This document shows, in pieces, positions 1 to 64,000 of a DNA stretch of 64,000 bases. A program made the translations under genes and the position numbers. The DNA is from Edaphochlamys debaryana (lineage: Eukaryota > Chlorophyta > Chlorophyceae > Chlamydomonadales): NCBI GenBank assembly GCA_016858145.1, contig JAEHOE010000185.1, positions 124,001 to 188,000 of the forward strand, written 5' to 3'. Within the stretch, counting starts at the first letter, position 1, and each line of letters begins with the position of its first letter. The notes beneath the pieces were generated by a model. The model made no database searches. It was not told where the DNA came from and saw only the letters and a list, made by a program, of their open reading frames with translations.

Positions 1-2712
1 GCAGCTGCTTGTGGGCAGACAGGAGTACGAGACGGCGCTATTCTTCAACGACGTCTACTTCTGTGAGCGATTGGGTTAGCGGGGGCAAGTGCGACACGGG
101 ACCTTTGAGCCTTGTCATGTCGGTCCCGTTCAACCCTTTTCGTTGCAGGCGCACAGAGTGCCCTGGACGTGCTCCTCCTGCGTGCCGCGGGCGCGGACAT
201 GGTGTGCAGCGCGGACTTCAGTCACAATGAGAAACGCGAACCGGTGTTTTATGACATCTGGTGAGCGTCCCGACTGGCACTCGGGGCCTGGCGGGCCACT
301 GCAAAGGCGGGCAGGGTGGTGCAGTCCGGGAATGCGAGGCCGTTCCCACCTGGGTCCGGGCGAGGCTAGAGACCAGCTAGGTCAGGCGACGCATGTGACG
401 GGGCGAAGCATGTTTTGTCGTTGACTACCCGCTCCCCCTGTGCAGGGCAACGCGCGACCTGCAAGGGCGCAAGTTCCAAAACGGCCAACCCTACGTGGGG
501 CTGCCGGACTCGTGGCAACGCTTTCAGGCTGGACTTCCAGTGCCGGTTTACTCCTGCTGGGGAGGCATGGCAGCGGTAACTGCCGCCGCTTTTACGGAGC
601 ACCGCCTTCGATTTCGGCGGAACTACCCAACTGAGTGCGCCGCCTCTGAGTCTGAGATCCTGTGCAGGGACATGTGGGCCGTGAACCTCACCAAGATCTT
701 CCTCCTCCCAACTGCCATTTCGGCCTACTCCCATAACGTGTTTGTGGCAATCCAACAGCCGGCTGTCAGCTCCCGACCCTCCCATCCTGACCTCAGCGCC
801 ACTGATCAACCGCCGCCTCAACGGCCAATCAGCGTGGAGTGCTGCCCGCTCGAGGACTCGTGCGAGTCCTCCGTAGACTTCTCGGGATGCATAGACGACA
901 ATGTCACATGGTTTTACCGGTTGTACGGCGTCCCGGTCAGCGCCGGTGGGATGCAGCCCGCCGTCCTGACTGCCAAGCTGGACCCTGCGACGGCCACCAT
1001 GCGGGATGTGTCACGTGGGCTCCAGCCCGCCCAGTGCCCCACGGCCGTGCAGCGGCGGATTCCCCGGCGCATCGTGCAGACGTGGAAGACCAACAAACCG
1101 ACTGCAGTCCGGCAGCACGTGTGGTTCCTGGTGCTGTCATGGATCCTGCAGAATCCCTGCTACGAATACGATCTCGTCACGGATGCGGAGATTGAGACTG
1201 CCATCAAGAAGCACCCCCTGTACTCGCTGTGGAGGGTGCGTCGGGGTTGCTGCGTGTGAGGGGGGAGGCTGCAGGACGCCAGGGGCTCTGTGATAATGGC
1301 GAGGCTGCACACTTGCGGCTTGGCAGCCCCCTCACAATAACCCCGATATGTGCTAGGGGTGCCGCTGCGCGATGCCAGCATGGCATCCGCCTCACACAAG
1401 CCCATCAGACGAGCCCCTCTCGCCCGTCCCCCCAGGACATTCCCGTGCGTGGCATGAAGAACGACTTTGGGCGCTACCTGTATCTCAACCAGGTCGGCGG
1501 CATCTATGCTGACATCGACACCATCTCCGTCCGCCCGTTTGACAGCCTCATTAGGCCTGAGGACGAGTTTGTGGTGGGGCTGGAGGCTGCCTTCGCCAAG
1601 TGGGACGATGCGCTTGCCTGGGCTTACGCGGTGCAGAAGTCTGCGTCCCTGCACTGCTGGGCTACGAGCCCGGGGAGCAAGGTGCTCGGTGTGATCATTG
1701 AGGAGGTGGCACGCCGTCTGAAGAACCCAGTGGCGGCTTACAAAGCCATCCTGAAGTACGGACGGGGCTCACCAGTGTTCCTGGAAACCCTCTTCACGAC
1801 TGGCCCCGCTGCCTTCTCCGCCGCCATCTTCGACCTGGTGCCCACCAAGAACCTCACGCACGGCCTCCGGCAGCTGGACCTGCACGCCCTCTCGGGGGGC
1901 CACTCCCAGGGCGACCGCTTCTACAACCTGCAGGACCCCAAGTACGTGCAGGACAAGGTGGGCCGGGGAGGGGCGGGGAGGCCGCACCCTGCCTTGCCGG
2001 GGTTGCCTCTGCGCGGATCGGTCTGCGTACTGGTACATGTGTGCCGGCACCCACACCCCCATCCCCCCTCCTTCAGACTGTGTACGTGGAGCACCGCAAC
2101 TACGGGTCTTGGGTGCCCAAGCGGCACTTGGACAAGCTGTCAGCGGGGAGTACCTCCGTCTTGGTGAATCGGCCGCTGGTCACCGGAGAGTGGTTTTACT
2201 CGTCAGAGCCGACGTCGGCAGGCCCCCCTAATGATGCGTCCAGCTACGTCACGCCGGGACAACTGTTTGCATGGCTCACCCCTCCACTCGAAGGGCGCAG
2301 CTGCTTGCGAGTCATGAGCGGCCTGGGGCCTCGGGATCCCAACAGCAAGACCCTGCAAGAGGTCTGCTGGAACGGCTCTGAAGAGGAGGACGTGACATGG
2401 CTGTGGCTGGAGATGGATGGAAACCTAAGGGTTTACACCGCTAAGCGATCCTGGTGCGCATGCGAGCCTGCTGGCCAGCGGAGACAGCTGTGGGCGGGGG
2501 CGGCGATGCAGCGGGGGTTCATGGAAGCAATTGGCAAAGGGTCCGCCTCAGCCCTCGTCCTCAGCAAAGCCGGTGTCCTGAACGTGCTGTCCAGTCGGAA
2601 GAAGCCGGAGGTGGATCCGCTGGCCTTCTGCTTTGTGGCACGGGTCGCCGGCGAGCGCTGTGACGTAATTGAGCCGTGGGAGCGGACACTTCTAAGACTG
2701 CGCTTCTGTTGA
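1..2712 (+). CDS. Two-domain glycosyltransferase, GT69 (CMT1/CAP59-like) + GT32 (OCH1-like), 5' partial
   Basis: Exons 1-62, 149-260, 446-1235, 1436-1957 and 2077-2712 join in one frame (phases 1, 2, 0, 0) at GTGAGC/GTGCGT/GTGGGC donors and CAG acceptors; about 706 codons are visible and the 5' end lies outside the window. The first part has the fungal alpha-1,3-mannosyltransferase/CAP59 pattern: FNDVYFC, then MVCSADF, FYDIW followed by RDLQG, and a CWGGM block. From about 1050 a second domain starts with IPRRIVQTWKT and carries GRYLYLNQVGGIYADIDT, the DXD-containing signature of OCH1-like (Gly_transf_sug, GT32) enzymes. The protein is probably Golgi-located and builds glycans on secreted or wall glycoproteins using nucleotide sugars; donor and acceptor are inferred only from family. 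The C-terminal ~170 residues, rich in W and C, match no domain I recognise. TGTAA at 3141 is a plausible polyadenylation signal. Confidence 0.85.
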
Positions 2713-3140
2713 CGGCCCGCGGCCCGCTGCCGGATGTTGTGTACCCGGTCACTTGCGGCGCCAGGGGAGGGTTGGTGGCAGTATGTTAAGTGGCAACCCG
2801 GACTGAGCTTGATGTTGCTCTTTGACCTCATGCAACTCTGAAGGTCCTACCTATCGCCATTTGCACGTGTGGCCAGGGCTACAAGGTTTGAGTGGCGCTG
2901 GCCTCGCATGTCCGGAGGAACAGGGGCCTGGCCTCCGATATTAAGCTGGCGAGGTGCGCTATGGAGCGCTTGCAGTCTCCACCCAAGCCCTCAGGACACC
3001 CACACTTCCAGCGCGCAGCCTGTTGCACCGGAAGCTGTTCCCTCAGTCCATCCTGGCTGCATCCCCTTCCCTGCACTGCCAGCATGATGGCACTTCAGGA
3101 GGACTGTCGCTGAGCATGATGGCACTTCGGCTTTTCAAGT

Positions 3141-3145
3141 TGTAA
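3141..3145 (+). terminator. Candidate TGTAA polyadenylation signal of the glycosyltransferase gene
   Basis: TGTAA is the usual nuclear polyadenylation motif in volvocine algae. This copy lies about 430 bp downstream of the stop at 2712; no transcript evidence is available. Confidence 0.3.
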
Positions 3146-3334
3146 GGGGACGGACGGGGCGTGGTCTGCGCTGCGGAGGAGCATTTGGTGAGCTCAACCT
3201 GAAGGCAGTCGTCACTCTCCGGCAAGTGCAGGGAGTCCCACAAGACCCTCACGCAGATCAGACCCCGCCTGGCCGGGCCCCACAGTCAAGGCGTCGCGCG
3301 CTTCCCATAGCATGCCCAGGTCTGCTGTTCGTGG

Positions 3335-3526
3335 CCACCGCTGCTCAGCTGCATCCCCGACTACATCGTCCGCGCATACCGCTCCGTGTAGTGCTAGAAA
3401 GCCTTGCTGCTTGTGTGCTATGCGGGGGCTATGCCCACCTCCCCCACAGTCATGGCGTGTCAAGCAACCATGTCATCGTGCCATCGTGCCCTGCACTGCA
3501 TTGCGCTTTGCTTTAAACCCAGTCGC
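3335..3526 (+). repeat. Dispersed repeat fragment (family also at 36.55 kb and 21.3 kb)
   Basis: 3335-3436 closely matches, in inverted orientation, 36553-36655, the terminal part of the insertion inside the DIRS element. 3484-3526 matches 21318-21372 in inverted orientation (shared core GCAAAGCGCAATGCAG). These look like pieces of one or two non-autonomous repeat families. Confidence 0.6.
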
Positions 3527-4094
3527 CCAGATCCTCACAGCGACACGCAAGCATGCTGGCGGGTGATCCGGATGGCGCCTGTGTGCGTTGAGGCCCTCCT
3601 CGAGCCGTCTTGAGCAGTGAGGGCTGGGCTCGCTGCGTGCTCAGTGGCTGTGCCCAGCAGCGTCTAGTGAATATTCAAGGAGCCGCCGCCGCCAGGGACA
3701 GGGACATGGCTCAGTGGTGGAAGCTGTGGTCCGAGAATTACACTTGCCGCCATTGGGCGGCTGCTTGAAGTGACCCTTTCGCCGTCCCTCAACAAAAACT
3801 ACGGGTTGGCATTCAGGGCCATCAAGCGGCTGTAAGCTTGTGCGCAACGTCAAGGGGGAAGGTCAATCCTGCCCGTCACACGATGAATGGGTTAAGCACG
3901 CCATTGCAGGCGAAGAGAGGACATATTCCCTCTGTAGATCAATGAGTCGCGTCGGTCAATGAGTCGCCCCGGTCAATCCCATACGCAGCCCTGTTCGAGC
4001 TTGTTATCCTGCATCCTCTCCCCCCAAACGTTTAATCAAGGAGATGACACACACACGCAAACACATATCACACGCAACACATTGTAAGCTGCGC

Positions 4095-7000
4095 CTACGC
4101 TTCTTGCCCTGCCTCAGCCGGTGGCTGCATATTGTTTTGGGCTGGCGTCACGTTCTGGGCCGCACGGCGGCGGCGCACAACAATGATCACGATGACCGTG
4201 ATGATGATCACACCGGCCACCACACCAATCACGATACCCGCAATGGCCCCTCCACTGAGGCCATTGCTCTCATCCGTGGGCGAGCCCCCGTCTGTCCCCG
4301 CCGGCGGCGGAGGCGGCGGGAAGGTCCCGCTCTCCGTGTTGTTGAACAGCGGCGGCGCCGGAGCCGGCGGCGGCGACGGCGGCCTGGCCACTGCGCCCGG
4401 AGGCGGTGGTGGCGCTGCCCCGGAGGGCAGCTCCACTACCAAGCTGTTGGCTAGCTGCGTTAGGGCAGCTCCAGTGTATCTGCGGGGGCAAGGCGGGAGA
4501 GACAAGGGCCTCAGCATCCAGTGACCTAACAGGGAGGGCCGGGAGATGGCAACTCGACAACATCGCCCCGGCCAGCGCACCCGCCAGGCACCGCAGCGCT
4601 ACTCACTGTGCGGAGAAGGACGCGGGGTCAAGAGTGCCAGCGCCCAGCTGCCCGGCAGCGTCCGCCAGCTTGGTCTGGGCCGTGATCGAGGCCTGCAGCG
4701 CCTTAGTCAGCGCCGCCTTGAGCGCGTCCAGGTCCAGGGTCTGGCCAGAGGCCACGGCGGCAGAGATGGACGCCATCTGGGCGTTCACCAGCGCGTTGGC
4801 ATCGGCCGTCGACGTCGCAATGGCGTTCAGGCCGGCAGCGGTGGCGGCGGTGTCCACCTGCAGCAGGCTGCGCTCGGCAGCGAGCAGAGCGCGGCGGGCG
4901 CCGGGCTGCTCCTCCTGGAGGCGGCGGCCCACGGGCTTCAGGGACAGGGTGGCCATCGAGTTGTAAAGGGTGGTGTTGAAGAACTGCAGCGTGTCCTCGA
5001 GCGAGGCCAGGGACTTGATCTTCTTGGCGTCCAGCAGGGCGGCGGCGGACTTCTGGGCGGCAGCAATGGCCACCTCCTGGGTGCAGCCGTCCTTCTCCAT
5101 CAGGCCCTTGAAGTAGGTGGCCGCCAGCACCAGCGCGCTCGAGACCTGGCTCTGCATCATGTAGATGACCAGGCCGTTCTGCGTCAGCGTGCTGGTCTGG
5201 ACACTGCGGGGCGGAGGGCACGGGAGGGCAGGCAACGAGGGGATTAGGAGGGCTCACGCACGTGTCACAGGCTTCGACCAGTTGTTCGCCCCTCAAGCCG
5301 GCGCGCCTAGCATGCATCACAGGGCTACGGTGGACTCACCCCAGGGTGTAGAAGTCGTACTGCAGCAGGCCCTGGGTGATCGAGGGAGCCACGCCCAGGT
5401 CCTTGGCGTACTGCGCCATCTTATTGTCAACGACCTCCGACTGGAGCGTGGCCAGCTTGCTGATAATGTCTTCCGAACTCGAGGCGATTGACGACAGAGG
5501 CGACATGATGGCGTCCTTCAGCTGCACGTTGGCGTCAAGCGGCATCCACATCCAGACGGCCGAGTCGGGGATGGCGGCCTTAGTGACGCTGTCCGTGCAG
5601 CGGGCAGCCGCCGTGGCATTGGCTCGAATCCTGTCGGCGCCAGTGGCGTCAATCCTGCGAGGAGCAAGGGGCAACAGGTGGGTCAGTCTTGAGCAAGGCT
5701 AGCGGCCGGTTGAGGAGGGCACAGGAGCGAGCAGGCAGCGGTGCGGGCCGGTTGCAGAAGGCTTACTGGAAGGTGCCGTCGGCCTGGGTGGCGTTCGAAT
5801 TGAGCTCCGTGACCACCTGGCAGGTGACGAAGCCGTTGAACAGGGCGCGGCCCTTCTGCTCCGTGTTCGACACAATCTCACGCGGGGGCGGAGGCGGGGC
5901 GCGAGGCGGCGGGGAGGAGACGACGACGGCCGGTGGCGGGCTCTGGACCGGCTCAGGTGACGGCGAGGGCAGCGGAGAGCCGTACGGCGGGGGCGACGGC
6001 TGCGACGGGGGCTGCACTGGGCGAGGGGAGCGCGCCGGTGGCGAGGGGCGCACCGGCGGCAGGGGCGGGGATCCCTCAGGGGTCTTGGCCGGGGGCAGGG
6101 GAGTCGGAGGCTTCGGGCTGGGCTGCGGTGGCGCTGAAGGCTTAGGCGGCGCCGGGGTCGACGGCGGTGGGGACGGGGGAGGGGGCGGTGGAGGAGGCGG
6201 GGGAGGGGGCGGGTAGGGCGACGGAGGGGGGGGGAGGTGGCGGTGGAGGAGGAGGAGGCGACGGAGGAGGGGGGCGGGGGGGTGAGGTGCGGGCGGCCCC
6301 GGAGGAGGCGGGGGAGGAGGAGGAGGAGGAGGGGAGGGCGGGGGGAGGGGGAGGAGGGGGAGGAGGAGGAGGCGGGTAGGGCGACGGAGGAGGCGGGGGC
6401 GGGGGCGGCGGCGGCGGGGGGGACGGAGGAGGAGGAGGCGAGGGGGGCGGCGGCGGCGGCGGGGGGAGGAGGAGGAGGGGGCGGGTAGGGGCTAGGGGGC
6501 GGCGGTGGCGGGGGAGGAGGAGGAGGGGGCGGGTAGGGAGAGGGCGGCGGCGGCGGGGGAGGAGGCGAAGGGGGCGGGGGGTGGCGGCGGGGGAGGGGGA
6601 GGAGGCGGCGGGTAAGGCGAGGGCGGGGGCGGCGGCGGCGGAGGGGGAGGAGGGGGCGGGTAAGGCGAGGGCGGCGGCGGAGGGGGAGGAGGGGGGCGGG
6701 TAAGGCGAGGGCGGCGGCGGCGGAGGAGGAGGGGGAGGAGGGGGCGGGTAAGGCGAGGGCGGCGGAGGAGGAGGAGGAGGGGGAGGAGGGGGCGGGTAAG
6801 GCGAGGGCGGGGGCGGCGGAGGAGGAGGGGGGGGAGGGGGCGGGTAGGGAGAGGGCGGCGGCGGGGGGCCAGGGGGCGGCGGCGGCGGGGGAGGGGGAGG
6901 GGGCGGCGGCGGGTACGGCGGGGGAGGCGACGGCGGGGGAGGGGGCGGCGGCGGGGGAGGAGGAGGGGGAGGAGGCGACGGGTACTCCACGGTCACAGTG

Positions 7001-10000
7001 AACTCCGCGACGGCGATGTTGCCCGAGCCATCGAGCGAGAAGCAATCGACCTCGTGGAAGCCGTGGCCGAAGAAGTCGTTCTCAATGTTGATGTCGTACT
7101 CCATGCCCATGTAAAGGTCCGTGCAGTTGGTGGTGATGTTGGGCCAGCAGATATCGAAGGCCGTCACGTTGAGGGTGACATTGGTGCCGTCAATCGAGGG
7201 GCCGTCAATGTACGAGATGACGCGGATGATGTTGCTGGGTACGGTCAGGTCGGGCGCCGTCGTGTCAACTGGGGAGGGGCAGGAGGGGTGGGGAGCGTGG
7301 AGCTCAGTTTAAGCGGGAAGGCTAGCCCTCAAGGAAGCAGGCCGGGCTCAACAGCTTTACGTGAGCGGTTCGAGCAGCCGCCTGGGCACCAGGCAGGGCA
7401 GCGCTGGCTCAAGTGCTCTTGCGCCCCTGCTCCCTCCCGCGCTCACCGACAGTCACCAGGAACCAGTCCTCCGCCACGTTGCCGCTGATGTCGGTGGCCG
7501 TGCAGGTCACATTGGTGACACCCAGGTCGAAGAAGCCCGGCTCCGGGGAGCACTGCACGTTGGGGTGAGCGTCGCCAGCGTCCGTGGCGTTGTAGTCAAA
7601 GTAGACCAGGGCGCCCAGGGTCTCGTCGGCCTCAATCTCAATGTCATCGGGCACGTACAGGGTGGGCGGCGTGACGTCAATCACGTACACCGTGAACCAC
7701 TTGGTGACATAGTTGCCGTACTCGTCGGTGGCCGTGCAGGTCACGTTGGAGTAGCCCAGCGTGAAGTTGCTGCCCGAGGGCGGGTCGCAGACAATGTCGA
7801 CGGCAGAGTCGACAATGTCGACAGCGCTCACGTCCCAGACCACGGTGGCACCGTCGTCAATGTTGGCATCGGCGGTGATGTTGGTGGGGATCGAGAGCAC
7901 CGGCGGGGTGGTGTCCTGGACGGTCACCAGCAGGCTGATGGTCTGGTTGTTGCCCGAGCGGTCAACGGCCGTGCAGGTCACGTTGGTGGTGGTGATGGGG
8001 AAGGTGTCGCCAGAGGCCAGGGGCGTGCAGACCAGGGTGGGGCTGACGTCCTCAATGTCACGCACGATCACATCGAACAGGACAACGGAGCCGGCAGCGC
8101 TGTCGGCCTCCTCATAAATGTGGCCGGGGCTGACCAGGGTCACGTTGGGCGGGATGTCATCGCGCACCGTCACGGTGATGACCTCGGTGGCAATGTTGCC
8201 GGCATAGTCAACGGCCATGCAGGACACGCTGGTGACGCCGAGCGGGAAGAAGGTGCCAGAGTCCTGGGTGCAGCTGACATCGGGGGCTGGGTCGGCGATA
8301 TCAACCACGGTGTAGGTGTAGGTCACAGACGCAACACCGCCGGCGGTGTCGGCCTGCTTGATGATGGTGCTGGGCACCGTGAGGCTGGGCTTGATGGTAT
8401 CCTCTGCACGTTGGGCAGGTGAGGGACATGGGAGGGCACTTTCAGTACGTTGAGGGCTCCAGCTGGAAGGCACCAGCACCTCGGTGCCAGCCATTAAGCC
8501 CTCGGTACTCTCAACCAATCCTAGCCCCCCACTCACCGACAGTGATGGTGAACCAGTCCTCGTACACATTGCCGCTGGCGTCCGTGGCGTTGCAGTACAC
8601 GTCGTGCGAGCCCTCCAGGGTCGCCTCGTCCAGCTCAAAGAAGCTGCCCGAGGGGGGGTCGCAGACCACCACGGGGGCCGGGTCGGCAGCGTCAATGGCA
8701 ATCACCGTGTAGTTGACAGTGGCGCCATAGGCGGTGTTGGCCTCAACGGTGCGGTCCAGCAGCGGGCTGACCCAGGCGGGCGCCGTGGTGTCAACTGCAG
8801 GGGCAAGGAAGGAACGCAAGTGAGATAAAGGTCCGTTGGGGCTGGCCGAAAGGTAGCTCATGGTTACGCCCGCTCATCAGAGGCTCAGGTGTCAAGGCGC
8901 TGGGCGCAACTTCTCACCAACAGTGACGTTGAAGGTGTCCCAGTCGGAGTTACCCGAGTAGTCCGTGGCCGTGCAGTTGACCTCAGTTGTCTCGTCCTGA
9001 GGGAAGAAGCTGGTCAGCGCCGGCACGCACACGATCGTCACGTTGGTGTCAACAATATCGGTGGCGTTGACCGTGTTGTTGAACATGATGGTGGCGCCGT
9101 ACGGGGCGTTGGCCTCAAAGATGAAGTTGTCGGGGACGTAGATCATGGGGTCGGTGGTGTCCACCACGCTCACGTTGAACGAGTTCCAGCCGACATTGCC
9201 GAAGTCATCGGTGGCCGTGCAGTTGACCACGGTGGTGCCAACGGGGAAGACGGTGCCCGAGGCGGGCAGGCACAGGATGGTGGGCTGCAGGTCGACCAGG
9301 TCGGTGGCGTTGGCGGGGGTGTACGTGGCCACGGCACCGCTGGGAGAAGTGCCCTCGAAGGTCAGGTCCGACGACACAAACACATCAGGGGGCGTCCGGT
9401 CGTCAATGGTCACGTTCCACTCGTAGTAGGCCACGTTCCAGTCCAGGTCGGTGGCGTTGCAGGCGAAGGTGGTAGTGGTGCCCAGCATCAGGTCAAACAC
9501 GTCCGTGTCATTGATCAGCTGCTTGGTGTCAACGATCCAGCAGGTCAGGATGGGAAAGGCGTCATTGAGGTCAGTCACGTTGGTGGAAAACGTGTAGTTG
9601 ACGCTGTAGGGGTTGTTGCAGTCAATGTTCAGCTCGTGCGTGGAGGCGTTGAACTCTGAGCCGGGGATGTACTCGTCCGTCCAGTAGCCCTCGTCGGTGG
9701 GGTCCACGTCCAGGTTGGGCGGGGTGAGATCAACTGAGGGGCAAAGGCAGGGGAGGGGCACGCGAGGTCAGTCAGGGGCAGGGGTAGAAGGGGAAGAAAC
9801 CCTTCTTTTTAAAGGGTTGCAGGCTCGAAGTGCACGCCGCTGGCTTCCTAGCACAGCTTCAAACCCTCTTCAGTCCCAGCTCACCGATGGTCACGTTGAA
9901 CTCAAACGGCCCAGCCGGGTTGAGCGAGTGGTCGCTGGCATTGCAGAAGATGGTAATGGTCTCGTTGACAACCAGGTCCACGCCCAGATCGCTGTAGATC

Positions 10001-13000
10001 TCCTCGCCCGAAGAGGCGTTGAAGCAGCGGGTGAAGGGAGCGGGGTCCACCAGGTCGACGGCGTAGGCCGTCCAGGTGTACGTCATGACGAGGGCATCGG
10101 CGTCAATCTCCAGCACGGGGGGAGCGGTGGCATTGTCGTACACAGCACCGGGCTGGTACTGGGCGGGGTTGGTGTAGTACATGCCAGGGGCGAACTGGGT
10201 GGGGTCCACGGTGAGGTTGGGCGAGCGGTGGTCACCCACAAACACGCGGAAGAACTGCCAGGGCGAGCGGTTGCCGCTGTCGTCAACAGCCGAGCAGTTG
10301 AAGGTGGTGGTGGCGTTGAACTCAACGGTGGCGTTGGTGAGGGGGTCGACCAGCACGCCCATCTCCACGTCCATGCACTCAATGGTGGGCATGGAGTCGG
10401 CGATATCGGTGGCGTTGGCGATCCAGCTGAAGTGCATGGTGTAGGCTGAACCCTCCAGGTCCAGGTACGAGTTGCCGGACTCGTTCCAAGTGCCAGGCGG
10501 CTGGAAGACAGTGGTCCAGTAGCCGTCCCAGGTGGGGTCAACGTACAGGGTGGGGGCAATGGTGTCGACCACGGTCACGTTGAAGGTGGCCCAGTCCACG
10601 TTGCCAGAGTTGTCCGTGGCCGTGCAGTTGACCTCGGTGATGCCAACGGGGAAGACAGAGCCCGAGGCTGGCACGCACAGGAAGTCCAGCACCGTGTCGA
10701 CCAGGTCGGTGGCGTTCACCTCCGAGGCGGGCCAGCTGACGGTGGCACCATCGTAGCCGGTGGCCTCAACGCCAACGATATCGGCGGGCACCGTCATGTT
10801 GGGCGGGGTGGTGTCAACTGTAATGGGGAGAGGCGCAGGGCAGGACACGCCACTCAGCAGGCGTTAAAGCAAAGCCACACAATGGAGCTGGCCCCCAGGC
10901 GCTGTGGCTCACCGATGTTGATGTACCAGGTGAGGCTGGCCAGGTTGCCCGAGGCATCCGTGGCGTTGCAGCGCACGGGGTTGGCGCCCAGAGAGTAGTT
11001 GTTGGTCAGGGGCTGGTCGCACGAAATCATGGGGTACGGGTCCGCGACATCAGACACGTTGTAGGCGTACGTCACTGTCTCGTGGTACGGGTTGGTGCCC
11101 TCAACGGTGATGTTGTCCATGTGAAAGGCCGGGGGCACCGTGTCGTCTGCAGGAGGAACGGTGGGGAGGGCAGATCAGCATTTGTGCGGTGGAGGAGGAG
11201 GCGGTGCCCCGCTGAGCGCCCCAGGCAGGCAGGCGGTGCAAGCGGCCCCGGTGCGCTTACCAACAGTGACAATGAAGCTCTTCCAGGCAACGTTGGCGTA
11301 GTCATCCTCGGCGGTGCAGTTCACAGTGGTGTAGCCGAGCGAGAAGTTGGTGTACGAGTCAGGGTAACAGTCCACGAAGGGCATGGGGTCAGCCAGGTCC
11401 ACGGCGGTGGCCATGGTGTACGACACGTTGGCGCCGCCAAAGATGTTGGCCTCAACCGTGAAGTTGTTGGGGATGGTCAGCACCGGCGGGAGGGTATCCT
11501 GGACGGTCACGGTGAAGGTGGCAGTGGCGTTGTTGGCGAACTCATCGAAGGCCGTGCAGGTCACGTTGGTGTCACCAATGGTGAAGTTGGTGCCCGTCTG
11601 GTCAGGGTCGCAGACAATGAGCAGCTGTTGGTCGGAGTTGTCGACAGCAGTCACGTTCATGGACCAGTCCACGTTGTTGGCACCGCCATAGATGTTGGCC
11701 TCCCAAATGAAGACGGCCGGGACAGTGATGGTGGGGGGCACCTGATCCACCACCGTGATCACGAACGAGTCTGTGTCGGTGAGACCAAAATTGTCTGTAG
11801 CTGTGCAGCTGACCGTGGTGCTGCCGAACAAGAACTCCGTCCCAGAGGCGGGCGTGCAGACAATGGCCACGTTCGTGTCGCCGTTGTCAATAGCGGTCAC
11901 GTCAGCAGCGAAGTCCACAATAGCACCATTCGCCGTGTTGGCCTGCTCAGCGAAGTCGGCCGGCACCGTGATGACGGGCGGGGTCGTGTCCACTGCGCAG
12001 GTGGGGCAGACGTTCACGGGTCATGGAGAGCCACAGACCAGGAGCCTGGGAAGAGGGGCTGGCGGGCTGGCGCCAAGGATGACTCACCAACTTGGATGTA
12101 CCAGGTCTGGAAGCCAACGTTGCCAGAGGCGTCCGTGGCGTTGCAGTTGACGGGGTACAGCCCAACCTGGTAGGTGGCACTGGTGGCGCGGTCGCAGCGA
12201 ACCACAGGGCTGGGGTCGGCAATGTCAGTCACGTTGTAGGTGAACGTGATGACGTCACCAGCGGCAACGATGGCCTCGCGGGTAATGTTCTTCATCAGCA
12301 GCACCGGCACCTGGGTGTCAGCTGCAAAGGGACGAACAACAGAAGCACAGCGGTCAGCAACTGTCTGGGTCCGCTTCGCCCGCCCAGCGCTAACGTGCAC
12401 TGCTCACTGGTGGTGGCCGTGAAAGTGTTGGTCCCCACGTTGCCATAGCGGTCAGTGCCCGTGCAGATGATGGTGTTGACGCCAACGGGGAAGTAGCTGC
12501 CCGTCACAGGCGTGCAGGCCACCACCGGGGAGGGGTCAGCCAGGTCCACAGCAGTGGCCAGAGTGTAGTTCTGGACGGCGCCAGAGTGCGAGGTGGCCTC
12601 AGCGACGATGTTGGCAGGCACCGAGACGACCGGGGGAAGCGTGTCGTGGACGGTCACGGTAAAGGTGTCCGTGTCGTTCAGGCCGAAGTTGTCATAGGCC
12701 GTGCAGGTGACATTGGTCTCGCCAATCGTGAAGTTGGTGCCGGTCTGCTCGGGGTCGCAGACAATGAGCACATCAGGATCTGAGTTGTCCGTGGCGGTGA
12801 CGTTGAGGGACCAGTCTACATTGTTGGCGCCGCCATGGATGTTAGCCTCCCAGATAAAGACGGTCGGGACGGTGATGTTGGGCGGGAGCTCATCCACAAC
12901 GGTGATGACGAACATGTCGGAGTCGCTCAGGCCAGCATTGTCGATGGCAACGCAGTTGACCGTAGTGTTGCCATAGACAAAGGCCGAGCCAGAGGCGGGC

Positions 13001-16000
13001 GTGCAGGTGATCTCGGGGGCAGGGTCAGCGGTATCGGTGGCGGTGACATCGGCCGCGAAGTTCACAGTGGCGCCGTCGCCCAGGTTGGCCTGGACAGCAA
13101 AGTCAGCCGGCACGAAGATGACGGGCGCAATCGTGTCCCTCACGCCAACAATGAAGCTGCCGTAGGCGGTGTGGTTGTAGTCATCGGTGGCGTTGCAAAT
13201 GACCGTGGTGTTGCCGATGGTGAAGTTGCTGCCCGAGGGGTAGTTGCACAGCACCAGGAGAGCGGCATCGGCAGTGTCAACCGCCGACACGGTGTAGTTC
13301 ACAACGGCGCCACCGTAGTTGGTTGCCTCAACATTGAGAATGTCCGAGGGGACGGTGATGTTGGGCGACAGGGTGTCACCTACACAAAGAGCGAAGAGCA
13401 GAGGTGTCAGGGGCTGCACAGCATCACAGTACCTCGCAATCAGCGGAACTCACTGACGGTGACCGTGAAGTTGCGGGTGGCGACGTTCAGGAAGTCATCC
13501 TCGGCGGTGCAGACCACGGTGGTGACGCCCAGGGAGTAGTTGCCGCTCGAGGGGTGGTCGCAGGTGACCAGGGGAGACGAGTCCACCTCATCAGTGGCGT
13601 TGGGCATCATCCAGGTGACCATGGCGCCGCCGTACAAGTCCGCCTCCCACGCGCTGGAGCTGGGGAAGTAGTCCCAGTCGGGGGCCGAGGTGTCATCTGC
13701 GCGATGGGAGGTGATGAGGGAAGGTCAGGCTGGTGCAAGGGCAAACGAGGCGTCATTCGCTCAGGCTTGACCAACTAACCCCACAGGCACCGCCCAGCAA
13801 GCCTCACCGACGAATACATCAAACGTGGCCCAAACAGCATTGCTGTAATCATCAGTGGCCGTGCAATTGACCGTGGTGGTCACGTTCAGGGGGAACACGC
13901 TGCCCGAGGCAGGGATGCACACAATGGTCACGTTGCTGTCCACAGTGTCCGTGGCGGCAGTGACGTTCCAGGTCACAACGGCTCCGCTGGCATCGGTGGC
14001 CTCCACAAAGTTGGAGCCAGTCATGTTTGCGGGCATGGTGATGATGATGGGGGTGGTGGTGTCGACTGCGGAGAGAGGGAAGGGTCGGTAAGGTCCAGGC
14101 GTCGGGTTGCAACTTGCCAGCGCTCCAGACATGAGGCGAGGGGGGGCTCAGAAGGCTGCACCCACCAACGGTAACGGTGAACACAGTGGTCGCCATGTTG
14201 CCAAAGTCGTCCGTCACGTTGCACAAAACGCTAGTGACGCCCAGGGGGAACCAGTGAGGGACAGCGGGACTGCAGTCAACATCCATGTTGTCGTAGGTAG
14301 TGGTCTCATCATCCGTGGTGATGTTGTAGGCAGTCAGGTAGTAGCCGCTGCTGTTGGTTGCCTCCTTGTTGAGGTTGGAAGACGTCACAATCGGGGGCTG
14401 GGTGTCATCTGGTGGGGAGAGCACAAGGAAGAGTCAGCAAGCAGCGGGGCGGCTGCAGGCATGTTCTGCAGCTCTTACCGACAAAGACATCGAACGAAGC
14501 CCAGGCGGTATTGTTGTAGTCATCCGTGGCCGTGCAATTGACCGTGGTGGTCACGTTTAGGGCGAACAGGCTGCCAGAGGTGGGGGTGCAATCAACGGTG
14601 ACGCTGCCGTCCACAGTGTCGGAGGCGGTGGGGGCGGTCCAGGACACGACGGCTCCGCTGGAGTTGGTGGCCTCAGCAGAGCTGCCGCCAGTCATGTTCG
14701 CAGGCATGGTTAAGAAGGTAGGCTTGGTGGTGTCAGCTGAGGCAAAGCGCACAGGACGGGTGTCAGCAGGACGGCTAAGCGTGGACTGCTGCGGAGCGCC
14801 GTTTCACACGGACTTCAACACACTTACCAACGGTTACGGTAAACGTGGTGGAAGCAGTGTTGCCAAAGTCGTCAGTGACATCGCAGGACACGCCCGTGAC
14901 GCCCAAAAGGAACCAAAGGGGAAGAGTGTGATTGCAGAAAATGTCCAGGTTGGCATCGCTGGTGGTCTCATCGAAAACATCGAGGCCGTAATCGGTCAGG
15001 TAGTAGCCCGAGCTGTTGAAAGCCTCCTGCACGAGGTTCGCAGACGTCACGTCTGGGACCTGGGTGTCATCTGAAACAGGGCAGCGAAGGATGAAGGGTG
15101 AAATGAGTGCAACGGCAGTGGGCGTCTTTCACGGCCCCGCAGATACCAATCGCACTCACCAACAAAGACCTCAAACGAAGCCCAGGCGGTGTTCAGGTAA
15201 TCATCTGTGGCCGTGCAGTTGACCGTGGTGGTCACGTTCAGAGGGAACACGCTGCCGGAAGCCGGGTTGCAGCTGACAACGAGGACGTTATCCACGCTAT
15301 CCGTTGCTGTGGGAAGGGTGTAGTTGTAGACGGCACCAGACGAGCTGGTTGCCTCCACAAAATGCGTCGAGTTAGTCATGTTTGAGGGCATGGTGATGAT
15401 GATGGGCTTGGTGGTGTCAACTGCAGAGAGAGGCAGGGGTCGGTAAGGTCCAGGCGTGGGGTTGCAAATTGCGAAGTAAGGAGGGGTATCAAAAGCTGCT
15501 TGAGATCAGTGCCCGGGCTATGTGAAAGGACACGCTCCAATCAAGCCGCCGAACCCACCAACAGTGACGGTGAATACCGCGGTTGCCATGTTTCCAAAGT
15601 TGTCGGTCACGTTGCACGAAACGCTGGTGACCCCCAGAGGGAACCAATGAGGGAGGGTGATACTGAAGTCAACACGCAGGTCGGCGTTGCTGGTGGTCTC
15701 GTCAAACAGCGTGAGGTTGTAGGAGGTCAGCTGGTACCCGGTGCTGTTTACGGCCTCCTTGCTGATGTTGTAGGCTGTAACGTCGGGGGCATTCATATCA
15801 TCTGTGGGAAAAGGAACGAGGGCCGGGTTAGCTTACTTACCCTTATGGAAACTCGCACTAAGCTTGCAAGCATTCGTTGGCATAAGTGAGGTGGGGGCAG
15901 CAGAGGCGACGGGTGTAAGCATTTGCATAAAGGCTCACCAACGAACACTGTCAAGATGGCCCACGCGCCATTGCCGAAGTCGTCCACCGCCGTGCAGTTG

Positions 16001-17638
16001 ACAGTGGTTGTCACGTTGATGGGGAAGAAGGAGCCCGAGGCGGGGGTGCAGGTCACATCGAGCGAGTTGTCCACGCTGTCGGTGGCCGTGGGGCTAGTCC
16101 AAGTGACGAAAGCGCCGGTGGCGTTCTCCGCCTCCTGGTAGAGGCCTCCCTCCGTCATGTTCGAGGGCATGATGATGATCACGGGCTTGGTGGTGTCCTC
16201 TGCAGTGCGAGCAGGTCATGGGGCTGGTCAGTCTTGCCATGTAGCACACTGGTTGCTGGCAACGGGTGGTACGCACTCACCAACATAGACGTCAAACGTG
16301 GCCCAGGCAATGTTTCCACCGTTGTCCTCGGCCGTGCAGTTGACCACGGTGGTCTCATTCACAGGGAAGTTGGGGCTGCCAGAGGCGGGGCTGCACACAA
16401 CCGTTGGGCTGCTGTCGCCAGGGTCAGTCGCGGTGGGGTCCGTGTAGGTGAAGTTAACGCCACCTGACCAGGTTGCCTGCACGGTCTGATTGCCCGGCAT
16501 GCCGATGAGCGTCGGCGCGGTCACGTCATCTGCAGGCCATGTGAGAGATTCCAGGGTCGGTTCCGGCTCAGATCAGGTGTGCAGTGTGCGCATCCCTCCT
16601 CACTAGCGATAACCGTCCACGTGTAGGTAGCCGTGTAGGAACCCGTGTCGGTCATCGTGCAGATGAAGACAACGGACTCCTCCGCGTTGACGTGGAAGGC
16701 AGTTGACTGAGACGCCCAGTTGGTGCCGTTGCCAGTGCAGGTGGCGGTGAGAGTCCCGTCCACTGTGCTGATGGTAGTCACGGCGGGGATGGTGTACGGG
16801 AGAAATCCATCCGTGGACTTGAGGTCCACGGTCAGGGTCTTTGTGCCTGAGACCCAGGCACCCGTGTTGTACGCTCCGCTCCCCGTGGTCCAGTAATTGG
16901 CCACGCTGTTCGCGTCGTCCGTCGTCGAGACGGTCCACGGGAACACGTGATCAACTGCAAGGGGGAGCACCCTTGAGCTCGAGGGTCACACTCGCAGGCA
17001 GCGCCGGCCACCACAGCACTTACTGTAGTACACGGTGTACACATCACTTCCGCATGTTATGACGAGCGTGTCGCCAAACGTAAGCGTTATGGTCTGAGAC
17101 TTGTCTGTGCTTGCCAGCGTGCCAGCGGTCCAGGCGACGTTAACACCGGTAGCTGACGTTACACCCGTAATGTCGTACGTGCAGCTTGGGCCAGAACTGG
17201 GCGCGGCGAACACATAATCAACCGTGGCCGCCGGAGAAGTCGCAGTCGTTGTGGCGCGGTTTTTTGCCCACAAGTACAGAGTGTTGCTGTCGGCAGACGT
17301 GGCGCCGTCCGTGTCAGTTAGCGAGTGGTCAGTCAACCAGTAGCCCAAAGCTGCGCCATTGGACGTCAGGTCCAGAGCTGCACGGCGAGACAGGGGGCCG
17401 ATAGAGTGACCACCAGTAAGCGGCACGGCCCAAGTGTGCAGCCTTACGAGCGCCCCCCTCCCTCCCAAAAGGCTTTGAGCCTGCCTCCGCCCGGCAAGCC
17501 CGAAACCACCACCGGCGCCAGTAACGCAAGTAACAATTGACGAGTAAGCGCCTTCCTTTGCCGCGTACCCGCCATCACGACGGTGGACTGCGAGAGCGCC
17601 AGGCACAGCGCCACGAGCACCAGAGCGCCATGTGCCAT
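4095..17638 (-). CDS. Giant HYR-repeat, proline-rich, single-pass membrane/extracellular-matrix protein
   Basis: About 24 exons: 17638-17569, 17377-17024, 16954-16604, 16529-16281, 16199-15939, 15801-15559, 15420-15160, 15070-14828, 14736-14479, 14408-14166, 14065-13808, 13696-13454, 13379-12408, 12321-12088, 11992-11261, 11146-10913, 10817-9885, 9733-8918, 8794-8537, 8403-7447, 7268-5767, 5654-5340, 5203-4607, 4479-4095. Met at 17638 begins a signal peptide (GALVLVALCLALSQSTVVMA); an in-frame Met at 17677 is the alternative start. Exons 2 and 3 encode two divergent about 118-aa modules, and exons 4-21 about 30 hyalin-repeat (HYR) modules of about 80 aa with the DTTPP..VP, ASGS.FP.G and V.CTATD motifs, two Cys each and many NCT sequons. 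A proline-rich tract, a helical domain of about 300 aa, a short second proline-rich linker, one transmembrane helix (GIVIGVVAGVIIITVIVIIV) and a short tail with RRRR follow. Role inferred: adhesive or matrix protein anchored at the cell surface. The proline-rich exon carries a net frame error. Confidence 0.85.
5880..6990 (-). repeat. Proline-rich SPYPPPP/SPPPP low-complexity tract in the HYR gene
   Basis: Plus-strand GGC/GGA/GGG repeats encode, on the minus strand, long poly-Pro runs punctuated by SPYP, like the hydroxyproline-rich rods of pherophorins and other volvocine wall proteins. The SPYPPP phrase appears in more than one frame. The enclosing exon 7268-5767 is 1,502 nt, whereas its phase-1 entry and phase-2 exit require length mod 3 = 1, so one frame error lies inside this tract. 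Confidence 0.85.
13454..16199 (-). repeat. Tandemly duplicated HYR exon pairs (A-B)x4 in the HYR gene
   Basis: Exons alternate between type A (261, 261, 258, 258 nt; DTTKP or DTTTP start, PTATDSVD-like middle, NVTTTVNCTA) and type B (243 nt; DDTQ-like start, SSGYYLT, DETT, PHWFPLGVTSV), the last B exon being divergent. Introns downstream of two A units are also near-identical (14070-14117 against 15425-15473), so genomic segments were duplicated, not only coding exons. Confidence 0.8.
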
Positions 17639-18154
17639 GCCGCGGGGCCGGCCGGCCGCGAAGGGCCGCCGCGCCATTCGCGCCGCGATAGTCTAAAAGT
17701 TGCGTGCTATGGTATCGCTCTCCTCGCTCTGCCCGTAGCAAGGGGTAAGGCCACACACTGGCGGCGATGTGGTAAGTTACGGAGCGGCAGTCGACGCGCA
17801 AGCACACGAGATTGAGGCTTGTTGTATTGCTCAAAGCTCGTAATCGGTGCTGCGTTGTTGTTTAAAGCCTGTGACTTGTGTGAGAGGTCGCTTGAGTGTG
17901 AATGTGCGACCTATGGCTTCGCTAAACAGACAACGCAGTCAGTGGGGCGCTGTCACTTGCCAAGTCGTTACAGAGCCAAGCCGAGTCCTGAGCAGGCCCG
18001 ATGTGCTCGCAGAGCTCTCGAAGGCCGCGCAGTCCGCGCGCGCAGAAATCGTAATTCTCTTAATCGTTAATCAGGGGCAAGTTGAACATTGATCAATCAA
18101 GAGCCTTTGATTAACATTAACAATGTATCATTAACTTGGTAGCTCAGCGCATAT

Positions 18155-18565
18155 CTCTTAACCACTTAATGTCGGCAAATTAAGGCATCCGCGAGCAGCA
18201 GTGCAATTCCGCCACGGAGATCGCGGCAAGCCATTCTCCCAGACTCGCTCGGAAAGTGTTTGGTCGGCGCCAACCGGGCAACCGTGCGTCCCCAGGTAAC
18301 CCCCCACACGTTTGCCATTTGTGGGGTCCGCGGCCGTGATCACGGCTTGCAATTAATCGTAACAACTTTATGTCGGCCAGCAAACTTGCGAAATTTTGGG
18401 CATCCCCGCCTTGCGGAGCGTGGGGGCTTGCGCGCTATGGCAGCCAGTTCAGAGAGCTCTGCAGCAACAGCAGTGCAGTCGCGGTTCGGTTCATCGCGGC
18501 AAGCCAATCTCTCAGACCGCTGGGAGAATGGCTCGGTCGACGCCGACCGGGCAAGCCAACCCTGA
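18155..18565. repeat. Degenerate direct duplication, about 200 bp apart
   Basis: 18160-18290 and 18356-18565 share an ordered series of phrases: AATGTCGGC/TATGTCGGCC, GGCATCC, GCAGTGCA, CGCGGCAAGCCA, TCTC.CAGAC, GGTCG.CGCC.ACCGGGCAA. This indicates an old direct duplication with indels. Confidence 0.5.
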
Positions 18566-19749
18566 GCCAGGGGGGGCGACTTGACGTTCCGGTCAGCCGA
18601 CCGGCTGTGCCGCGTGGCTTTTTATGGACACGCGCCTTCCGCTCGCACGAGCGGTGTTCCAATCCCCCTGACCCCCCCTCCTGACCCCCCTCCCCAGCGC
18701 CGTACGCACCTGTGCACACTCTGCCGTCCATGGCCATGTCGTAACCCATTTCCCTCGACTATTGTGCCAACTGGCTGCGCTTCGTGTGCGCTACTGCCTC
18801 TTTGCGCGTGAACCGGAAGCGCCAATGAGGCTTGGGTCCTGTCCATTGACCATCCCCGCGTCCATGGACCTTCCTCCGGTACCTTGCATCCGCGCTAGTC
18901 ATGCCCGAGGCCTCCTATACGACGCACCAAGGTCACACTGACGCACGCGGACGCTTAGCAGCGGTGGCAGTGCCGGTCGTCACGTGTCCCACGCGCGGAA
19001 ATGCCGAAATGTGGCATCCGCAGCCACTCGTCAACCACCATCCCTATGGTCCGTGGTGCTCAGGCACACCCACGGTCAGCCTCTTCTTGATAACACGCTT
19101 TCACGCAAGGAACGGGCCCATGGATTGCGTCAGACCGCTGTAACAAAAGTTCGGACGGGAGCTGTGCAAAAGTTCGAGACCCTCCTCCCCCCCCACCCAC
19201 CCCCCTCCGTGTGTCTCCTTTCGCCCTGCAGGGCCCTTGGCGTCCTCTCGCCCGCTGAATTCCCCCAGATGTCTGTCCTGTGCGCGTTGTCAACCTCCGG
19301 TAGACTAGACTAGTACTATTACGTGGACCGCATTGATGCGAGAGCATGGCTGGGCGGGATAGGGGCAAGCCAACCCCGATGCTCTCACGGTCCAGGGCTT
19401 GCCACTGCTTGCCATGAGCGGGCACTGGAGTTGCGTGACCCGCGGCGGCAGGGGCACCCCTGCGAAGCCTTCCTACTCGCCTACTCGCCTGACACTCCTG
19501 TTCTTACCCCTGCGAAGGGGAAAAGGAGGGGGTGGAGGCGGGCGTGGGGGCGGAAGCCAAGCGGCGTTCATGCAGAGGATCGCCGGCAAGGATTGCACAT
19601 TGCCGCGACGGGCCGGCGGGCCCCCAACCCCTGCACGCGCCTTCACTCCATCTAGCGGCGGGCCTCGCTCAGTACGAGGGCATCAACGTGGGCTCGGGCT
19701 TCGGACCATGGCCCCGTGCGCCTGCCGGGTGTGGCGGGGGGCGGGGAGT

Positions 19750-19870
19750 GGGAAGCGGGGACGAGGTTACGCGAAAAGCTAGGCCTGCAAAATGCACTCC
19801 CGGCCCAACAACATTGGCGAGGTGCTACCCGCAGCCATGGTCTTGCGAGCAGTAAAGCAGTGCCCAACAA
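19750..19870 (+). repeat. Dispersed repeat, related to 28562-28660
   Basis: GGGGACGAGGTTACGCGAAA is shared almost exactly with 28567-28590. Downstream similarity is weaker (ACCCGCA..., GCGAGCAG...). It looks like a fragment of a dispersed element of unknown type. Confidence 0.5.
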
Positions 19871-19924
19871 GCCAGGTGGCCGTAGCCGGGGCAACTTGTC
19901 TGGTGCGCAGCGTCTGCGGCTGGT

Positions 19925-21217
<1,293 letters not shown>

Positions 21218-21304
21218 CATGTGTAATTGTGTTTAATTGTGTGTTGACGAAGGCCACTGATCTAAGCTGAAGTTGCATGCGCGCGCCAGCGGGGTCTTGC
21301 TCCC

Positions 21305-21380
21305 GTTTGGGGGGGGGGGTGGAATGCTGTATTGGGTTTGAAGCAAAGCGCAATGCAGCGCAGTGCACGATGGCGTGCTA
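21305..21380 (-). repeat. Dispersed repeat fragment, inverted relative to 3484-3526
   Basis: The phrase GGTTTGAAGCAAAGCGCAAT with following GCAGCGCAGTGCACGATGG is the reverse complement of the phrase at 3484-3526 with few differences. A G homopolymer (11 G) precedes it. Confidence 0.6.
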
Positions 21381-22149
21381 TGCGCCAGGCCCCCGGTCAC
21401 CTCGCGGCCATGGCAAAGCAGGAAGTAAGGATGAGGCTGCTACCCTTTTCTTCAGCTCCGCCTTCCCCTCCCAAAACTCCAGCCCCCTCTGCGGCGCATG
21501 TCCGCAGGGTGACACAGGTAGAAAAGCCACTGATACAACTTAGAGCCGCCGGAGGAGCGTAGAAGGTGACGTGGGAGCAGGGGCAGGGGAAGGCAATGGC
21601 CCACCCTGAATGGCTGTCCGGGTTGTTGGGCCGTGGTTTATGCGTGGCATGGGCGGGCGCCCCGAACGTGGATGGGGGGGCCAGCGTCAGTGGGGCTGAG
21701 ACAGGGCAAGAAGGCGTGGACCCGTTGGCGCAGTCGGGCGAAGGAAACATGGGGAGGATGTGGCCGAACGTGGATAGCCGAGGGAGCGAAAGAGAACTTG
21801 GGAAAAGCTGCCTATAAGCAGCAACGGGGTCACACGGGTCGAAAGCGCTGGCACAGGGGGAGGAAGCGCTGGCAGGGGGCTTTGGGACACCTAGCGACAG
21901 GCGGGCACATGCCGTGAGCCCGAGACTGGTTCCGCGGCGACCTGCGCATTTCAGGGATGTCGAAGCGCACACAGTAATGGAAGGCCGGCGGGGGGCCCGG
22001 GGGCCGAGGCAGGGGCCTTGGGGCCCCCTAGGCGGAGTGCGTGTCGGCCTCGGGCTGGCGGCCCCGGAATGGGGCAGGCGGCCCATCTTTAGCACCTGCA
22101 AAGTTAGGCAGCATCGCAAGCCTTTGCCCTTGCCTCTGGAACGAACGGC

Positions 22150-23070
22150 CTTACACGCGACAGCTTACCAAGTGACGGCTTCGGCGTGCAGTGTTCCGCG
22201 GCTCTCGCGCTGGTTTTGGGCTCGCTGCTTCAGCACTCTGAGGCAGGGCCGTGCCCAGTGCCCAACTGCGCAACGCCTGCCCACGACCACGCCTACGGCT
22301 GCCCCTACGGCGCGTACCCGTCTCTCCCGCGCCCTCCGCCGCGCCCTCCACAGCGGCTTGGTGTCCGCACCACCTCAGAGCCCGCCCCCAGCCGGCCTCC
22401 CACGAGCGGCTTCCTCGTGTCCCCCAGCGGCCGCCTGTTCTTGCCCGGAAGCATGCTGGTGTACGGTAAGGGGGTTCAGCGCATATGTGCAAATCAAGCC
22501 CATGCACGAGGCCAGGGGGCACGCAACTAGACTGCGCGGGGGTCCAAACCCTTTCTGCCCTCAGGCTACGTCCGTGCTGGACAGCGGTGGCCTATTGCTC
22601 ACGCACTGCGCCTTCAACCTTTCTTTCTACGAGGTGCGCGCTTGCACGGGTCGTAGCTGGACCCCGTGCTATGCCATGCACCTACCTCTGCCTGCTCTTG
22701 ACCCTTATCGATGGCTGCCTCGTCGTATCGGTCCGTCAGGTCCAGCCCGAATCCGGATAGCTGGTCCGCACCCTAACGGACGCATGCGTTATGAATCTCG
22801 ATCAACCCTCATCCTACAACATGCATGAGTGCCGCATGGTACTCACCTTGACCTTGGGGGTGAAGGGCAGATGCGTCTCATTGAAGAGGGACCTGCAAGG
22901 CCTGAGCAATAAGAAGTAAGGAAGGGTCCGCTCCCGTGCTGGGCCCGTGCTGGGGCCGTGCTGGGCCAGATCCGGCTAGCTGCACATTGCATTGACCCCC
23001 GCGCCTCGGCTCCCCCAGGGCACCGTGGTGGCGGCGGTCGACGAGGCAGGCGGTTGGCTGTACTATGCAG
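22150..23070 (+). CDS. Putative spliced gene fragment with secretory N-terminus, function unknown
   Basis: An open stretch ending near 22465 reads CSAALALVLGSLLQHSEAG, a signal-peptide-like segment, then a Pro-rich linker and GFLVSPSGRLFLPGSML. Two further exon-like stretches, 22565-22633 (ATSVLDSGGLLLTHCAFNLS...) and 23019-23070 (GTVVAAVDEAGGWLYYA), have good CAG acceptors and GT donors and join to each other in phase 0. The obvious donor at 22465 would join exon 1 to exon 2 out of frame; a weaker GT donor just upstream, after SML, would keep frame. No ATG is assigned. I do not recognise the family, and a decayed gene is possible. Confidence 0.35.
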
Positions 23071-23425
23071 GTGGGCGTGGACTGCAGCGCAGGCATCCTG
23101 CAGCACATGCAGCAGTAAGCATCCTGCTACTGTGTGCTGGGACAGCGAGAGGACAGCGGGAGCTGACCCGTGAGCTGTGCGCCTCGAGCCGATTGCCTCG
23201 AGTCGACCACCCTAATGCGTGTTGACTACTGTGGGCCTTTGCCCAGCTTGACCCCTGTCCTGAGCTGTGGCTCTGTTCCCGGACTTTGAGGCTTGAGCTG
23301 GCTTCCTGCTGCTTTTTCCTCGAGGGCGTGTCTGTCGGCAGGGGATGCGCAGTGGTGGCCCGCCCCGCCGCCCCGCCCTTTGCCATCTGGGGTCAATGCA
23401 ACGTGCAACTAGCCGGGTCTGGCCA
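22968..23425. repeat. Inverted repeat pair, about 33 bp arms
   Basis: 22968-23001 (CCAGATCCGGCTAGCTGCAC... to GACCCC) is matched in reverse complement by 23391-23425 with a few mismatches, about 390 bp apart, overlapping the last putative exon of the preceding feature. Confidence 0.5.
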
Positions 23426-23744
23426 TCTGGGGGTCCAGTTGTGACGACCCGGGTGGACGCCCCTCTTGCAGGCAGAGCCCTCGTCCCTGATCCCACTGGG
23501 TACGACGCAAGAGGTGGCGCTGCGACAAGGATGGCTGCCCGAAGGCAGGAAAAGGGCTGAGCCCCGTGTTCCCCCCAGGGGCCCACTAATCGAGTCTGGC
23601 TCCGTACAGCCCTCAACCCTCTCCACCACAGGCCGCACCACGGCACGCGGGCTCGCACCGCCATTAATCCGTTTGGAGTCCATATGAGTGCCAGTAATGC
23701 GTCATGCCCCCCACCCCCACCTCCCTAAGCCCTCCTCCAGACTG

Positions 23745-24137
23745 AGCAAAAGCGGGAAAGTCCAACGCCCAACCTTGTCACCGGCATGTTGGCAGTTGGT
23801 CGATAAGTTTCCCTGCCACTCGGCCATTAATCCGTTTGGTGGTGCGCTCGTCAGGCGTCTACTCGCCTCGGCCTGGACATAGCCGGCCGGACCCACCCGC
23901 AGCTATGGCTACGGGAACCTCCGCCCTCCTCATCCTGCAACACCGCCCCCTCCGCCTCCGCCTCAGTCCACCTGCAGCTGCGGCCCCGCCCGGTTGATAC
24001 CTTTGCCTTGGCCAGCAAAGGCTTCAAGATGCACGAGGCGCTCTTACAATGCTGCGCTCAGTTTGGGCACAAGCGGGAAGGTTGCGCGCATGTTAACATG
24101 TCGGCATGTTAGAGCGCGGTCGATAAGTTTCCCTGCC
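23745..24137. repeat. Direct repeats 321 bp apart
   Basis: The phrase GGTCGATAAGTTTCCCTGCC occurs at about 23797 and 24118, each preceded by GGCATGTT and, further upstream, AAGCGGGAA. A second phrase, CCATTAATCCGTTTGG, occurs at about 23661 and 23824. The spacer shows no gene. Confidence 0.6.
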
Positions 24138-24295
24138 CTCTAGGGATAGCTCGAGCTTGTGGCATCGCGGGCTAGGCGTGAATCGCATGTGGATGAGTGA
24201 CGCAGGCACGGACCACACGCACGGACACCGACGTCTTCCTTACCCCCAGGTTCGGCTCCATGGGGTCCCAGGCACGCCGACACGGGGTAATCCCA

Positions 24296-24355
24296 GGGGG
24301 CGTTTTCGCCCCCCGGCTGGCGCTCCGCGCCAGGCGCTACGCGCCGGGGGCTCAG
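24296..24355. repeat. Clustered short GC palindromes
   Basis: GGCGCTCCGCGCC and GGCGCTACGCGCC lie back to back within a larger CCCCCGG/CCGGGGG frame, giving nested hairpin potential. Short palindromic elements of this style are common in volvocine organelle genomes; whether this copy is organelle-derived cannot be told here. Confidence 0.5.
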
Positions 24356-25315
24356 CCCAACTAGACCGAACGGATCTGGTGGCCTTTCATTTGGCTCAGT
24401 GCGGCGGGGGGCCGGGACACCAACACACGCAAAACGGTAACGGCCCCCTTATGCCACTGTGCACCCCGTTCCGCCCCCACGCGCCCCCCAGCCCCCAAGC
24501 GCCCCTCCCGCTCCCGCGCACGCAGTCAGGAAAAGAGACGGCCGACTCCCGATGTTGCCGCTGTTGGCGAGCATATACGATGCATCTGATATCTGCGTTC
24601 CGATGGCTCAGTACGCGGCCCCGTCCGCCCACGATGCCTGGAATCAGTCGACCCGGCGAGAAAGCTTTATGTTGGGACCCACGCTTGTCCTTGCTAGCAC
24701 ACATTGCCAGGCCTATGCGTTGGCATGCTTGGCGCATGCAAAGCGCACGTCGGCCGGGTCATACGCAAATGGGGATCCCCGGCTGCGTTTGGGCCCAAAC
24801 CTGGCAGACAGCTGTGTTCTCCTTGTCTATTAGGGCAACCTGGAGCCGGCGCTGGGTTGAAAAGCTCTCTCATGGGCTCTCTCATGCTCTAGCCCCTGCG
24901 GGGCTCCCCCCCGCCCCCCAGTGGCTGTGCAAATGAAAGGCCAAAAAAGCATCAGAGAATCCAGGAGCCGCCGGAGACTGCATGGGAGGGCCCCATGACA
25001 CGCCCTTCAGCAGCGATACGAAGACGTCCCTGGTGGCGTTCAGGTTGCGTTCGCCCCCCAGAGAAGCCACTGCGCGGAAGCTCAGCCCCAAACCCCTTCA
25101 TTCCCCCTTACCTCGTGTGTGCTCGCAGGTGCGTGCCGAGGCCGCGCTGGTGGACGCCCTCGAGGCGGAGCACAGGTGCGCCCGAGACAATCGCGCGGTG
25201 GCTCTGCGTGTAAAGCGGCTCACTAGTGTGATGCTTGTGCAGCAACCATCCACGTGGACCGAAGCTGGGTCTGTCCAAACTCCTCCACTCAGGTGCGTTA
25301 CAACCCAACAGCGTC

Positions 25316-25490
25316 AACATCCCCCTTTCCCCGAGCGCAGGCTTCCCCAAACCCATCCCCAAGCCGCTTCTCCCCAAGCGCAGGCCCTTCCCCAAGCGGT
25401 CGCCTTCCCCAAACCCCAGAGCTGGCTTCCCCAGGCGCAGGCCCTTCCCCAAGCGCAGGCCCTTCCCCAAACTCAGGCTTCCGCAAGCAC
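25316..25490. repeat. Minisatellite with GCGCAGGCCCTTCCCCAA-type unit
   Basis: Units of about 18 bp built around GCAGGCCCTTCCCCAAGC recur with variants across about 170 bp; the minus strand reads as GLRLGK repeats. It abuts the 3' end of the zinc-finger-like ORF. Confidence 0.7.
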
Positions 25491-25898
25491 ACCGGCAGCT
25501 ACGGCCTTCCCCAGGGGCGCTTCCCAAAACCGCCGGGCGCAGCTCTTGCACAGGATCTCTCCGCCGTGGCCGCGGTACCAGCAGCCCTTGCTGAGGTGCC
25601 GATCGCGGCAGCCCGGCACGGCGCAGGGGCCCGTCATCGCCGCCAAGCGCCGGAGCTGTGCGGCTGAGACGTCGACAGGGGGCAGCTGCACGCCCATGGC
25701 AGCGGGCGCGGCCTCTGCTGCCGCCTCAGATTGAGGCGGCACAGCCTTGGCCTGCAGGCCCTCAAGGGACGCCAGCAAGGCCGCCAATAGCCTGGCCCGC
25801 TCGACGGGGTCGGTCGCGGAGGTGTAGGCAGAAGCTACCAGCTGCAGGGTGGGCTTGCCGTCTCGGCCGATCACCGCCTCGTGCTGAAGCGGCCACAA
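25473..25898 (-). CDS. Zinc-finger-like ORF (GATA-like C-x4-C ... C-x2-C)
   Basis: This 141-codon ORF is Ala/Leu-rich in its first half (VERARLLAALLASLEGL, likely helical). It then has CAVPGC, a WYRGHGGE segment and LCKSCARRF, i.e. C-x4-C-x19-C-x2-C. The Trp-x-Arg and LCxxC spacing resembles a GATA-type zinc finger, but the first knuckle has x4 instead of x2. The ORF runs into the minisatellite at its 3' end, where the true C-terminus may be spliced. It could be a DNA-binding protein or a repeat-derived fragment; neighbours give no help. Confidence 0.4.
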   Translation of the reverse strand: MWPLQHEAVIGRDGKPTLQLVASAYTSATDPVERARLLAALLASLEGLQAKAVPPQSEAAAEAAPAAMGVQLPPVDVSAAQLRRLAAMTGPCAVPGCRDRHLSKGCWYRGHGGEILCKSCARRFWEAPLGKAVAAGVLAEA

Positions 25899-25899
25899 A

Positions 25900-28560
25900 A
25901 TGGCGTTACACGGTGTGGGAAGCTCGTGCGCGTGGCTTCCCTGGCCCTTGCCCCGCCCTGCCCTTGCGCGCCTTGCCTGGCCATTTAGGGCGAACGTGAT
26001 TCTGCACTCGCCCTCGCTTCCGTCGCTTGGCAGCCTAAAGGACGATTCGCAGCAAGAACTTGGCAGGCAAGTCCATATAATAATGATCGGAATGGAGGGG
26101 CTGTCGCGCAGGGGGGACGCTGCGGCGGATCAGGTAGAAGGACCAGTCAAGACCTTCTACAAGGCCCCTGATGGCGGTGAAGAGAGGGTCCAAGACTTCA
26201 CTAGACGCCCAGTCCCGGAATCAGCGATCACCAATCAAAGCTTGAAGTGGGATAGCGGTCCATAGCTCAAGCTGGTTGTTGGCTAAGGCGGAGCGGCCCG
26301 CTGGCAGTGCCATGGTCATGCGGGCCCGGAGCCCGGCAAAGTGACAGTAGGGAAACCCAGAGCCAGATGGCCGATTTGGACACATGCCAGGCGTGTTGGA
26401 ACCCGCCTTCCCAGCTCGGTGAGTCAGGAGTTCCTTTCCAGCCCCAGCAGCCCTTTCAGTACATTCCTGTACCAGGTCAGGGGCCAGGCCGCATGGGGAC
26501 GTGCCGTCCGTTGGTAGCAAGGTGGCTGACACCTGCACCCGCCCACCATGCCGACAGGACCCCATCCCAGGAGGCATCAGCCTTTCCGGCCCCCCATCAT
26601 GGCAGCCGATGGCGCTGCCGGCGGCGCCGCGTACCTCCTATTTACGCTTCCTGTACCGGCACCCCTTTCGGGGCCCACGGTCGATGGCATAGTGTTATAT
26701 TCTCACGACAACACAGGCAGTGGCATTGCACGTGCTCGTCCCGTAGGCCTCAGTGCCCTGGCCGCCGCCGCTTGGGGGCGCAGGGGCAGCGAGGGCGTGT
26801 GCGCCCCCTCCCTCCGGCTGGTGCCGTGCGTCCCAAGCTCCGAACAACTGCGGCGGACGCCCAGGTTGCGCGGTGCGCTTTGAGCCTCCACAAGGCGTTG
26901 GCGTGTGGAGCTGCGGAAGCAGAGGCGACAGCCCCAGCAGCTCGCCACCCAGTGAACCCACTACCATGGTAACACGCGAACGAGCTTTCGATTCGTTTCC
27001 TGATTCCTGCTTGAAATGTTGCCGCGGTGTCCTCCCTTCAAGTCACACACACTGCTGGGCGCTCAAAAGCCGCGACGAGCCCAAATTCGCGTAACCGGCT
27101 CGTCAAATGTCGGGTCGTCCCCAAAACTTCTGGGCCAAATCTCGGCTCGTCCAATTCTCGGGACTCCTCTACAGGCCCAAAGAGTCGTTTTTGCGGAGTC
27201 GACTAAGTCGGCTGCGCCGCCCCCCGTAGTCCCCAGGCGGGCCCCAGGCCGGTGCACAGCAAGCTTGTCCCAGGTACGGGCACGTCAGCGCCCTTCAAGA
27301 AAGCCTCATCCCGCCCCCTCGCCAACGCCGCCTGAGGCCTGACCAGGGCTTACCACCAAATGTTCTCTTGCCCGGGCAGGCTGGCCTACAGCCCCTCCCC
27401 GCAGCCAGCTGTCATGGTCCGTGGGCTGCAGGGCGTTGCAGCAACAAGGAACAGCGCTCAACTGTTCTCTTGGTGCCCCCAATTCGCTCTTCGGCCTCTT
27501 CCCTGTGTACTGTCGACTAACACACGGTCAAGCAAAACCGGAGTCCCCCTCGCCCCCGCCTGCACGCCTCCAAAAGTGAAATCCTACGGCAGTACGAAAA
27601 TTTGCCCGGCGCCGCGCAAAGTGTGTCCCCTTTCCGTCGTACGCATTTCAATCCGCCCTCCCGCCAGTTTAGGTTGGCTTCGATCCTCGTTGGGAGCATC
27701 ATGGAAGGAGGAGTACTGTGTGCAACGGAGGTTTCGGAGCGTGGGGGTGGCCGGGAAGAGCTGCAAGCCAGGGAGCAGAGGGGAGGACGCAAGTGTGAGG
27801 CAACGTACCTATGCGTGGAGATGATTGGGCGCGCAAGACGCGGCGACAGCCGAGGTTGAAGCGTGGTCATCCGGGAACTGTCTTGACATTAGGGAGTGCA
27901 GGGGGCGCAATAGATAGTCGCCCCTGCACTCTACTAGCGGGGGAGGGAGGCGAATCACCTCACCAACAGCCGTACCTCGCGCATGTGAGGCACAACACTG
28001 TTAAGCAATTAGGCAGTAATCACGAGTACGGCTTTGTGCCGGCCGCCGCCTCTGCCTATTGAGTCCCCATGGGTCTGGTTACCTCCTGACTTCTTGGCAC
28101 ACTCCGCGACCCCCCTTCCTCCTCGCCGCTTTCCCTCTCTCAAAACCCCTCTACTTCGCAGAGATAGAGCTCAGGGTTGCTGCTCAATCCAGACTCCCAT
28201 GTGCTGCGCGATCGCGGGGCCAGCTGGGTGGCATGGGCGAGGCGGACGCAGGAGTAAAGGGGTGAAGCGGCGGCGGGCGCATCCGGCCGGGGGGGCGCAC
28301 GGTAGCCGGGCTGATGTGCGGGCAACGGTGGAGGCATCCGGATGGTCCCAGGCAGCAGTGCAGGGGTGGGCACGGCCCGGAGCGCGGCGCGGAGGCTTAT
28401 ACCACCCGGAGGCGGGCCAGGGCGCTGCAAGACGAGGAACCCTTGCAGAGAGAGGCCCTCGCAAACCCAGCAAGGAGCGCAGCCCCAGGACCCCAGCGAT
28501 GCACGACAAATCTCAGGGGCAAGGGTGCGAGGAGAGTGCAGGCACGAGACGCGTGGGGGA
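25900..28560. other. Gene-poor spacer
   Basis: ORFs here are short, Pro/Arg/Ala-rich and overlap on both strands as expected for GC-rich non-coding DNA; I found no domain, RNA gene or convincing splice chain. Confidence 0.4.
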
Positions 28561-28561
28561 A

Positions 28562-28660
28562 GGGGACAGGGGGACGAGGTTACGCGAAAAGCAGGGCCGC
28601 AACGTGCGACCACATCTCGGGCGAGCGACAACCCGCATCTCGCGAGCAGCGAGCGATGTC
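28562..28660 (+). repeat. Dispersed repeat, related to 19750-19870
   Basis: Shares GGGGACGAGGTTACGCGAAA and a weaker downstream segment with the copy at 19.75 kb. Confidence 0.5.
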
Positions 28661-28789
28661 CCTCAGACGCGTGGGGGGCGTGGGGGCACAGAGCGCGCAA
28701 GGGGCACAGGCAGCTCGAGGGTCCCCCTCGAAGGGGGGCTGAAGGGGCGCAGAGCACGTGAGGGTCACGAGCAAGCTTTGCGGGGGCCT

Positions 28790-28915
28790 CGGGGGGATGG
28801 CATTGGGGGTGCGGGGAGCCGGGGCTGAGGGGTGCGGGGCACGGGGGGTGGGGGTGCGGGGGGCGAGCGGGCACGGGGGCAGGGGGGCAAAGGGGCGAGG
28901 GGTGGCGGGGCGCAA
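28790..28915 (+). repeat. G-rich low-complexity tract
   Basis: Irregular GGGGC/GGGGT runs with interspersed GCAC and GCGAG; strong purine/G skew but no fixed period. Confidence 0.6.
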
Positions 28916-29641
28916 GCTGCGGGCCTGCGTGTCCGCCAGCACGCTAGCGGCCCGAGCTGCCAACTGGCGTTTCGGCCAGGTGCCCTGTCAGCTCTGGACT
29001 TTGCGGACTTGCTTCCCGTGCGCGCGCCTTAGGCGAGCGGGGCAGGCTCCCACTGCACTCGCGATGGTGCCAGGATGGTGTCCGGCGCCGCGTGCCCGAC
29101 TGCCCGTAGCATGGTCTCCTATCGCTATCACTGCGCGAGCACGCTGCAGTCGCACGAGGTGGCGTCGCTGCCACCGGCGGAGCAAGGGTGCGTCCTGACT
29201 TGTGGTGCCCGCGTTGCACCGCGACGCCCTCCCTAAACATTGCGTGTTGCGTAACTCGGCGTGCTGGGGCTGGCGTCAGTTCGCGCGGCGTGCCTCAAGT
29301 GTCAATCGCGAGCCGCTCGGTGCAAGGCCCGACGACTTTTGTCGCAATCGGTCGCTTTTGCGCTCAGGCCCCACGCGCTTCCCCCGCGTGTTGCTATCTC
29401 TCAGATTTATTTCGTGCTGTGCGAGCTGTTTGCGGCTGGGTCGCGAGGATTCGGCCGACGAGGTCTGGACATGCTCCAATTGGCTCTCTTCGGCCTTGCG
29501 CGGCCCAGCATTAGGTTCGCTCGACCTTCCGACCGTGGAGCGTGCGCTCGAGTGGTCGCTCGGGTGCGCCTACGAGAAGTGTGGGGAGAAGTGTGAACTG
29601 TTTTTGACTCGTACCAGGGGTGGGTCTTCGGGCCGATCCGT

Positions 29642-30116
29642 AAGGGACACTACGGAGCGCTCTCAGCGCGCCGAGGGGAGGTTTTGGGGCGTGTACGGCA
29701 GGGAGGAAGTGGGGCCTTGAACCCTTGGGAGGTAGAAAAGGGGTTTGGGGGGGCGGGGCTGGAAGGGGGCCGGGGAGAAGGCGGGTTGGTGCGCCAAGGG
29801 CGGTACGGCAGGCTCGAACCGGCCCCGGTCGAAGCAGAGTTGAGGCCTGCTGGGGTACTAGTACTGTTCGATAGCTCGTTGTTGTCACGCATGCTGACCT
29901 CGGTGGACGCGTTCTGACGGCTCACGCGTGTTGATTGGGACCGCTGCAGGTGAGCGTAGGCAAGGTCCGGTGGGAGTAGTTTTCGATAGCTCGTTGTTGT
30001 CACGCATGCTGACCTCGGTGGACGCGTTCTGACGGCTCACGCGTGTTGATTGGGACCGCTGCAGAACACGCCCGGGCGCCAGAGCTTGCGGCCGCCCTGC
30101 GGCGCGCTTCGCTCGC
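29642..30116 (+). repeat. DIRS split direct repeat A1
   Basis: Matches A2 (36018-36377) with an offset of 6,376 bp at the left end. It is longer than A2 because an 83-bp block (29867-29949) is duplicated at 29982-30064, separated by about 32 bp of unrelated sequence. Confidence 0.9.
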
Positions 30117-30125
30117 GGTGCTTGG

Positions 30126-31965
30126 ATGCAACGGCAGCTCGCCAACCTGCGCTCATTGCGCGAAACGCTGGGCGTGGGCGGGGCTCATGGGCCGCCAAAC
30201 GCGTCGTGCCTGCAGCAGTTCGACACGCTGCAGTCCGTGCACGCTAATTACGAGGTGGAGCTGCAGAACGCGCAGAAACTTCAGCGCGCCGCTGCTCGCC
30301 AGAACAGAATCCAGCAGGTGGAGCAAGCACTAGTCGACCATGTCCGGCGCATCACCAGCGCGTGCCCCGCGCTGGTGCCATTCAGCAGCCGTGCATTCTG
30401 GCGGTCACGGGCCAATATGGAGGCCGCTATTGAGCGCTTGGAGGAGGCGCTTGCCAACCCAGACGCCGCGGGCCCGGCGCCCCACGGAGCGCCGGGCCCG
30501 GCGCCCCACGGAGCGCCGGGCCCGGCGCCCAACAGAGCAACGGGCGGGGCAGGAGCATCGGGTGGGCACGCCGCCCCAGCGCCGGCAGCTCCGGCGCCAC
30601 CCACAGCAGCTCCACACCCCCACGGCCGCAGACCAGCCAGCGCAGGAGCAGCAGCAAGCGGAAGAAGAGCAGGCGCAAGCGCAGGCGCAGGCGGCGCTGC
30701 AGCAGCAGCACGCTCAGGCGCAAGCGCTGATGCAGGCGCAGCTGCAGCAACAGGCCCTGCAGCGCACCATGCAGGCGGCCAACGCGCAGCAACACATGAG
30801 CCAGGCGGCACTGTTCGGAGGCCTGCCGACGGGGGGCCACGGAGCTGGGCTGGGAGGCCTGACTCAGCAGCTCACGGGCTTCGGCAGTCTGCCGCAGACG
30901 GGCGCAGGGGCCCCCGAAGGAGCGGGAGCCCTGGCGCTGTTTGCGTCGACGCTCAGCGCACAGGGTCACAACCCACACGGCGCGGGCCTGCTGCCCCAGG
31001 GCGGCGCCGGCGGCACCGCCCACAGCTTGGGCCCACAGCACGGGGGCCCAGGCCCGGGCTCCAACATTCCAGCCGTACCGCACTCTTGGGCGCAGAGCAA
31101 CAATCAGCTCCTCAGCTTTGCCCTCGGTCCGGTTGGCGAGCTGGATGCAGTCCTGGATGCGATGCCGCAAATGCGCTCGGCGCTCACACAGCTCGGCCTC
31201 AAGGCGCCGGCAGCCAAGCTGTCAGACGCCGACGCGCGGCTCACGAGCGCCACGCAGTGGTGCAACACAGCGGCCAAGGCGTTCAGAGCGCAGGCCAGCA
31301 GCGCACAAGGGGCAGAGCGGGCGAAGGCGGAGAGCATGGCAGCCAGCTTTGCGGATCTGGCCCTCTGGTGCTCGGAGACGCACACCAACATGTACCGCTA
31401 CACCGCCGCCTTCCACGGCGACTTCAAAGCCACGCTTGCGCTCCTGAAGGCACCGCAGCCGGCGCAGCAGCTTGTGCGTGACTCGCTCCTGATACCCGAT
31501 GAGGTGCGGCCGCACCTCTCGCTGGGCCTGGGCAACATCGCTAGCGGCAAATCGCGGCAAGCGGGGCCCTACAACGGCGGTGCTCCGCCGTCCAGCAGCT
31601 CGTGGCAGGCGCAGGACCAGCCGCCGTACCAGCCGCCGTACCAGTCGCCGTACCAGTCGCCGTACCAGCCGCCGTATCGGCCGCCGTACCAGCAGCCGCA
31701 GCTGCAGTGGGAGCAGGAGCCGGAACGCCTGGCGGGGCACGTGACGCCCAGGGGCCCGCTTACGGATGCCCAGTTCAGCGCGCTTCGCGCCGCCGCAAAG
31801 CCAGGCTTCTGCTATCACTGCGGCGAGTTGGGTCACACGGTGCGCGGGTGCAAAAGGCTGGAGGCGCTCGCATCGTTGCCGCGGCAGCAGCTGCGCAGCC
31901 AGTACGTTGAGCTGCAGCGCTTGCTGCAGCCGCCGACGGGGCTTCCCCCGCCGCCTCGGCGGTAG
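30126..31965 (+). pseudogene. DIRS Gag-like ORF with CCHC zinc knuckle, frameshifted
   Basis: The N-terminal half reads in the frame of 30126: a helical/coiled-coil region (QNAQKLQRAAARQNRIQQVEQ) and AAIERLEEALANPDAAG, then GPAPHGA repeats. The rest reads in the +1 frame: Gln-rich helix (QAQALMQAQLQQQALQRT), a capsid-like helical body (MPQMRSALTQLGLK... DLALWCSETHTNMYRYTAAF), PPYQ repeats and the zinc knuckle CYHCGELGHTVRGC (C-x2-C-x4-H-x4-C) near 31811, with a stop at 31963-31965. The switch lies within about 30480-30640, where a 24-bp repeat (three copies) sits. It could be decay, a sequencing error or a frameshift signal. Gag would package element RNA. Confidence 0.7.
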
Positions 31966-32188
31966 CTGCCAGCCCAGTCAGTCGAGGCGCTCGCTTCGCC
32001 CTCAAGGGCGGGGGCCGCGGCGCCGCCCACCCACCCGGCAGCGGCAGCCGGACCGGTGGCGACTGACGAGGGCTTGGGCGCACATGCAGAAGGTGAGACA
32101 CGACCGCCGCGAATGGTCAGAATCAGGCCGCGTTGTAAGGGTCGGCACGTGCTTGCTCCTGTACGGCCGGTCGGGCCATGCTACCTAA

Positions 32189-32380
32189 TCTGTACGTTGC
32201 TTAACCTGTACGTCGCTCAACCTGTACGTCGCTTAACCTGTACGTTGCTCAACCTGTACGATGCCTAACCTGTACGTTGTTTAACCTGTACGTTGCTTAA
32301 CCTGTACGTTGCTTAACCTGTACGTTGCTTAACCTGTACGTTGCGTGACCTGTACGTTGCCGGACCTGTACGGCCCGTTG
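32189..32380 (+). repeat. 16-bp minisatellite between gag and RT
   Basis: About 12 head-to-tail units of CCTGTACGTTGCTTAA with point variants fill the gap between Gag and RT. There are no spacers between units, so this is not a CRISPR-like array. The nominal start of the RT ORF lies inside it. Confidence 0.9.
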
Positions 32381-34486
32381 GGGCATCCCTCGCTCCCTTC
32401 CTCAGTTGAGTGGGTCGACCCTTCGGTTGCGGACCCGCCGCCGCTAGAACGACGATGGTTCAACCACAACGGCGTTAAACTTGACACGGCCGCCTGGGCA
32501 CGACACGGCGTTGACACGCCCACCACCCGCAACGAGATCCGCTGGACGTTTCATACCACACCCGCGGAGCGCCGTGACGCCCCAGTTTACCCATCCGTAC
32601 GACAACACCTCAGCGCTCTTGGTGATCATTTCGACGGCCTGCTAGCATCCGGCGTGGTCGAGCCGTACGACCCCGCAGCGCACGGGTCAGAGTCTGACTT
32701 CGCCGCCGTCGTTAACCCCGTCCACGTCGTCGTTCAGCCCAACAAGCTCCGCCCGCTCATCGACCCCTCGGCTTCCGGTGTCAACGCATGCATGAACCAC
32801 CTACCGTGCCCTCTTCCCACGCTGGCCGACGTTCTCGACGCCATGCCTGCCGGCTCATACATGGGCAAACGCGACCTGGCCTCGGGCTTTCACCACTGCG
32901 TGCTGCACCCCTCTGCACGCCGCTTCGTCGCCTTCCGTCACCCCGTCACGCGGCAGCTCCTCCGTTGGGTAGCCCTCCCCTTCGGCGCCAGCCAGTCCCC
33001 CTCCATCTTCTGTGAGCTCAGTGACGCCGCACGCCGGCTCTTCCAGGCCGAGTGCGACCGCTTGGGCTTGGGGGTGCGGATCTGGTGTTATGTGGACGAC
33101 TACGGGATTATCGGCCCGTCACATGCAGCAGTGCAGCGAGCCTTCGACGTGATGGACAGGCTGGGCGCAGAGCTGGGGCTCGAGTGGAACCGAGCCAAGG
33201 ACCAGGGCCGGTCAGCCCCGCTGCAACAGATGGAGTTCTTGGGCATGCTGTTCGACTCCACCGCCGCGGGGGGGCCGCAGATGCGCATCGCGCCCTCCAA
33301 GCGTGAGCGGTACGCAGCGGAGGTGGCCTCCGTGCTGGCTGACGCAGCGGCCTCCGCCCCGCATCCGTCAGCGCCGCGGTCCTCCCTAGAGACAGTGGTA
33401 GGCCGACTGACTTTCGTCGCACGAGCCTGCCGGTGGGGCTTCACGTTCATGCAAGGCCTATACGACTGTCTCTTCACCACCACCTCCCCGCCCCCGTCAC
33501 GGTGTGCCCTCACGGCATCAGCTCTCGACGACCTGGCGTTCTGGATGCGCATCCTAGGCCACGACGGCCAGGACCGGCGGCTCTGGGATGGCGTGCGACA
33601 GAAAAAGTCGCCCGCCAAACTAGAAAGGGGGGGTGCAGACGGCACGCTGCAATGCGAAGACTCGCTGACGGGCGAAGTCATTTTCACGGATGCCAGCGGC
33701 GTGGGGTTCGGAGCCTGGTGGGGGGCGGCGGAAATGCAGGGGCAATGGTCGGCGGAGGAGAGCCGCCTGGCGGTCGCGTGGCGGGAGCTTAAGGCGGTGG
33801 TGCAAGCCCTCAGCACATGGGCAGAGGCCCTTCGTGGGCGGCGAGTGTTGATACGCTGCGATAACACGCAGGCAGTGGCGGTAATAAATCATGGCGCATC
33901 ACGGGTGCCAGAAAGCCGGCCTCTCAGCCGGCGGTTAGCCGAGTTAGCTGTGGGTTTCGATTTCGAGGTTTGGGCAGAGCAGGTGGCGGGGGTGGATAAT
34001 GAGCGCGCCGATCGGTTGAGCCGCAAGTTGGCGGAGCCGGTGTCCAACCTTATGCTGCGGCCCGAGGTGTTTGCTTCCTTGTGCCCACGAGCGAGCCCAT
34101 ATCGGCCGCATGTTGATTGCTGCGCAGATGAGAAGGGGTTAAATGTTCAGAAGGGGTGTGCCTCTTTCTTTTGTCCGTCGCGTTCTGTCTTAGGCCACGA
34201 GGCAGCGTTGGCGGGCAAGGCGTTGTGGGCCTTTCCCCCACCGGTGTTGGCGGGTGATGTGCTGGGAGTTATTGTGCGCGCTTTCCGGCTTTCGGGGGCC
34301 ACTGGGGCCACAGTTGTTGTGCCCTTCTGGCCCGAGCGGGGTTGGTTTAGGCGCCTGATCCGCGGCCCAGGGTCGCCCTTCCGTGTGGTTTCGGTCCTGG
34401 CCGAAGGAGGGTCCTGGTGCCGGGCACCCTGGGGTGACCTCTCGCCACCGTCCCCGTACGACTTGCTGGTGCTACGCTTGCCGTAA
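32345..34486 (+). CDS. DIRS reverse transcriptase - RNase H (with methyltransferase-like tail)
   Basis: 713 codons. RT motifs run from LRPLIDPSASGVN and GSYMGKRDLASGFH through LPFGASQSPSIFCEL to the catalytic CYVDDYG (residues about 249-252) and FLGMLFD. RNase H follows: FTDASGVGFGAWW (about 448), the E of WRELKAVV, CDNTQAVAVIN and NERADRLSR. The C-terminal 150 residues (VDCCADEKGLNVQ, WAFPPPVLAGDVL, VVVPFWPERGWFRRLI) match the degenerate DAM-like methyltransferase tail usual in DIRS pol ORFs. It copies element RNA into circular DNA. The listed start is a GTG inside the 16-bp minisatellite; the true N-terminus is undecided and expression may depend on splicing or read-through from gag. The ORF itself is unbroken. 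Confidence 0.9.
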   Translation: MTCTLPDLYGPLGHPSLPSSVEWVDPSVADPPPLERRWFNHNGVKLDTAAWARHGVDTPTTRNEIRWTFHTTPAERRDAPVYPSVRQHLSALGDHFDGLLASGVVEPYDPAAHGSESDFAAVVNPVHVVVQPNKLRPLIDPSASGVNACMNHLPCPLPTLADVLDAMPAGSYMGKRDLASGFHHCVLHPSARRFVAFRHPVTRQLLRWVALPFGASQSPSIFCELSDAARRLFQAECDRLGLGVRIWCYVDDYGIIGPSHAAVQRAFDVMDRLGAELGLEWNRAKDQGRSAPLQQMEFLGMLFDSTAAGGPQMRIAPSKRERYAAEVASVLADAAASAPHPSAPRSSLETVVGRLTFVARACRWGFTFMQGLYDCLFTTTSPPPSRCALTASALDDLAFWMRILGHDGQDRRLWDGVRQKKSPAKLERGGADGTLQCEDSLTGEVIFTDASGVGFGAWWGAAEMQGQWSAEESRLAVAWRELKAVVQALSTWAEALRGRRVLIRCDNTQAVAVINHGASRVPESRPLSRRLAELAVGFDFEVWAEQVAGVDNERADRLSRKLAEPVSNLMLRPEVFASLCPRASPYRPHVDCCADEKGLNVQKGCASFFCPSRSVLGHEAALAGKALWAFPPPVLAGDVLGVIVRAFRLSGATGATVVVPFWPERGWFRRLIRGPGSPFRVVSVLAEGGSWCRAPWGDLSPPSPYDLLVLRLP

Positions 34487-34493
34487 CGTGCCC

Positions 34494-35714
34494 CGCTCCG
34501 CCCCCCACCGGCCGAGCGCAGGCTTCTGCGGCGTGTGCGGCCTACGGACGGGCGTCTTGGACGTGCGGTACGAGGTCTGCACGGTACCGGCGCATCGCCC
34601 CTGCCTGGGCCTGGGCGTTGGCGCCTACCCGGGAGGCTGGATGAAGTGCGCACGGTGCATATTGGCCGCCGCCGGCGTGCACACGTCGGCGGTGGGGGGC
34701 CCGGCGGGGGACCTGGCCAGCCTCACGGTCACGCTCCGCAGCGGCGCAGTTAGCGCATGATCGGCCGCGTCGTACGAGACCCACCGCCGCCGGTACGTGC
34801 GCTGCTGCCACGATCTGGGTCTGCCGCCGGCGGCGGCGTTCCCTCCGGACCGGGATGGCGATCTCAACCCGGAGCTGGTGTGCCTGTTCATCGCCTGGCA
34901 AGTGCGGCGGGGGCTGGCCAACGACACCATCTCGGGGTCCGTCACGGCGCTCGCCGACTGGCAGCGGGGCCGTGGTGCAGCGGAGGCGGACAGAGCGTCG
35001 CGTCACCCGGCCGTCCAGTCCGCCCTCGCCCAGGCCCTGCGGCGACGGGCGCTAGCGCCGCCAGGGGCGGCGCTGTCGCGCAAGGCGCCCTTTCCGCTGG
35101 ACCTGCTGGTGGTGCTCCTCGGCTGGCTGCAGCACCAGGCCAACGCAGATCCGGGGCGAAGGCGGGAGCGAGAGCAGGACGCAGCGTGGCTGACGGCGGG
35201 TTTCTTGGGCATGCTGAGGCGGAGCGAGCTAGCAGCGCTGCGGGTTGGCGACGTGACTGCCGCGCCAGGCGGCGGGGTGCGGCTGTTCATAGCCCGGAGC
35301 AAGACAGATCAGACAGCACGAGGAGCGGAGGTATTCCTGGCCGAGCGGACGGCGTCCGGCATCCCCACCGCGCGCATTCTGCTGCGACACGTCGAGCGGC
35401 GGCGAACAGAGGGCGCGGGCACCGGAGCCCACTTGTTTGGTGCAGCCGGGGCGGCGGCGGCGTGGCACAAGGGCGCTTTCACCCGCCGGCTCAGGTCGCT
35501 GCTGTCGGCGGCGGGTGCAGCCGTACCCGCTCTGGGGCTGGCACCGGAGCGCTACTCGGCCCACAGCCTACGGCACGGCGGCGCCACGGCAGCGGCGGAG
35601 GCGGGCGCCACGCTGGGGGAGATTATGGAGCACGGGCGCTGGCGGTCCCTAGCAGTGCCACGCTACGTGCATCTGTCAGCGGCCACCCGCATGCGCCTGA
35701 CCGCCCGGGTCTGA
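34494..35714 (+). pseudogene. DIRS zinc-finger/tyrosine recombinase ORF with in-frame TGA
   Basis: A cysteine-rich module (CGVCG ... CTVPAHRPC ... MKCARC, about 34525-34665) is followed in the same frame by a tyrosine recombinase. The recombinase has all catalytic positions: R in MLRRSELAALR, K in RSKTDQ, H-x2-R in AHSLRHGG, HGRW and the nucleophile Y in VPRYVH. A TGA at 34758-34760 interrupts the frame between the two, just before SAASYETHRRRY, a segment that resembles the normal start of the YR core-binding domain. No ATG lies in frame between that stop and the core, so this copy is probably inactivated by a nonsense change (CGA to TGA would suffice). The enzyme would integrate circular DNA at the AAGG junction. 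TGTAA motifs at 35899 and 35973 in B1 may serve as polyadenylation signals. Confidence 0.8.
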
Positions 35715-35729
35715 CGACAACTGTGCAAG

Positions 35730-36021
35730 GGGGGTGCCAGCCTGGGCAGAGCGGGCCGGGCTGGTCAGGGCGGCGGGGGAGTGAGGGAGAGTTTGTGTGC
35801 CGGTTCTGGGCGGCGCCCCCGCCGCCCGTGTGTCTTTCCCCCCCTTTGCTGTTGCCCCGGGCGCCGGGGCGGGGGGTTGTAGCGTGGCGTGGAGAGTGTG
35901 TAAGGGCTTGGCAATTGGCGTTGCGACCGGCTGGGGGTATTCGAGAGCCGGCGAACGTTGGAGCGGTAGCAGTGTAAGGGGAGAGGGTCGGCGAACGAGT
36001 CTCCGTACATGCACCAAAAGG
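35730..36021 (+). repeat. DIRS split direct repeat B1
   Basis: Starts GGGGGTGCCAGCCT 15 bp after the YR stop and ends at CACCAAAAGG, overlapping the start of A2 by the 4-bp AAGG core. It is matched by B2 in two pieces (36401-36550 and 37529-37684). Confidence 0.9.
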
Positions 36022-36377
36022 GACACTACGGAGCGCTCTCAGCGCGCCGAGGGGAGGTTTTGGGGCGTGTACGGCAGGGAGGAAGTGGGGCCTTGAACCC
36101 TTGGGAGGTAGAAAAGGGGTTTGGGGGGGCGGGGCTGGAAGGGGGCCGGGGAGAAGGCGGGTTGGTGCGCCAAGGGCGGTACGGCAGGCTCGAACCGGCC
36201 CCGGTCGAAGCAGAGTTGAGGCCTGCGGGGGTACTAGTACTGTTCGATAGCTCGTTGTTGTCACGCATGCTGACCTCGGTGGACGCGTTCTGACGGCTCA
36301 CGCGTGTTGATTGGGACCGCTGCAGAACACGCCCGGGCGCCAGAGCTTGCGGCCGCCCTGCGGCGCGCTTCGCTCGC
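36018..36377 (+). repeat. DIRS split direct repeat A2
   Basis: Near-identical to A1 but with a single copy of the 83-bp block (36243-36325). Confidence 0.9.
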
Positions 36378-36400
36378 CCACCCACCCACCCTGGGCGCCC

Positions 36401-37684
36401 GGGGGTGCCAGCCTAGGCAGAGCGGGCCGGGCTGGTCAGGGCGGCGGGGGAGTGAGGGAGAGTTTGTGTGCCGGTTCTGGGCGGCGCCCCCGCCGCCCGT
36501 GTGTCTTTCCCCCCCTTTGCTGTTGCCCCGGGCGCCGGGGCGGGGGGTTGGGGGGCATAGCCTCCATACAGTGCACTAGCAACAGGGCTATCTAGCACTA
36601 CACGGAGCGGTATGCGCAGCAGATGTAGTCGGGGGTGCGGCTGAGAACGGCTACGCTAGAATAACCGGCTTGCTGTTGCTGTTGACGGTGTAGAGCTGTG
36701 CCGGATACGTCTAGCAGGCTGATACAGGTCCTATGGGAGACAGGCGCGAATAGCACTTTCCTGAGCCGCTTGAAGAAGCCCCCAGCCGTGAAGCGTGCCA
36801 GTCTTCTATGGTCATCATGCGCGAGCGCGCACCTGCAGGTGGCGTAGACGAAGACGACGAGTCAGCTACAGGGGCTAGTCGAGCGTTAAAGTGCGGTGTG
36901 TGCAAATGCGAGCTGGGGGAAAGAAGCCGGCTGCGGAATGCTGCTTGAAGACTGAGCTCCATACTGACGTACGAGGCGGAAGATGCCACCAGGAAGATAC
37001 CCGTTCCCAAAACCCGTGCGTCTAGGAGTGAAGCGGCAGGAGAAAGGTAGTTTTGGGACCTAGGGCAATACGAGGCCCGGGAGGAAACCAGCGGGAGCGG
37101 GGAGCCGGCGGCTGGGAGACGAAGAGCGTCACGTGGGTGGGAAGTGGGAAGTAGCGTAGTCTGAGGCAGCTGCGCTCGTAGACGCTGGCCGCACCGACCG
37201 GTCGATACTGCGTTCACGGAGCTGCGGAGGGCTGGACGCGCTGGCCTTGCGGCTGGAGCTGGTGGCTGGCGACGGTGAAGAAGCCGTGCGAGCGTGCCAC
37301 GCGACAGGGACGTGCGAGGCGTGTGCCGCTGAGGGTGGGACCTGAGGCGTTGGCTGAGCGCGTCGGTCGGGGGAGGGCGGCAGAGCCGCAGGCACAGGCA
37401 CGGGAGGGCGGGAGGGCTGGGGCCCGAGGGATGGCCGGGTGGGGATGACGGGCTGGGCGCCAGGCACGGAGGCGAGGGCCGGGCTGTCGGTGATGGGGCA
37501 GCGGCGGCGAGGCTTCGTCCTGTTTGCTGGGGCGGGGGGTTGTAGCGTGGCGTGGAGAGTGTGTAAGGGCTTGGCAATTGGCGTTGCGACCGGCTGGGGG
37601 TATTCGAGAGCCGGCGAACGTTGGAGCGGTAGCAGTGTAAGGGGAGAGGGTCGGCGAACGAGTCTCCGTACATGCACCAAAAGG
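36401..37684 (+). repeat. DIRS split direct repeat B2, interrupted
   Basis: 36401-36550 matches the first half of B1 and 37529-37684 the second half. The 14 bp GGGGCGGGGGGTTG is present once in B1 but on both sides of the interruption here. Confidence 0.85.
36551..37528 (-). mobile_element. 978-bp non-autonomous insertion in DIRS repeat B2
   Basis: It is flanked by 14-bp direct repeats (36537-36550 and 37529-37542) that look like a target-site duplication, a length typical of LINE/SINE-type retroposition. Its left 100 bp (36553-36655) is the reverse complement of a dispersed repeat at 3335-3436, so it belongs to a repeat family. The long minus-strand ORF across it is Ser/Pro-rich with no recognisable domain. 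Confidence 0.7.
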
Positions 37685-38330
37685 CTCTGTCCCATCGTGG
37701 ATCGTGGATGGGCGAGCCAACCACTGAGCTACGGAGTGAATGAACGTGCGACCTCTGTCACCCCCGGAGCTCCCGCGCCCAACGGACCGGCCCCGCCGCG
37801 TGAGAAGGTAATTGGCTTCAACAAGCGCGCAGGGAGAAGTCCCCCAAAAGTCGCGGACTTACCGCCGACCCACAGGGCCGGTGCTCGTCCAACCTGCATG
37901 AGCCGAGCCAGCCCGATAGCATGCGGAAGCACCCGGAGAAGCAACGATTAAAGCGAAGCTACAGTACGGCCGCAACGTGCGCATGTAAGAACCCAGCAAC
38001 GCGCTGGCACACGGCATCGGAGGCACCGCGGACAAGCGCGACCACGACACCGTAGGCAGCCCCGAGAGACAACGCACCACAAACAGAACAATATGCGGAG
38101 GCAAGGAGCCGTAGGCATAACAGGAGCGCGGACATGCAACTGCTTTGTATTGGCCATGCGTAGAGACGGCCGCGCAGTCGCAGTCCCAGGCACATCGCGC
38201 AGGCAGCCTCGCGCGGGCAAGAAGCAACAGAGCAGAGCAGAGCAGAGCATCGCGCCCAGAACACGAAGACCGCGGAAGGCGGGAGGCGGGGCCTGAGGTG
38301 GACACAGGAGAAGGTGGCCACAGGAGGGGG
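37685..38330. other. Right flank of the DIRS element
   Basis: Short plus-strand coding-like stretch 37740-37807 (NERATSVTPGAPAPNG...) ends at a possible donor (AAG followed by GTAATT). It is too short to call an exon, and I see nothing else. Confidence 0.25.
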
Positions 38331-38339
38331 CCGGAAGGG

Positions 38340-39400
38340 GGCGGTGCCCCAGCAGAGCCCTCCCAGCGGCAGCGGCCAGGCAGCGCCCAGCGCCCAGCGC
38401 CCGGCGGCAACGTTCAGCGCGCACCGGCAACGCCCAGCGAAAGCGCCCTCGCCCGGCGGCAGCCCCAATCCAGCGGCAGCACCCAGGAACGGCGCCCCGC
38501 GGCAGCTCCGAGCTGCAGGGCCCAGGCAGGGCCTAGCGCCCAGCGGCAACGCCCACCGCCCAGCAACGGCACCCAGCGGCAGCTCCGAGCTGCAGGGCCC
38601 AGGCAGGGCCTAGCGCCCAGCGGCCAGCGCCGGCGCCTAGCGCTCAGGTAGGATGGCGCCCAGGCTCAGGGTCCAGTGGCAGTGCCCAGCGGCAACGCCC
38701 AGCAGCAGCGCCCGGCGGCAGCGCCCAGCGGCAGCGCCCAGCGGCAACGCCCAGCGGCCGTGCCAAGCAGCAGAGCCCAGCGGCCCCGCCAAGCAGCAGC
38801 GCCCAGCCGCAACACCCAGCGGCAACGCCAAGCACCCAGCAATGGCGCCCAGCGGCAGCTCCGAGCTGCAGCGCCCAGGTAGGGCCCAGCGCCCAGCGGC
38901 CAGCGCCGGCACCTAGCGCTTTGGTGGCGCCCAGACTCAGGGTCCAGCGGCAGCGCCCGGCGGCAGCGCCCAGCGGCAGCGCCCAGTGCAAGCAACGGCG
39001 CCCAGCGGCAGCTCTGAGCTGCAGCGCCCAGGCAGGGCCTATCGCCCAGGCAGGGCCTATCGCCCAGGCAGGGCCTATCGCCCAGGCAGGGCCTAGCGCC
39101 CAGCGGCCAGCGCCGGCACCTAGCGCTCAGATGGCGCCCTCGCTCAGGGTCCAGTGGCAGCGCCCGGCGGCAGCGCACAGCGGCAGCGCCCAGCGGCAAC
39201 GCCCATCCAGCGGCCGCGCCCAGCGGCAACGCCCAGCCGCAACACCCAGCGGCAACGCCAAGCACCCAGCAATGGCGCCCAGCGGCAGCTCCGAGCTGCA
39301 GCGCCCAGGCAGGGCCCAGCGGCAACGCCCAGCGCCCAGCTCCCAGCTCCCAGCGGCGGCGTCCCTCGGCAGCGCCCAGTGCTCAGCAGCCAGCAGCAGT
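38340..39400. repeat. GCGCCCAGCGGCAAC-type minisatellite block with higher-order units
   Basis: Imperfect repeats of about 15 bp built on GCCCAGCGGCAGC/AAC are grouped into larger units marked by AGCTCCGAGCTGCAG, which recurs near 38500, 38580, 38860 and 39285 (variant near 39010). Open frames on both strands are by-products of the unit. Confidence 0.9.
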
Positions 39401-40012
39401 GCCGTGGGGTCCCACCCGCCGCAAACCCAGAAACCCATGCCCCCTCGCCATGGCCGCGCCCATGCCTCCGCGAACAGCGGGAGTCGAGGCAAGCGCCGCT
39501 GTGGCCCATCCGCACAATGCGGCTACTGCTGCAGTGCGATGCAGCGCTCCCGGCCTCAGGCCACCCATCCACCGCGCCCAGCAACGCCGCCACCCGGAGC
39601 CGGTGGGTTTCAGAGCAGGCAGGCAGAGCCGAGGACACCAGAGCACCTCCGCCTGCGAGCCGGCGCGGCTTGTGACGCATGCGCGGGGGATGGCTGGGAA
39701 GGGATTCTGTCATGTGGGCCGCAGAGTCGGCTTTGCGACGTCTCCGACCGCTGAGGGCCCTCATCGTGCACGCAAGGGAGCACCGCTCACTTGCCGCCAC
39801 CACAGCACACCACAGGTTCGCCGGCAAGCCCCGCCACTTGTCCTGTTGACTGTTTGGAGCACGCCAACGCCACGAGTGTACGGGTTCGACTCCCGTTCAG
39901 CGCCGTGCATGCACACCGCATACAGGACCGCACACATCACCTGCAGGACGGAGCTACGGTCCCCATTGAGCCAAAGCCCATGTCTACCCTCTTGCGTGCC
40001 CTTCCTGGCTGG

Positions 40013-40725
40013 CGAGTGGGAGGCAAGCGGCACGCAATCACGGCTTTCCTCCATTTGCGCCCGCCCTCTTGGGAGCCCTTTCAGGGGCGTGGGAGGCGAG
40101 CGGCACGCAATCACGGCTTGCCTCCACTTGCGGCTGCAGGAGGCCGGGCTGCGCATGCCCTCGTGGGAGCGCTTTCTGGGGCGTGCGAGGCGAGCGGCAC
40201 GCAATCACGGCTTGCTTCCACTTGCGGCTGCAGGAGGCCGGGCTGCGCGTGCCCTCTTGGGAGCGCTTTCTAGGGCGTGGGAGGCGAGCGGCACGCAATC
40301 ACGGCTTGCCTCCACTTGCGGCTGCAGGAGGCCGGGCTGCGCATGCCCTCTTGGGAGCGCTTTCTGGGGCGTGGGAGGCAAGCGGCGAGGAATTACGGCT
40401 TGCCTCCACTTGCGGCTGCAGGAGGCCGGGCTGCGCATGCCCTCTTACTTGGGAACGCTTTCTGGGGCGTGGGAGGCAAGCGGCGAGGAATCACGGCTTG
40501 CCTCCACTTGCGGCTGCAGGAGGCCGGGCTGCACATGCCCTCTTACTTGGGAACGCTTTCTGGGGCGTGGGAGGCAAGCGGCGAGGAATCATGGCTTGCC
40601 TCCACTTGCGGCGGCAGGAGTCCGGGCTGCGCATGCCCTCTTACTTGGGAACGCTTTCTGGGGCGTGGGAGGCAAGCCGCGCGCAAAGACGGCTTTCCTC
40701 CTCTTGCGCTTGAAGGAGGCCGGGC
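40013..40725. repeat. Tandem repeat, about 94-98 bp period, 7-8 copies
   Basis: Units contain GGCTGCAGGAGGCCGGGCTG, then ATGCCCTCTTGGGAGCGC and GGGGCGTGGGAGGC. Later units carry a 4-bp insertion (TTACTTGGGAACGC). Since 94 is not a multiple of three, long plus-strand ORFs cycle through the frames and are not evidence of coding. Confidence 0.9.
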
Positions 40726-41400
40726 TGCGCGTGTCCCTTGCTGCCTCGGACGCTCTCCGCCTCAGCCCCTCACCGCTTTCCCGCCTCCGACCCCGCCCCT
40801 CTGCCTGAGCCCCTTCTGGCCTCGCCGCCTTGCCGCCTCACCGCCTCGCCACACGGCCACACCGCCTCCCCGCCTCGCCGCTTCCTCGCTGAAACAAACT
40901 CTTACGCCGGCTATGGGTTGGTCCCGACCGAAGGGAGGGCTTTAAGCCATTGAAGACCTATGCATGGGCTCAACGCCCCAGGACGGATGCATGGCTGAGT
41001 GCGTGCCAGCGAAACCAGACCACATGCATGGCCACCCACGTCCCCTCCCGACGCGTGCCTACGCCTGCCTACGTTATTGGCGGACACAGACTACTCATGC
41101 ATGCCCATGTCGTGATCGCAACGACACCTGACCTTTCACACCTCTAATGCGCAGAACAGCGTATGAGTTTCATGAAGGAAATGAAAGACCTCATTGGCAA
41201 TGTGGACTACACTTTTGCCTCTCCGTCATTGTGTCAGGACCCTGGCTTCTGGTTTCCACCACGTTCTTGCGCCGCACGCACCGTAACAGCAACGCCTGTC
41301 GGCTGTTCTTATTGTCAACCCCGGCAACCGAGAATGCTCACGCCTACTTTTGAGTGCGTGGCTGATGATCAACCGGCACGCATGGCTCGGACCTTCCGGA
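40726..41400. other. Spacer
   Basis: C/T-rich at first (CCTCGCCGCCT runs, 40740-40890), then ordinary sequence with visibly lower GC. No supported gene. Confidence 0.3.
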
Positions 41401-43110
41401 GCCGAGGCAATCCTCCACGCGCGCTGCCTTAGGCTCCCGGCGCAGACCGCTCCGCTTGACCTCCACTTGTGAAAACAGCGTCCACAGCTTCAGAAAGCAA
41501 GACCTGGCCGATCCGAGAGCGCCCGCTCAAACATGTTATCGAAACCTCATGCCCAACATGTATTGGCTCGGCAGTGGCCCAACAATGGACTGCTGGCCAG
41601 CTGAGTGGCCATCTCTTTTGCTGTCGAGTAGAAGTCCTTAGACGTGTCGTCCAAGGTGTCCCTTGAGAAGAGCCCCCACACAATGAACTCCAGGGCCAAG
41701 CGCTCACTGATGGCTGCATCTTCAACGACAGCACTGCAGCAGCAAGCAACAGCGGCTTCAAGCAGAGTAGTGATTAACTAACGCTGTCATTGAAGGTTCA
41801 AGGACACGTCCATCAAGCAGATTGATGGTCGACTCACATGTACCGAAAGAGATCTTCATACAAGCCACGAGGCCAACGTGCAATGTTACCCGATGGTACA
41901 ATGAAGGAGGCGCAGCAAGAAGAAAACAGGTTGGGGATGTCTATAGATGCATTCCTGCATGCATGACAGGATAGAGGCAAGTATGCCGTACATGTCTGCT
42001 GCATATTCAGCAAGTCTGGCACACACAGCAGATGGCCCGCCCCACCATTTCTTGAGGATGCCTGGCACAACAGTGTGCGGATCAGGAAACTCGTTCAGCA
42101 GCTTACGCCCTCCAAACCACTCCTCAATGCGCTCTTCTGGCTTTGAGGTTAGAGATATCATTCGCGTGGCGATTGGGCGACCTGCAAGGAGCACCACAAG
42201 CATTGTCAACACACGAAGCCCGCTAGCGGGGCGCTATTGCAGTGCAACTCTCTTTTTGCTACGTACGTTCTACAGCTGCCGTGTACCACAGTCTGCTCCG
42301 CGCAAAAAGAGCTGATGAAGGGCGGATGGGGAGGGGGGGGATTGGCAGCACAGACGTAACCATGCTATTGTAAAGAGATGGATCTGGTTATATGAGGATT
42401 CATGAACGATGCACGCACACAAGCTGGCCCGGCGGCGGCGTTGGTATTCCATCCCATCCCCATCCCCCATCCGCCACTTCGAGCCCCTGCTGTGACCAGC
42501 TAAATTCCTATCATGCACCTTGACACGTGATGTGCCAAGTCGCGCCGTGATCATGCAAGAGTATTACGGCAACACGAGGCAACTTCTTGTAGAACTCCTG
42601 CGCAGCGTCCAGGAACGTGTGTTGGGGTATACCTGAAGGTACAAGCAACTGATGGGCTCCTTGGCCGCAACTGGCTGTACGTGCTCTCGCTTACCAGAAT
42701 GTAAGAATAAAACTGAAGCGGGAAGACGGCAGTCCACATTTGGTTAGTCTGGCCTTGCAGAATCGTGTGCGCAGCGGGTGGGTACGTACACGCACCGGAT
42801 ATGCCGTGTTGCCATGGTTTGGTAGCATGAGCCGTTCGTGGACGGTAATCCCGCATCGAATCGACCAACTGTTAAGCGGTGTCTCCTCCTCCATCTTGCG
42901 ATATGTGAAGACCTCCGCATTGGTAAGGCCCATGTCCGCGATGTATCCTACGGGCGGGACAGCAGTTCATATTATGTCCGGTCAACCAGAACTCCTCATC
43001 AGGTGGTTCTTCTGGAGCCCGAACGTCAAACATTGTCAGGGCGCGAACAGCCAGATCTTCTGATTGCTGGAGATGGGACATCAGTAGATAGAGCCTGCTG
43101 TCCTTTCATC
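41400..43110 (-). CDS. Lower-GC multi-exon gene of unknown function (incomplete model)
   Basis: Several minus-strand stretches read like real protein and have splice signals. 43081-42960 (MSHLQQSEDLAVRALTMFDV... APEEPPDEEFWLTGH) is the likely start. 42947-42796 gives YIADMGLTNAEVFTYRKMEE, and 42748-42695 gives TNQMWTAVFPLQFYSYIL. Around 42632-42550 reads IPQHTFLDAAQEFYKKLPRV. 42181-41990 gives GRPIATRMISLTSKPEERIE with WFGGRKLLNEFPDPHTVVPG. Next come about 41945-41840 (GNIARWPRGLYEDLFRY) and 41739-41574 (ISERLALEFIVWGLFSRDTL). Phases fit between 42947-42796 and 42748-42695, but not between all the others. I do not recognise the family. Base composition differs from the neighbours, which may mean an unusual origin or relaxed constraint. 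Confidence 0.45.
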
Positions 43111-45015
43111 TGCCTGCGGAGCGAGGAGCGGCGTAGAGGCACCCGCAGAGGAACTAACTGCGATGCAGTTGGGACGCAAGAGCAAGGGAGACATCAGGAG
43201 AATCTCAACCCGAACTAGGGCCTGCTGGACTAAGAGCAACCTGCACCCGCCGCGCGTGTGCTTGGGCGGGTGCCTGACTGCGGTAGGTGGCCGTGTACGA
43301 ATCCCGCAAGAGTCGCGACTCCGATCGGAGCGGCGGAGGTGGCGCGTGAAAGGCCGCAAGTAAGATCCTTCCGCCGCCGGTAGGCCAAGTTCTCCATCCA
43401 CCCCTGACTACACCCGTGCTTCATCATCCACTGCCCGCCAGGCGGGTTCCATTCCCCCCGGCTCCCCAGGACCTGTCCATGCATCTACGCACCCCTGCTG
43501 ACTTTGCTGACTAGATAGGTTAAACGCGCAGCCAACGGTTGCGGTAGTTGCGGGGGAGCCCGAGCAACGCGGCACGCGGCGGCCTGCGTCATCGCGAGGC
43601 GAAGACTAACCAGGGTGCACGCACCGCAATATGCCTACCCTTTCACTCATGATTGCAGCCTGCTGCCGCATACATAGCCATCCACGATCCGTGTGAATGC
43701 GACAAACGCGCAGTACGCGCAGCCAGCTAGAGTGGAGACGATGGGGACGCACATGCGTCTCGACCATGTGGAGAGACTGCCAACCTGGACTGGTAATTCA
43801 TCAGTACGCTAGAAAACTAGGAGCCGCTGCTGCTCGCGCGGCTGACGAAATTATGAGCGATTGCGGCTGAGCAACGCTAGCGTTGACTCTAGCCCCGCCC
43901 CAACGTCCCTCACTCACTGTAGCGGCAGCTTGGTCGATAACCCGCAATGATAACGTGGATGTCGCCCTTGTTGAGGGAGGGCGAAAGACATGTCAATTGA
44001 GGCTCCTGCTGGGCCAGATATCTACTGCTGCCGCCAAGGCGCGACGCTGCGGTGCAAAGCACCAAAGTCGATATAATGTACAGGAAGGTCGCGGAAGAGC
44101 CCCGTGCTATCATTCTTAGCACAACTGAGTTCTGTCGCCGGCGGCAACGCGGCGTGCAGCGGCAGGTGGGTGCGGCGGCGGTAGGTGGGTGAAGTACTTG
44201 ATGCTCGTTAGAGACGGCCAGGGCTTTGCCCCAAAGCTGGTGTTGCTAAACTTGCAATACCGCAGGCGGAATGATGGTAGCATGAGGCGGCGGGGCTTTT
44301 TCGAGCGTACGTGCCTGGCGCGAACTGCTTGACCATCCCCGCAGTGGTTCTGGCCCAGTATGAGCTGCTGTGCACGTGCTGTCGAGGCGCTGCTGATTAT
44401 CCCCAGCAACAAGTAGGCAGCATGGATGCCAAAGCGACCCATCTTTTCAACAGCTTGGCTGCTCCCCCCTCCCCCCCGTTGCTTGCGCAGTAGCGTCAGA
44501 CTTAGCATAAATGAGCATTGCTGACAGCGGGGGATTGCGGACCGGTGCCGACCCTACAGACTCGCTCGCTCCGCCGCGAACTACGCGAACAGACAGACTT
44601 GCGAAGTGGTCAAGCCTGCTTTCGCCTTCTGTGATGCAGGATGGACCAGCAGGGACGGCCTGTTGTGCCCCGCCGGCGAGCAGCCTGCCGCCCCCATGTC
44701 GTTCTCATAACCGCGTTTCCTGGCAACGTCCTGGCATTTTGAGTATACTTGACATCTCAGTAATCAAAAATCGCAGCAGGCAGGGCGCTCGAGGGCGAGC
44801 AATCATATTGTTGTGTGAAGCAAGCGTCGTGGTCGTAAAACAACATCTATCAGCAACTAGCGAGATCTCTCTCATTGACACTTCAGCCTGCTGCGCAACG
44901 TACGTCGCGAGCCTAAAATAGCCAGCCTGTCAAGTAGCGTACGTACGTTCAGGTTTATCACCCGGTGGCCATCACGCACGGAAATACACGGCCACTGACA
45001 ACGCTCGGAGGGACC
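43111..45015. other. Spacer without recognised genes
   Basis: Only short, mutually overlapping ORFs are present. Candidate promoter of the minus-strand gene would lie at 43090-43400, but no motif can be assigned. Confidence 0.3.
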
Positions 45016-45154
45016 CAGCGCGGGGCGCCGCGGCCAGCCGGGTACCACTCGGCGGGGATCCGGGTCTGGACTCGTTTGCCCCCTGCCGCCATACACAGCA
45101 CTCCCTAACATCATAATAAGGTCATAGGAGCAGCACGGAGTCGATCTGAACACT

Positions 45155-46038
45155 TTGACCAAGTCGCAAATCGCATCAGCGAGCATGTGTCCGCCACCTG
45201 CGCTTGCTGCCTTCTACGATAGCGGAGCGCCTTGTAGCTATTGTCTGGTATGCAGCGCGGCTGGTCAGGCGGGAAAATCTGGCTGGAGGAAGTGCAGCGC
45301 GGAGACTTACGCGCTTTGCGGGCTGTTGCCCGCGGTGCTCGCTGTGCGACAGCAGCTAGGCGCCAGCCGCCCGGACGCCATCGTGCACACCAAATGCTAC
45401 ATGAAGGTCCTCCTGCCGGCGCTCCAGGCGCTCCAGGCGCAGCAGGAGGCCGCAAACCAGAGGATTGGCACGCGCGCTGCCAAGCAGTCGCGGAAGGCAG
45501 TCGCGGTGTCCAGCCCACCGCAACGGCAAGCGACGGGCAAGCTGCAGAAGGTCGACAAGCTGCAGCAGGAGTCGGCGTGCTTCACAGCCGGCCTGTCGGA
45601 CGCTGGGCGCCGTGCCGGTGAGGGTGCTCCGCCGCACACGTACCCAGGTCAAACCCCCCTGCGCCCTCCCCGTCTTGACCTTATTCTCGCGCCGTCCGTG
45701 CAGCCGAGCGGGCACAGGCCACCAGCGTGCTCCTGCTGGGGCAGCAGCAGCAGGCGGCAGTCCGGTGCCGATGGGAGATGTGTGGAGCGGGTGTGTGGCA
45801 TGCTGGGACATGTCCGCGAGCTGCGCCGGCAAACGTTGTCGGTTTCGCGTGCCGACCAGATACCCTGGCTCCCCTATGCATAGGCTGTCGAGCGCGCCGC
45901 GCGCGGAGCGATTCCGAGCTGGTTGACTTTCCCGGGCTGGGCGGGTTAACCCCTTGCCGTACGACACGGTTTGAGTGGCCTAAAGCTACTCGAACAAGAA
46001 TGCCACTATGCGGGGACCCTTGCTGGCAAGGTGAATGA
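45155..46038 (+). CDS. Cysteine-rich putative zinc-binding protein, partial model
   Basis: Exon 1 from about 45155 (first codon is TTG, so the true start is undecided; ATG at 45185) reads PCSYCLVCSAAG, WRKCSAETYALC and HTKCYMKVLLPALQALQAQQ. This is a set of C-x2-C, C and H-x2-C positions followed by a helical Gln/Ala-rich segment. A donor after GCCG near 45619 and acceptor GTGCAG near 45702 join in frame to ERAQATSVLLLGQQQQ. The C/H pattern suggests a zinc-binding N-terminus as seen in transposon-encoded and DNA-binding proteins, but no family can be named. It sits between the inverted repeats, so it may be cargo or a remnant transposase. Confidence 0.4.
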
Positions 46039-46081
46039 GCCAGGAACAAGGTAGCATTCTTGTTGGAGTAGCTTTAGGCCA
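45976..46081. repeat. Near-perfect hairpin, 31-bp arms, 44-bp loop
   Basis: 45976-46006 (TGGCCTAAAGCTACTC...) is the reverse complement of 46051-46081 with two mismatches. Confidence 0.85.
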
Positions 46082-47735
46082 CCTCCCAGGCGCTCAAAGT
46101 CCAGACCCGAAAGCAGACCGAGTGGTACCCGGCTGGCCGCGGCGTCCAGTAAGTAACTGGCCCGAACACCGGGCTCGGAGCTGTGACAGTCCGGTCGGAG
46201 AAAAATGCCGGGAAAGAGGGCTGAGAGCCATGCAACGCACGCAGGGGCCCGCAAGGGATGGACCGCATGGAGGCAGCATGGCAGCATACTGGTAGGCAGG
46301 CAGCAGGTGGCGCAAGCACTTAGGGCAGGAAGTCCCTACGGCCTCCGCCCCCCCGACCACCACAGCGGCCTGTATCTTAGCACTGGCTATCCAATGCGCC
46401 CGGTCCCGCCCATCCGCGTGCACTGTGGTTCAAGCGCGAGCGGCGGACGCAGAAGTTTGCTCGCACCGTCCAGCGCCACGACATTATGGTAGGGCTCGAT
46501 GCTGTGTATCCAGCGGTGTGAAAGTGGTGACCGGCAAGCGTGGGCACCGGACCCGGGCATGTCAACCGCATTCCCGCTGCTCGGCCCCAGCTCTTGACCG
46601 CGAGTAGTCCCTGCAGTCCTTCTTTGAGCACAGGTGCTAGAGCTGCGGGCGGGCACGCAGCTGGCGCGCTTTGCTGGTACGGCTTGCATGGGGTGCGCGG
46701 TTTAAGGTGCTGGGGGGGTCCGCTGCGGAGTCCTGTTCTGGGCTCTACACACCAAGCGTACCCCTAAACTCACCTGCTCTCAATCACAATAGTGCCCTCC
46801 TATGCAGCGCTGTGCCCCGTTTTGAAGGGCACCAAGCGCATGCCGGACGACCCCCGCACTGCGTTGACCCCGAGCCCCTCTCGGAACCGCATTGCCGGCG
46901 GCCTGACGTGAGCAGCAGGAGCCGCTAAGCACAACGTAAGGCCCCAGCGCTTGTTGCGCAGTCCACCAGTGAGCTTGGACGTCGGGTGTAGCGGGGCTGT
47001 AGCAGGCTGTGCGCGGCGCTAGCACGCGGCGACCGGACACCGGGGGTTCGGAGGGACTAAGTTGCCGGAGTGAAGGTAATGCCGGCCCCCGTGCCGTAGG
47101 CGCCTGGCCTTCGCACCTTGATGGCTAGCTACGTAGGCGCTACTCCACTGGCATCAGCAGCATAGCGCACCAGTCCGCGGCAGCCCAGTTCGCCACGTCG
47201 CGCCGAGCGGCCATGCCGATGCCCCACGTGCGCCCCGACAAGAATCAACAAGTCGGCTTCACTCTAGCTTGCTTCTCCCGTCTGGCTATACAGGTCACTT
47301 TCTGGGCTGCTGCACTACTGGGTGAGCACACGTCTCTGCTCTTCCTGATGTCGGTGTCGAGCTGCGGAATGGCGGTGTAAATCAGACAAGGCCAGCTGGA
47401 AGTCTACGACCGTGCTCCGTAGGTATGTAACATGTCAGCATATACGCCAAATAAGCGTCACATCAACCGCCATAGCCTGGCCGGCATGCCCGCGTGACAC
47501 GCGACGTACCGACCTCCGACACCCCTCCGCCCCCGCGCTCACATTGCTCGCTCAGTGCGCAGCTCCTCACCCTCCTTTCGCCAGCCCGAAAACAATAACA
47601 TAAATGTAAATAAATGTATGCATTGTAGCTCTTGCGTTTCGCGCGCATGTCCCTGCTGTGTGACATGATGCTAATGCCCTCAGTTCCCACAACACGCGCC
47701 CTCCGCCTGCCCCCGCTCCCATCCCCCAGTACTCC

Positions 47736-49847
47736 TCAGCGGAACCGCTTGTGCGGCCAGTCGCCCTCCGCAGCGATGATGGACGGCAGCGTCTTGGAGA
47801 ACAGCCGCGCCACTGCCGTCTGGACCCACTCCGCAGTGATCTCCCGGCGGAAGATGTGCTGCAGCTGAGTCAGGTAGGTCTCGATGGGGGTGTTTCGGGG
47901 CAGCAGGTTCCGCATGATCCACTCGTCCATCTTGCCACACACGCATGCGTGACTCTGCTCAATCACGCAGTGCATGTCTGGGCTGTAGGTAGGGAGCCGG
48001 GTGTGGTCGGCTAGGGTAATGCCCAGCGCAGCCCACTTCGGGTCCGTCAGCTTGGCATGCGTGCTCGGATTGTCCCAAGAGTACCGCGGCCGTGCAGCGC
48101 TCCCCGTCAGGCCCGCCCTCGCAGCCCGGTCGTCCCACTCGCTCTTGGTGCTCTTGATGATGTCGAAGAACTCCTCCTCCGTGCCCCCCTTTGCAGGGCG
48201 CTTGGTGCGCTTGGTCTGCAATGGGGACAAGGCGGCGGCGGCGTGGCGGGCACAACAAGCGGTCATTCCCGGCCTGGGTGGCCAGCCGGTACTGCTCGCG
48301 GCGCAATGCTGGGGCTACGCTGAATTCGAGGGGAGTCGATGCTCTAGAGCCAAGGTTCTGGGAGCTTGAGTGCGGCTGTGTGGGGCAGAAGAGCTGTCAC
48401 GCCGTCATGAAGAGCATCAGGACCAGCCCTGACCCGGACGCCCCAACATGCTTCACGTGTCCTTTCCACGACGCACACAGCAGGCGCCCGGCTAGCAAGT
48501 TAGCCCGGCATGCATTTGCTATGCTATGCCGGATAGCAGCTGCAGTGCAGCAGGGCACTGGCGCAAGGTGCACAGTCGTGCCGGAGTTCCGGCCGGCACG
48601 TGGGCTGGCCCCCTTCGACTTCGCTCTGTTGGAGTGGCGGGTGCTAGTGGAGGTGGACGGCTCGCAGCACACGGTGGGGGCGCATAACGGCAAGAGTGCC
48701 GAGGAGCAAGCGCAGCGGGATAGGGAGAAGGAGGGAAGGGCTCTGGCGCTAGGGTACCATGTGGTTCGCTTGCACTGGCTGGCGGAGGCCTCGGGGCAGT
48801 GGGACGATGCGGTGTGGGGTGCGCTCCGCTCGGGCGGCAAGGCCCCCACGGTCTTCCTGACCCTCTCCTAACCAACCCGCCCTGTCCATTGCTTACTTTG
48901 TATGCTGTGTGGTGCTTGTAGTGGATGCCCTTGGTCCCGGTGATCCAGTACATGCCGATAGCGCCGAAGCGGTAGTTGATGGCTGAGTAGAACTTGACGA
49001 CGCCCACCGGGCGGCCGCTCAGCCGGGGGTCGTGCTTTGTGATGCGGGGCCGTCGCCCTCCGGTGGTCCAGAACTTGTAGCTCGAAGGCCGTATCCAGTA
49101 GGTCTTGGCGTCCAGCCAGATGACGTTCATGAGCCAGGCCGTGATCCAGGTTAACCAGAAGGCGGCCGGGCATGCCTTGGTGGGGGCGAGCGTAGCTCTC
49201 CCCGCACCCCGCACGTACACGCTCCGCCACTTGTAGTGCTTGAGCTTGACCCGGCGCACGCCCAGCTGCAGCCACCGCACGGAGGCGCACACACGCAGCC
49301 GCTTGTTGACGGCTGAGAGAGGCCTCCGGAACTCCACCACGCCCAGCTTGGCCATAGTGGGGCTGCGCTTCTTCATGCGCACCCACAGCGAGCGCCTCGC
49401 ACAGCGCCGCCTGGAGCACAGGTCCACGGCGAAGGGGGCGTGCAGGAACTCCCGCCTGCTCGCGTATGGTGTGTCGCTGCAGCCAGCGTCAGTGAGATCA
49501 GCCAGAGCAGCATCCACGTCTGCTGTTGTCAGCTTGGGCGGCCGGCCAGAGCGTGGGGCGTCAGGGAAGGGTTGGAAGGTGGCGTTGAGGAATGTGCCCA
49601 CGTGTCTGACAATAAACTTGCCAGGTACCGTGATCCACTGTGCGGGCTGGGGGCCAGGCTGCGCCTTCTGTAGCTCCCGGAAGCGTTTGATGGCGTCGGG
49701 GAGCCACTTCTGCTGCCGCCCGAGAGCCAGCGCAGCCAGGCACAGGTCAGCACCTAGTGCTCCACACGCAGCTGCAACAGCAAGCTTCCGTGCATGCTGC
49801 TTGGCCTCGTAGGAGCATGGCTCCTGGGGGTGCCGGGAGTGCGTCAT
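47736..49847 (-). CDS. Tc1/mariner-like DDE transposase, unit 1 (two exons)
   Basis: Exons 49847-48897 and 48215-47736 join in phase 0 to 476 residues. The start is the ATG at 49847, just after a CCCCCAGG acceptor-like stretch, so a 5'UTR intron is possible. The N-terminus has a helix-turn-helix-like region with SGRPPKLT (residues about 100-107), as in Tc1/mariner DNA-binding domains. Catalytic positions: D246 in VIWLDAKTYW, D365 in YSWDNPSTHA and E403 in LPTYSPDMHCVIEQ, giving DD37E spacing. Supporting motifs are VVKFYSAINYRFG and WITGTKG. It would cut and paste its element in the nucleus. No terminal inverted repeats were found around it. The reading frame happens to stay open through the intron, so an unspliced 473-aa form also exists on paper, but it would lack two catalytic residues. 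Confidence 0.85.
48216..48896 (-). other. 681-bp phase-0 intron of the transposase, filled by an antisense nuclease ORF (unit 1)
   Basis: Minus-strand donor AAA|GTAAGC at 48896 and acceptor CATTGCAG| ending at 48216. The intron falls between the first and second catalytic acidic residues of the transposase. The antisense ORF (48221-48871) occupies all but 5 nt at the intron's 3' end and 25 nt at its 5' end. The same intron occurs in every array unit. Confidence 0.8.
48221..48871 (+). CDS. Zinc-ribbon plus PD-(D/E)XK (Vsr/DUF559-like) nuclease, unit 1, antisense within the transposase intron
   Basis: 216 codons from the ATG at 48221; an upstream in-frame TTG at 48191 would reach into transposase exon 2 and is less likely. 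N-terminal basic patch (TRRRRRGG). A putative zinc-binding module has C51, C53, C59, C77 and C80 (ELECGC, SC, CFTCPFHD). The nuclease core reads FDFALLEWRVLVEVDGSQH with D133, E144, D146 and H150, then RDREKEGRALALGYHVVRLHW. This matches the D...ExDG..H...RD..R/K...L...G..V.R pattern of DUF559/Vsr-type endonucleases. It would cleave or nick DNA; the target is unknown. PD-(D/E)XK homing endonucleases are known from other introns, but a homing role here is inference. Confidence 0.75.
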   Translation: MGTRRRRRGGHNKRSFPAWVASRYCSRRNAGATLNSRGVDALEPRFWELECGCVGQKSCHAVMKSIRTSPDPDAPTCFTCPFHDAHSRRPASKLARHAFAMLCRIAAAVQQGTGARCTVVPEFRPARGLAPFDFALLEWRVLVEVDGSQHTVGAHNGKSAEEQAQRDREKEGRALALGYHVVRLHWLAEASGQWDDAVWGALRSGGKAPTVFLTLS

Positions 49848-51508
49848 CCTGGGGGAAAAGGGGGGCAGCGGGGGAAAGGAAGGGGGATGAGGGGTGGGGG
49901 TTGGACGACAAGGAAGCAGATTCGGCAAAGCGAAACACACACGCCCGGTGGTAGTTGGTAGTTAGGTGGTTGGCGGTTGGTTGGCGGGTGGGCCGTTATG
50001 TCAACGGTGGGTGGCACGCTGGGTCCATTCCTCTCCCAGCCTCCAGATCGACCCCACGAAACCCGCCGTTTGCACCGGGAAACCTCCTTCACTTAGGGCA
50101 GGAAGTCCCTACGGCCTCCGCCCCCCCGACCACCACAGCGGCCTGTATCTTAGCACTGGCTATCCAATGCGCCCGGTCCCGCCCATCCGCGTGCACTGTG
50201 GTTCAAGCGCGAGCGGCGGACGCAGAAGTTTGCTCGCACCGTCCAGCGCCACGACATTATGGTAGGGCTCGATGCTGTGTATCCAGCGGTGTGAAAGTGG
50301 TGACCGGCAAGCGTGGGCACCGGACCCGGGCATGTCAACCGCATTCCCGCTGCTCGGCCCCAGCTCTTGACCGCGAGTAGTCCCTGCAGTCCTTCTTTGA
50401 GCACAGGTGCTAGAGCTGCGGGCGGGCACGCAGCTGGCGCGCTTTGCTGGTACGGCTTGCATGGGGTGCGCGGTTTAAGGTGCTGGGGGGGTCCGCTGCG
50501 GAGTCCTGTTCTGGGCTCTACACACCAAGCGTACCCCTAAACTCACCTGCTCTCAATCACAATAGTGCCCTCCTATGCAGCGCTGTGCCCCGTTTTGAAG
50601 GGCACCAAGCGCATGCCGGACGACCCCCGCACTGCGTTGACCCCGAGCCCCTCTCGGAACCGCATTGCCGGCGGCCTGACGTGAGCAGCAGGAGCCGCTA
50701 AGCACAACGTAAGGCCCCAGCGCTTGTTGCGCAGTCCACCAGTGAGCTTGGACGTCGGGTGTAGCGGGGCTGTAGCAGGCTGTGCGCGGCGCTAGCACGC
50801 GGCGACCGGACACCGGGGGTTCGGAGGGACTAAGTTGCCGGAGTGAAGGTAATGCCGGCCCCCGTGCCGTAGGCGCCTGGCCTTCGCACCTTGATGGCTA
50901 GCTACGTAGGCGCTACTCCACTGGCATCAGCAGCATAGCGCACCAGTCCGCGGCAGCCCAGTTCGCCACGTCGCGCCGAGCGGCCATGCCGATGCCCCAC
51001 GTGCGCCCCGACAAGAATCAACAAGTCGGCTTCACTCTAGCTTGCTTCTCCCGTCTGGCTATACAGGTCACTTTCTGGGCTGCTGCACTACTGGGTGAGC
51101 ACACGTCTCTGCTCTTCCTGATGTCGGTGTCGAGCTGCGGAATGGCGGTGTAAATCAGACAAGGCCAGCTGGAAGTCTACGACCGTGCTCCGTAGGTATG
51201 TAACATGTCAGCATATACGCCAAATAAGCGTCACATCAACCGCCATAGCCTGGCCGGCATGCCCGCGTGACACGCGACGTACCGACCTCCGACACCCCTC
51301 CGCCCCCGCGCTCACATTGCTCGCTCAGTGCGCAGCTCCTCACCCTCCTTTCGCCAGCCCGAAAACAATAACATAAATGTAAATAAATGTATGCATTGTA
51401 GCTCTTGCGTTTCGCGCGCATGTCCCTGCTGTGTGACATGATGCTAATGCCCTCAGTTCCCACAACACGCGCCCTCCGCCTGCCCCCGCTCCCATCCCCC
51501 AGTACTCC

Positions 51509-53620
51509 TCAGCGGAACCGCTTGTGCGGCCAGTCGCCCTCCGCAGCGATGATGGACGGCAGCGTCTTGGAGAACAGCCGCGCCACTGCCGTCTGGACCC
51601 ACTCCGCAGTGATCTCCCGGCGGAAGATGTGCTGCAGCTGAGTCAGGTAGGTCTCGATGGGGGTGTTTCGGGGCAGCAGGTTCCGCATGATCCACTCGTC
51701 CATCTTGCCACACACGCATGCGTGACTCTGCTCAATCACGCAGTGCATGTCTGGGCTGTAGGTAGGGAGCCGGGTGTGGTCGGCTAGGGTAATGCCCAGC
51801 GCAGCCCACTTCGGGTCCGTCAGCTTGGCATGCGTGCTCGGATTGTCCCAAGAGTACCGCGGCCGTGCAGCGCTCCCCGTCAGGCCCGCCCTCGCAGCCC
51901 GGTCGTCCCACTCGCTCTTGGTGCTCTTGATGATGTCGAAGAACTCCTCCTCCGTGCCCCCCTTTGCAGGGCGCTTGGTGCGCTTGGTCTGCAATGGGGA
52001 CAAGGCGGCGGCGGCGTGGCGGGCACAACAAGCGGTCATTCCCGGCCTGGGTGGCCAGCCGGTACTGCTCGCGGCGCAATGCTGGGGCTACGCTGAATTC
52101 GAGGGGAGTCGATGCTCTAGAGCCAAGGTTCTGGGAGCTTGAGTGCGGCTGTGTGGGGCAGAAGAGCTGTCACGCCGTCATGAAGAGCATCAGGACCAGC
52201 CCTGACCCGGACGCCCCAACATGCTTCACGTGTCCTTTCCACGACGCACACAGCAGGCGCCCGGCTAGCAAGTTAGCCCGGCATGCATTTGCTATGCTAT
52301 GCCGGATAGCAGCTGCAGTGCAGCAGGGCACTGGCGCAAGGTGCACAGTCGTGCCGGAGTTCCGGCCGGCACGTGGGCTGGCCCCCTTCGACTTCGCTCT
52401 GTTGGAGTGGCGGGTGCTAGTGGAGGTGGACGGCTCGCAGCACACGGTGGGGGCGCATAACGGCAAGAGTGCCGAGGAGCAAGCGCAGCGGGATAGGGAG
52501 AAGGAGGGAAGGGCTCTGGCGCTAGGGTACCATGTGGTTCGCTTGCACTGGCTGGCGGAGGCCTCGGGGCAGTGGGACGATGCGGTGTGGGGTGCGCTCC
52601 GCTCGGGCGGCAAGGCCCCCACGGTCTTCCTGACCCTCTCCTAACCAACCCGCCCTGTCCATTGCTTACTTTGTATGCTGTGTGGTGCTTGTAGTGGATG
52701 CCCTTGGTCCCGGTGATCCAGTACATGCCGATAGCGCCGAAGCGGTAGTTGATGGCTGAGTAGAACTTGACGACGCCCACCGGGCGGCCGCTCAGCCGGG
52801 GGTCGTGCTTTGTGATGCGGGGCCGTCGCCCTCCGGTGGTCCAGAACTTGTAGCTCGAAGGCCGTATCCAGTAGGTCTTGGCGTCCAGCCAGATGACGTT
52901 CATGAGCCAGGCCGTGATCCAGGTTAACCAGAAGGCGGCCGGGCATGCCTTGGTGGGGGCGAGCGTAGCTCTCCCCGCACCCCGCACGTACACGCTCCGC
53001 CACTTGTAGTGCTTGAGCTTGACCCGGCGCACGCCCAGCTGCAGCCACCGCACGGAGGCGCACACACGCAGCCGCTTGTTGACGGCTGAGAGAGGCCTCC
53101 GGAACTCCACCACGCCCAGCTTGGCCATAGTGGGGCTGCGCTTCTTCATGCGCACCCACAGCGAGCGCCTCGCACAGCGCCGCCTGGAGCACAGGTCCAC
53201 GGCGAAGGGGGCGTGCAGGAACTCCCGCCTGCTCGCGTATGGTGTGTCGCTGCAGCCAGCGTCAGTGAGATCAGCCAGAGCAGCATCCACGTCTGCTGTT
53301 GTCAGCTTGGGCGGCCGGCCAGAGCGTGGGGCGTCAGGGAAGGGTTGGAAGGTGGCGTTGAGGAATGTGCCCACGTGTCTGACAATAAACTTGCCAGGTA
53401 CCGTGATCCACTGTGCGGGCTGGGGGCCAGGCTGCGCCTTCTGTAGCTCCCGGAAGCGTTTGATGGCGTCGGGGAGCCACTTCTGCTGCCGCCCGAGAGC
53501 CAGCGCAGCCAGGCACAGGTCAGCACCTAGTGCTCCACACGCAGCTGCAACAGCAAGCTTCCGTGCATGCTGCTTGGCCTCGTAGGAGCATGGCTCCTGG
53601 GGGTGCCGGGAGTGCGTCAT
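51509..53620 (-). CDS. Tc1/mariner-like DDE transposase, unit 2
   Basis: Exons 53620-52670 and 51988-51509; identical to the unit 1 copy, including D246, D365 and E403. The upstream 242 bp is also identical, so any promoter is duplicated with it. Confidence 0.85.
51994..52644 (+). CDS. Intron-nested antisense PD-(D/E)XK nuclease, unit 2
   Basis: Identical to unit 1 copy; nested in intron 51989-52669 of the unit 2 transposase. Confidence 0.75.
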   Translation: MGTRRRRRGGHNKRSFPAWVASRYCSRRNAGATLNSRGVDALEPRFWELECGCVGQKSCHAVMKSIRTSPDPDAPTCFTCPFHDAHSRRPASKLARHAFAMLCRIAAAVQQGTGARCTVVPEFRPARGLAPFDFALLEWRVLVEVDGSQHTVGAHNGKSAEEQAQRDREKEGRALALGYHVVRLHWLAEASGQWDDAVWGALRSGGKAPTVFLTLS

Positions 53621-55281
53621 CCTGGGGGAAAAGGGGGGCAGCGGGGGAAAGGAAGGGGGATGAGGGGTGGGGGTTGGACGACAAGGAAGCAGATTCGGCA
53701 AAGCGAAACACACACGCCCGGTGGTAGTTGGTAGTTAGGTGGTTGGCGGTTGGTTGGCGGGTGGGCCGTTATGTCAACGGTGGGTGGCACGCTGGGTCCA
53801 TTCCTCTCCCAGCCTCCAGATCGACCCCACGAAACCCGCCGTTTGCACCGGGAAACCTCCTTCACTTAGGGCAGGAAGTCCCTACGGCCTCCGCCCCCCC
53901 GACCACCACAGCGGCCTGTATCTTAGCACTGGCTATCCAATGCGCCCGGTCCCGCCCATCCGCGTGCACTGTGGTTCAAGCGCGAGCGGCGGACGCAGAA
54001 GTTTGCTCGCACCGTCCAGCGCCACGACATTATGGTAGGGCTCGATGCTGTGTATCCAGCGGTGTGAAAGTGGTGACCGGCAAGCGTGGGCACCGGACCC
54101 GGGCATGTCAACCGCATTCCCGCTGCTCGGCCCCAGCTCTTGACCGCGAGTAGTCCCTGCAGTCCTTCTTTGAGCACAGGTGCTAGAGCTGCGGGCGGGC
54201 ACGCAGCTGGCGCGCTTTGCTGGTACGGCTTGCATGGGGTGCGCGGTTTAAGGTGCTGGGGGGGTCCGCTGCGGAGTCCTGTTCTGGGCTCTACACACCA
54301 AGCGTACCCCTAAACTCACCTGCTCTCAATCACAATAGTGCCCTCCTATGCAGCGCTGTGCCCCGTTTTGAAGGGCACCAAGCGCATGCCGGACGACCCC
54401 CGCACTGCGTTGACCCCGAGCCCCTCTCGGAACCGCATTGCCGGCGGCCTGACGTGAGCAGCAGGAGCCGCTAAGCACAACGTAAGGCCCCAGCGCTTGT
54501 TGCGCAGTCCACCAGTGAGCTTGGACGTCGGGTGTAGCGGGGCTGTAGCAGGCTGTGCGCGGCGCTAGCACGCGGCGACCGGACACCGGGGGTTCGGAGG
54601 GACTAAGTTGCCGGAGTGAAGGTAATGCCGGCCCCCGTGCCGTAGGCGCCTGGCCTTCGCACCTTGATGGCTAGCTACGTAGGCGCTACTCCACTGGCAT
54701 CAGCAGCATAGCGCACCAGTCCGCGGCAGCCCAGTTCGCCACGTCGCGCCGAGCGGCCATGCCGATGCCCCACGTGCGCCCCGACAAGAATCAACAAGTC
54801 GGCTTCACTCTAGCTTGCTTCTCCCGTCTGGCTATACAGGTCACTTTCTGGGCTGCTGCACTACTGGGTGAGCACACGTCTCTGCTCTTCCTGATGTCGG
54901 TGTCGAGCTGCGGAATGGCGGTGTAAATCAGACAAGGCCAGCTGGAAGTCTACGACCGTGCTCCGTAGGTATGTAACATGTCAGCATATACGCCAAATAA
55001 GCGTCACATCAACCGCCATAGCCTGGCCGGCATGCCCGCGTGACACGCGACGTACCGACCTCCGACACCCCTCCGCCCCCGCGCTCACATTGCTCGCTCA
55101 GTGCGCAGCTCCTCACCCTCCTTTCGCCAGCCCGAAAACAATAACATAAATGTAAATAAATGTATGCATTGTAGCTCTTGCGTTTCGCGCGCATGTCCCT
55201 GCTGTGTGACATGATGCTAATGCCCTCAGTTCCCACAACACGCGCCCTCCGCCTGCCCCCGCTCCCATCCCCCAGTACTCC

Positions 55282-57393
55282 TCAGCGGAACCGCTTGTGC
55301 GGCCAGTCGCCCTCCGCAGCGATGATGGACGGCAGCGTCTTGGAGAACAGCCGCGCCACTGCCGTCTGGACCCACTCCGCAGTGATCTCCCGGCGGAAGA
55401 TGTGCTGCAGCTGAGTCAGGTAGGTCTCGATGGGGGTGTTTCGGGGCAGCAGGTTCCGCATGATCCACTCGTCCATCTTGCCACACACGCATGCGTGACT
55501 CTGCTCAATCACGCAGTGCATGTCTGGGCTGTAGGTAGGGAGCCGGGTGTGGTCGGCTAGGGTAATGCCCAGCGCAGCCCACTTCGGGTCCGTCAGCTTG
55601 GCATGCGTGCTCGGATTGTCCCAAGAGTACCGCGGCCGTGCAGCGCTCCCCGTCAGGCCCGCCCTCGCAGCCCGGTCGTCCCACTCGCTCTTGGTGCTCT
55701 TGATGATGTCGAAGAACTCCTCCTCCGTGCCCCCCTTTGCAGGGCGCTTGGTGCGCTTGGTCTGCAATGGGGACAAGGCGGCGGCGGCGTGGCGGGCACA
55801 ACAAGCGGTCATTCCCGGCCTGGGTGGCCAGCCGGTACTGCTCGCGGCGCAATGCTGGGGCTACGCTGAATTCGAGGGGAGTCGATGCTCTAGAGCCAAG
55901 GTTCTGGGAGCTTGAGTGCGGCTGTGTGGGGCAGAAGAGCTGTCACGCCGTCATGAAGAGCATCAGGACCAGCCCTGACCCGGACGCCCCAACATGCTTC
56001 ACGTGTCCTTTCCACGACGCACACAGCAGGCGCCCGGCTAGCAAGTTAGCCCGGCATGCATTTGCTATGCTATGCCGGATAGCAGCTGCAGTGCAGCAGG
56101 GCACTGGCGCAAGGTGCACAGTCGTGCCGGAGTTCCGGCCGGCACGTGGGCTGGCCCCCTTCGACTTCGCTCTGTTGGAGTGGCGGGTGCTAGTGGAGGT
56201 GGACGGCTCGCAGCACACGGTGGGGGCGCATAACGGCAAGAGTGCCGAGGAGCAAGCGCAGCGGGATAGGGAGAAGGAGGGAAGGGCTCTGGCGCTAGGG
56301 TACCATGTGGTTCGCTTGCACTGGCTGGCGGAGGCCTCGGGGCAGTGGGACGATGCGGTGTGGGGTGCGCTCCGCTCGGGCGGCAAGGCCCCCACGGTCT
56401 TCCTGACCCTCTCCTAACCAACCCGCCCTGTCCATTGCTTACTTTGTATGCTGTGTGGTGCTTGTAGTGGATGCCCTTGGTCCCGGTGATCCAGTACATG
56501 CCGATAGCGCCGAAGCGGTAGTTGATGGCTGAGTAGAACTTGACGACGCCCACCGGGCGGCCGCTCAGCCGGGGGTCGTGCTTTGTGATGCGGGGCCGTC
56601 GCCCTCCGGTGGTCCAGAACTTGTAGCTCGAAGGCCGTATCCAGTAGGTCTTGGCGTCCAGCCAGATGACGTTCATGAGCCAGGCCGTGATCCAGGTTAA
56701 CCAGAAGGCGGCCGGGCATGCCTTGGTGGGGGCGAGCGTAGCTCTCCCCGCACCCCGCACGTACACGCTCCGCCACTTGTAGTGCTTGAGCTTGACCCGG
56801 CGCACGCCCAGCTGCAGCCACCGCACGGAGGCGCACACACGCAGCCGCTTGTTGACGGCTGAGAGAGGCCTCCGGAACTCCACCACGCCCAGCTTGGCCA
56901 TAGTGGGGCTGCGCTTCTTCATGCGCACCCACAGCGAGCGCCTCGCACAGCGCCGCCTGGAGCACAGGTCCACGGCGAAGGGGGCGTGCAGGAACTCCCG
57001 CCTGCTCGCGTATGGTGTGTCGCTGCAGCCAGCGTCAGTGAGATCAGCCAGAGCAGCATCCACGTCTGCTGTTGTCAGCTTGGGCGGCCGGCCAGAGCGT
57101 GGGGCGTCAGGGAAGGGTTGGAAGGTGGCGTTGAGGAATGTGCCCACGTGTCTGACAATAAACTTGCCAGGTACCGTGATCCACTGTGCGGGCTGGGGGC
57201 CAGGCTGCGCCTTCTGTAGCTCCCGGAAGCGTTTGATGGCGTCGGGGAGCCACTTCTGCTGCCGCCCGAGAGCCAGCGCAGCCAGGCACAGGTCAGCACC
57301 TAGTGCTCCACACGCAGCTGCAACAGCAAGCTTCCGTGCATGCTGCTTGGCCTCGTAGGAGCATGGCTCCTGGGGGTGCCGGGAGTGCGTCAT
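55282..57393 (-). CDS. Tc1/mariner-like DDE transposase, unit 3
   Basis: Exons 57393-56443 and 55761-55282; identical to unit 1 copy. Confidence 0.85.
55767..56417 (+). CDS. Intron-nested antisense PD-(D/E)XK nuclease, unit 3
   Basis: Identical to unit 1 copy; nested in intron 55762-56442. Confidence 0.75.
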   Translation: MGTRRRRRGGHNKRSFPAWVASRYCSRRNAGATLNSRGVDALEPRFWELECGCVGQKSCHAVMKSIRTSPDPDAPTCFTCPFHDAHSRRPASKLARHAFAMLCRIAAAVQQGTGARCTVVPEFRPARGLAPFDFALLEWRVLVEVDGSQHTVGAHNGKSAEEQAQRDREKEGRALALGYHVVRLHWLAEASGQWDDAVWGALRSGGKAPTVFLTLS

Positions 57394-59054
57394 CCTGGGG
57401 GAAAAGGGGGGCAGCGGGGGAAAGGAAGGGGGATGAGGGGTGGGGGTTGGACGACAAGGAAGCAGATTCGGCAAAGCGAAACACACACGCCCGGTGGTAG
57501 TTGGTAGTTAGGTGGTTGGCGGTTGGTTGGCGGGTGGGCCGTTATGTCAACGGTGGGTGGCACGCTGGGTCCATTCCTCTCCCAGCCTCCAGATCGACCC
57601 CACGAAACCCGCCGTTTGCACCGGGAAACCTCCTTCACTTAGGGCAGGAAGTCCCTACGGCCTCCGCCCCCCCGACCACCACAGCGGCCTGTATCTTAGC
57701 ACTGGCTATCCAATGCGCCCGGTCCCGCCCATCCGCGTGCACTGTGGTTCAAGCGCGAGCGGCGGACGCAGAAGTTTGCTCGCACCGTCCAGCGCCACGA
57801 CATTATGGTAGGGCTCGATGCTGTGTATCCAGCGGTGTGAAAGTGGTGACCGGCAAGCGTGGGCACCGGACCCGGGCATGTCAACCGCATTCCCGCTGCT
57901 CGGCCCCAGCTCTTGACCGCGAGTAGTCCCTGCAGTCCTTCTTTGAGCACAGGTGCTAGAGCTGCGGGCGGGCACGCAGCTGGCGCGCTTTGCTGGTACG
58001 GCTTGCATGGGGTGCGCGGTTTAAGGTGCTGGGGGGGTCCGCTGCGGAGTCCTGTTCTGGGCTCTACACACCAAGCGTACCCCTAAACTCACCTGCTCTC
58101 AATCACAATAGTGCCCTCCTATGCAGCGCTGTGCCCCGTTTTGAAGGGCACCAAGCGCATGCCGGACGACCCCCGCACTGCGTTGACCCCGAGCCCCTCT
58201 CGGAACCGCATTGCCGGCGGCCTGACGTGAGCAGCAGGAGCCGCTAAGCACAACGTAAGGCCCCAGCGCTTGTTGCGCAGTCCACCAGTGAGCTTGGACG
58301 TCGGGTGTAGCGGGGCTGTAGCAGGCTGTGCGCGGCGCTAGCACGCGGCGACCGGACACCGGGGGTTCGGAGGGACTAAGTTGCCGGAGTGAAGGTAATG
58401 CCGGCCCCCGTGCCGTAGGCGCCTGGCCTTCGCACCTTGATGGCTAGCTACGTAGGCGCTACTCCACTGGCATCAGCAGCATAGCGCACCAGTCCGCGGC
58501 AGCCCAGTTCGCCACGTCGCGCCGAGCGGCCATGCCGATGCCCCACGTGCGCCCCGACAAGAATCAACAAGTCGGCTTCACTCTAGCTTGCTTCTCCCGT
58601 CTGGCTATACAGGTCACTTTCTGGGCTGCTGCACTACTGGGTGAGCACACGTCTCTGCTCTTCCTGATGTCGGTGTCGAGCTGCGGAATGGCGGTGTAAA
58701 TCAGACAAGGCCAGCTGGAAGTCTACGACCGTGCTCCGTAGGTATGTAACATGTCAGCATATACGCCAAATAAGCGTCACATCAACCGCCATAGCCTGGC
58801 CGGCATGCCCGCGTGACACGCGACGTACCGACCTCCGACACCCCTCCGCCCCCGCGCTCACATTGCTCGCTCAGTGCGCAGCTCCTCACCCTCCTTTCGC
58901 CAGCCCGAAAACAATAACATAAATGTAAATAAATGTATGCATTGTAGCTCTTGCGTTTCGCGCGCATGTCCCTGCTGTGTGACATGATGCTAATGCCCTC
59001 AGTTCCCACAACACGCGCCCTCCGCCTGCCCCCGCTCCCATCCCCCAGTACTCC

Positions 59055-61166
59055 TCAGCGGAACCGCTTGTGCGGCCAGTCGCCCTCCGCAGCGATGATG
59101 GACGGCAGCGTCTTGGAGAACAGCCGCGCCACTGCCGTCTGGACCCACTCCGCAGTGATCTCCCGGCGGAAGATGTGCTGCAGCTGAGTCAGGTAGGTCT
59201 CGATGGGGGTGTTTCGGGGCAGCAGGTTCCGCATGATCCACTCGTCCATCTTGCCACACACGCATGCGTGACTCTGCTCAATCACGCAGTGCATGTCTGG
59301 GCTGTAGGTAGGGAGCCGGGTGTGGTCGGCTAGGGTAATGCCCAGCGCAGCCCACTTCGGGTCCGTCAGCTTGGCATGCGTGCTCGGATTGTCCCAAGAG
59401 TACCGCGGCCGTGCAGCGCTCCCCGTCAGGCCCGCCCTCGCAGCCCGGTCGTCCCACTCGCTCTTGGTGCTCTTGATGATGTCGAAGAACTCCTCCTCCG
59501 TGCCCCCCTTTGCAGGGCGCTTGGTGCGCTTGGTCTGCAATGGGGACAAGGCGGCGGCGGCGTGGCGGGCACAACAAGCGGTCATTCCCGGCCTGGGTGG
59601 CCAGCCGGTACTGCTCGCGGCGCAATGCTGGGGCTACGCTGAATTCGAGGGGAGTCGATGCTCTAGAGCCAAGGTTCTGGGAGCTTGAGTGCGGCTGTGT
59701 GGGGCAGAAGAGCTGTCACGCCGTCATGAAGAGCATCAGGACCAGCCCTGACCCGGACGCCCCAACATGCTTCACGTGTCCTTTCCACGACGCACACAGC
59801 AGGCGCCCGGCTAGCAAGTTAGCCCGGCATGCATTTGCTATGCTATGCCGGATAGCAGCTGCAGTGCAGCAGGGCACTGGCGCAAGGTGCACAGTCGTGC
59901 CGGAGTTCCGGCCGGCACGTGGGCTGGCCCCCTTCGACTTCGCTCTGTTGGAGTGGCGGGTGCTAGTGGAGGTGGACGGCTCGCAGCACACGGTGGGGGC
60001 GCATAACGGCAAGAGTGCCGAGGAGCAAGCGCAGCGGGATAGGGAGAAGGAGGGAAGGGCTCTGGCGCTAGGGTACCATGTGGTTCGCTTGCACTGGCTG
60101 GCGGAGGCCTCGGGGCAGTGGGACGATGCGGTGTGGGGTGCGCTCCGCTCGGGCGGCAAGGCCCCCACGGTCTTCCTGACCCTCTCCTAACCAACCCGCC
60201 CTGTCCATTGCTTACTTTGTATGCTGTGTGGTGCTTGTAGTGGATGCCCTTGGTCCCGGTGATCCAGTACATGCCGATAGCGCCGAAGCGGTAGTTGATG
60301 GCTGAGTAGAACTTGACGACGCCCACCGGGCGGCCGCTCAGCCGGGGGTCGTGCTTTGTGATGCGGGGCCGTCGCCCTCCGGTGGTCCAGAACTTGTAGC
60401 TCGAAGGCCGTATCCAGTAGGTCTTGGCGTCCAGCCAGATGACGTTCATGAGCCAGGCCGTGATCCAGGTTAACCAGAAGGCGGCCGGGCATGCCTTGGT
60501 GGGGGCGAGCGTAGCTCTCCCCGCACCCCGCACGTACACGCTCCGCCACTTGTAGTGCTTGAGCTTGACCCGGCGCACGCCCAGCTGCAGCCACCGCACG
60601 GAGGCGCACACACGCAGCCGCTTGTTGACGGCTGAGAGAGGCCTCCGGAACTCCACCACGCCCAGCTTGGCCATAGTGGGGCTGCGCTTCTTCATGCGCA
60701 CCCACAGCGAGCGCCTCGCACAGCGCCGCCTGGAGCACAGGTCCACGGCGAAGGGGGCGTGCAGGAACTCCCGCCTGCTCGCGTATGGTGTGTCGCTGCA
60801 GCCAGCGTCAGTGAGATCAGCCAGAGCAGCATCCACGTCTGCTGTTGTCAGCTTGGGCGGCCGGCCAGAGCGTGGGGCGTCAGGGAAGGGTTGGAAGGTG
60901 GCGTTGAGGAATGTGCCCACGTGTCTGACAATAAACTTGCCAGGTACCGTGATCCACTGTGCGGGCTGGGGGCCAGGCTGCGCCTTCTGTAGCTCCCGGA
61001 AGCGTTTGATGGCGTCGGGGAGCCACTTCTGCTGCCGCCCGAGAGCCAGCGCAGCCAGGCACAGGTCAGCACCTAGTGCTCCACACGCAGCTGCAACAGC
61101 AAGCTTCCGTGCATGCTGCTTGGCCTCGTAGGAGCATGGCTCCTGGGGGTGCCGGGAGTGCGTCAT
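59055..61166 (-). CDS. Tc1/mariner-like DDE transposase, unit 4
   Basis: Exons 61166-60216 and 59534-59055; identical to unit 1 copy. Confidence 0.85.
59540..60190 (+). CDS. Intron-nested antisense PD-(D/E)XK nuclease, unit 4
   Basis: Identical to unit 1 copy; nested in intron 59535-60215. Confidence 0.75.
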   Translation: MGTRRRRRGGHNKRSFPAWVASRYCSRRNAGATLNSRGVDALEPRFWELECGCVGQKSCHAVMKSIRTSPDPDAPTCFTCPFHDAHSRRPASKLARHAFAMLCRIAAAVQQGTGARCTVVPEFRPARGLAPFDFALLEWRVLVEVDGSQHTVGAHNGKSAEEQAQRDREKEGRALALGYHVVRLHWLAEASGQWDDAVWGALRSGGKAPTVFLTLS

Positions 61167-62827
61167 CCTGGGGGAAAAGGGGGGCAGCGGGGGAAAGGAA
61201 GGGGGATGAGGGGTGGGGGTTGGACGACAAGGAAGCAGATTCGGCAAAGCGAAACACACACGCCCGGTGGTAGTTGGTAGTTAGGTGGTTGGCGGTTGGT
61301 TGGCGGGTGGGCCGTTATGTCAACGGTGGGTGGCACGCTGGGTCCATTCCTCTCCCAGCCTCCAGATCGACCCCACGAAACCCGCCGTTTGCACCGGGAA
61401 ACCTCCTTCACTTAGGGCAGGAAGTCCCTACGGCCTCCGCCCCCCCGACCACCACAGCGGCCTGTATCTTAGCACTGGCTATCCAATGCGCCCGGTCCCG
61501 CCCATCCGCGTGCACTGTGGTTCAAGCGCGAGCGGCGGACGCAGAAGTTTGCTCGCACCGTCCAGCGCCACGACATTATGGTAGGGCTCGATGCTGTGTA
61601 TCCAGCGGTGTGAAAGTGGTGACCGGCAAGCGTGGGCACCGGACCCGGGCATGTCAACCGCATTCCCGCTGCTCGGCCCCAGCTCTTGACCGCGAGTAGT
61701 CCCTGCAGTCCTTCTTTGAGCACAGGTGCTAGAGCTGCGGGCGGGCACGCAGCTGGCGCGCTTTGCTGGTACGGCTTGCATGGGGTGCGCGGTTTAAGGT
61801 GCTGGGGGGGTCCGCTGCGGAGTCCTGTTCTGGGCTCTACACACCAAGCGTACCCCTAAACTCACCTGCTCTCAATCACAATAGTGCCCTCCTATGCAGC
61901 GCTGTGCCCCGTTTTGAAGGGCACCAAGCGCATGCCGGACGACCCCCGCACTGCGTTGACCCCGAGCCCCTCTCGGAACCGCATTGCCGGCGGCCTGACG
62001 TGAGCAGCAGGAGCCGCTAAGCACAACGTAAGGCCCCAGCGCTTGTTGCGCAGTCCACCAGTGAGCTTGGACGTCGGGTGTAGCGGGGCTGTAGCAGGCT
62101 GTGCGCGGCGCTAGCACGCGGCGACCGGACACCGGGGGTTCGGAGGGACTAAGTTGCCGGAGTGAAGGTAATGCCGGCCCCCGTGCCGTAGGCGCCTGGC
62201 CTTCGCACCTTGATGGCTAGCTACGTAGGCGCTACTCCACTGGCATCAGCAGCATAGCGCACCAGTCCGCGGCAGCCCAGTTCGCCACGTCGCGCCGAGC
62301 GGCCATGCCGATGCCCCACGTGCGCCCCGACAAGAATCAACAAGTCGGCTTCACTCTAGCTTGCTTCTCCCGTCTGGCTATACAGGTCACTTTCTGGGCT
62401 GCTGCACTACTGGGTGAGCACACGTCTCTGCTCTTCCTGATGTCGGTGTCGAGCTGCGGAATGGCGGTGTAAATCAGACAAGGCCAGCTGGAAGTCTACG
62501 ACCGTGCTCCGTAGGTATGTAACATGTCAGCATATACGCCAAATAAGCGTCACATCAACCGCCATAGCCTGGCCGGCATGCCCGCGTGACACGCGACGTA
62601 CCGACCTCCGACACCCCTCCGCCCCCGCGCTCACATTGCTCGCTCAGTGCGCAGCTCCTCACCCTCCTTTCGCCAGCCCGAAAACAATAACATAAATGTA
62701 AATAAATGTATGCATTGTAGCTCTTGCGTTTCGCGCGCATGTCCCTGCTGTGTGACATGATGCTAATGCCCTCAGTTCCCACAACACGCGCCCTCCGCCT
62801 GCCCCCGCTCCCATCCCCCAGTACTCC

Positions 62828-64000
62828 TCAGCGGAACCGCTTGTGCGGCCAGTCGCCCTCCGCAGCGATGATGGACGGCAGCGTCTTGGAGAACAGCCGC
62901 GCCACTGCCGTCTGGACCCACTCCGCAGTGATCTCCCGGCGGAAGATGTGCTGCAGCTGAGTCAGGTAGGTCTCGATGGGGGTGTTTCGGGGCAGCAGGT
63001 TCCGCATGATCCACTCGTCCATCTTGCCACACACGCATGCGTGACTCTGCTCAATCACGCAGTGCATGTCTGGGCTGTAGGTAGGGAGCCGGGTGTGGTC
63101 GGCTAGGGTAATGCCCAGCGCAGCCCACTTCGGGTCCGTCAGCTTGGCATGCGTGCTCGGATTGTCCCAAGAGTACCGCGGCCGTGCAGCGCTCCCCGTC
63201 AGGCCCGCCCTCGCAGCCCGGTCGTCCCACTCGCTCTTGGTGCTCTTGATGATGTCGAAGAACTCCTCCTCCGTGCCCCCCTTTGCAGGGCGCTTGGTGC
63301 GCTTGGTCTGCAATGGGGACAAGGCGGCGGCGGCGTGGCGGGCACAACAAGCGGTCATTCCCGGCCTGGGTGGCCAGCCGGTACTGCTCGCGGCGCAATG
63401 CTGGGGCTACGCTGAATTCGAGGGGAGTCGATGCTCTAGAGCCAAGGTTCTGGGAGCTTGAGTGCGGCTGTGTGGGGCAGAAGAGCTGTCACGCCGTCAT
63501 GAAGAGCATCAGGACCAGCCCTGACCCGGACGCCCCAACATGCTTCACGTGTCCTTTCCACGACGCACACAGCAGGCGCCCGGCTAGCAAGTTAGCCCGG
63601 CATGCATTTGCTATGCTATGCCGGATAGCAGCTGCAGTGCAGCAGGGCACTGGCGCAAGGTGCACAGTCGTGCCGGAGTTCCGGCCGGCACGTGGGCTGG
63701 CCCCCTTCGACTTCGCTCTGTTGGAGTGGCGGGTGCTAGTGGAGGTGGACGGCTCGCAGCACACGGTGGGGGCGCATAACGGCAAGAGTGCCGAGGAGCA
63801 AGCGCAGCGGGATAGGGAGAAGGAGGGAAGGGCTCTGGCGCTAGGGTACCATGTGGTTCGCTTGCACTGGCTGGCGGAGGCCTCGGGGCAGTGGGACGAT
63901 GCGGTGTGGGGTGCGCTCCGCTCGGGCGGCAAGGCCCCCACGGTCTTCCTGACCCTCTCCTAACCAACCCGCCCTGTCCATTGCTTACTTTGTATGCTGT
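62828..64000 (-). CDS. Tc1/mariner-like DDE transposase, unit 5 (5' part outside window)
   Basis: Exon 2 (63307-62828) with D365 and E403 is complete. Only the last 12 nt of exon 1 (63989-64000) is inside the window. Confidence 0.8.
63313..63963 (+). CDS. Intron-nested antisense PD-(D/E)XK nuclease, unit 5
   Basis: Complete and identical to unit 1 copy; nested in intron 63308-63988. Confidence 0.75.
   Translation: MGTRRRRRGGHNKRSFPAWVASRYCSRRNAGATLNSRGVDALEPRFWELECGCVGQKSCHAVMKSIRTSPDPDAPTCFTCPFHDAHSRRPASKLARHAFAMLCRIAAAVQQGTGARCTVVPEFRPARGLAPFDFALLEWRVLVEVDGSQHTVGAHNGKSAEEQAQRDREKEGRALALGYHVVRLHWLAEASGQWDDAVWGALRSGGKAPTVFLTLS

Follow-up and report, generated by a model that had tools for sequence, protein, structure and literature searches.

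A putative endonuclease gene nested antisense in the transposase intron of a tandemly arrayed DNA transposon of Edaphochlamys debaryana

Introduction

How does a transposon come to keep a second gene, read from the opposite strand, inside an intron of its own transposase, and what might the product of that gene do for the element? The best-known hosts of homing-type nucleases are inteins and self-splicing introns, elements that free the host product of themselves. Were the spliceosome able to take over this task, a selfish nuclease could find shelter in any intron. The stretch of 64,000 nucleotides from Edaphochlamys debaryana analysed here (the window) raises this question because a putative nuclease gene in it lies antisense within a GT-AG intron of a DDE transposase gene. 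The published assembly of this alga comprises 142.14 Mb in 527 contigs from PacBio reads, according to the part of its report available to us (PMC8226300); our genome searches covered 141.9 Mb in 502 contigs.

Results

A nested gene pair in six transposase families

The features of the window are collected in Table 1. The intron borders read AAA/GTAAGC ... TTGCAG/ACC on the minus strand in phase 0 (slashes mark the boundaries), and 651 of the 681 intron nucleotides belong to the plus-strand ORF; ends, phase, length and ORF are exactly as a first-pass annotation of this DNA had claimed. That annotation also called this the only intron of the gene, which holds for the window family, although families B and J have one further small intron. 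The locus is as described, but the repetition of the gene pair every 3773 bp up to the window end had been overlooked.

Table 1. Features of the window (first letter = position 1).
Feature	Position	Strand	Remarks
Head-to-tail array of 3773-bp units	46317..64000		blastn of one unit
R module, 756 bp, copy 1	46317..47072		begins CACTTAGGGC, ends GCCGGAGTG; imperfect inverted ends; left edge of array
Transposase gene, 476-aa DDE, two exons	47736-49847	-	sequence reading
Transposase exon 2, unit 1	47736..48215	-	159 aa + stop; second Asp and Glu
Phase-0 GT-AG intron of transposase, unit 1	48216..48896	-	681 nt; splicing predicted
Antisense putative nuclease ORF, unit 1	48221..48871	+	216 aa + stop
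Transposase exon 1, unit 1	48897..49847	-	317 aa; first catalytic Asp D246
R module, copy 2	50090..50845		identical
Intron, unit 2	51989..52669	-	gene block without difference from unit 1
Antisense putative nuclease, unit 2	51994..52644	+	
R module, copy 3	53863..54618		identical
Intron, unit 3	55762..56442	-	
Antisense putative nuclease, unit 3	55767..56417	+	
R module, copy 4	57636..58391		identical
Intron, unit 4	59535..60215	-	
Antisense putative nuclease, unit 4	59540..60190	+	
R module, copy 5	61409..62164		identical
Intron, unit 5	63308..63988	-	exon 1 extends beyond window end
Antisense putative nuclease, unit 5	63313..63963	+	

The length of the ORF alone says little, since at this G+C, when the intron was shuffled by dinucleotides 2000 times, an open plus-strand frame of at least 216 codons also arose in 27 cases. 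On length a chance ORF would stay possible; homology rules it out, and the recurrence of the layout in six of six families places it above chance. Of 82 loci, 24 were compared, at least one per family, the others being repeated array units, array borders, viral matches and control loci. At 14 of the 24, the two transposase halves enclose the nuclease in antisense orientation, and at two (L031 and L032) it lies beside the second half with the first half missing; one locus (L040, on contig C118) has the nuclease without a transposase in the stretch fetched, and seven have transposase sequence without the nuclease. Each of the six families (the window family, B, J, H, I and K) has a GT...AG intron at the same place with a homologous ORF on its opposite strand, and the antisense nuclease lies between the first and the second catalytic Asp in the other families compared just as had been proposed for the window. 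The introns, of 681, 694, 695, 862, 871 and 897 nt in that order, all follow the same GTxGxxY segment, where conservation of the transposase is among the highest. Five of the six family loci used have an open frame of 217-297 codons on the opposite strand; in family J, copy L043 is frame-broken at 174 and copy L046 is open. In pairwise comparison of the six families, the transposases are 32-78% identical and the nucleases 25-68%. We regard the anatomy of the nested gene pair as well supported. Further families may have been missed, because the genome searches scored only the best 89 of 401, the best 150 of 202 and the best 150 of 198 candidates.

Outside this genome, a protein from a 3935-bp contig (P0002, 47% identical) carries an N-terminal extension whose antisense reads as the start of transposase exon 2, and none of 300 shuffled peptides scored equally well. 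Thus, judging from this extension, the nested layout probably exists in a second organism. A database search with the transposase profile gave only two matches, both of them Edaphochlamys debaryana proteins; P0007 reads like an exon of family H.

The intron

Joining the exons yields an alignable transposase in every family, and the GT...AG ends in all six are those of spliceosomal introns. In a public gene model (HYH03_018411), the two exons of family H are directly joined (HEYM/VKTKRKQQQ) and the nuclease is skipped; the final residues of the model differ from family H exon 2 as read from the genome. The gene models of this alga were made with BRAKER and stranded RNA-seq, as stated in the accessible portion of the genome paper (PMC8226300). 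The conserved ribozyme core of a group I or group II self-splicing intron was not found in 46300-50300, where a search of Rfam at E up to 1 gave no match. Removal of the intron by the spliceosome is predicted.

The putative nuclease

The fold of the putative nuclease resembles Vsr, the EDxHD homing endonuclease I-Bth0305I and a DUF559-type protein, so that a catalytic domain of the kind read by the first-pass annotation was found. Foldseek, among the checks it had proposed for the 216-aa protein, returned nothing at E up to 0.001, with 1cw0 the best match at 5.5e-3. Four residues (D133, E144, H150 and D167) are invariant across 11 nuclease relatives. The zinc-ribbon-like module that had been proposed appears as a CxC...CxxH pattern, with CxC at 51/53 and with C80 and H83 nearly invariant. 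The DUF559 profile is matched by seven of the 11 members (best 5.6e-5), the window protein scoring 18.8 bits against a cut-off of 20.6, and the core of nine of the 11 matches a phage 'homing endonuclease' family. Among solved structures, a search by sequence gave no match for a single nuclease and a best E of 0.19 for the nuclease profile; NCBIfam gave one weak DUF559 match (1 of 11), and a library of defence systems gave only weak matches of single members (DpdF, a restriction enzyme).

The whole-genome search listed 122 nuclease matches. A distant relative is encoded in seven of 89 viral-contig stretches, and EDxHD enzymes are most commonly phage-derived, as far as the available text of PMC3943268 goes. 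The nuclease on C118 (L040, 1998-2645) belongs to the same family and has an open frame, with no transposase within the 4.5 kb fetched and an 877-bp tandem repeat adjoining. At about 1746-3125 of another locus (L078, on C65), an insert of about 1.38 kb breaks the nuclease region of an H-type copy; its 6-bp overlap may be a target duplication.

Selection and co-descent

A dN/dS near 1 among relatives would have spoken against the first-pass reading of the ORF. Between families B and J (L034-L046, 223 codons) dN is 0.24 and dS 1.10, giving a dN/dS of 0.22, and the differences by codon position number 50, 44 and 101 (third-position excess, P 8e-8). On these sequence counts, the nuclease is under purifying selection in this one family pair. 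A third-position tendency in the same direction is seen for H-I, window-H, window-B and window-I (P 0.001 to 0.015), at synonymous distances that are saturating. Array copies inside a family are nearly unconstrained (dN 0.038 and dS 0.046 for L034-L039; 0.16 and 0.23 for L046-L047), frame-broken nuclease copies occur in family J (L043 and C33), and the family B nuclease has no ATG ahead of its conserved start.

These observations bear on an alternative in which the protein matters little and the opposite-strand transcript damps the transposase, or the ORF is a passenger. Such a role would suit an antisense position kept in all six families, as well as several nuclease copies being frame-broken while the exon frames stay open. 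However, selection at the protein level between B and J, catalytic residues invariant across the 11 relatives, and a nuclease at C118 that stands without a transposase in the 4.5 kb fetched make antisense regulation improbable.

Both proteins group B with J, and H with I and K. Their distances over the six families correlate at r 0.88, a value reached by 17 of 720 permutations, which is not the independent spread between alleles or hosts expected of homing. Judged by these distances, nuclease and transposase diverged together. Between B and J, the synonymous distance of the nuclease (1.10) lies above that of three transposase stretches (0.33, 0.37 and 0.47), which disfavors a recent transfer of the intron within this pair. 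Co-divergence and the synonymous distances lead us to reject recent transfer between families; the distance correlation does leave room for old homing.

Among the loci without the nuclease is family M (C49, C120 and C126 fetched), with units of about 3.28 kb. This family and that of C60 are ruled out as intronless alleles, as in both the intron is lost in a deletion that also takes away the exon 1 end and the first part of exon 2, and changes the frame. An M-type copy at C71 keeps exon 2, with no first half in the fetched stretch, C203 keeps exon 1 only, and C59 and C9 keep fragments. Thus none of the seven fetched loci without the nuclease holds an intact intronless transposase gene. Further M-like places, among the best 150 of 202 candidates, are C63, C331 and C201.

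A selfish nuclease that cuts intronless transposase genes and copies its intron into them, the transposon being merely its host, would be in keeping with the homing-type fold and profile, with an intron barely larger than the nuclease ORF, and with its place just after GTxGxxY, a segment of particularly high conservation in the transposase. The co-divergence of the two proteins, a B-J synonymous distance that is the opposite of what recent transfer would leave, and the seven loci just described all stand against it, and we consider intron homing unlikely, though less so than antisense regulation. Recent homing, or a newly arrived parasite, finds no support in two proteins that co-diverged and in seven fetched nuclease-less loci of which none is an intact intronless copy.

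Arrays and R modules

In blastn, one 3773-bp unit matches the window at five places with 100% identity and at a further 184-bp start, and the gene block is identical across four units and part of the fifth. In the window family one R module precedes each unit. Array matches on contig C185 (197332 bp) continue up to 40 bases short of the contig end, with an R match at C185:196731-197292, and more copies of this family lie on C234, C255 and C280. The array edges read AAG/CACT on the left at C185 and AGTG/AAG on the right at C280, and these could be the two ends of one array parted by an assembly gap. No shared edge repeat of the AAG kind is present at the edges on C234 and C255.

No convincing terminal inverted repeats were found over the whole unit; they are present in the R modules only. 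R is absent between the B and J array units examined, where the junction reads CT-CAG-AG, whereas the window family retains it. These junctions (L034 and L043) look as if R had been excised, leaving CAG behind. R-like modules are found in many other arrays too. Among the matches listed, tandem arrays with transposase fragments or R modules and periods of about 1.9-3.3 kb occur on C59, C177 and C230 (26-69 kb), and on C1, C427 and C331. The family M arrays are tandem and near-identical without the nuclease, which indicates that the nuclease is not needed in cis for array formation. Elsewhere in the window lie a 1.3-kb array of the hexamer TCGGGG (19925-21217, about 217 copies) and a 98-bp tandem repeat (40066-40738).

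With most matches in tandem arrays, several of them at contig ends, and with frame-broken and deletion derivatives among them, one might read the arrays as decayed, unspliced repeats in which both frames are relics of former genes. Against this, both frames are open in the window family, whose gene block is identical in four units and part of a fifth, six families have kept the layout, and a complete single element and a solo R bear 3-bp flanking repeats (see below). A dead satellite is, on this evidence, about as improbable as antisense regulation.

Type of transposon

The complete single element lies on C33 (L079, 1976-7078) and consists of an R of 804 bp, an internal part of 3495 bp with the transposase and nuclease region, and a second R of 804 bp. 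Set in direct orientation, the R copies agree at 802 bases, start with CACTGCC and end with GTAGTG as inverted ends, and both outer flanks are TGC. On C319 (L082) a solo R has TTA on either side; it recalls a solo LTR, yet belongs to a DDE transposon. Termini are thus CACTG...GTAGTG with TGC or TTA on both sides in J and B, and CACTT...GAGTG in the window family, and the candidate target duplications, from these two insertions only (TGC at C33, TTA at C319), are of 3 bp and not TA.

CACTA (EnSpm) elements are defined by termini CACTA/G and a duplication of 2-3 bp. The termini and candidate duplications found here agree with that definition. No CACTA-type family is among the Pfam matches of the six transposases at E up to 10, a search in which HMMER misses remote relatives. 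In the protein, D246, WDN and SPDMHxVIE align across families, so that the DDE/D triad with DN...H and SPD..IE-like motifs corresponds to that of Tc1/mariner (IS630). Alignment with the genome's own DDE_3 transposases by hhalign gave E 9e-4 with a probability of only 22.7 over 53 columns; hmmscan of the six transposases at E up to 10 gave no DDE_3, with DUF5651 and HTH_32 in one member each, and the window transposase has no Pfam match. The transposase profile found nothing among the sequences of solved structures, and AlphaFold modeled transposase exon 1 with a mean pLDDT of 51.7. The first-pass label of Tc1/mariner has therefore been reduced to a resemblance of catalytic motifs to DDE_3, given the CACT...AGTG ends, the 3-bp duplications that are not TA, and the missing DDE_3 profile match. 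With CACTA-like ends and 3-bp duplications on one side and a DDE_3-like catalytic motif on the other, we file the element under neither superfamily.

None of 23 DDE_3 places in the genome lies near a nuclease place. Two of the genome's DDE_3 transposases, L072 (C163, 2-1654, minus strand) and L070 (C115, 2103-3386), have a long downstream ORF; that of L072 holds GIDPG, which recalls Fanzor/TnpB, with no support from Pfam or PDB searches.

Discussion

Our analysis suggests, with a probability of about one half, that this is a DNA transposon of the form R-internal-R in which an intron-nested, antisense endonuclease of the Vsr/EDxHD/DUF559 type is a co-inherited, homing-type factor that aids the persistence of the element. 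The transposon has kept the nuclease long enough for both proteins to reach about one third identity, and since the layout was kept while both diverged so widely, the nuclease probably contributes to the persistence of the element. The fold, conservation and co-descent seen in sequence and model fit such a role, which we infer as the function of the nuclease. Removal of the intron by the spliceosome would leave the transposase undisrupted by the nuclease gene, and the nuclease would be expressed from the opposite strand. Its target may then be element-related DNA without the insert, such as a copy or site that excision has left behind, and repair of the break from an intact copy could restore, spread or expand the element, tandem arrays included. 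Such cutting would benefit a homing-type nuclease that travels with a transposon, because repair of insert-free copies or sites brings the element back or adds units. The nuclease would be inherited with the transposon, and would not now be hopping between transposases.

A further reading, which we put forward tentatively and hold to be less likely than not, is that these elements form an undescribed group of eukaryotic DNA transposons. Their DDE core would be IS630-like, their termini CACT, their target duplications 3 bp long and their direct repeats LTR-like, and their transposition would be tied to a homing-type endonuclease encoded antisense within a spliceosomal intron. If this is true, a homing-type nuclease sits in a spliceosomal intron, linking cut-and-paste transposition, break-induced copying and the growth of satellite arrays. 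With a single R-internal-R copy, a solo R and long arrays all found for this kind of element, it offers a natural system for the question of how a transposon becomes a satellite array.

The open-licence literature searched yielded no account of a transposase whose spliceosomal intron holds a nuclease gene in antisense, although this does not prove that none has been published, and nothing on a nested nuclease in the literature on Edaphochlamys debaryana transposons. Four known systems come close in different respects. With I-Bth0305I, Vsr and the DUF559 nucleases, the protein shares the fold of the catalytic domain and weak matches of sequence profiles; unlike in those, an N-terminal zinc-ribbon-like module precedes the domain here, and the gene is carried by a eukaryotic transposon. 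Tc1/mariner arrays such as Mboumar in ant satellite DNA, in the partial accounts available, likewise place transposons inside satellite DNA, whereas the tandem unit here has a second gene and R modules, and its termini are not of the Tc1/mariner type.

A likeness in the position of the gene is seen in a group I intron in the nuclear rDNA of Didymium squamulosum (L2066), where the antisense homing endonuclease gene I-DsqI encodes an enzyme that cuts intron-lacking DNA, as the consulted sections of the report describe (PMC9548176). In both, a nuclear intron carries an endonuclease gene in antisense. However, that intron is a self-splicing ribozyme in rDNA and its enzyme is of the His-Cys type (PMC9548176, same sections), whereas here the intron has GT-AG ends and no Rfam intron match, the host is a transposase gene, and the fold is Vsr/EDxHD-like. 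The pairing of functions has a counterpart in mariner elements with accessory endonucleases (GIY-YIG, restriction-type or Fanzor), described in the excerpts at hand of PMC3627910, which likewise combine a DDE transposase and a separate endonuclease on one DNA transposon. According to those excerpts, the accessory genes of mariner elements lie in the 3' portion and the duplications are TA (PMC3627910); in the Edaphochlamys element, the endonuclease gene is nested antisense in the transposase intron, and the flanking repeats are of 3 bp.
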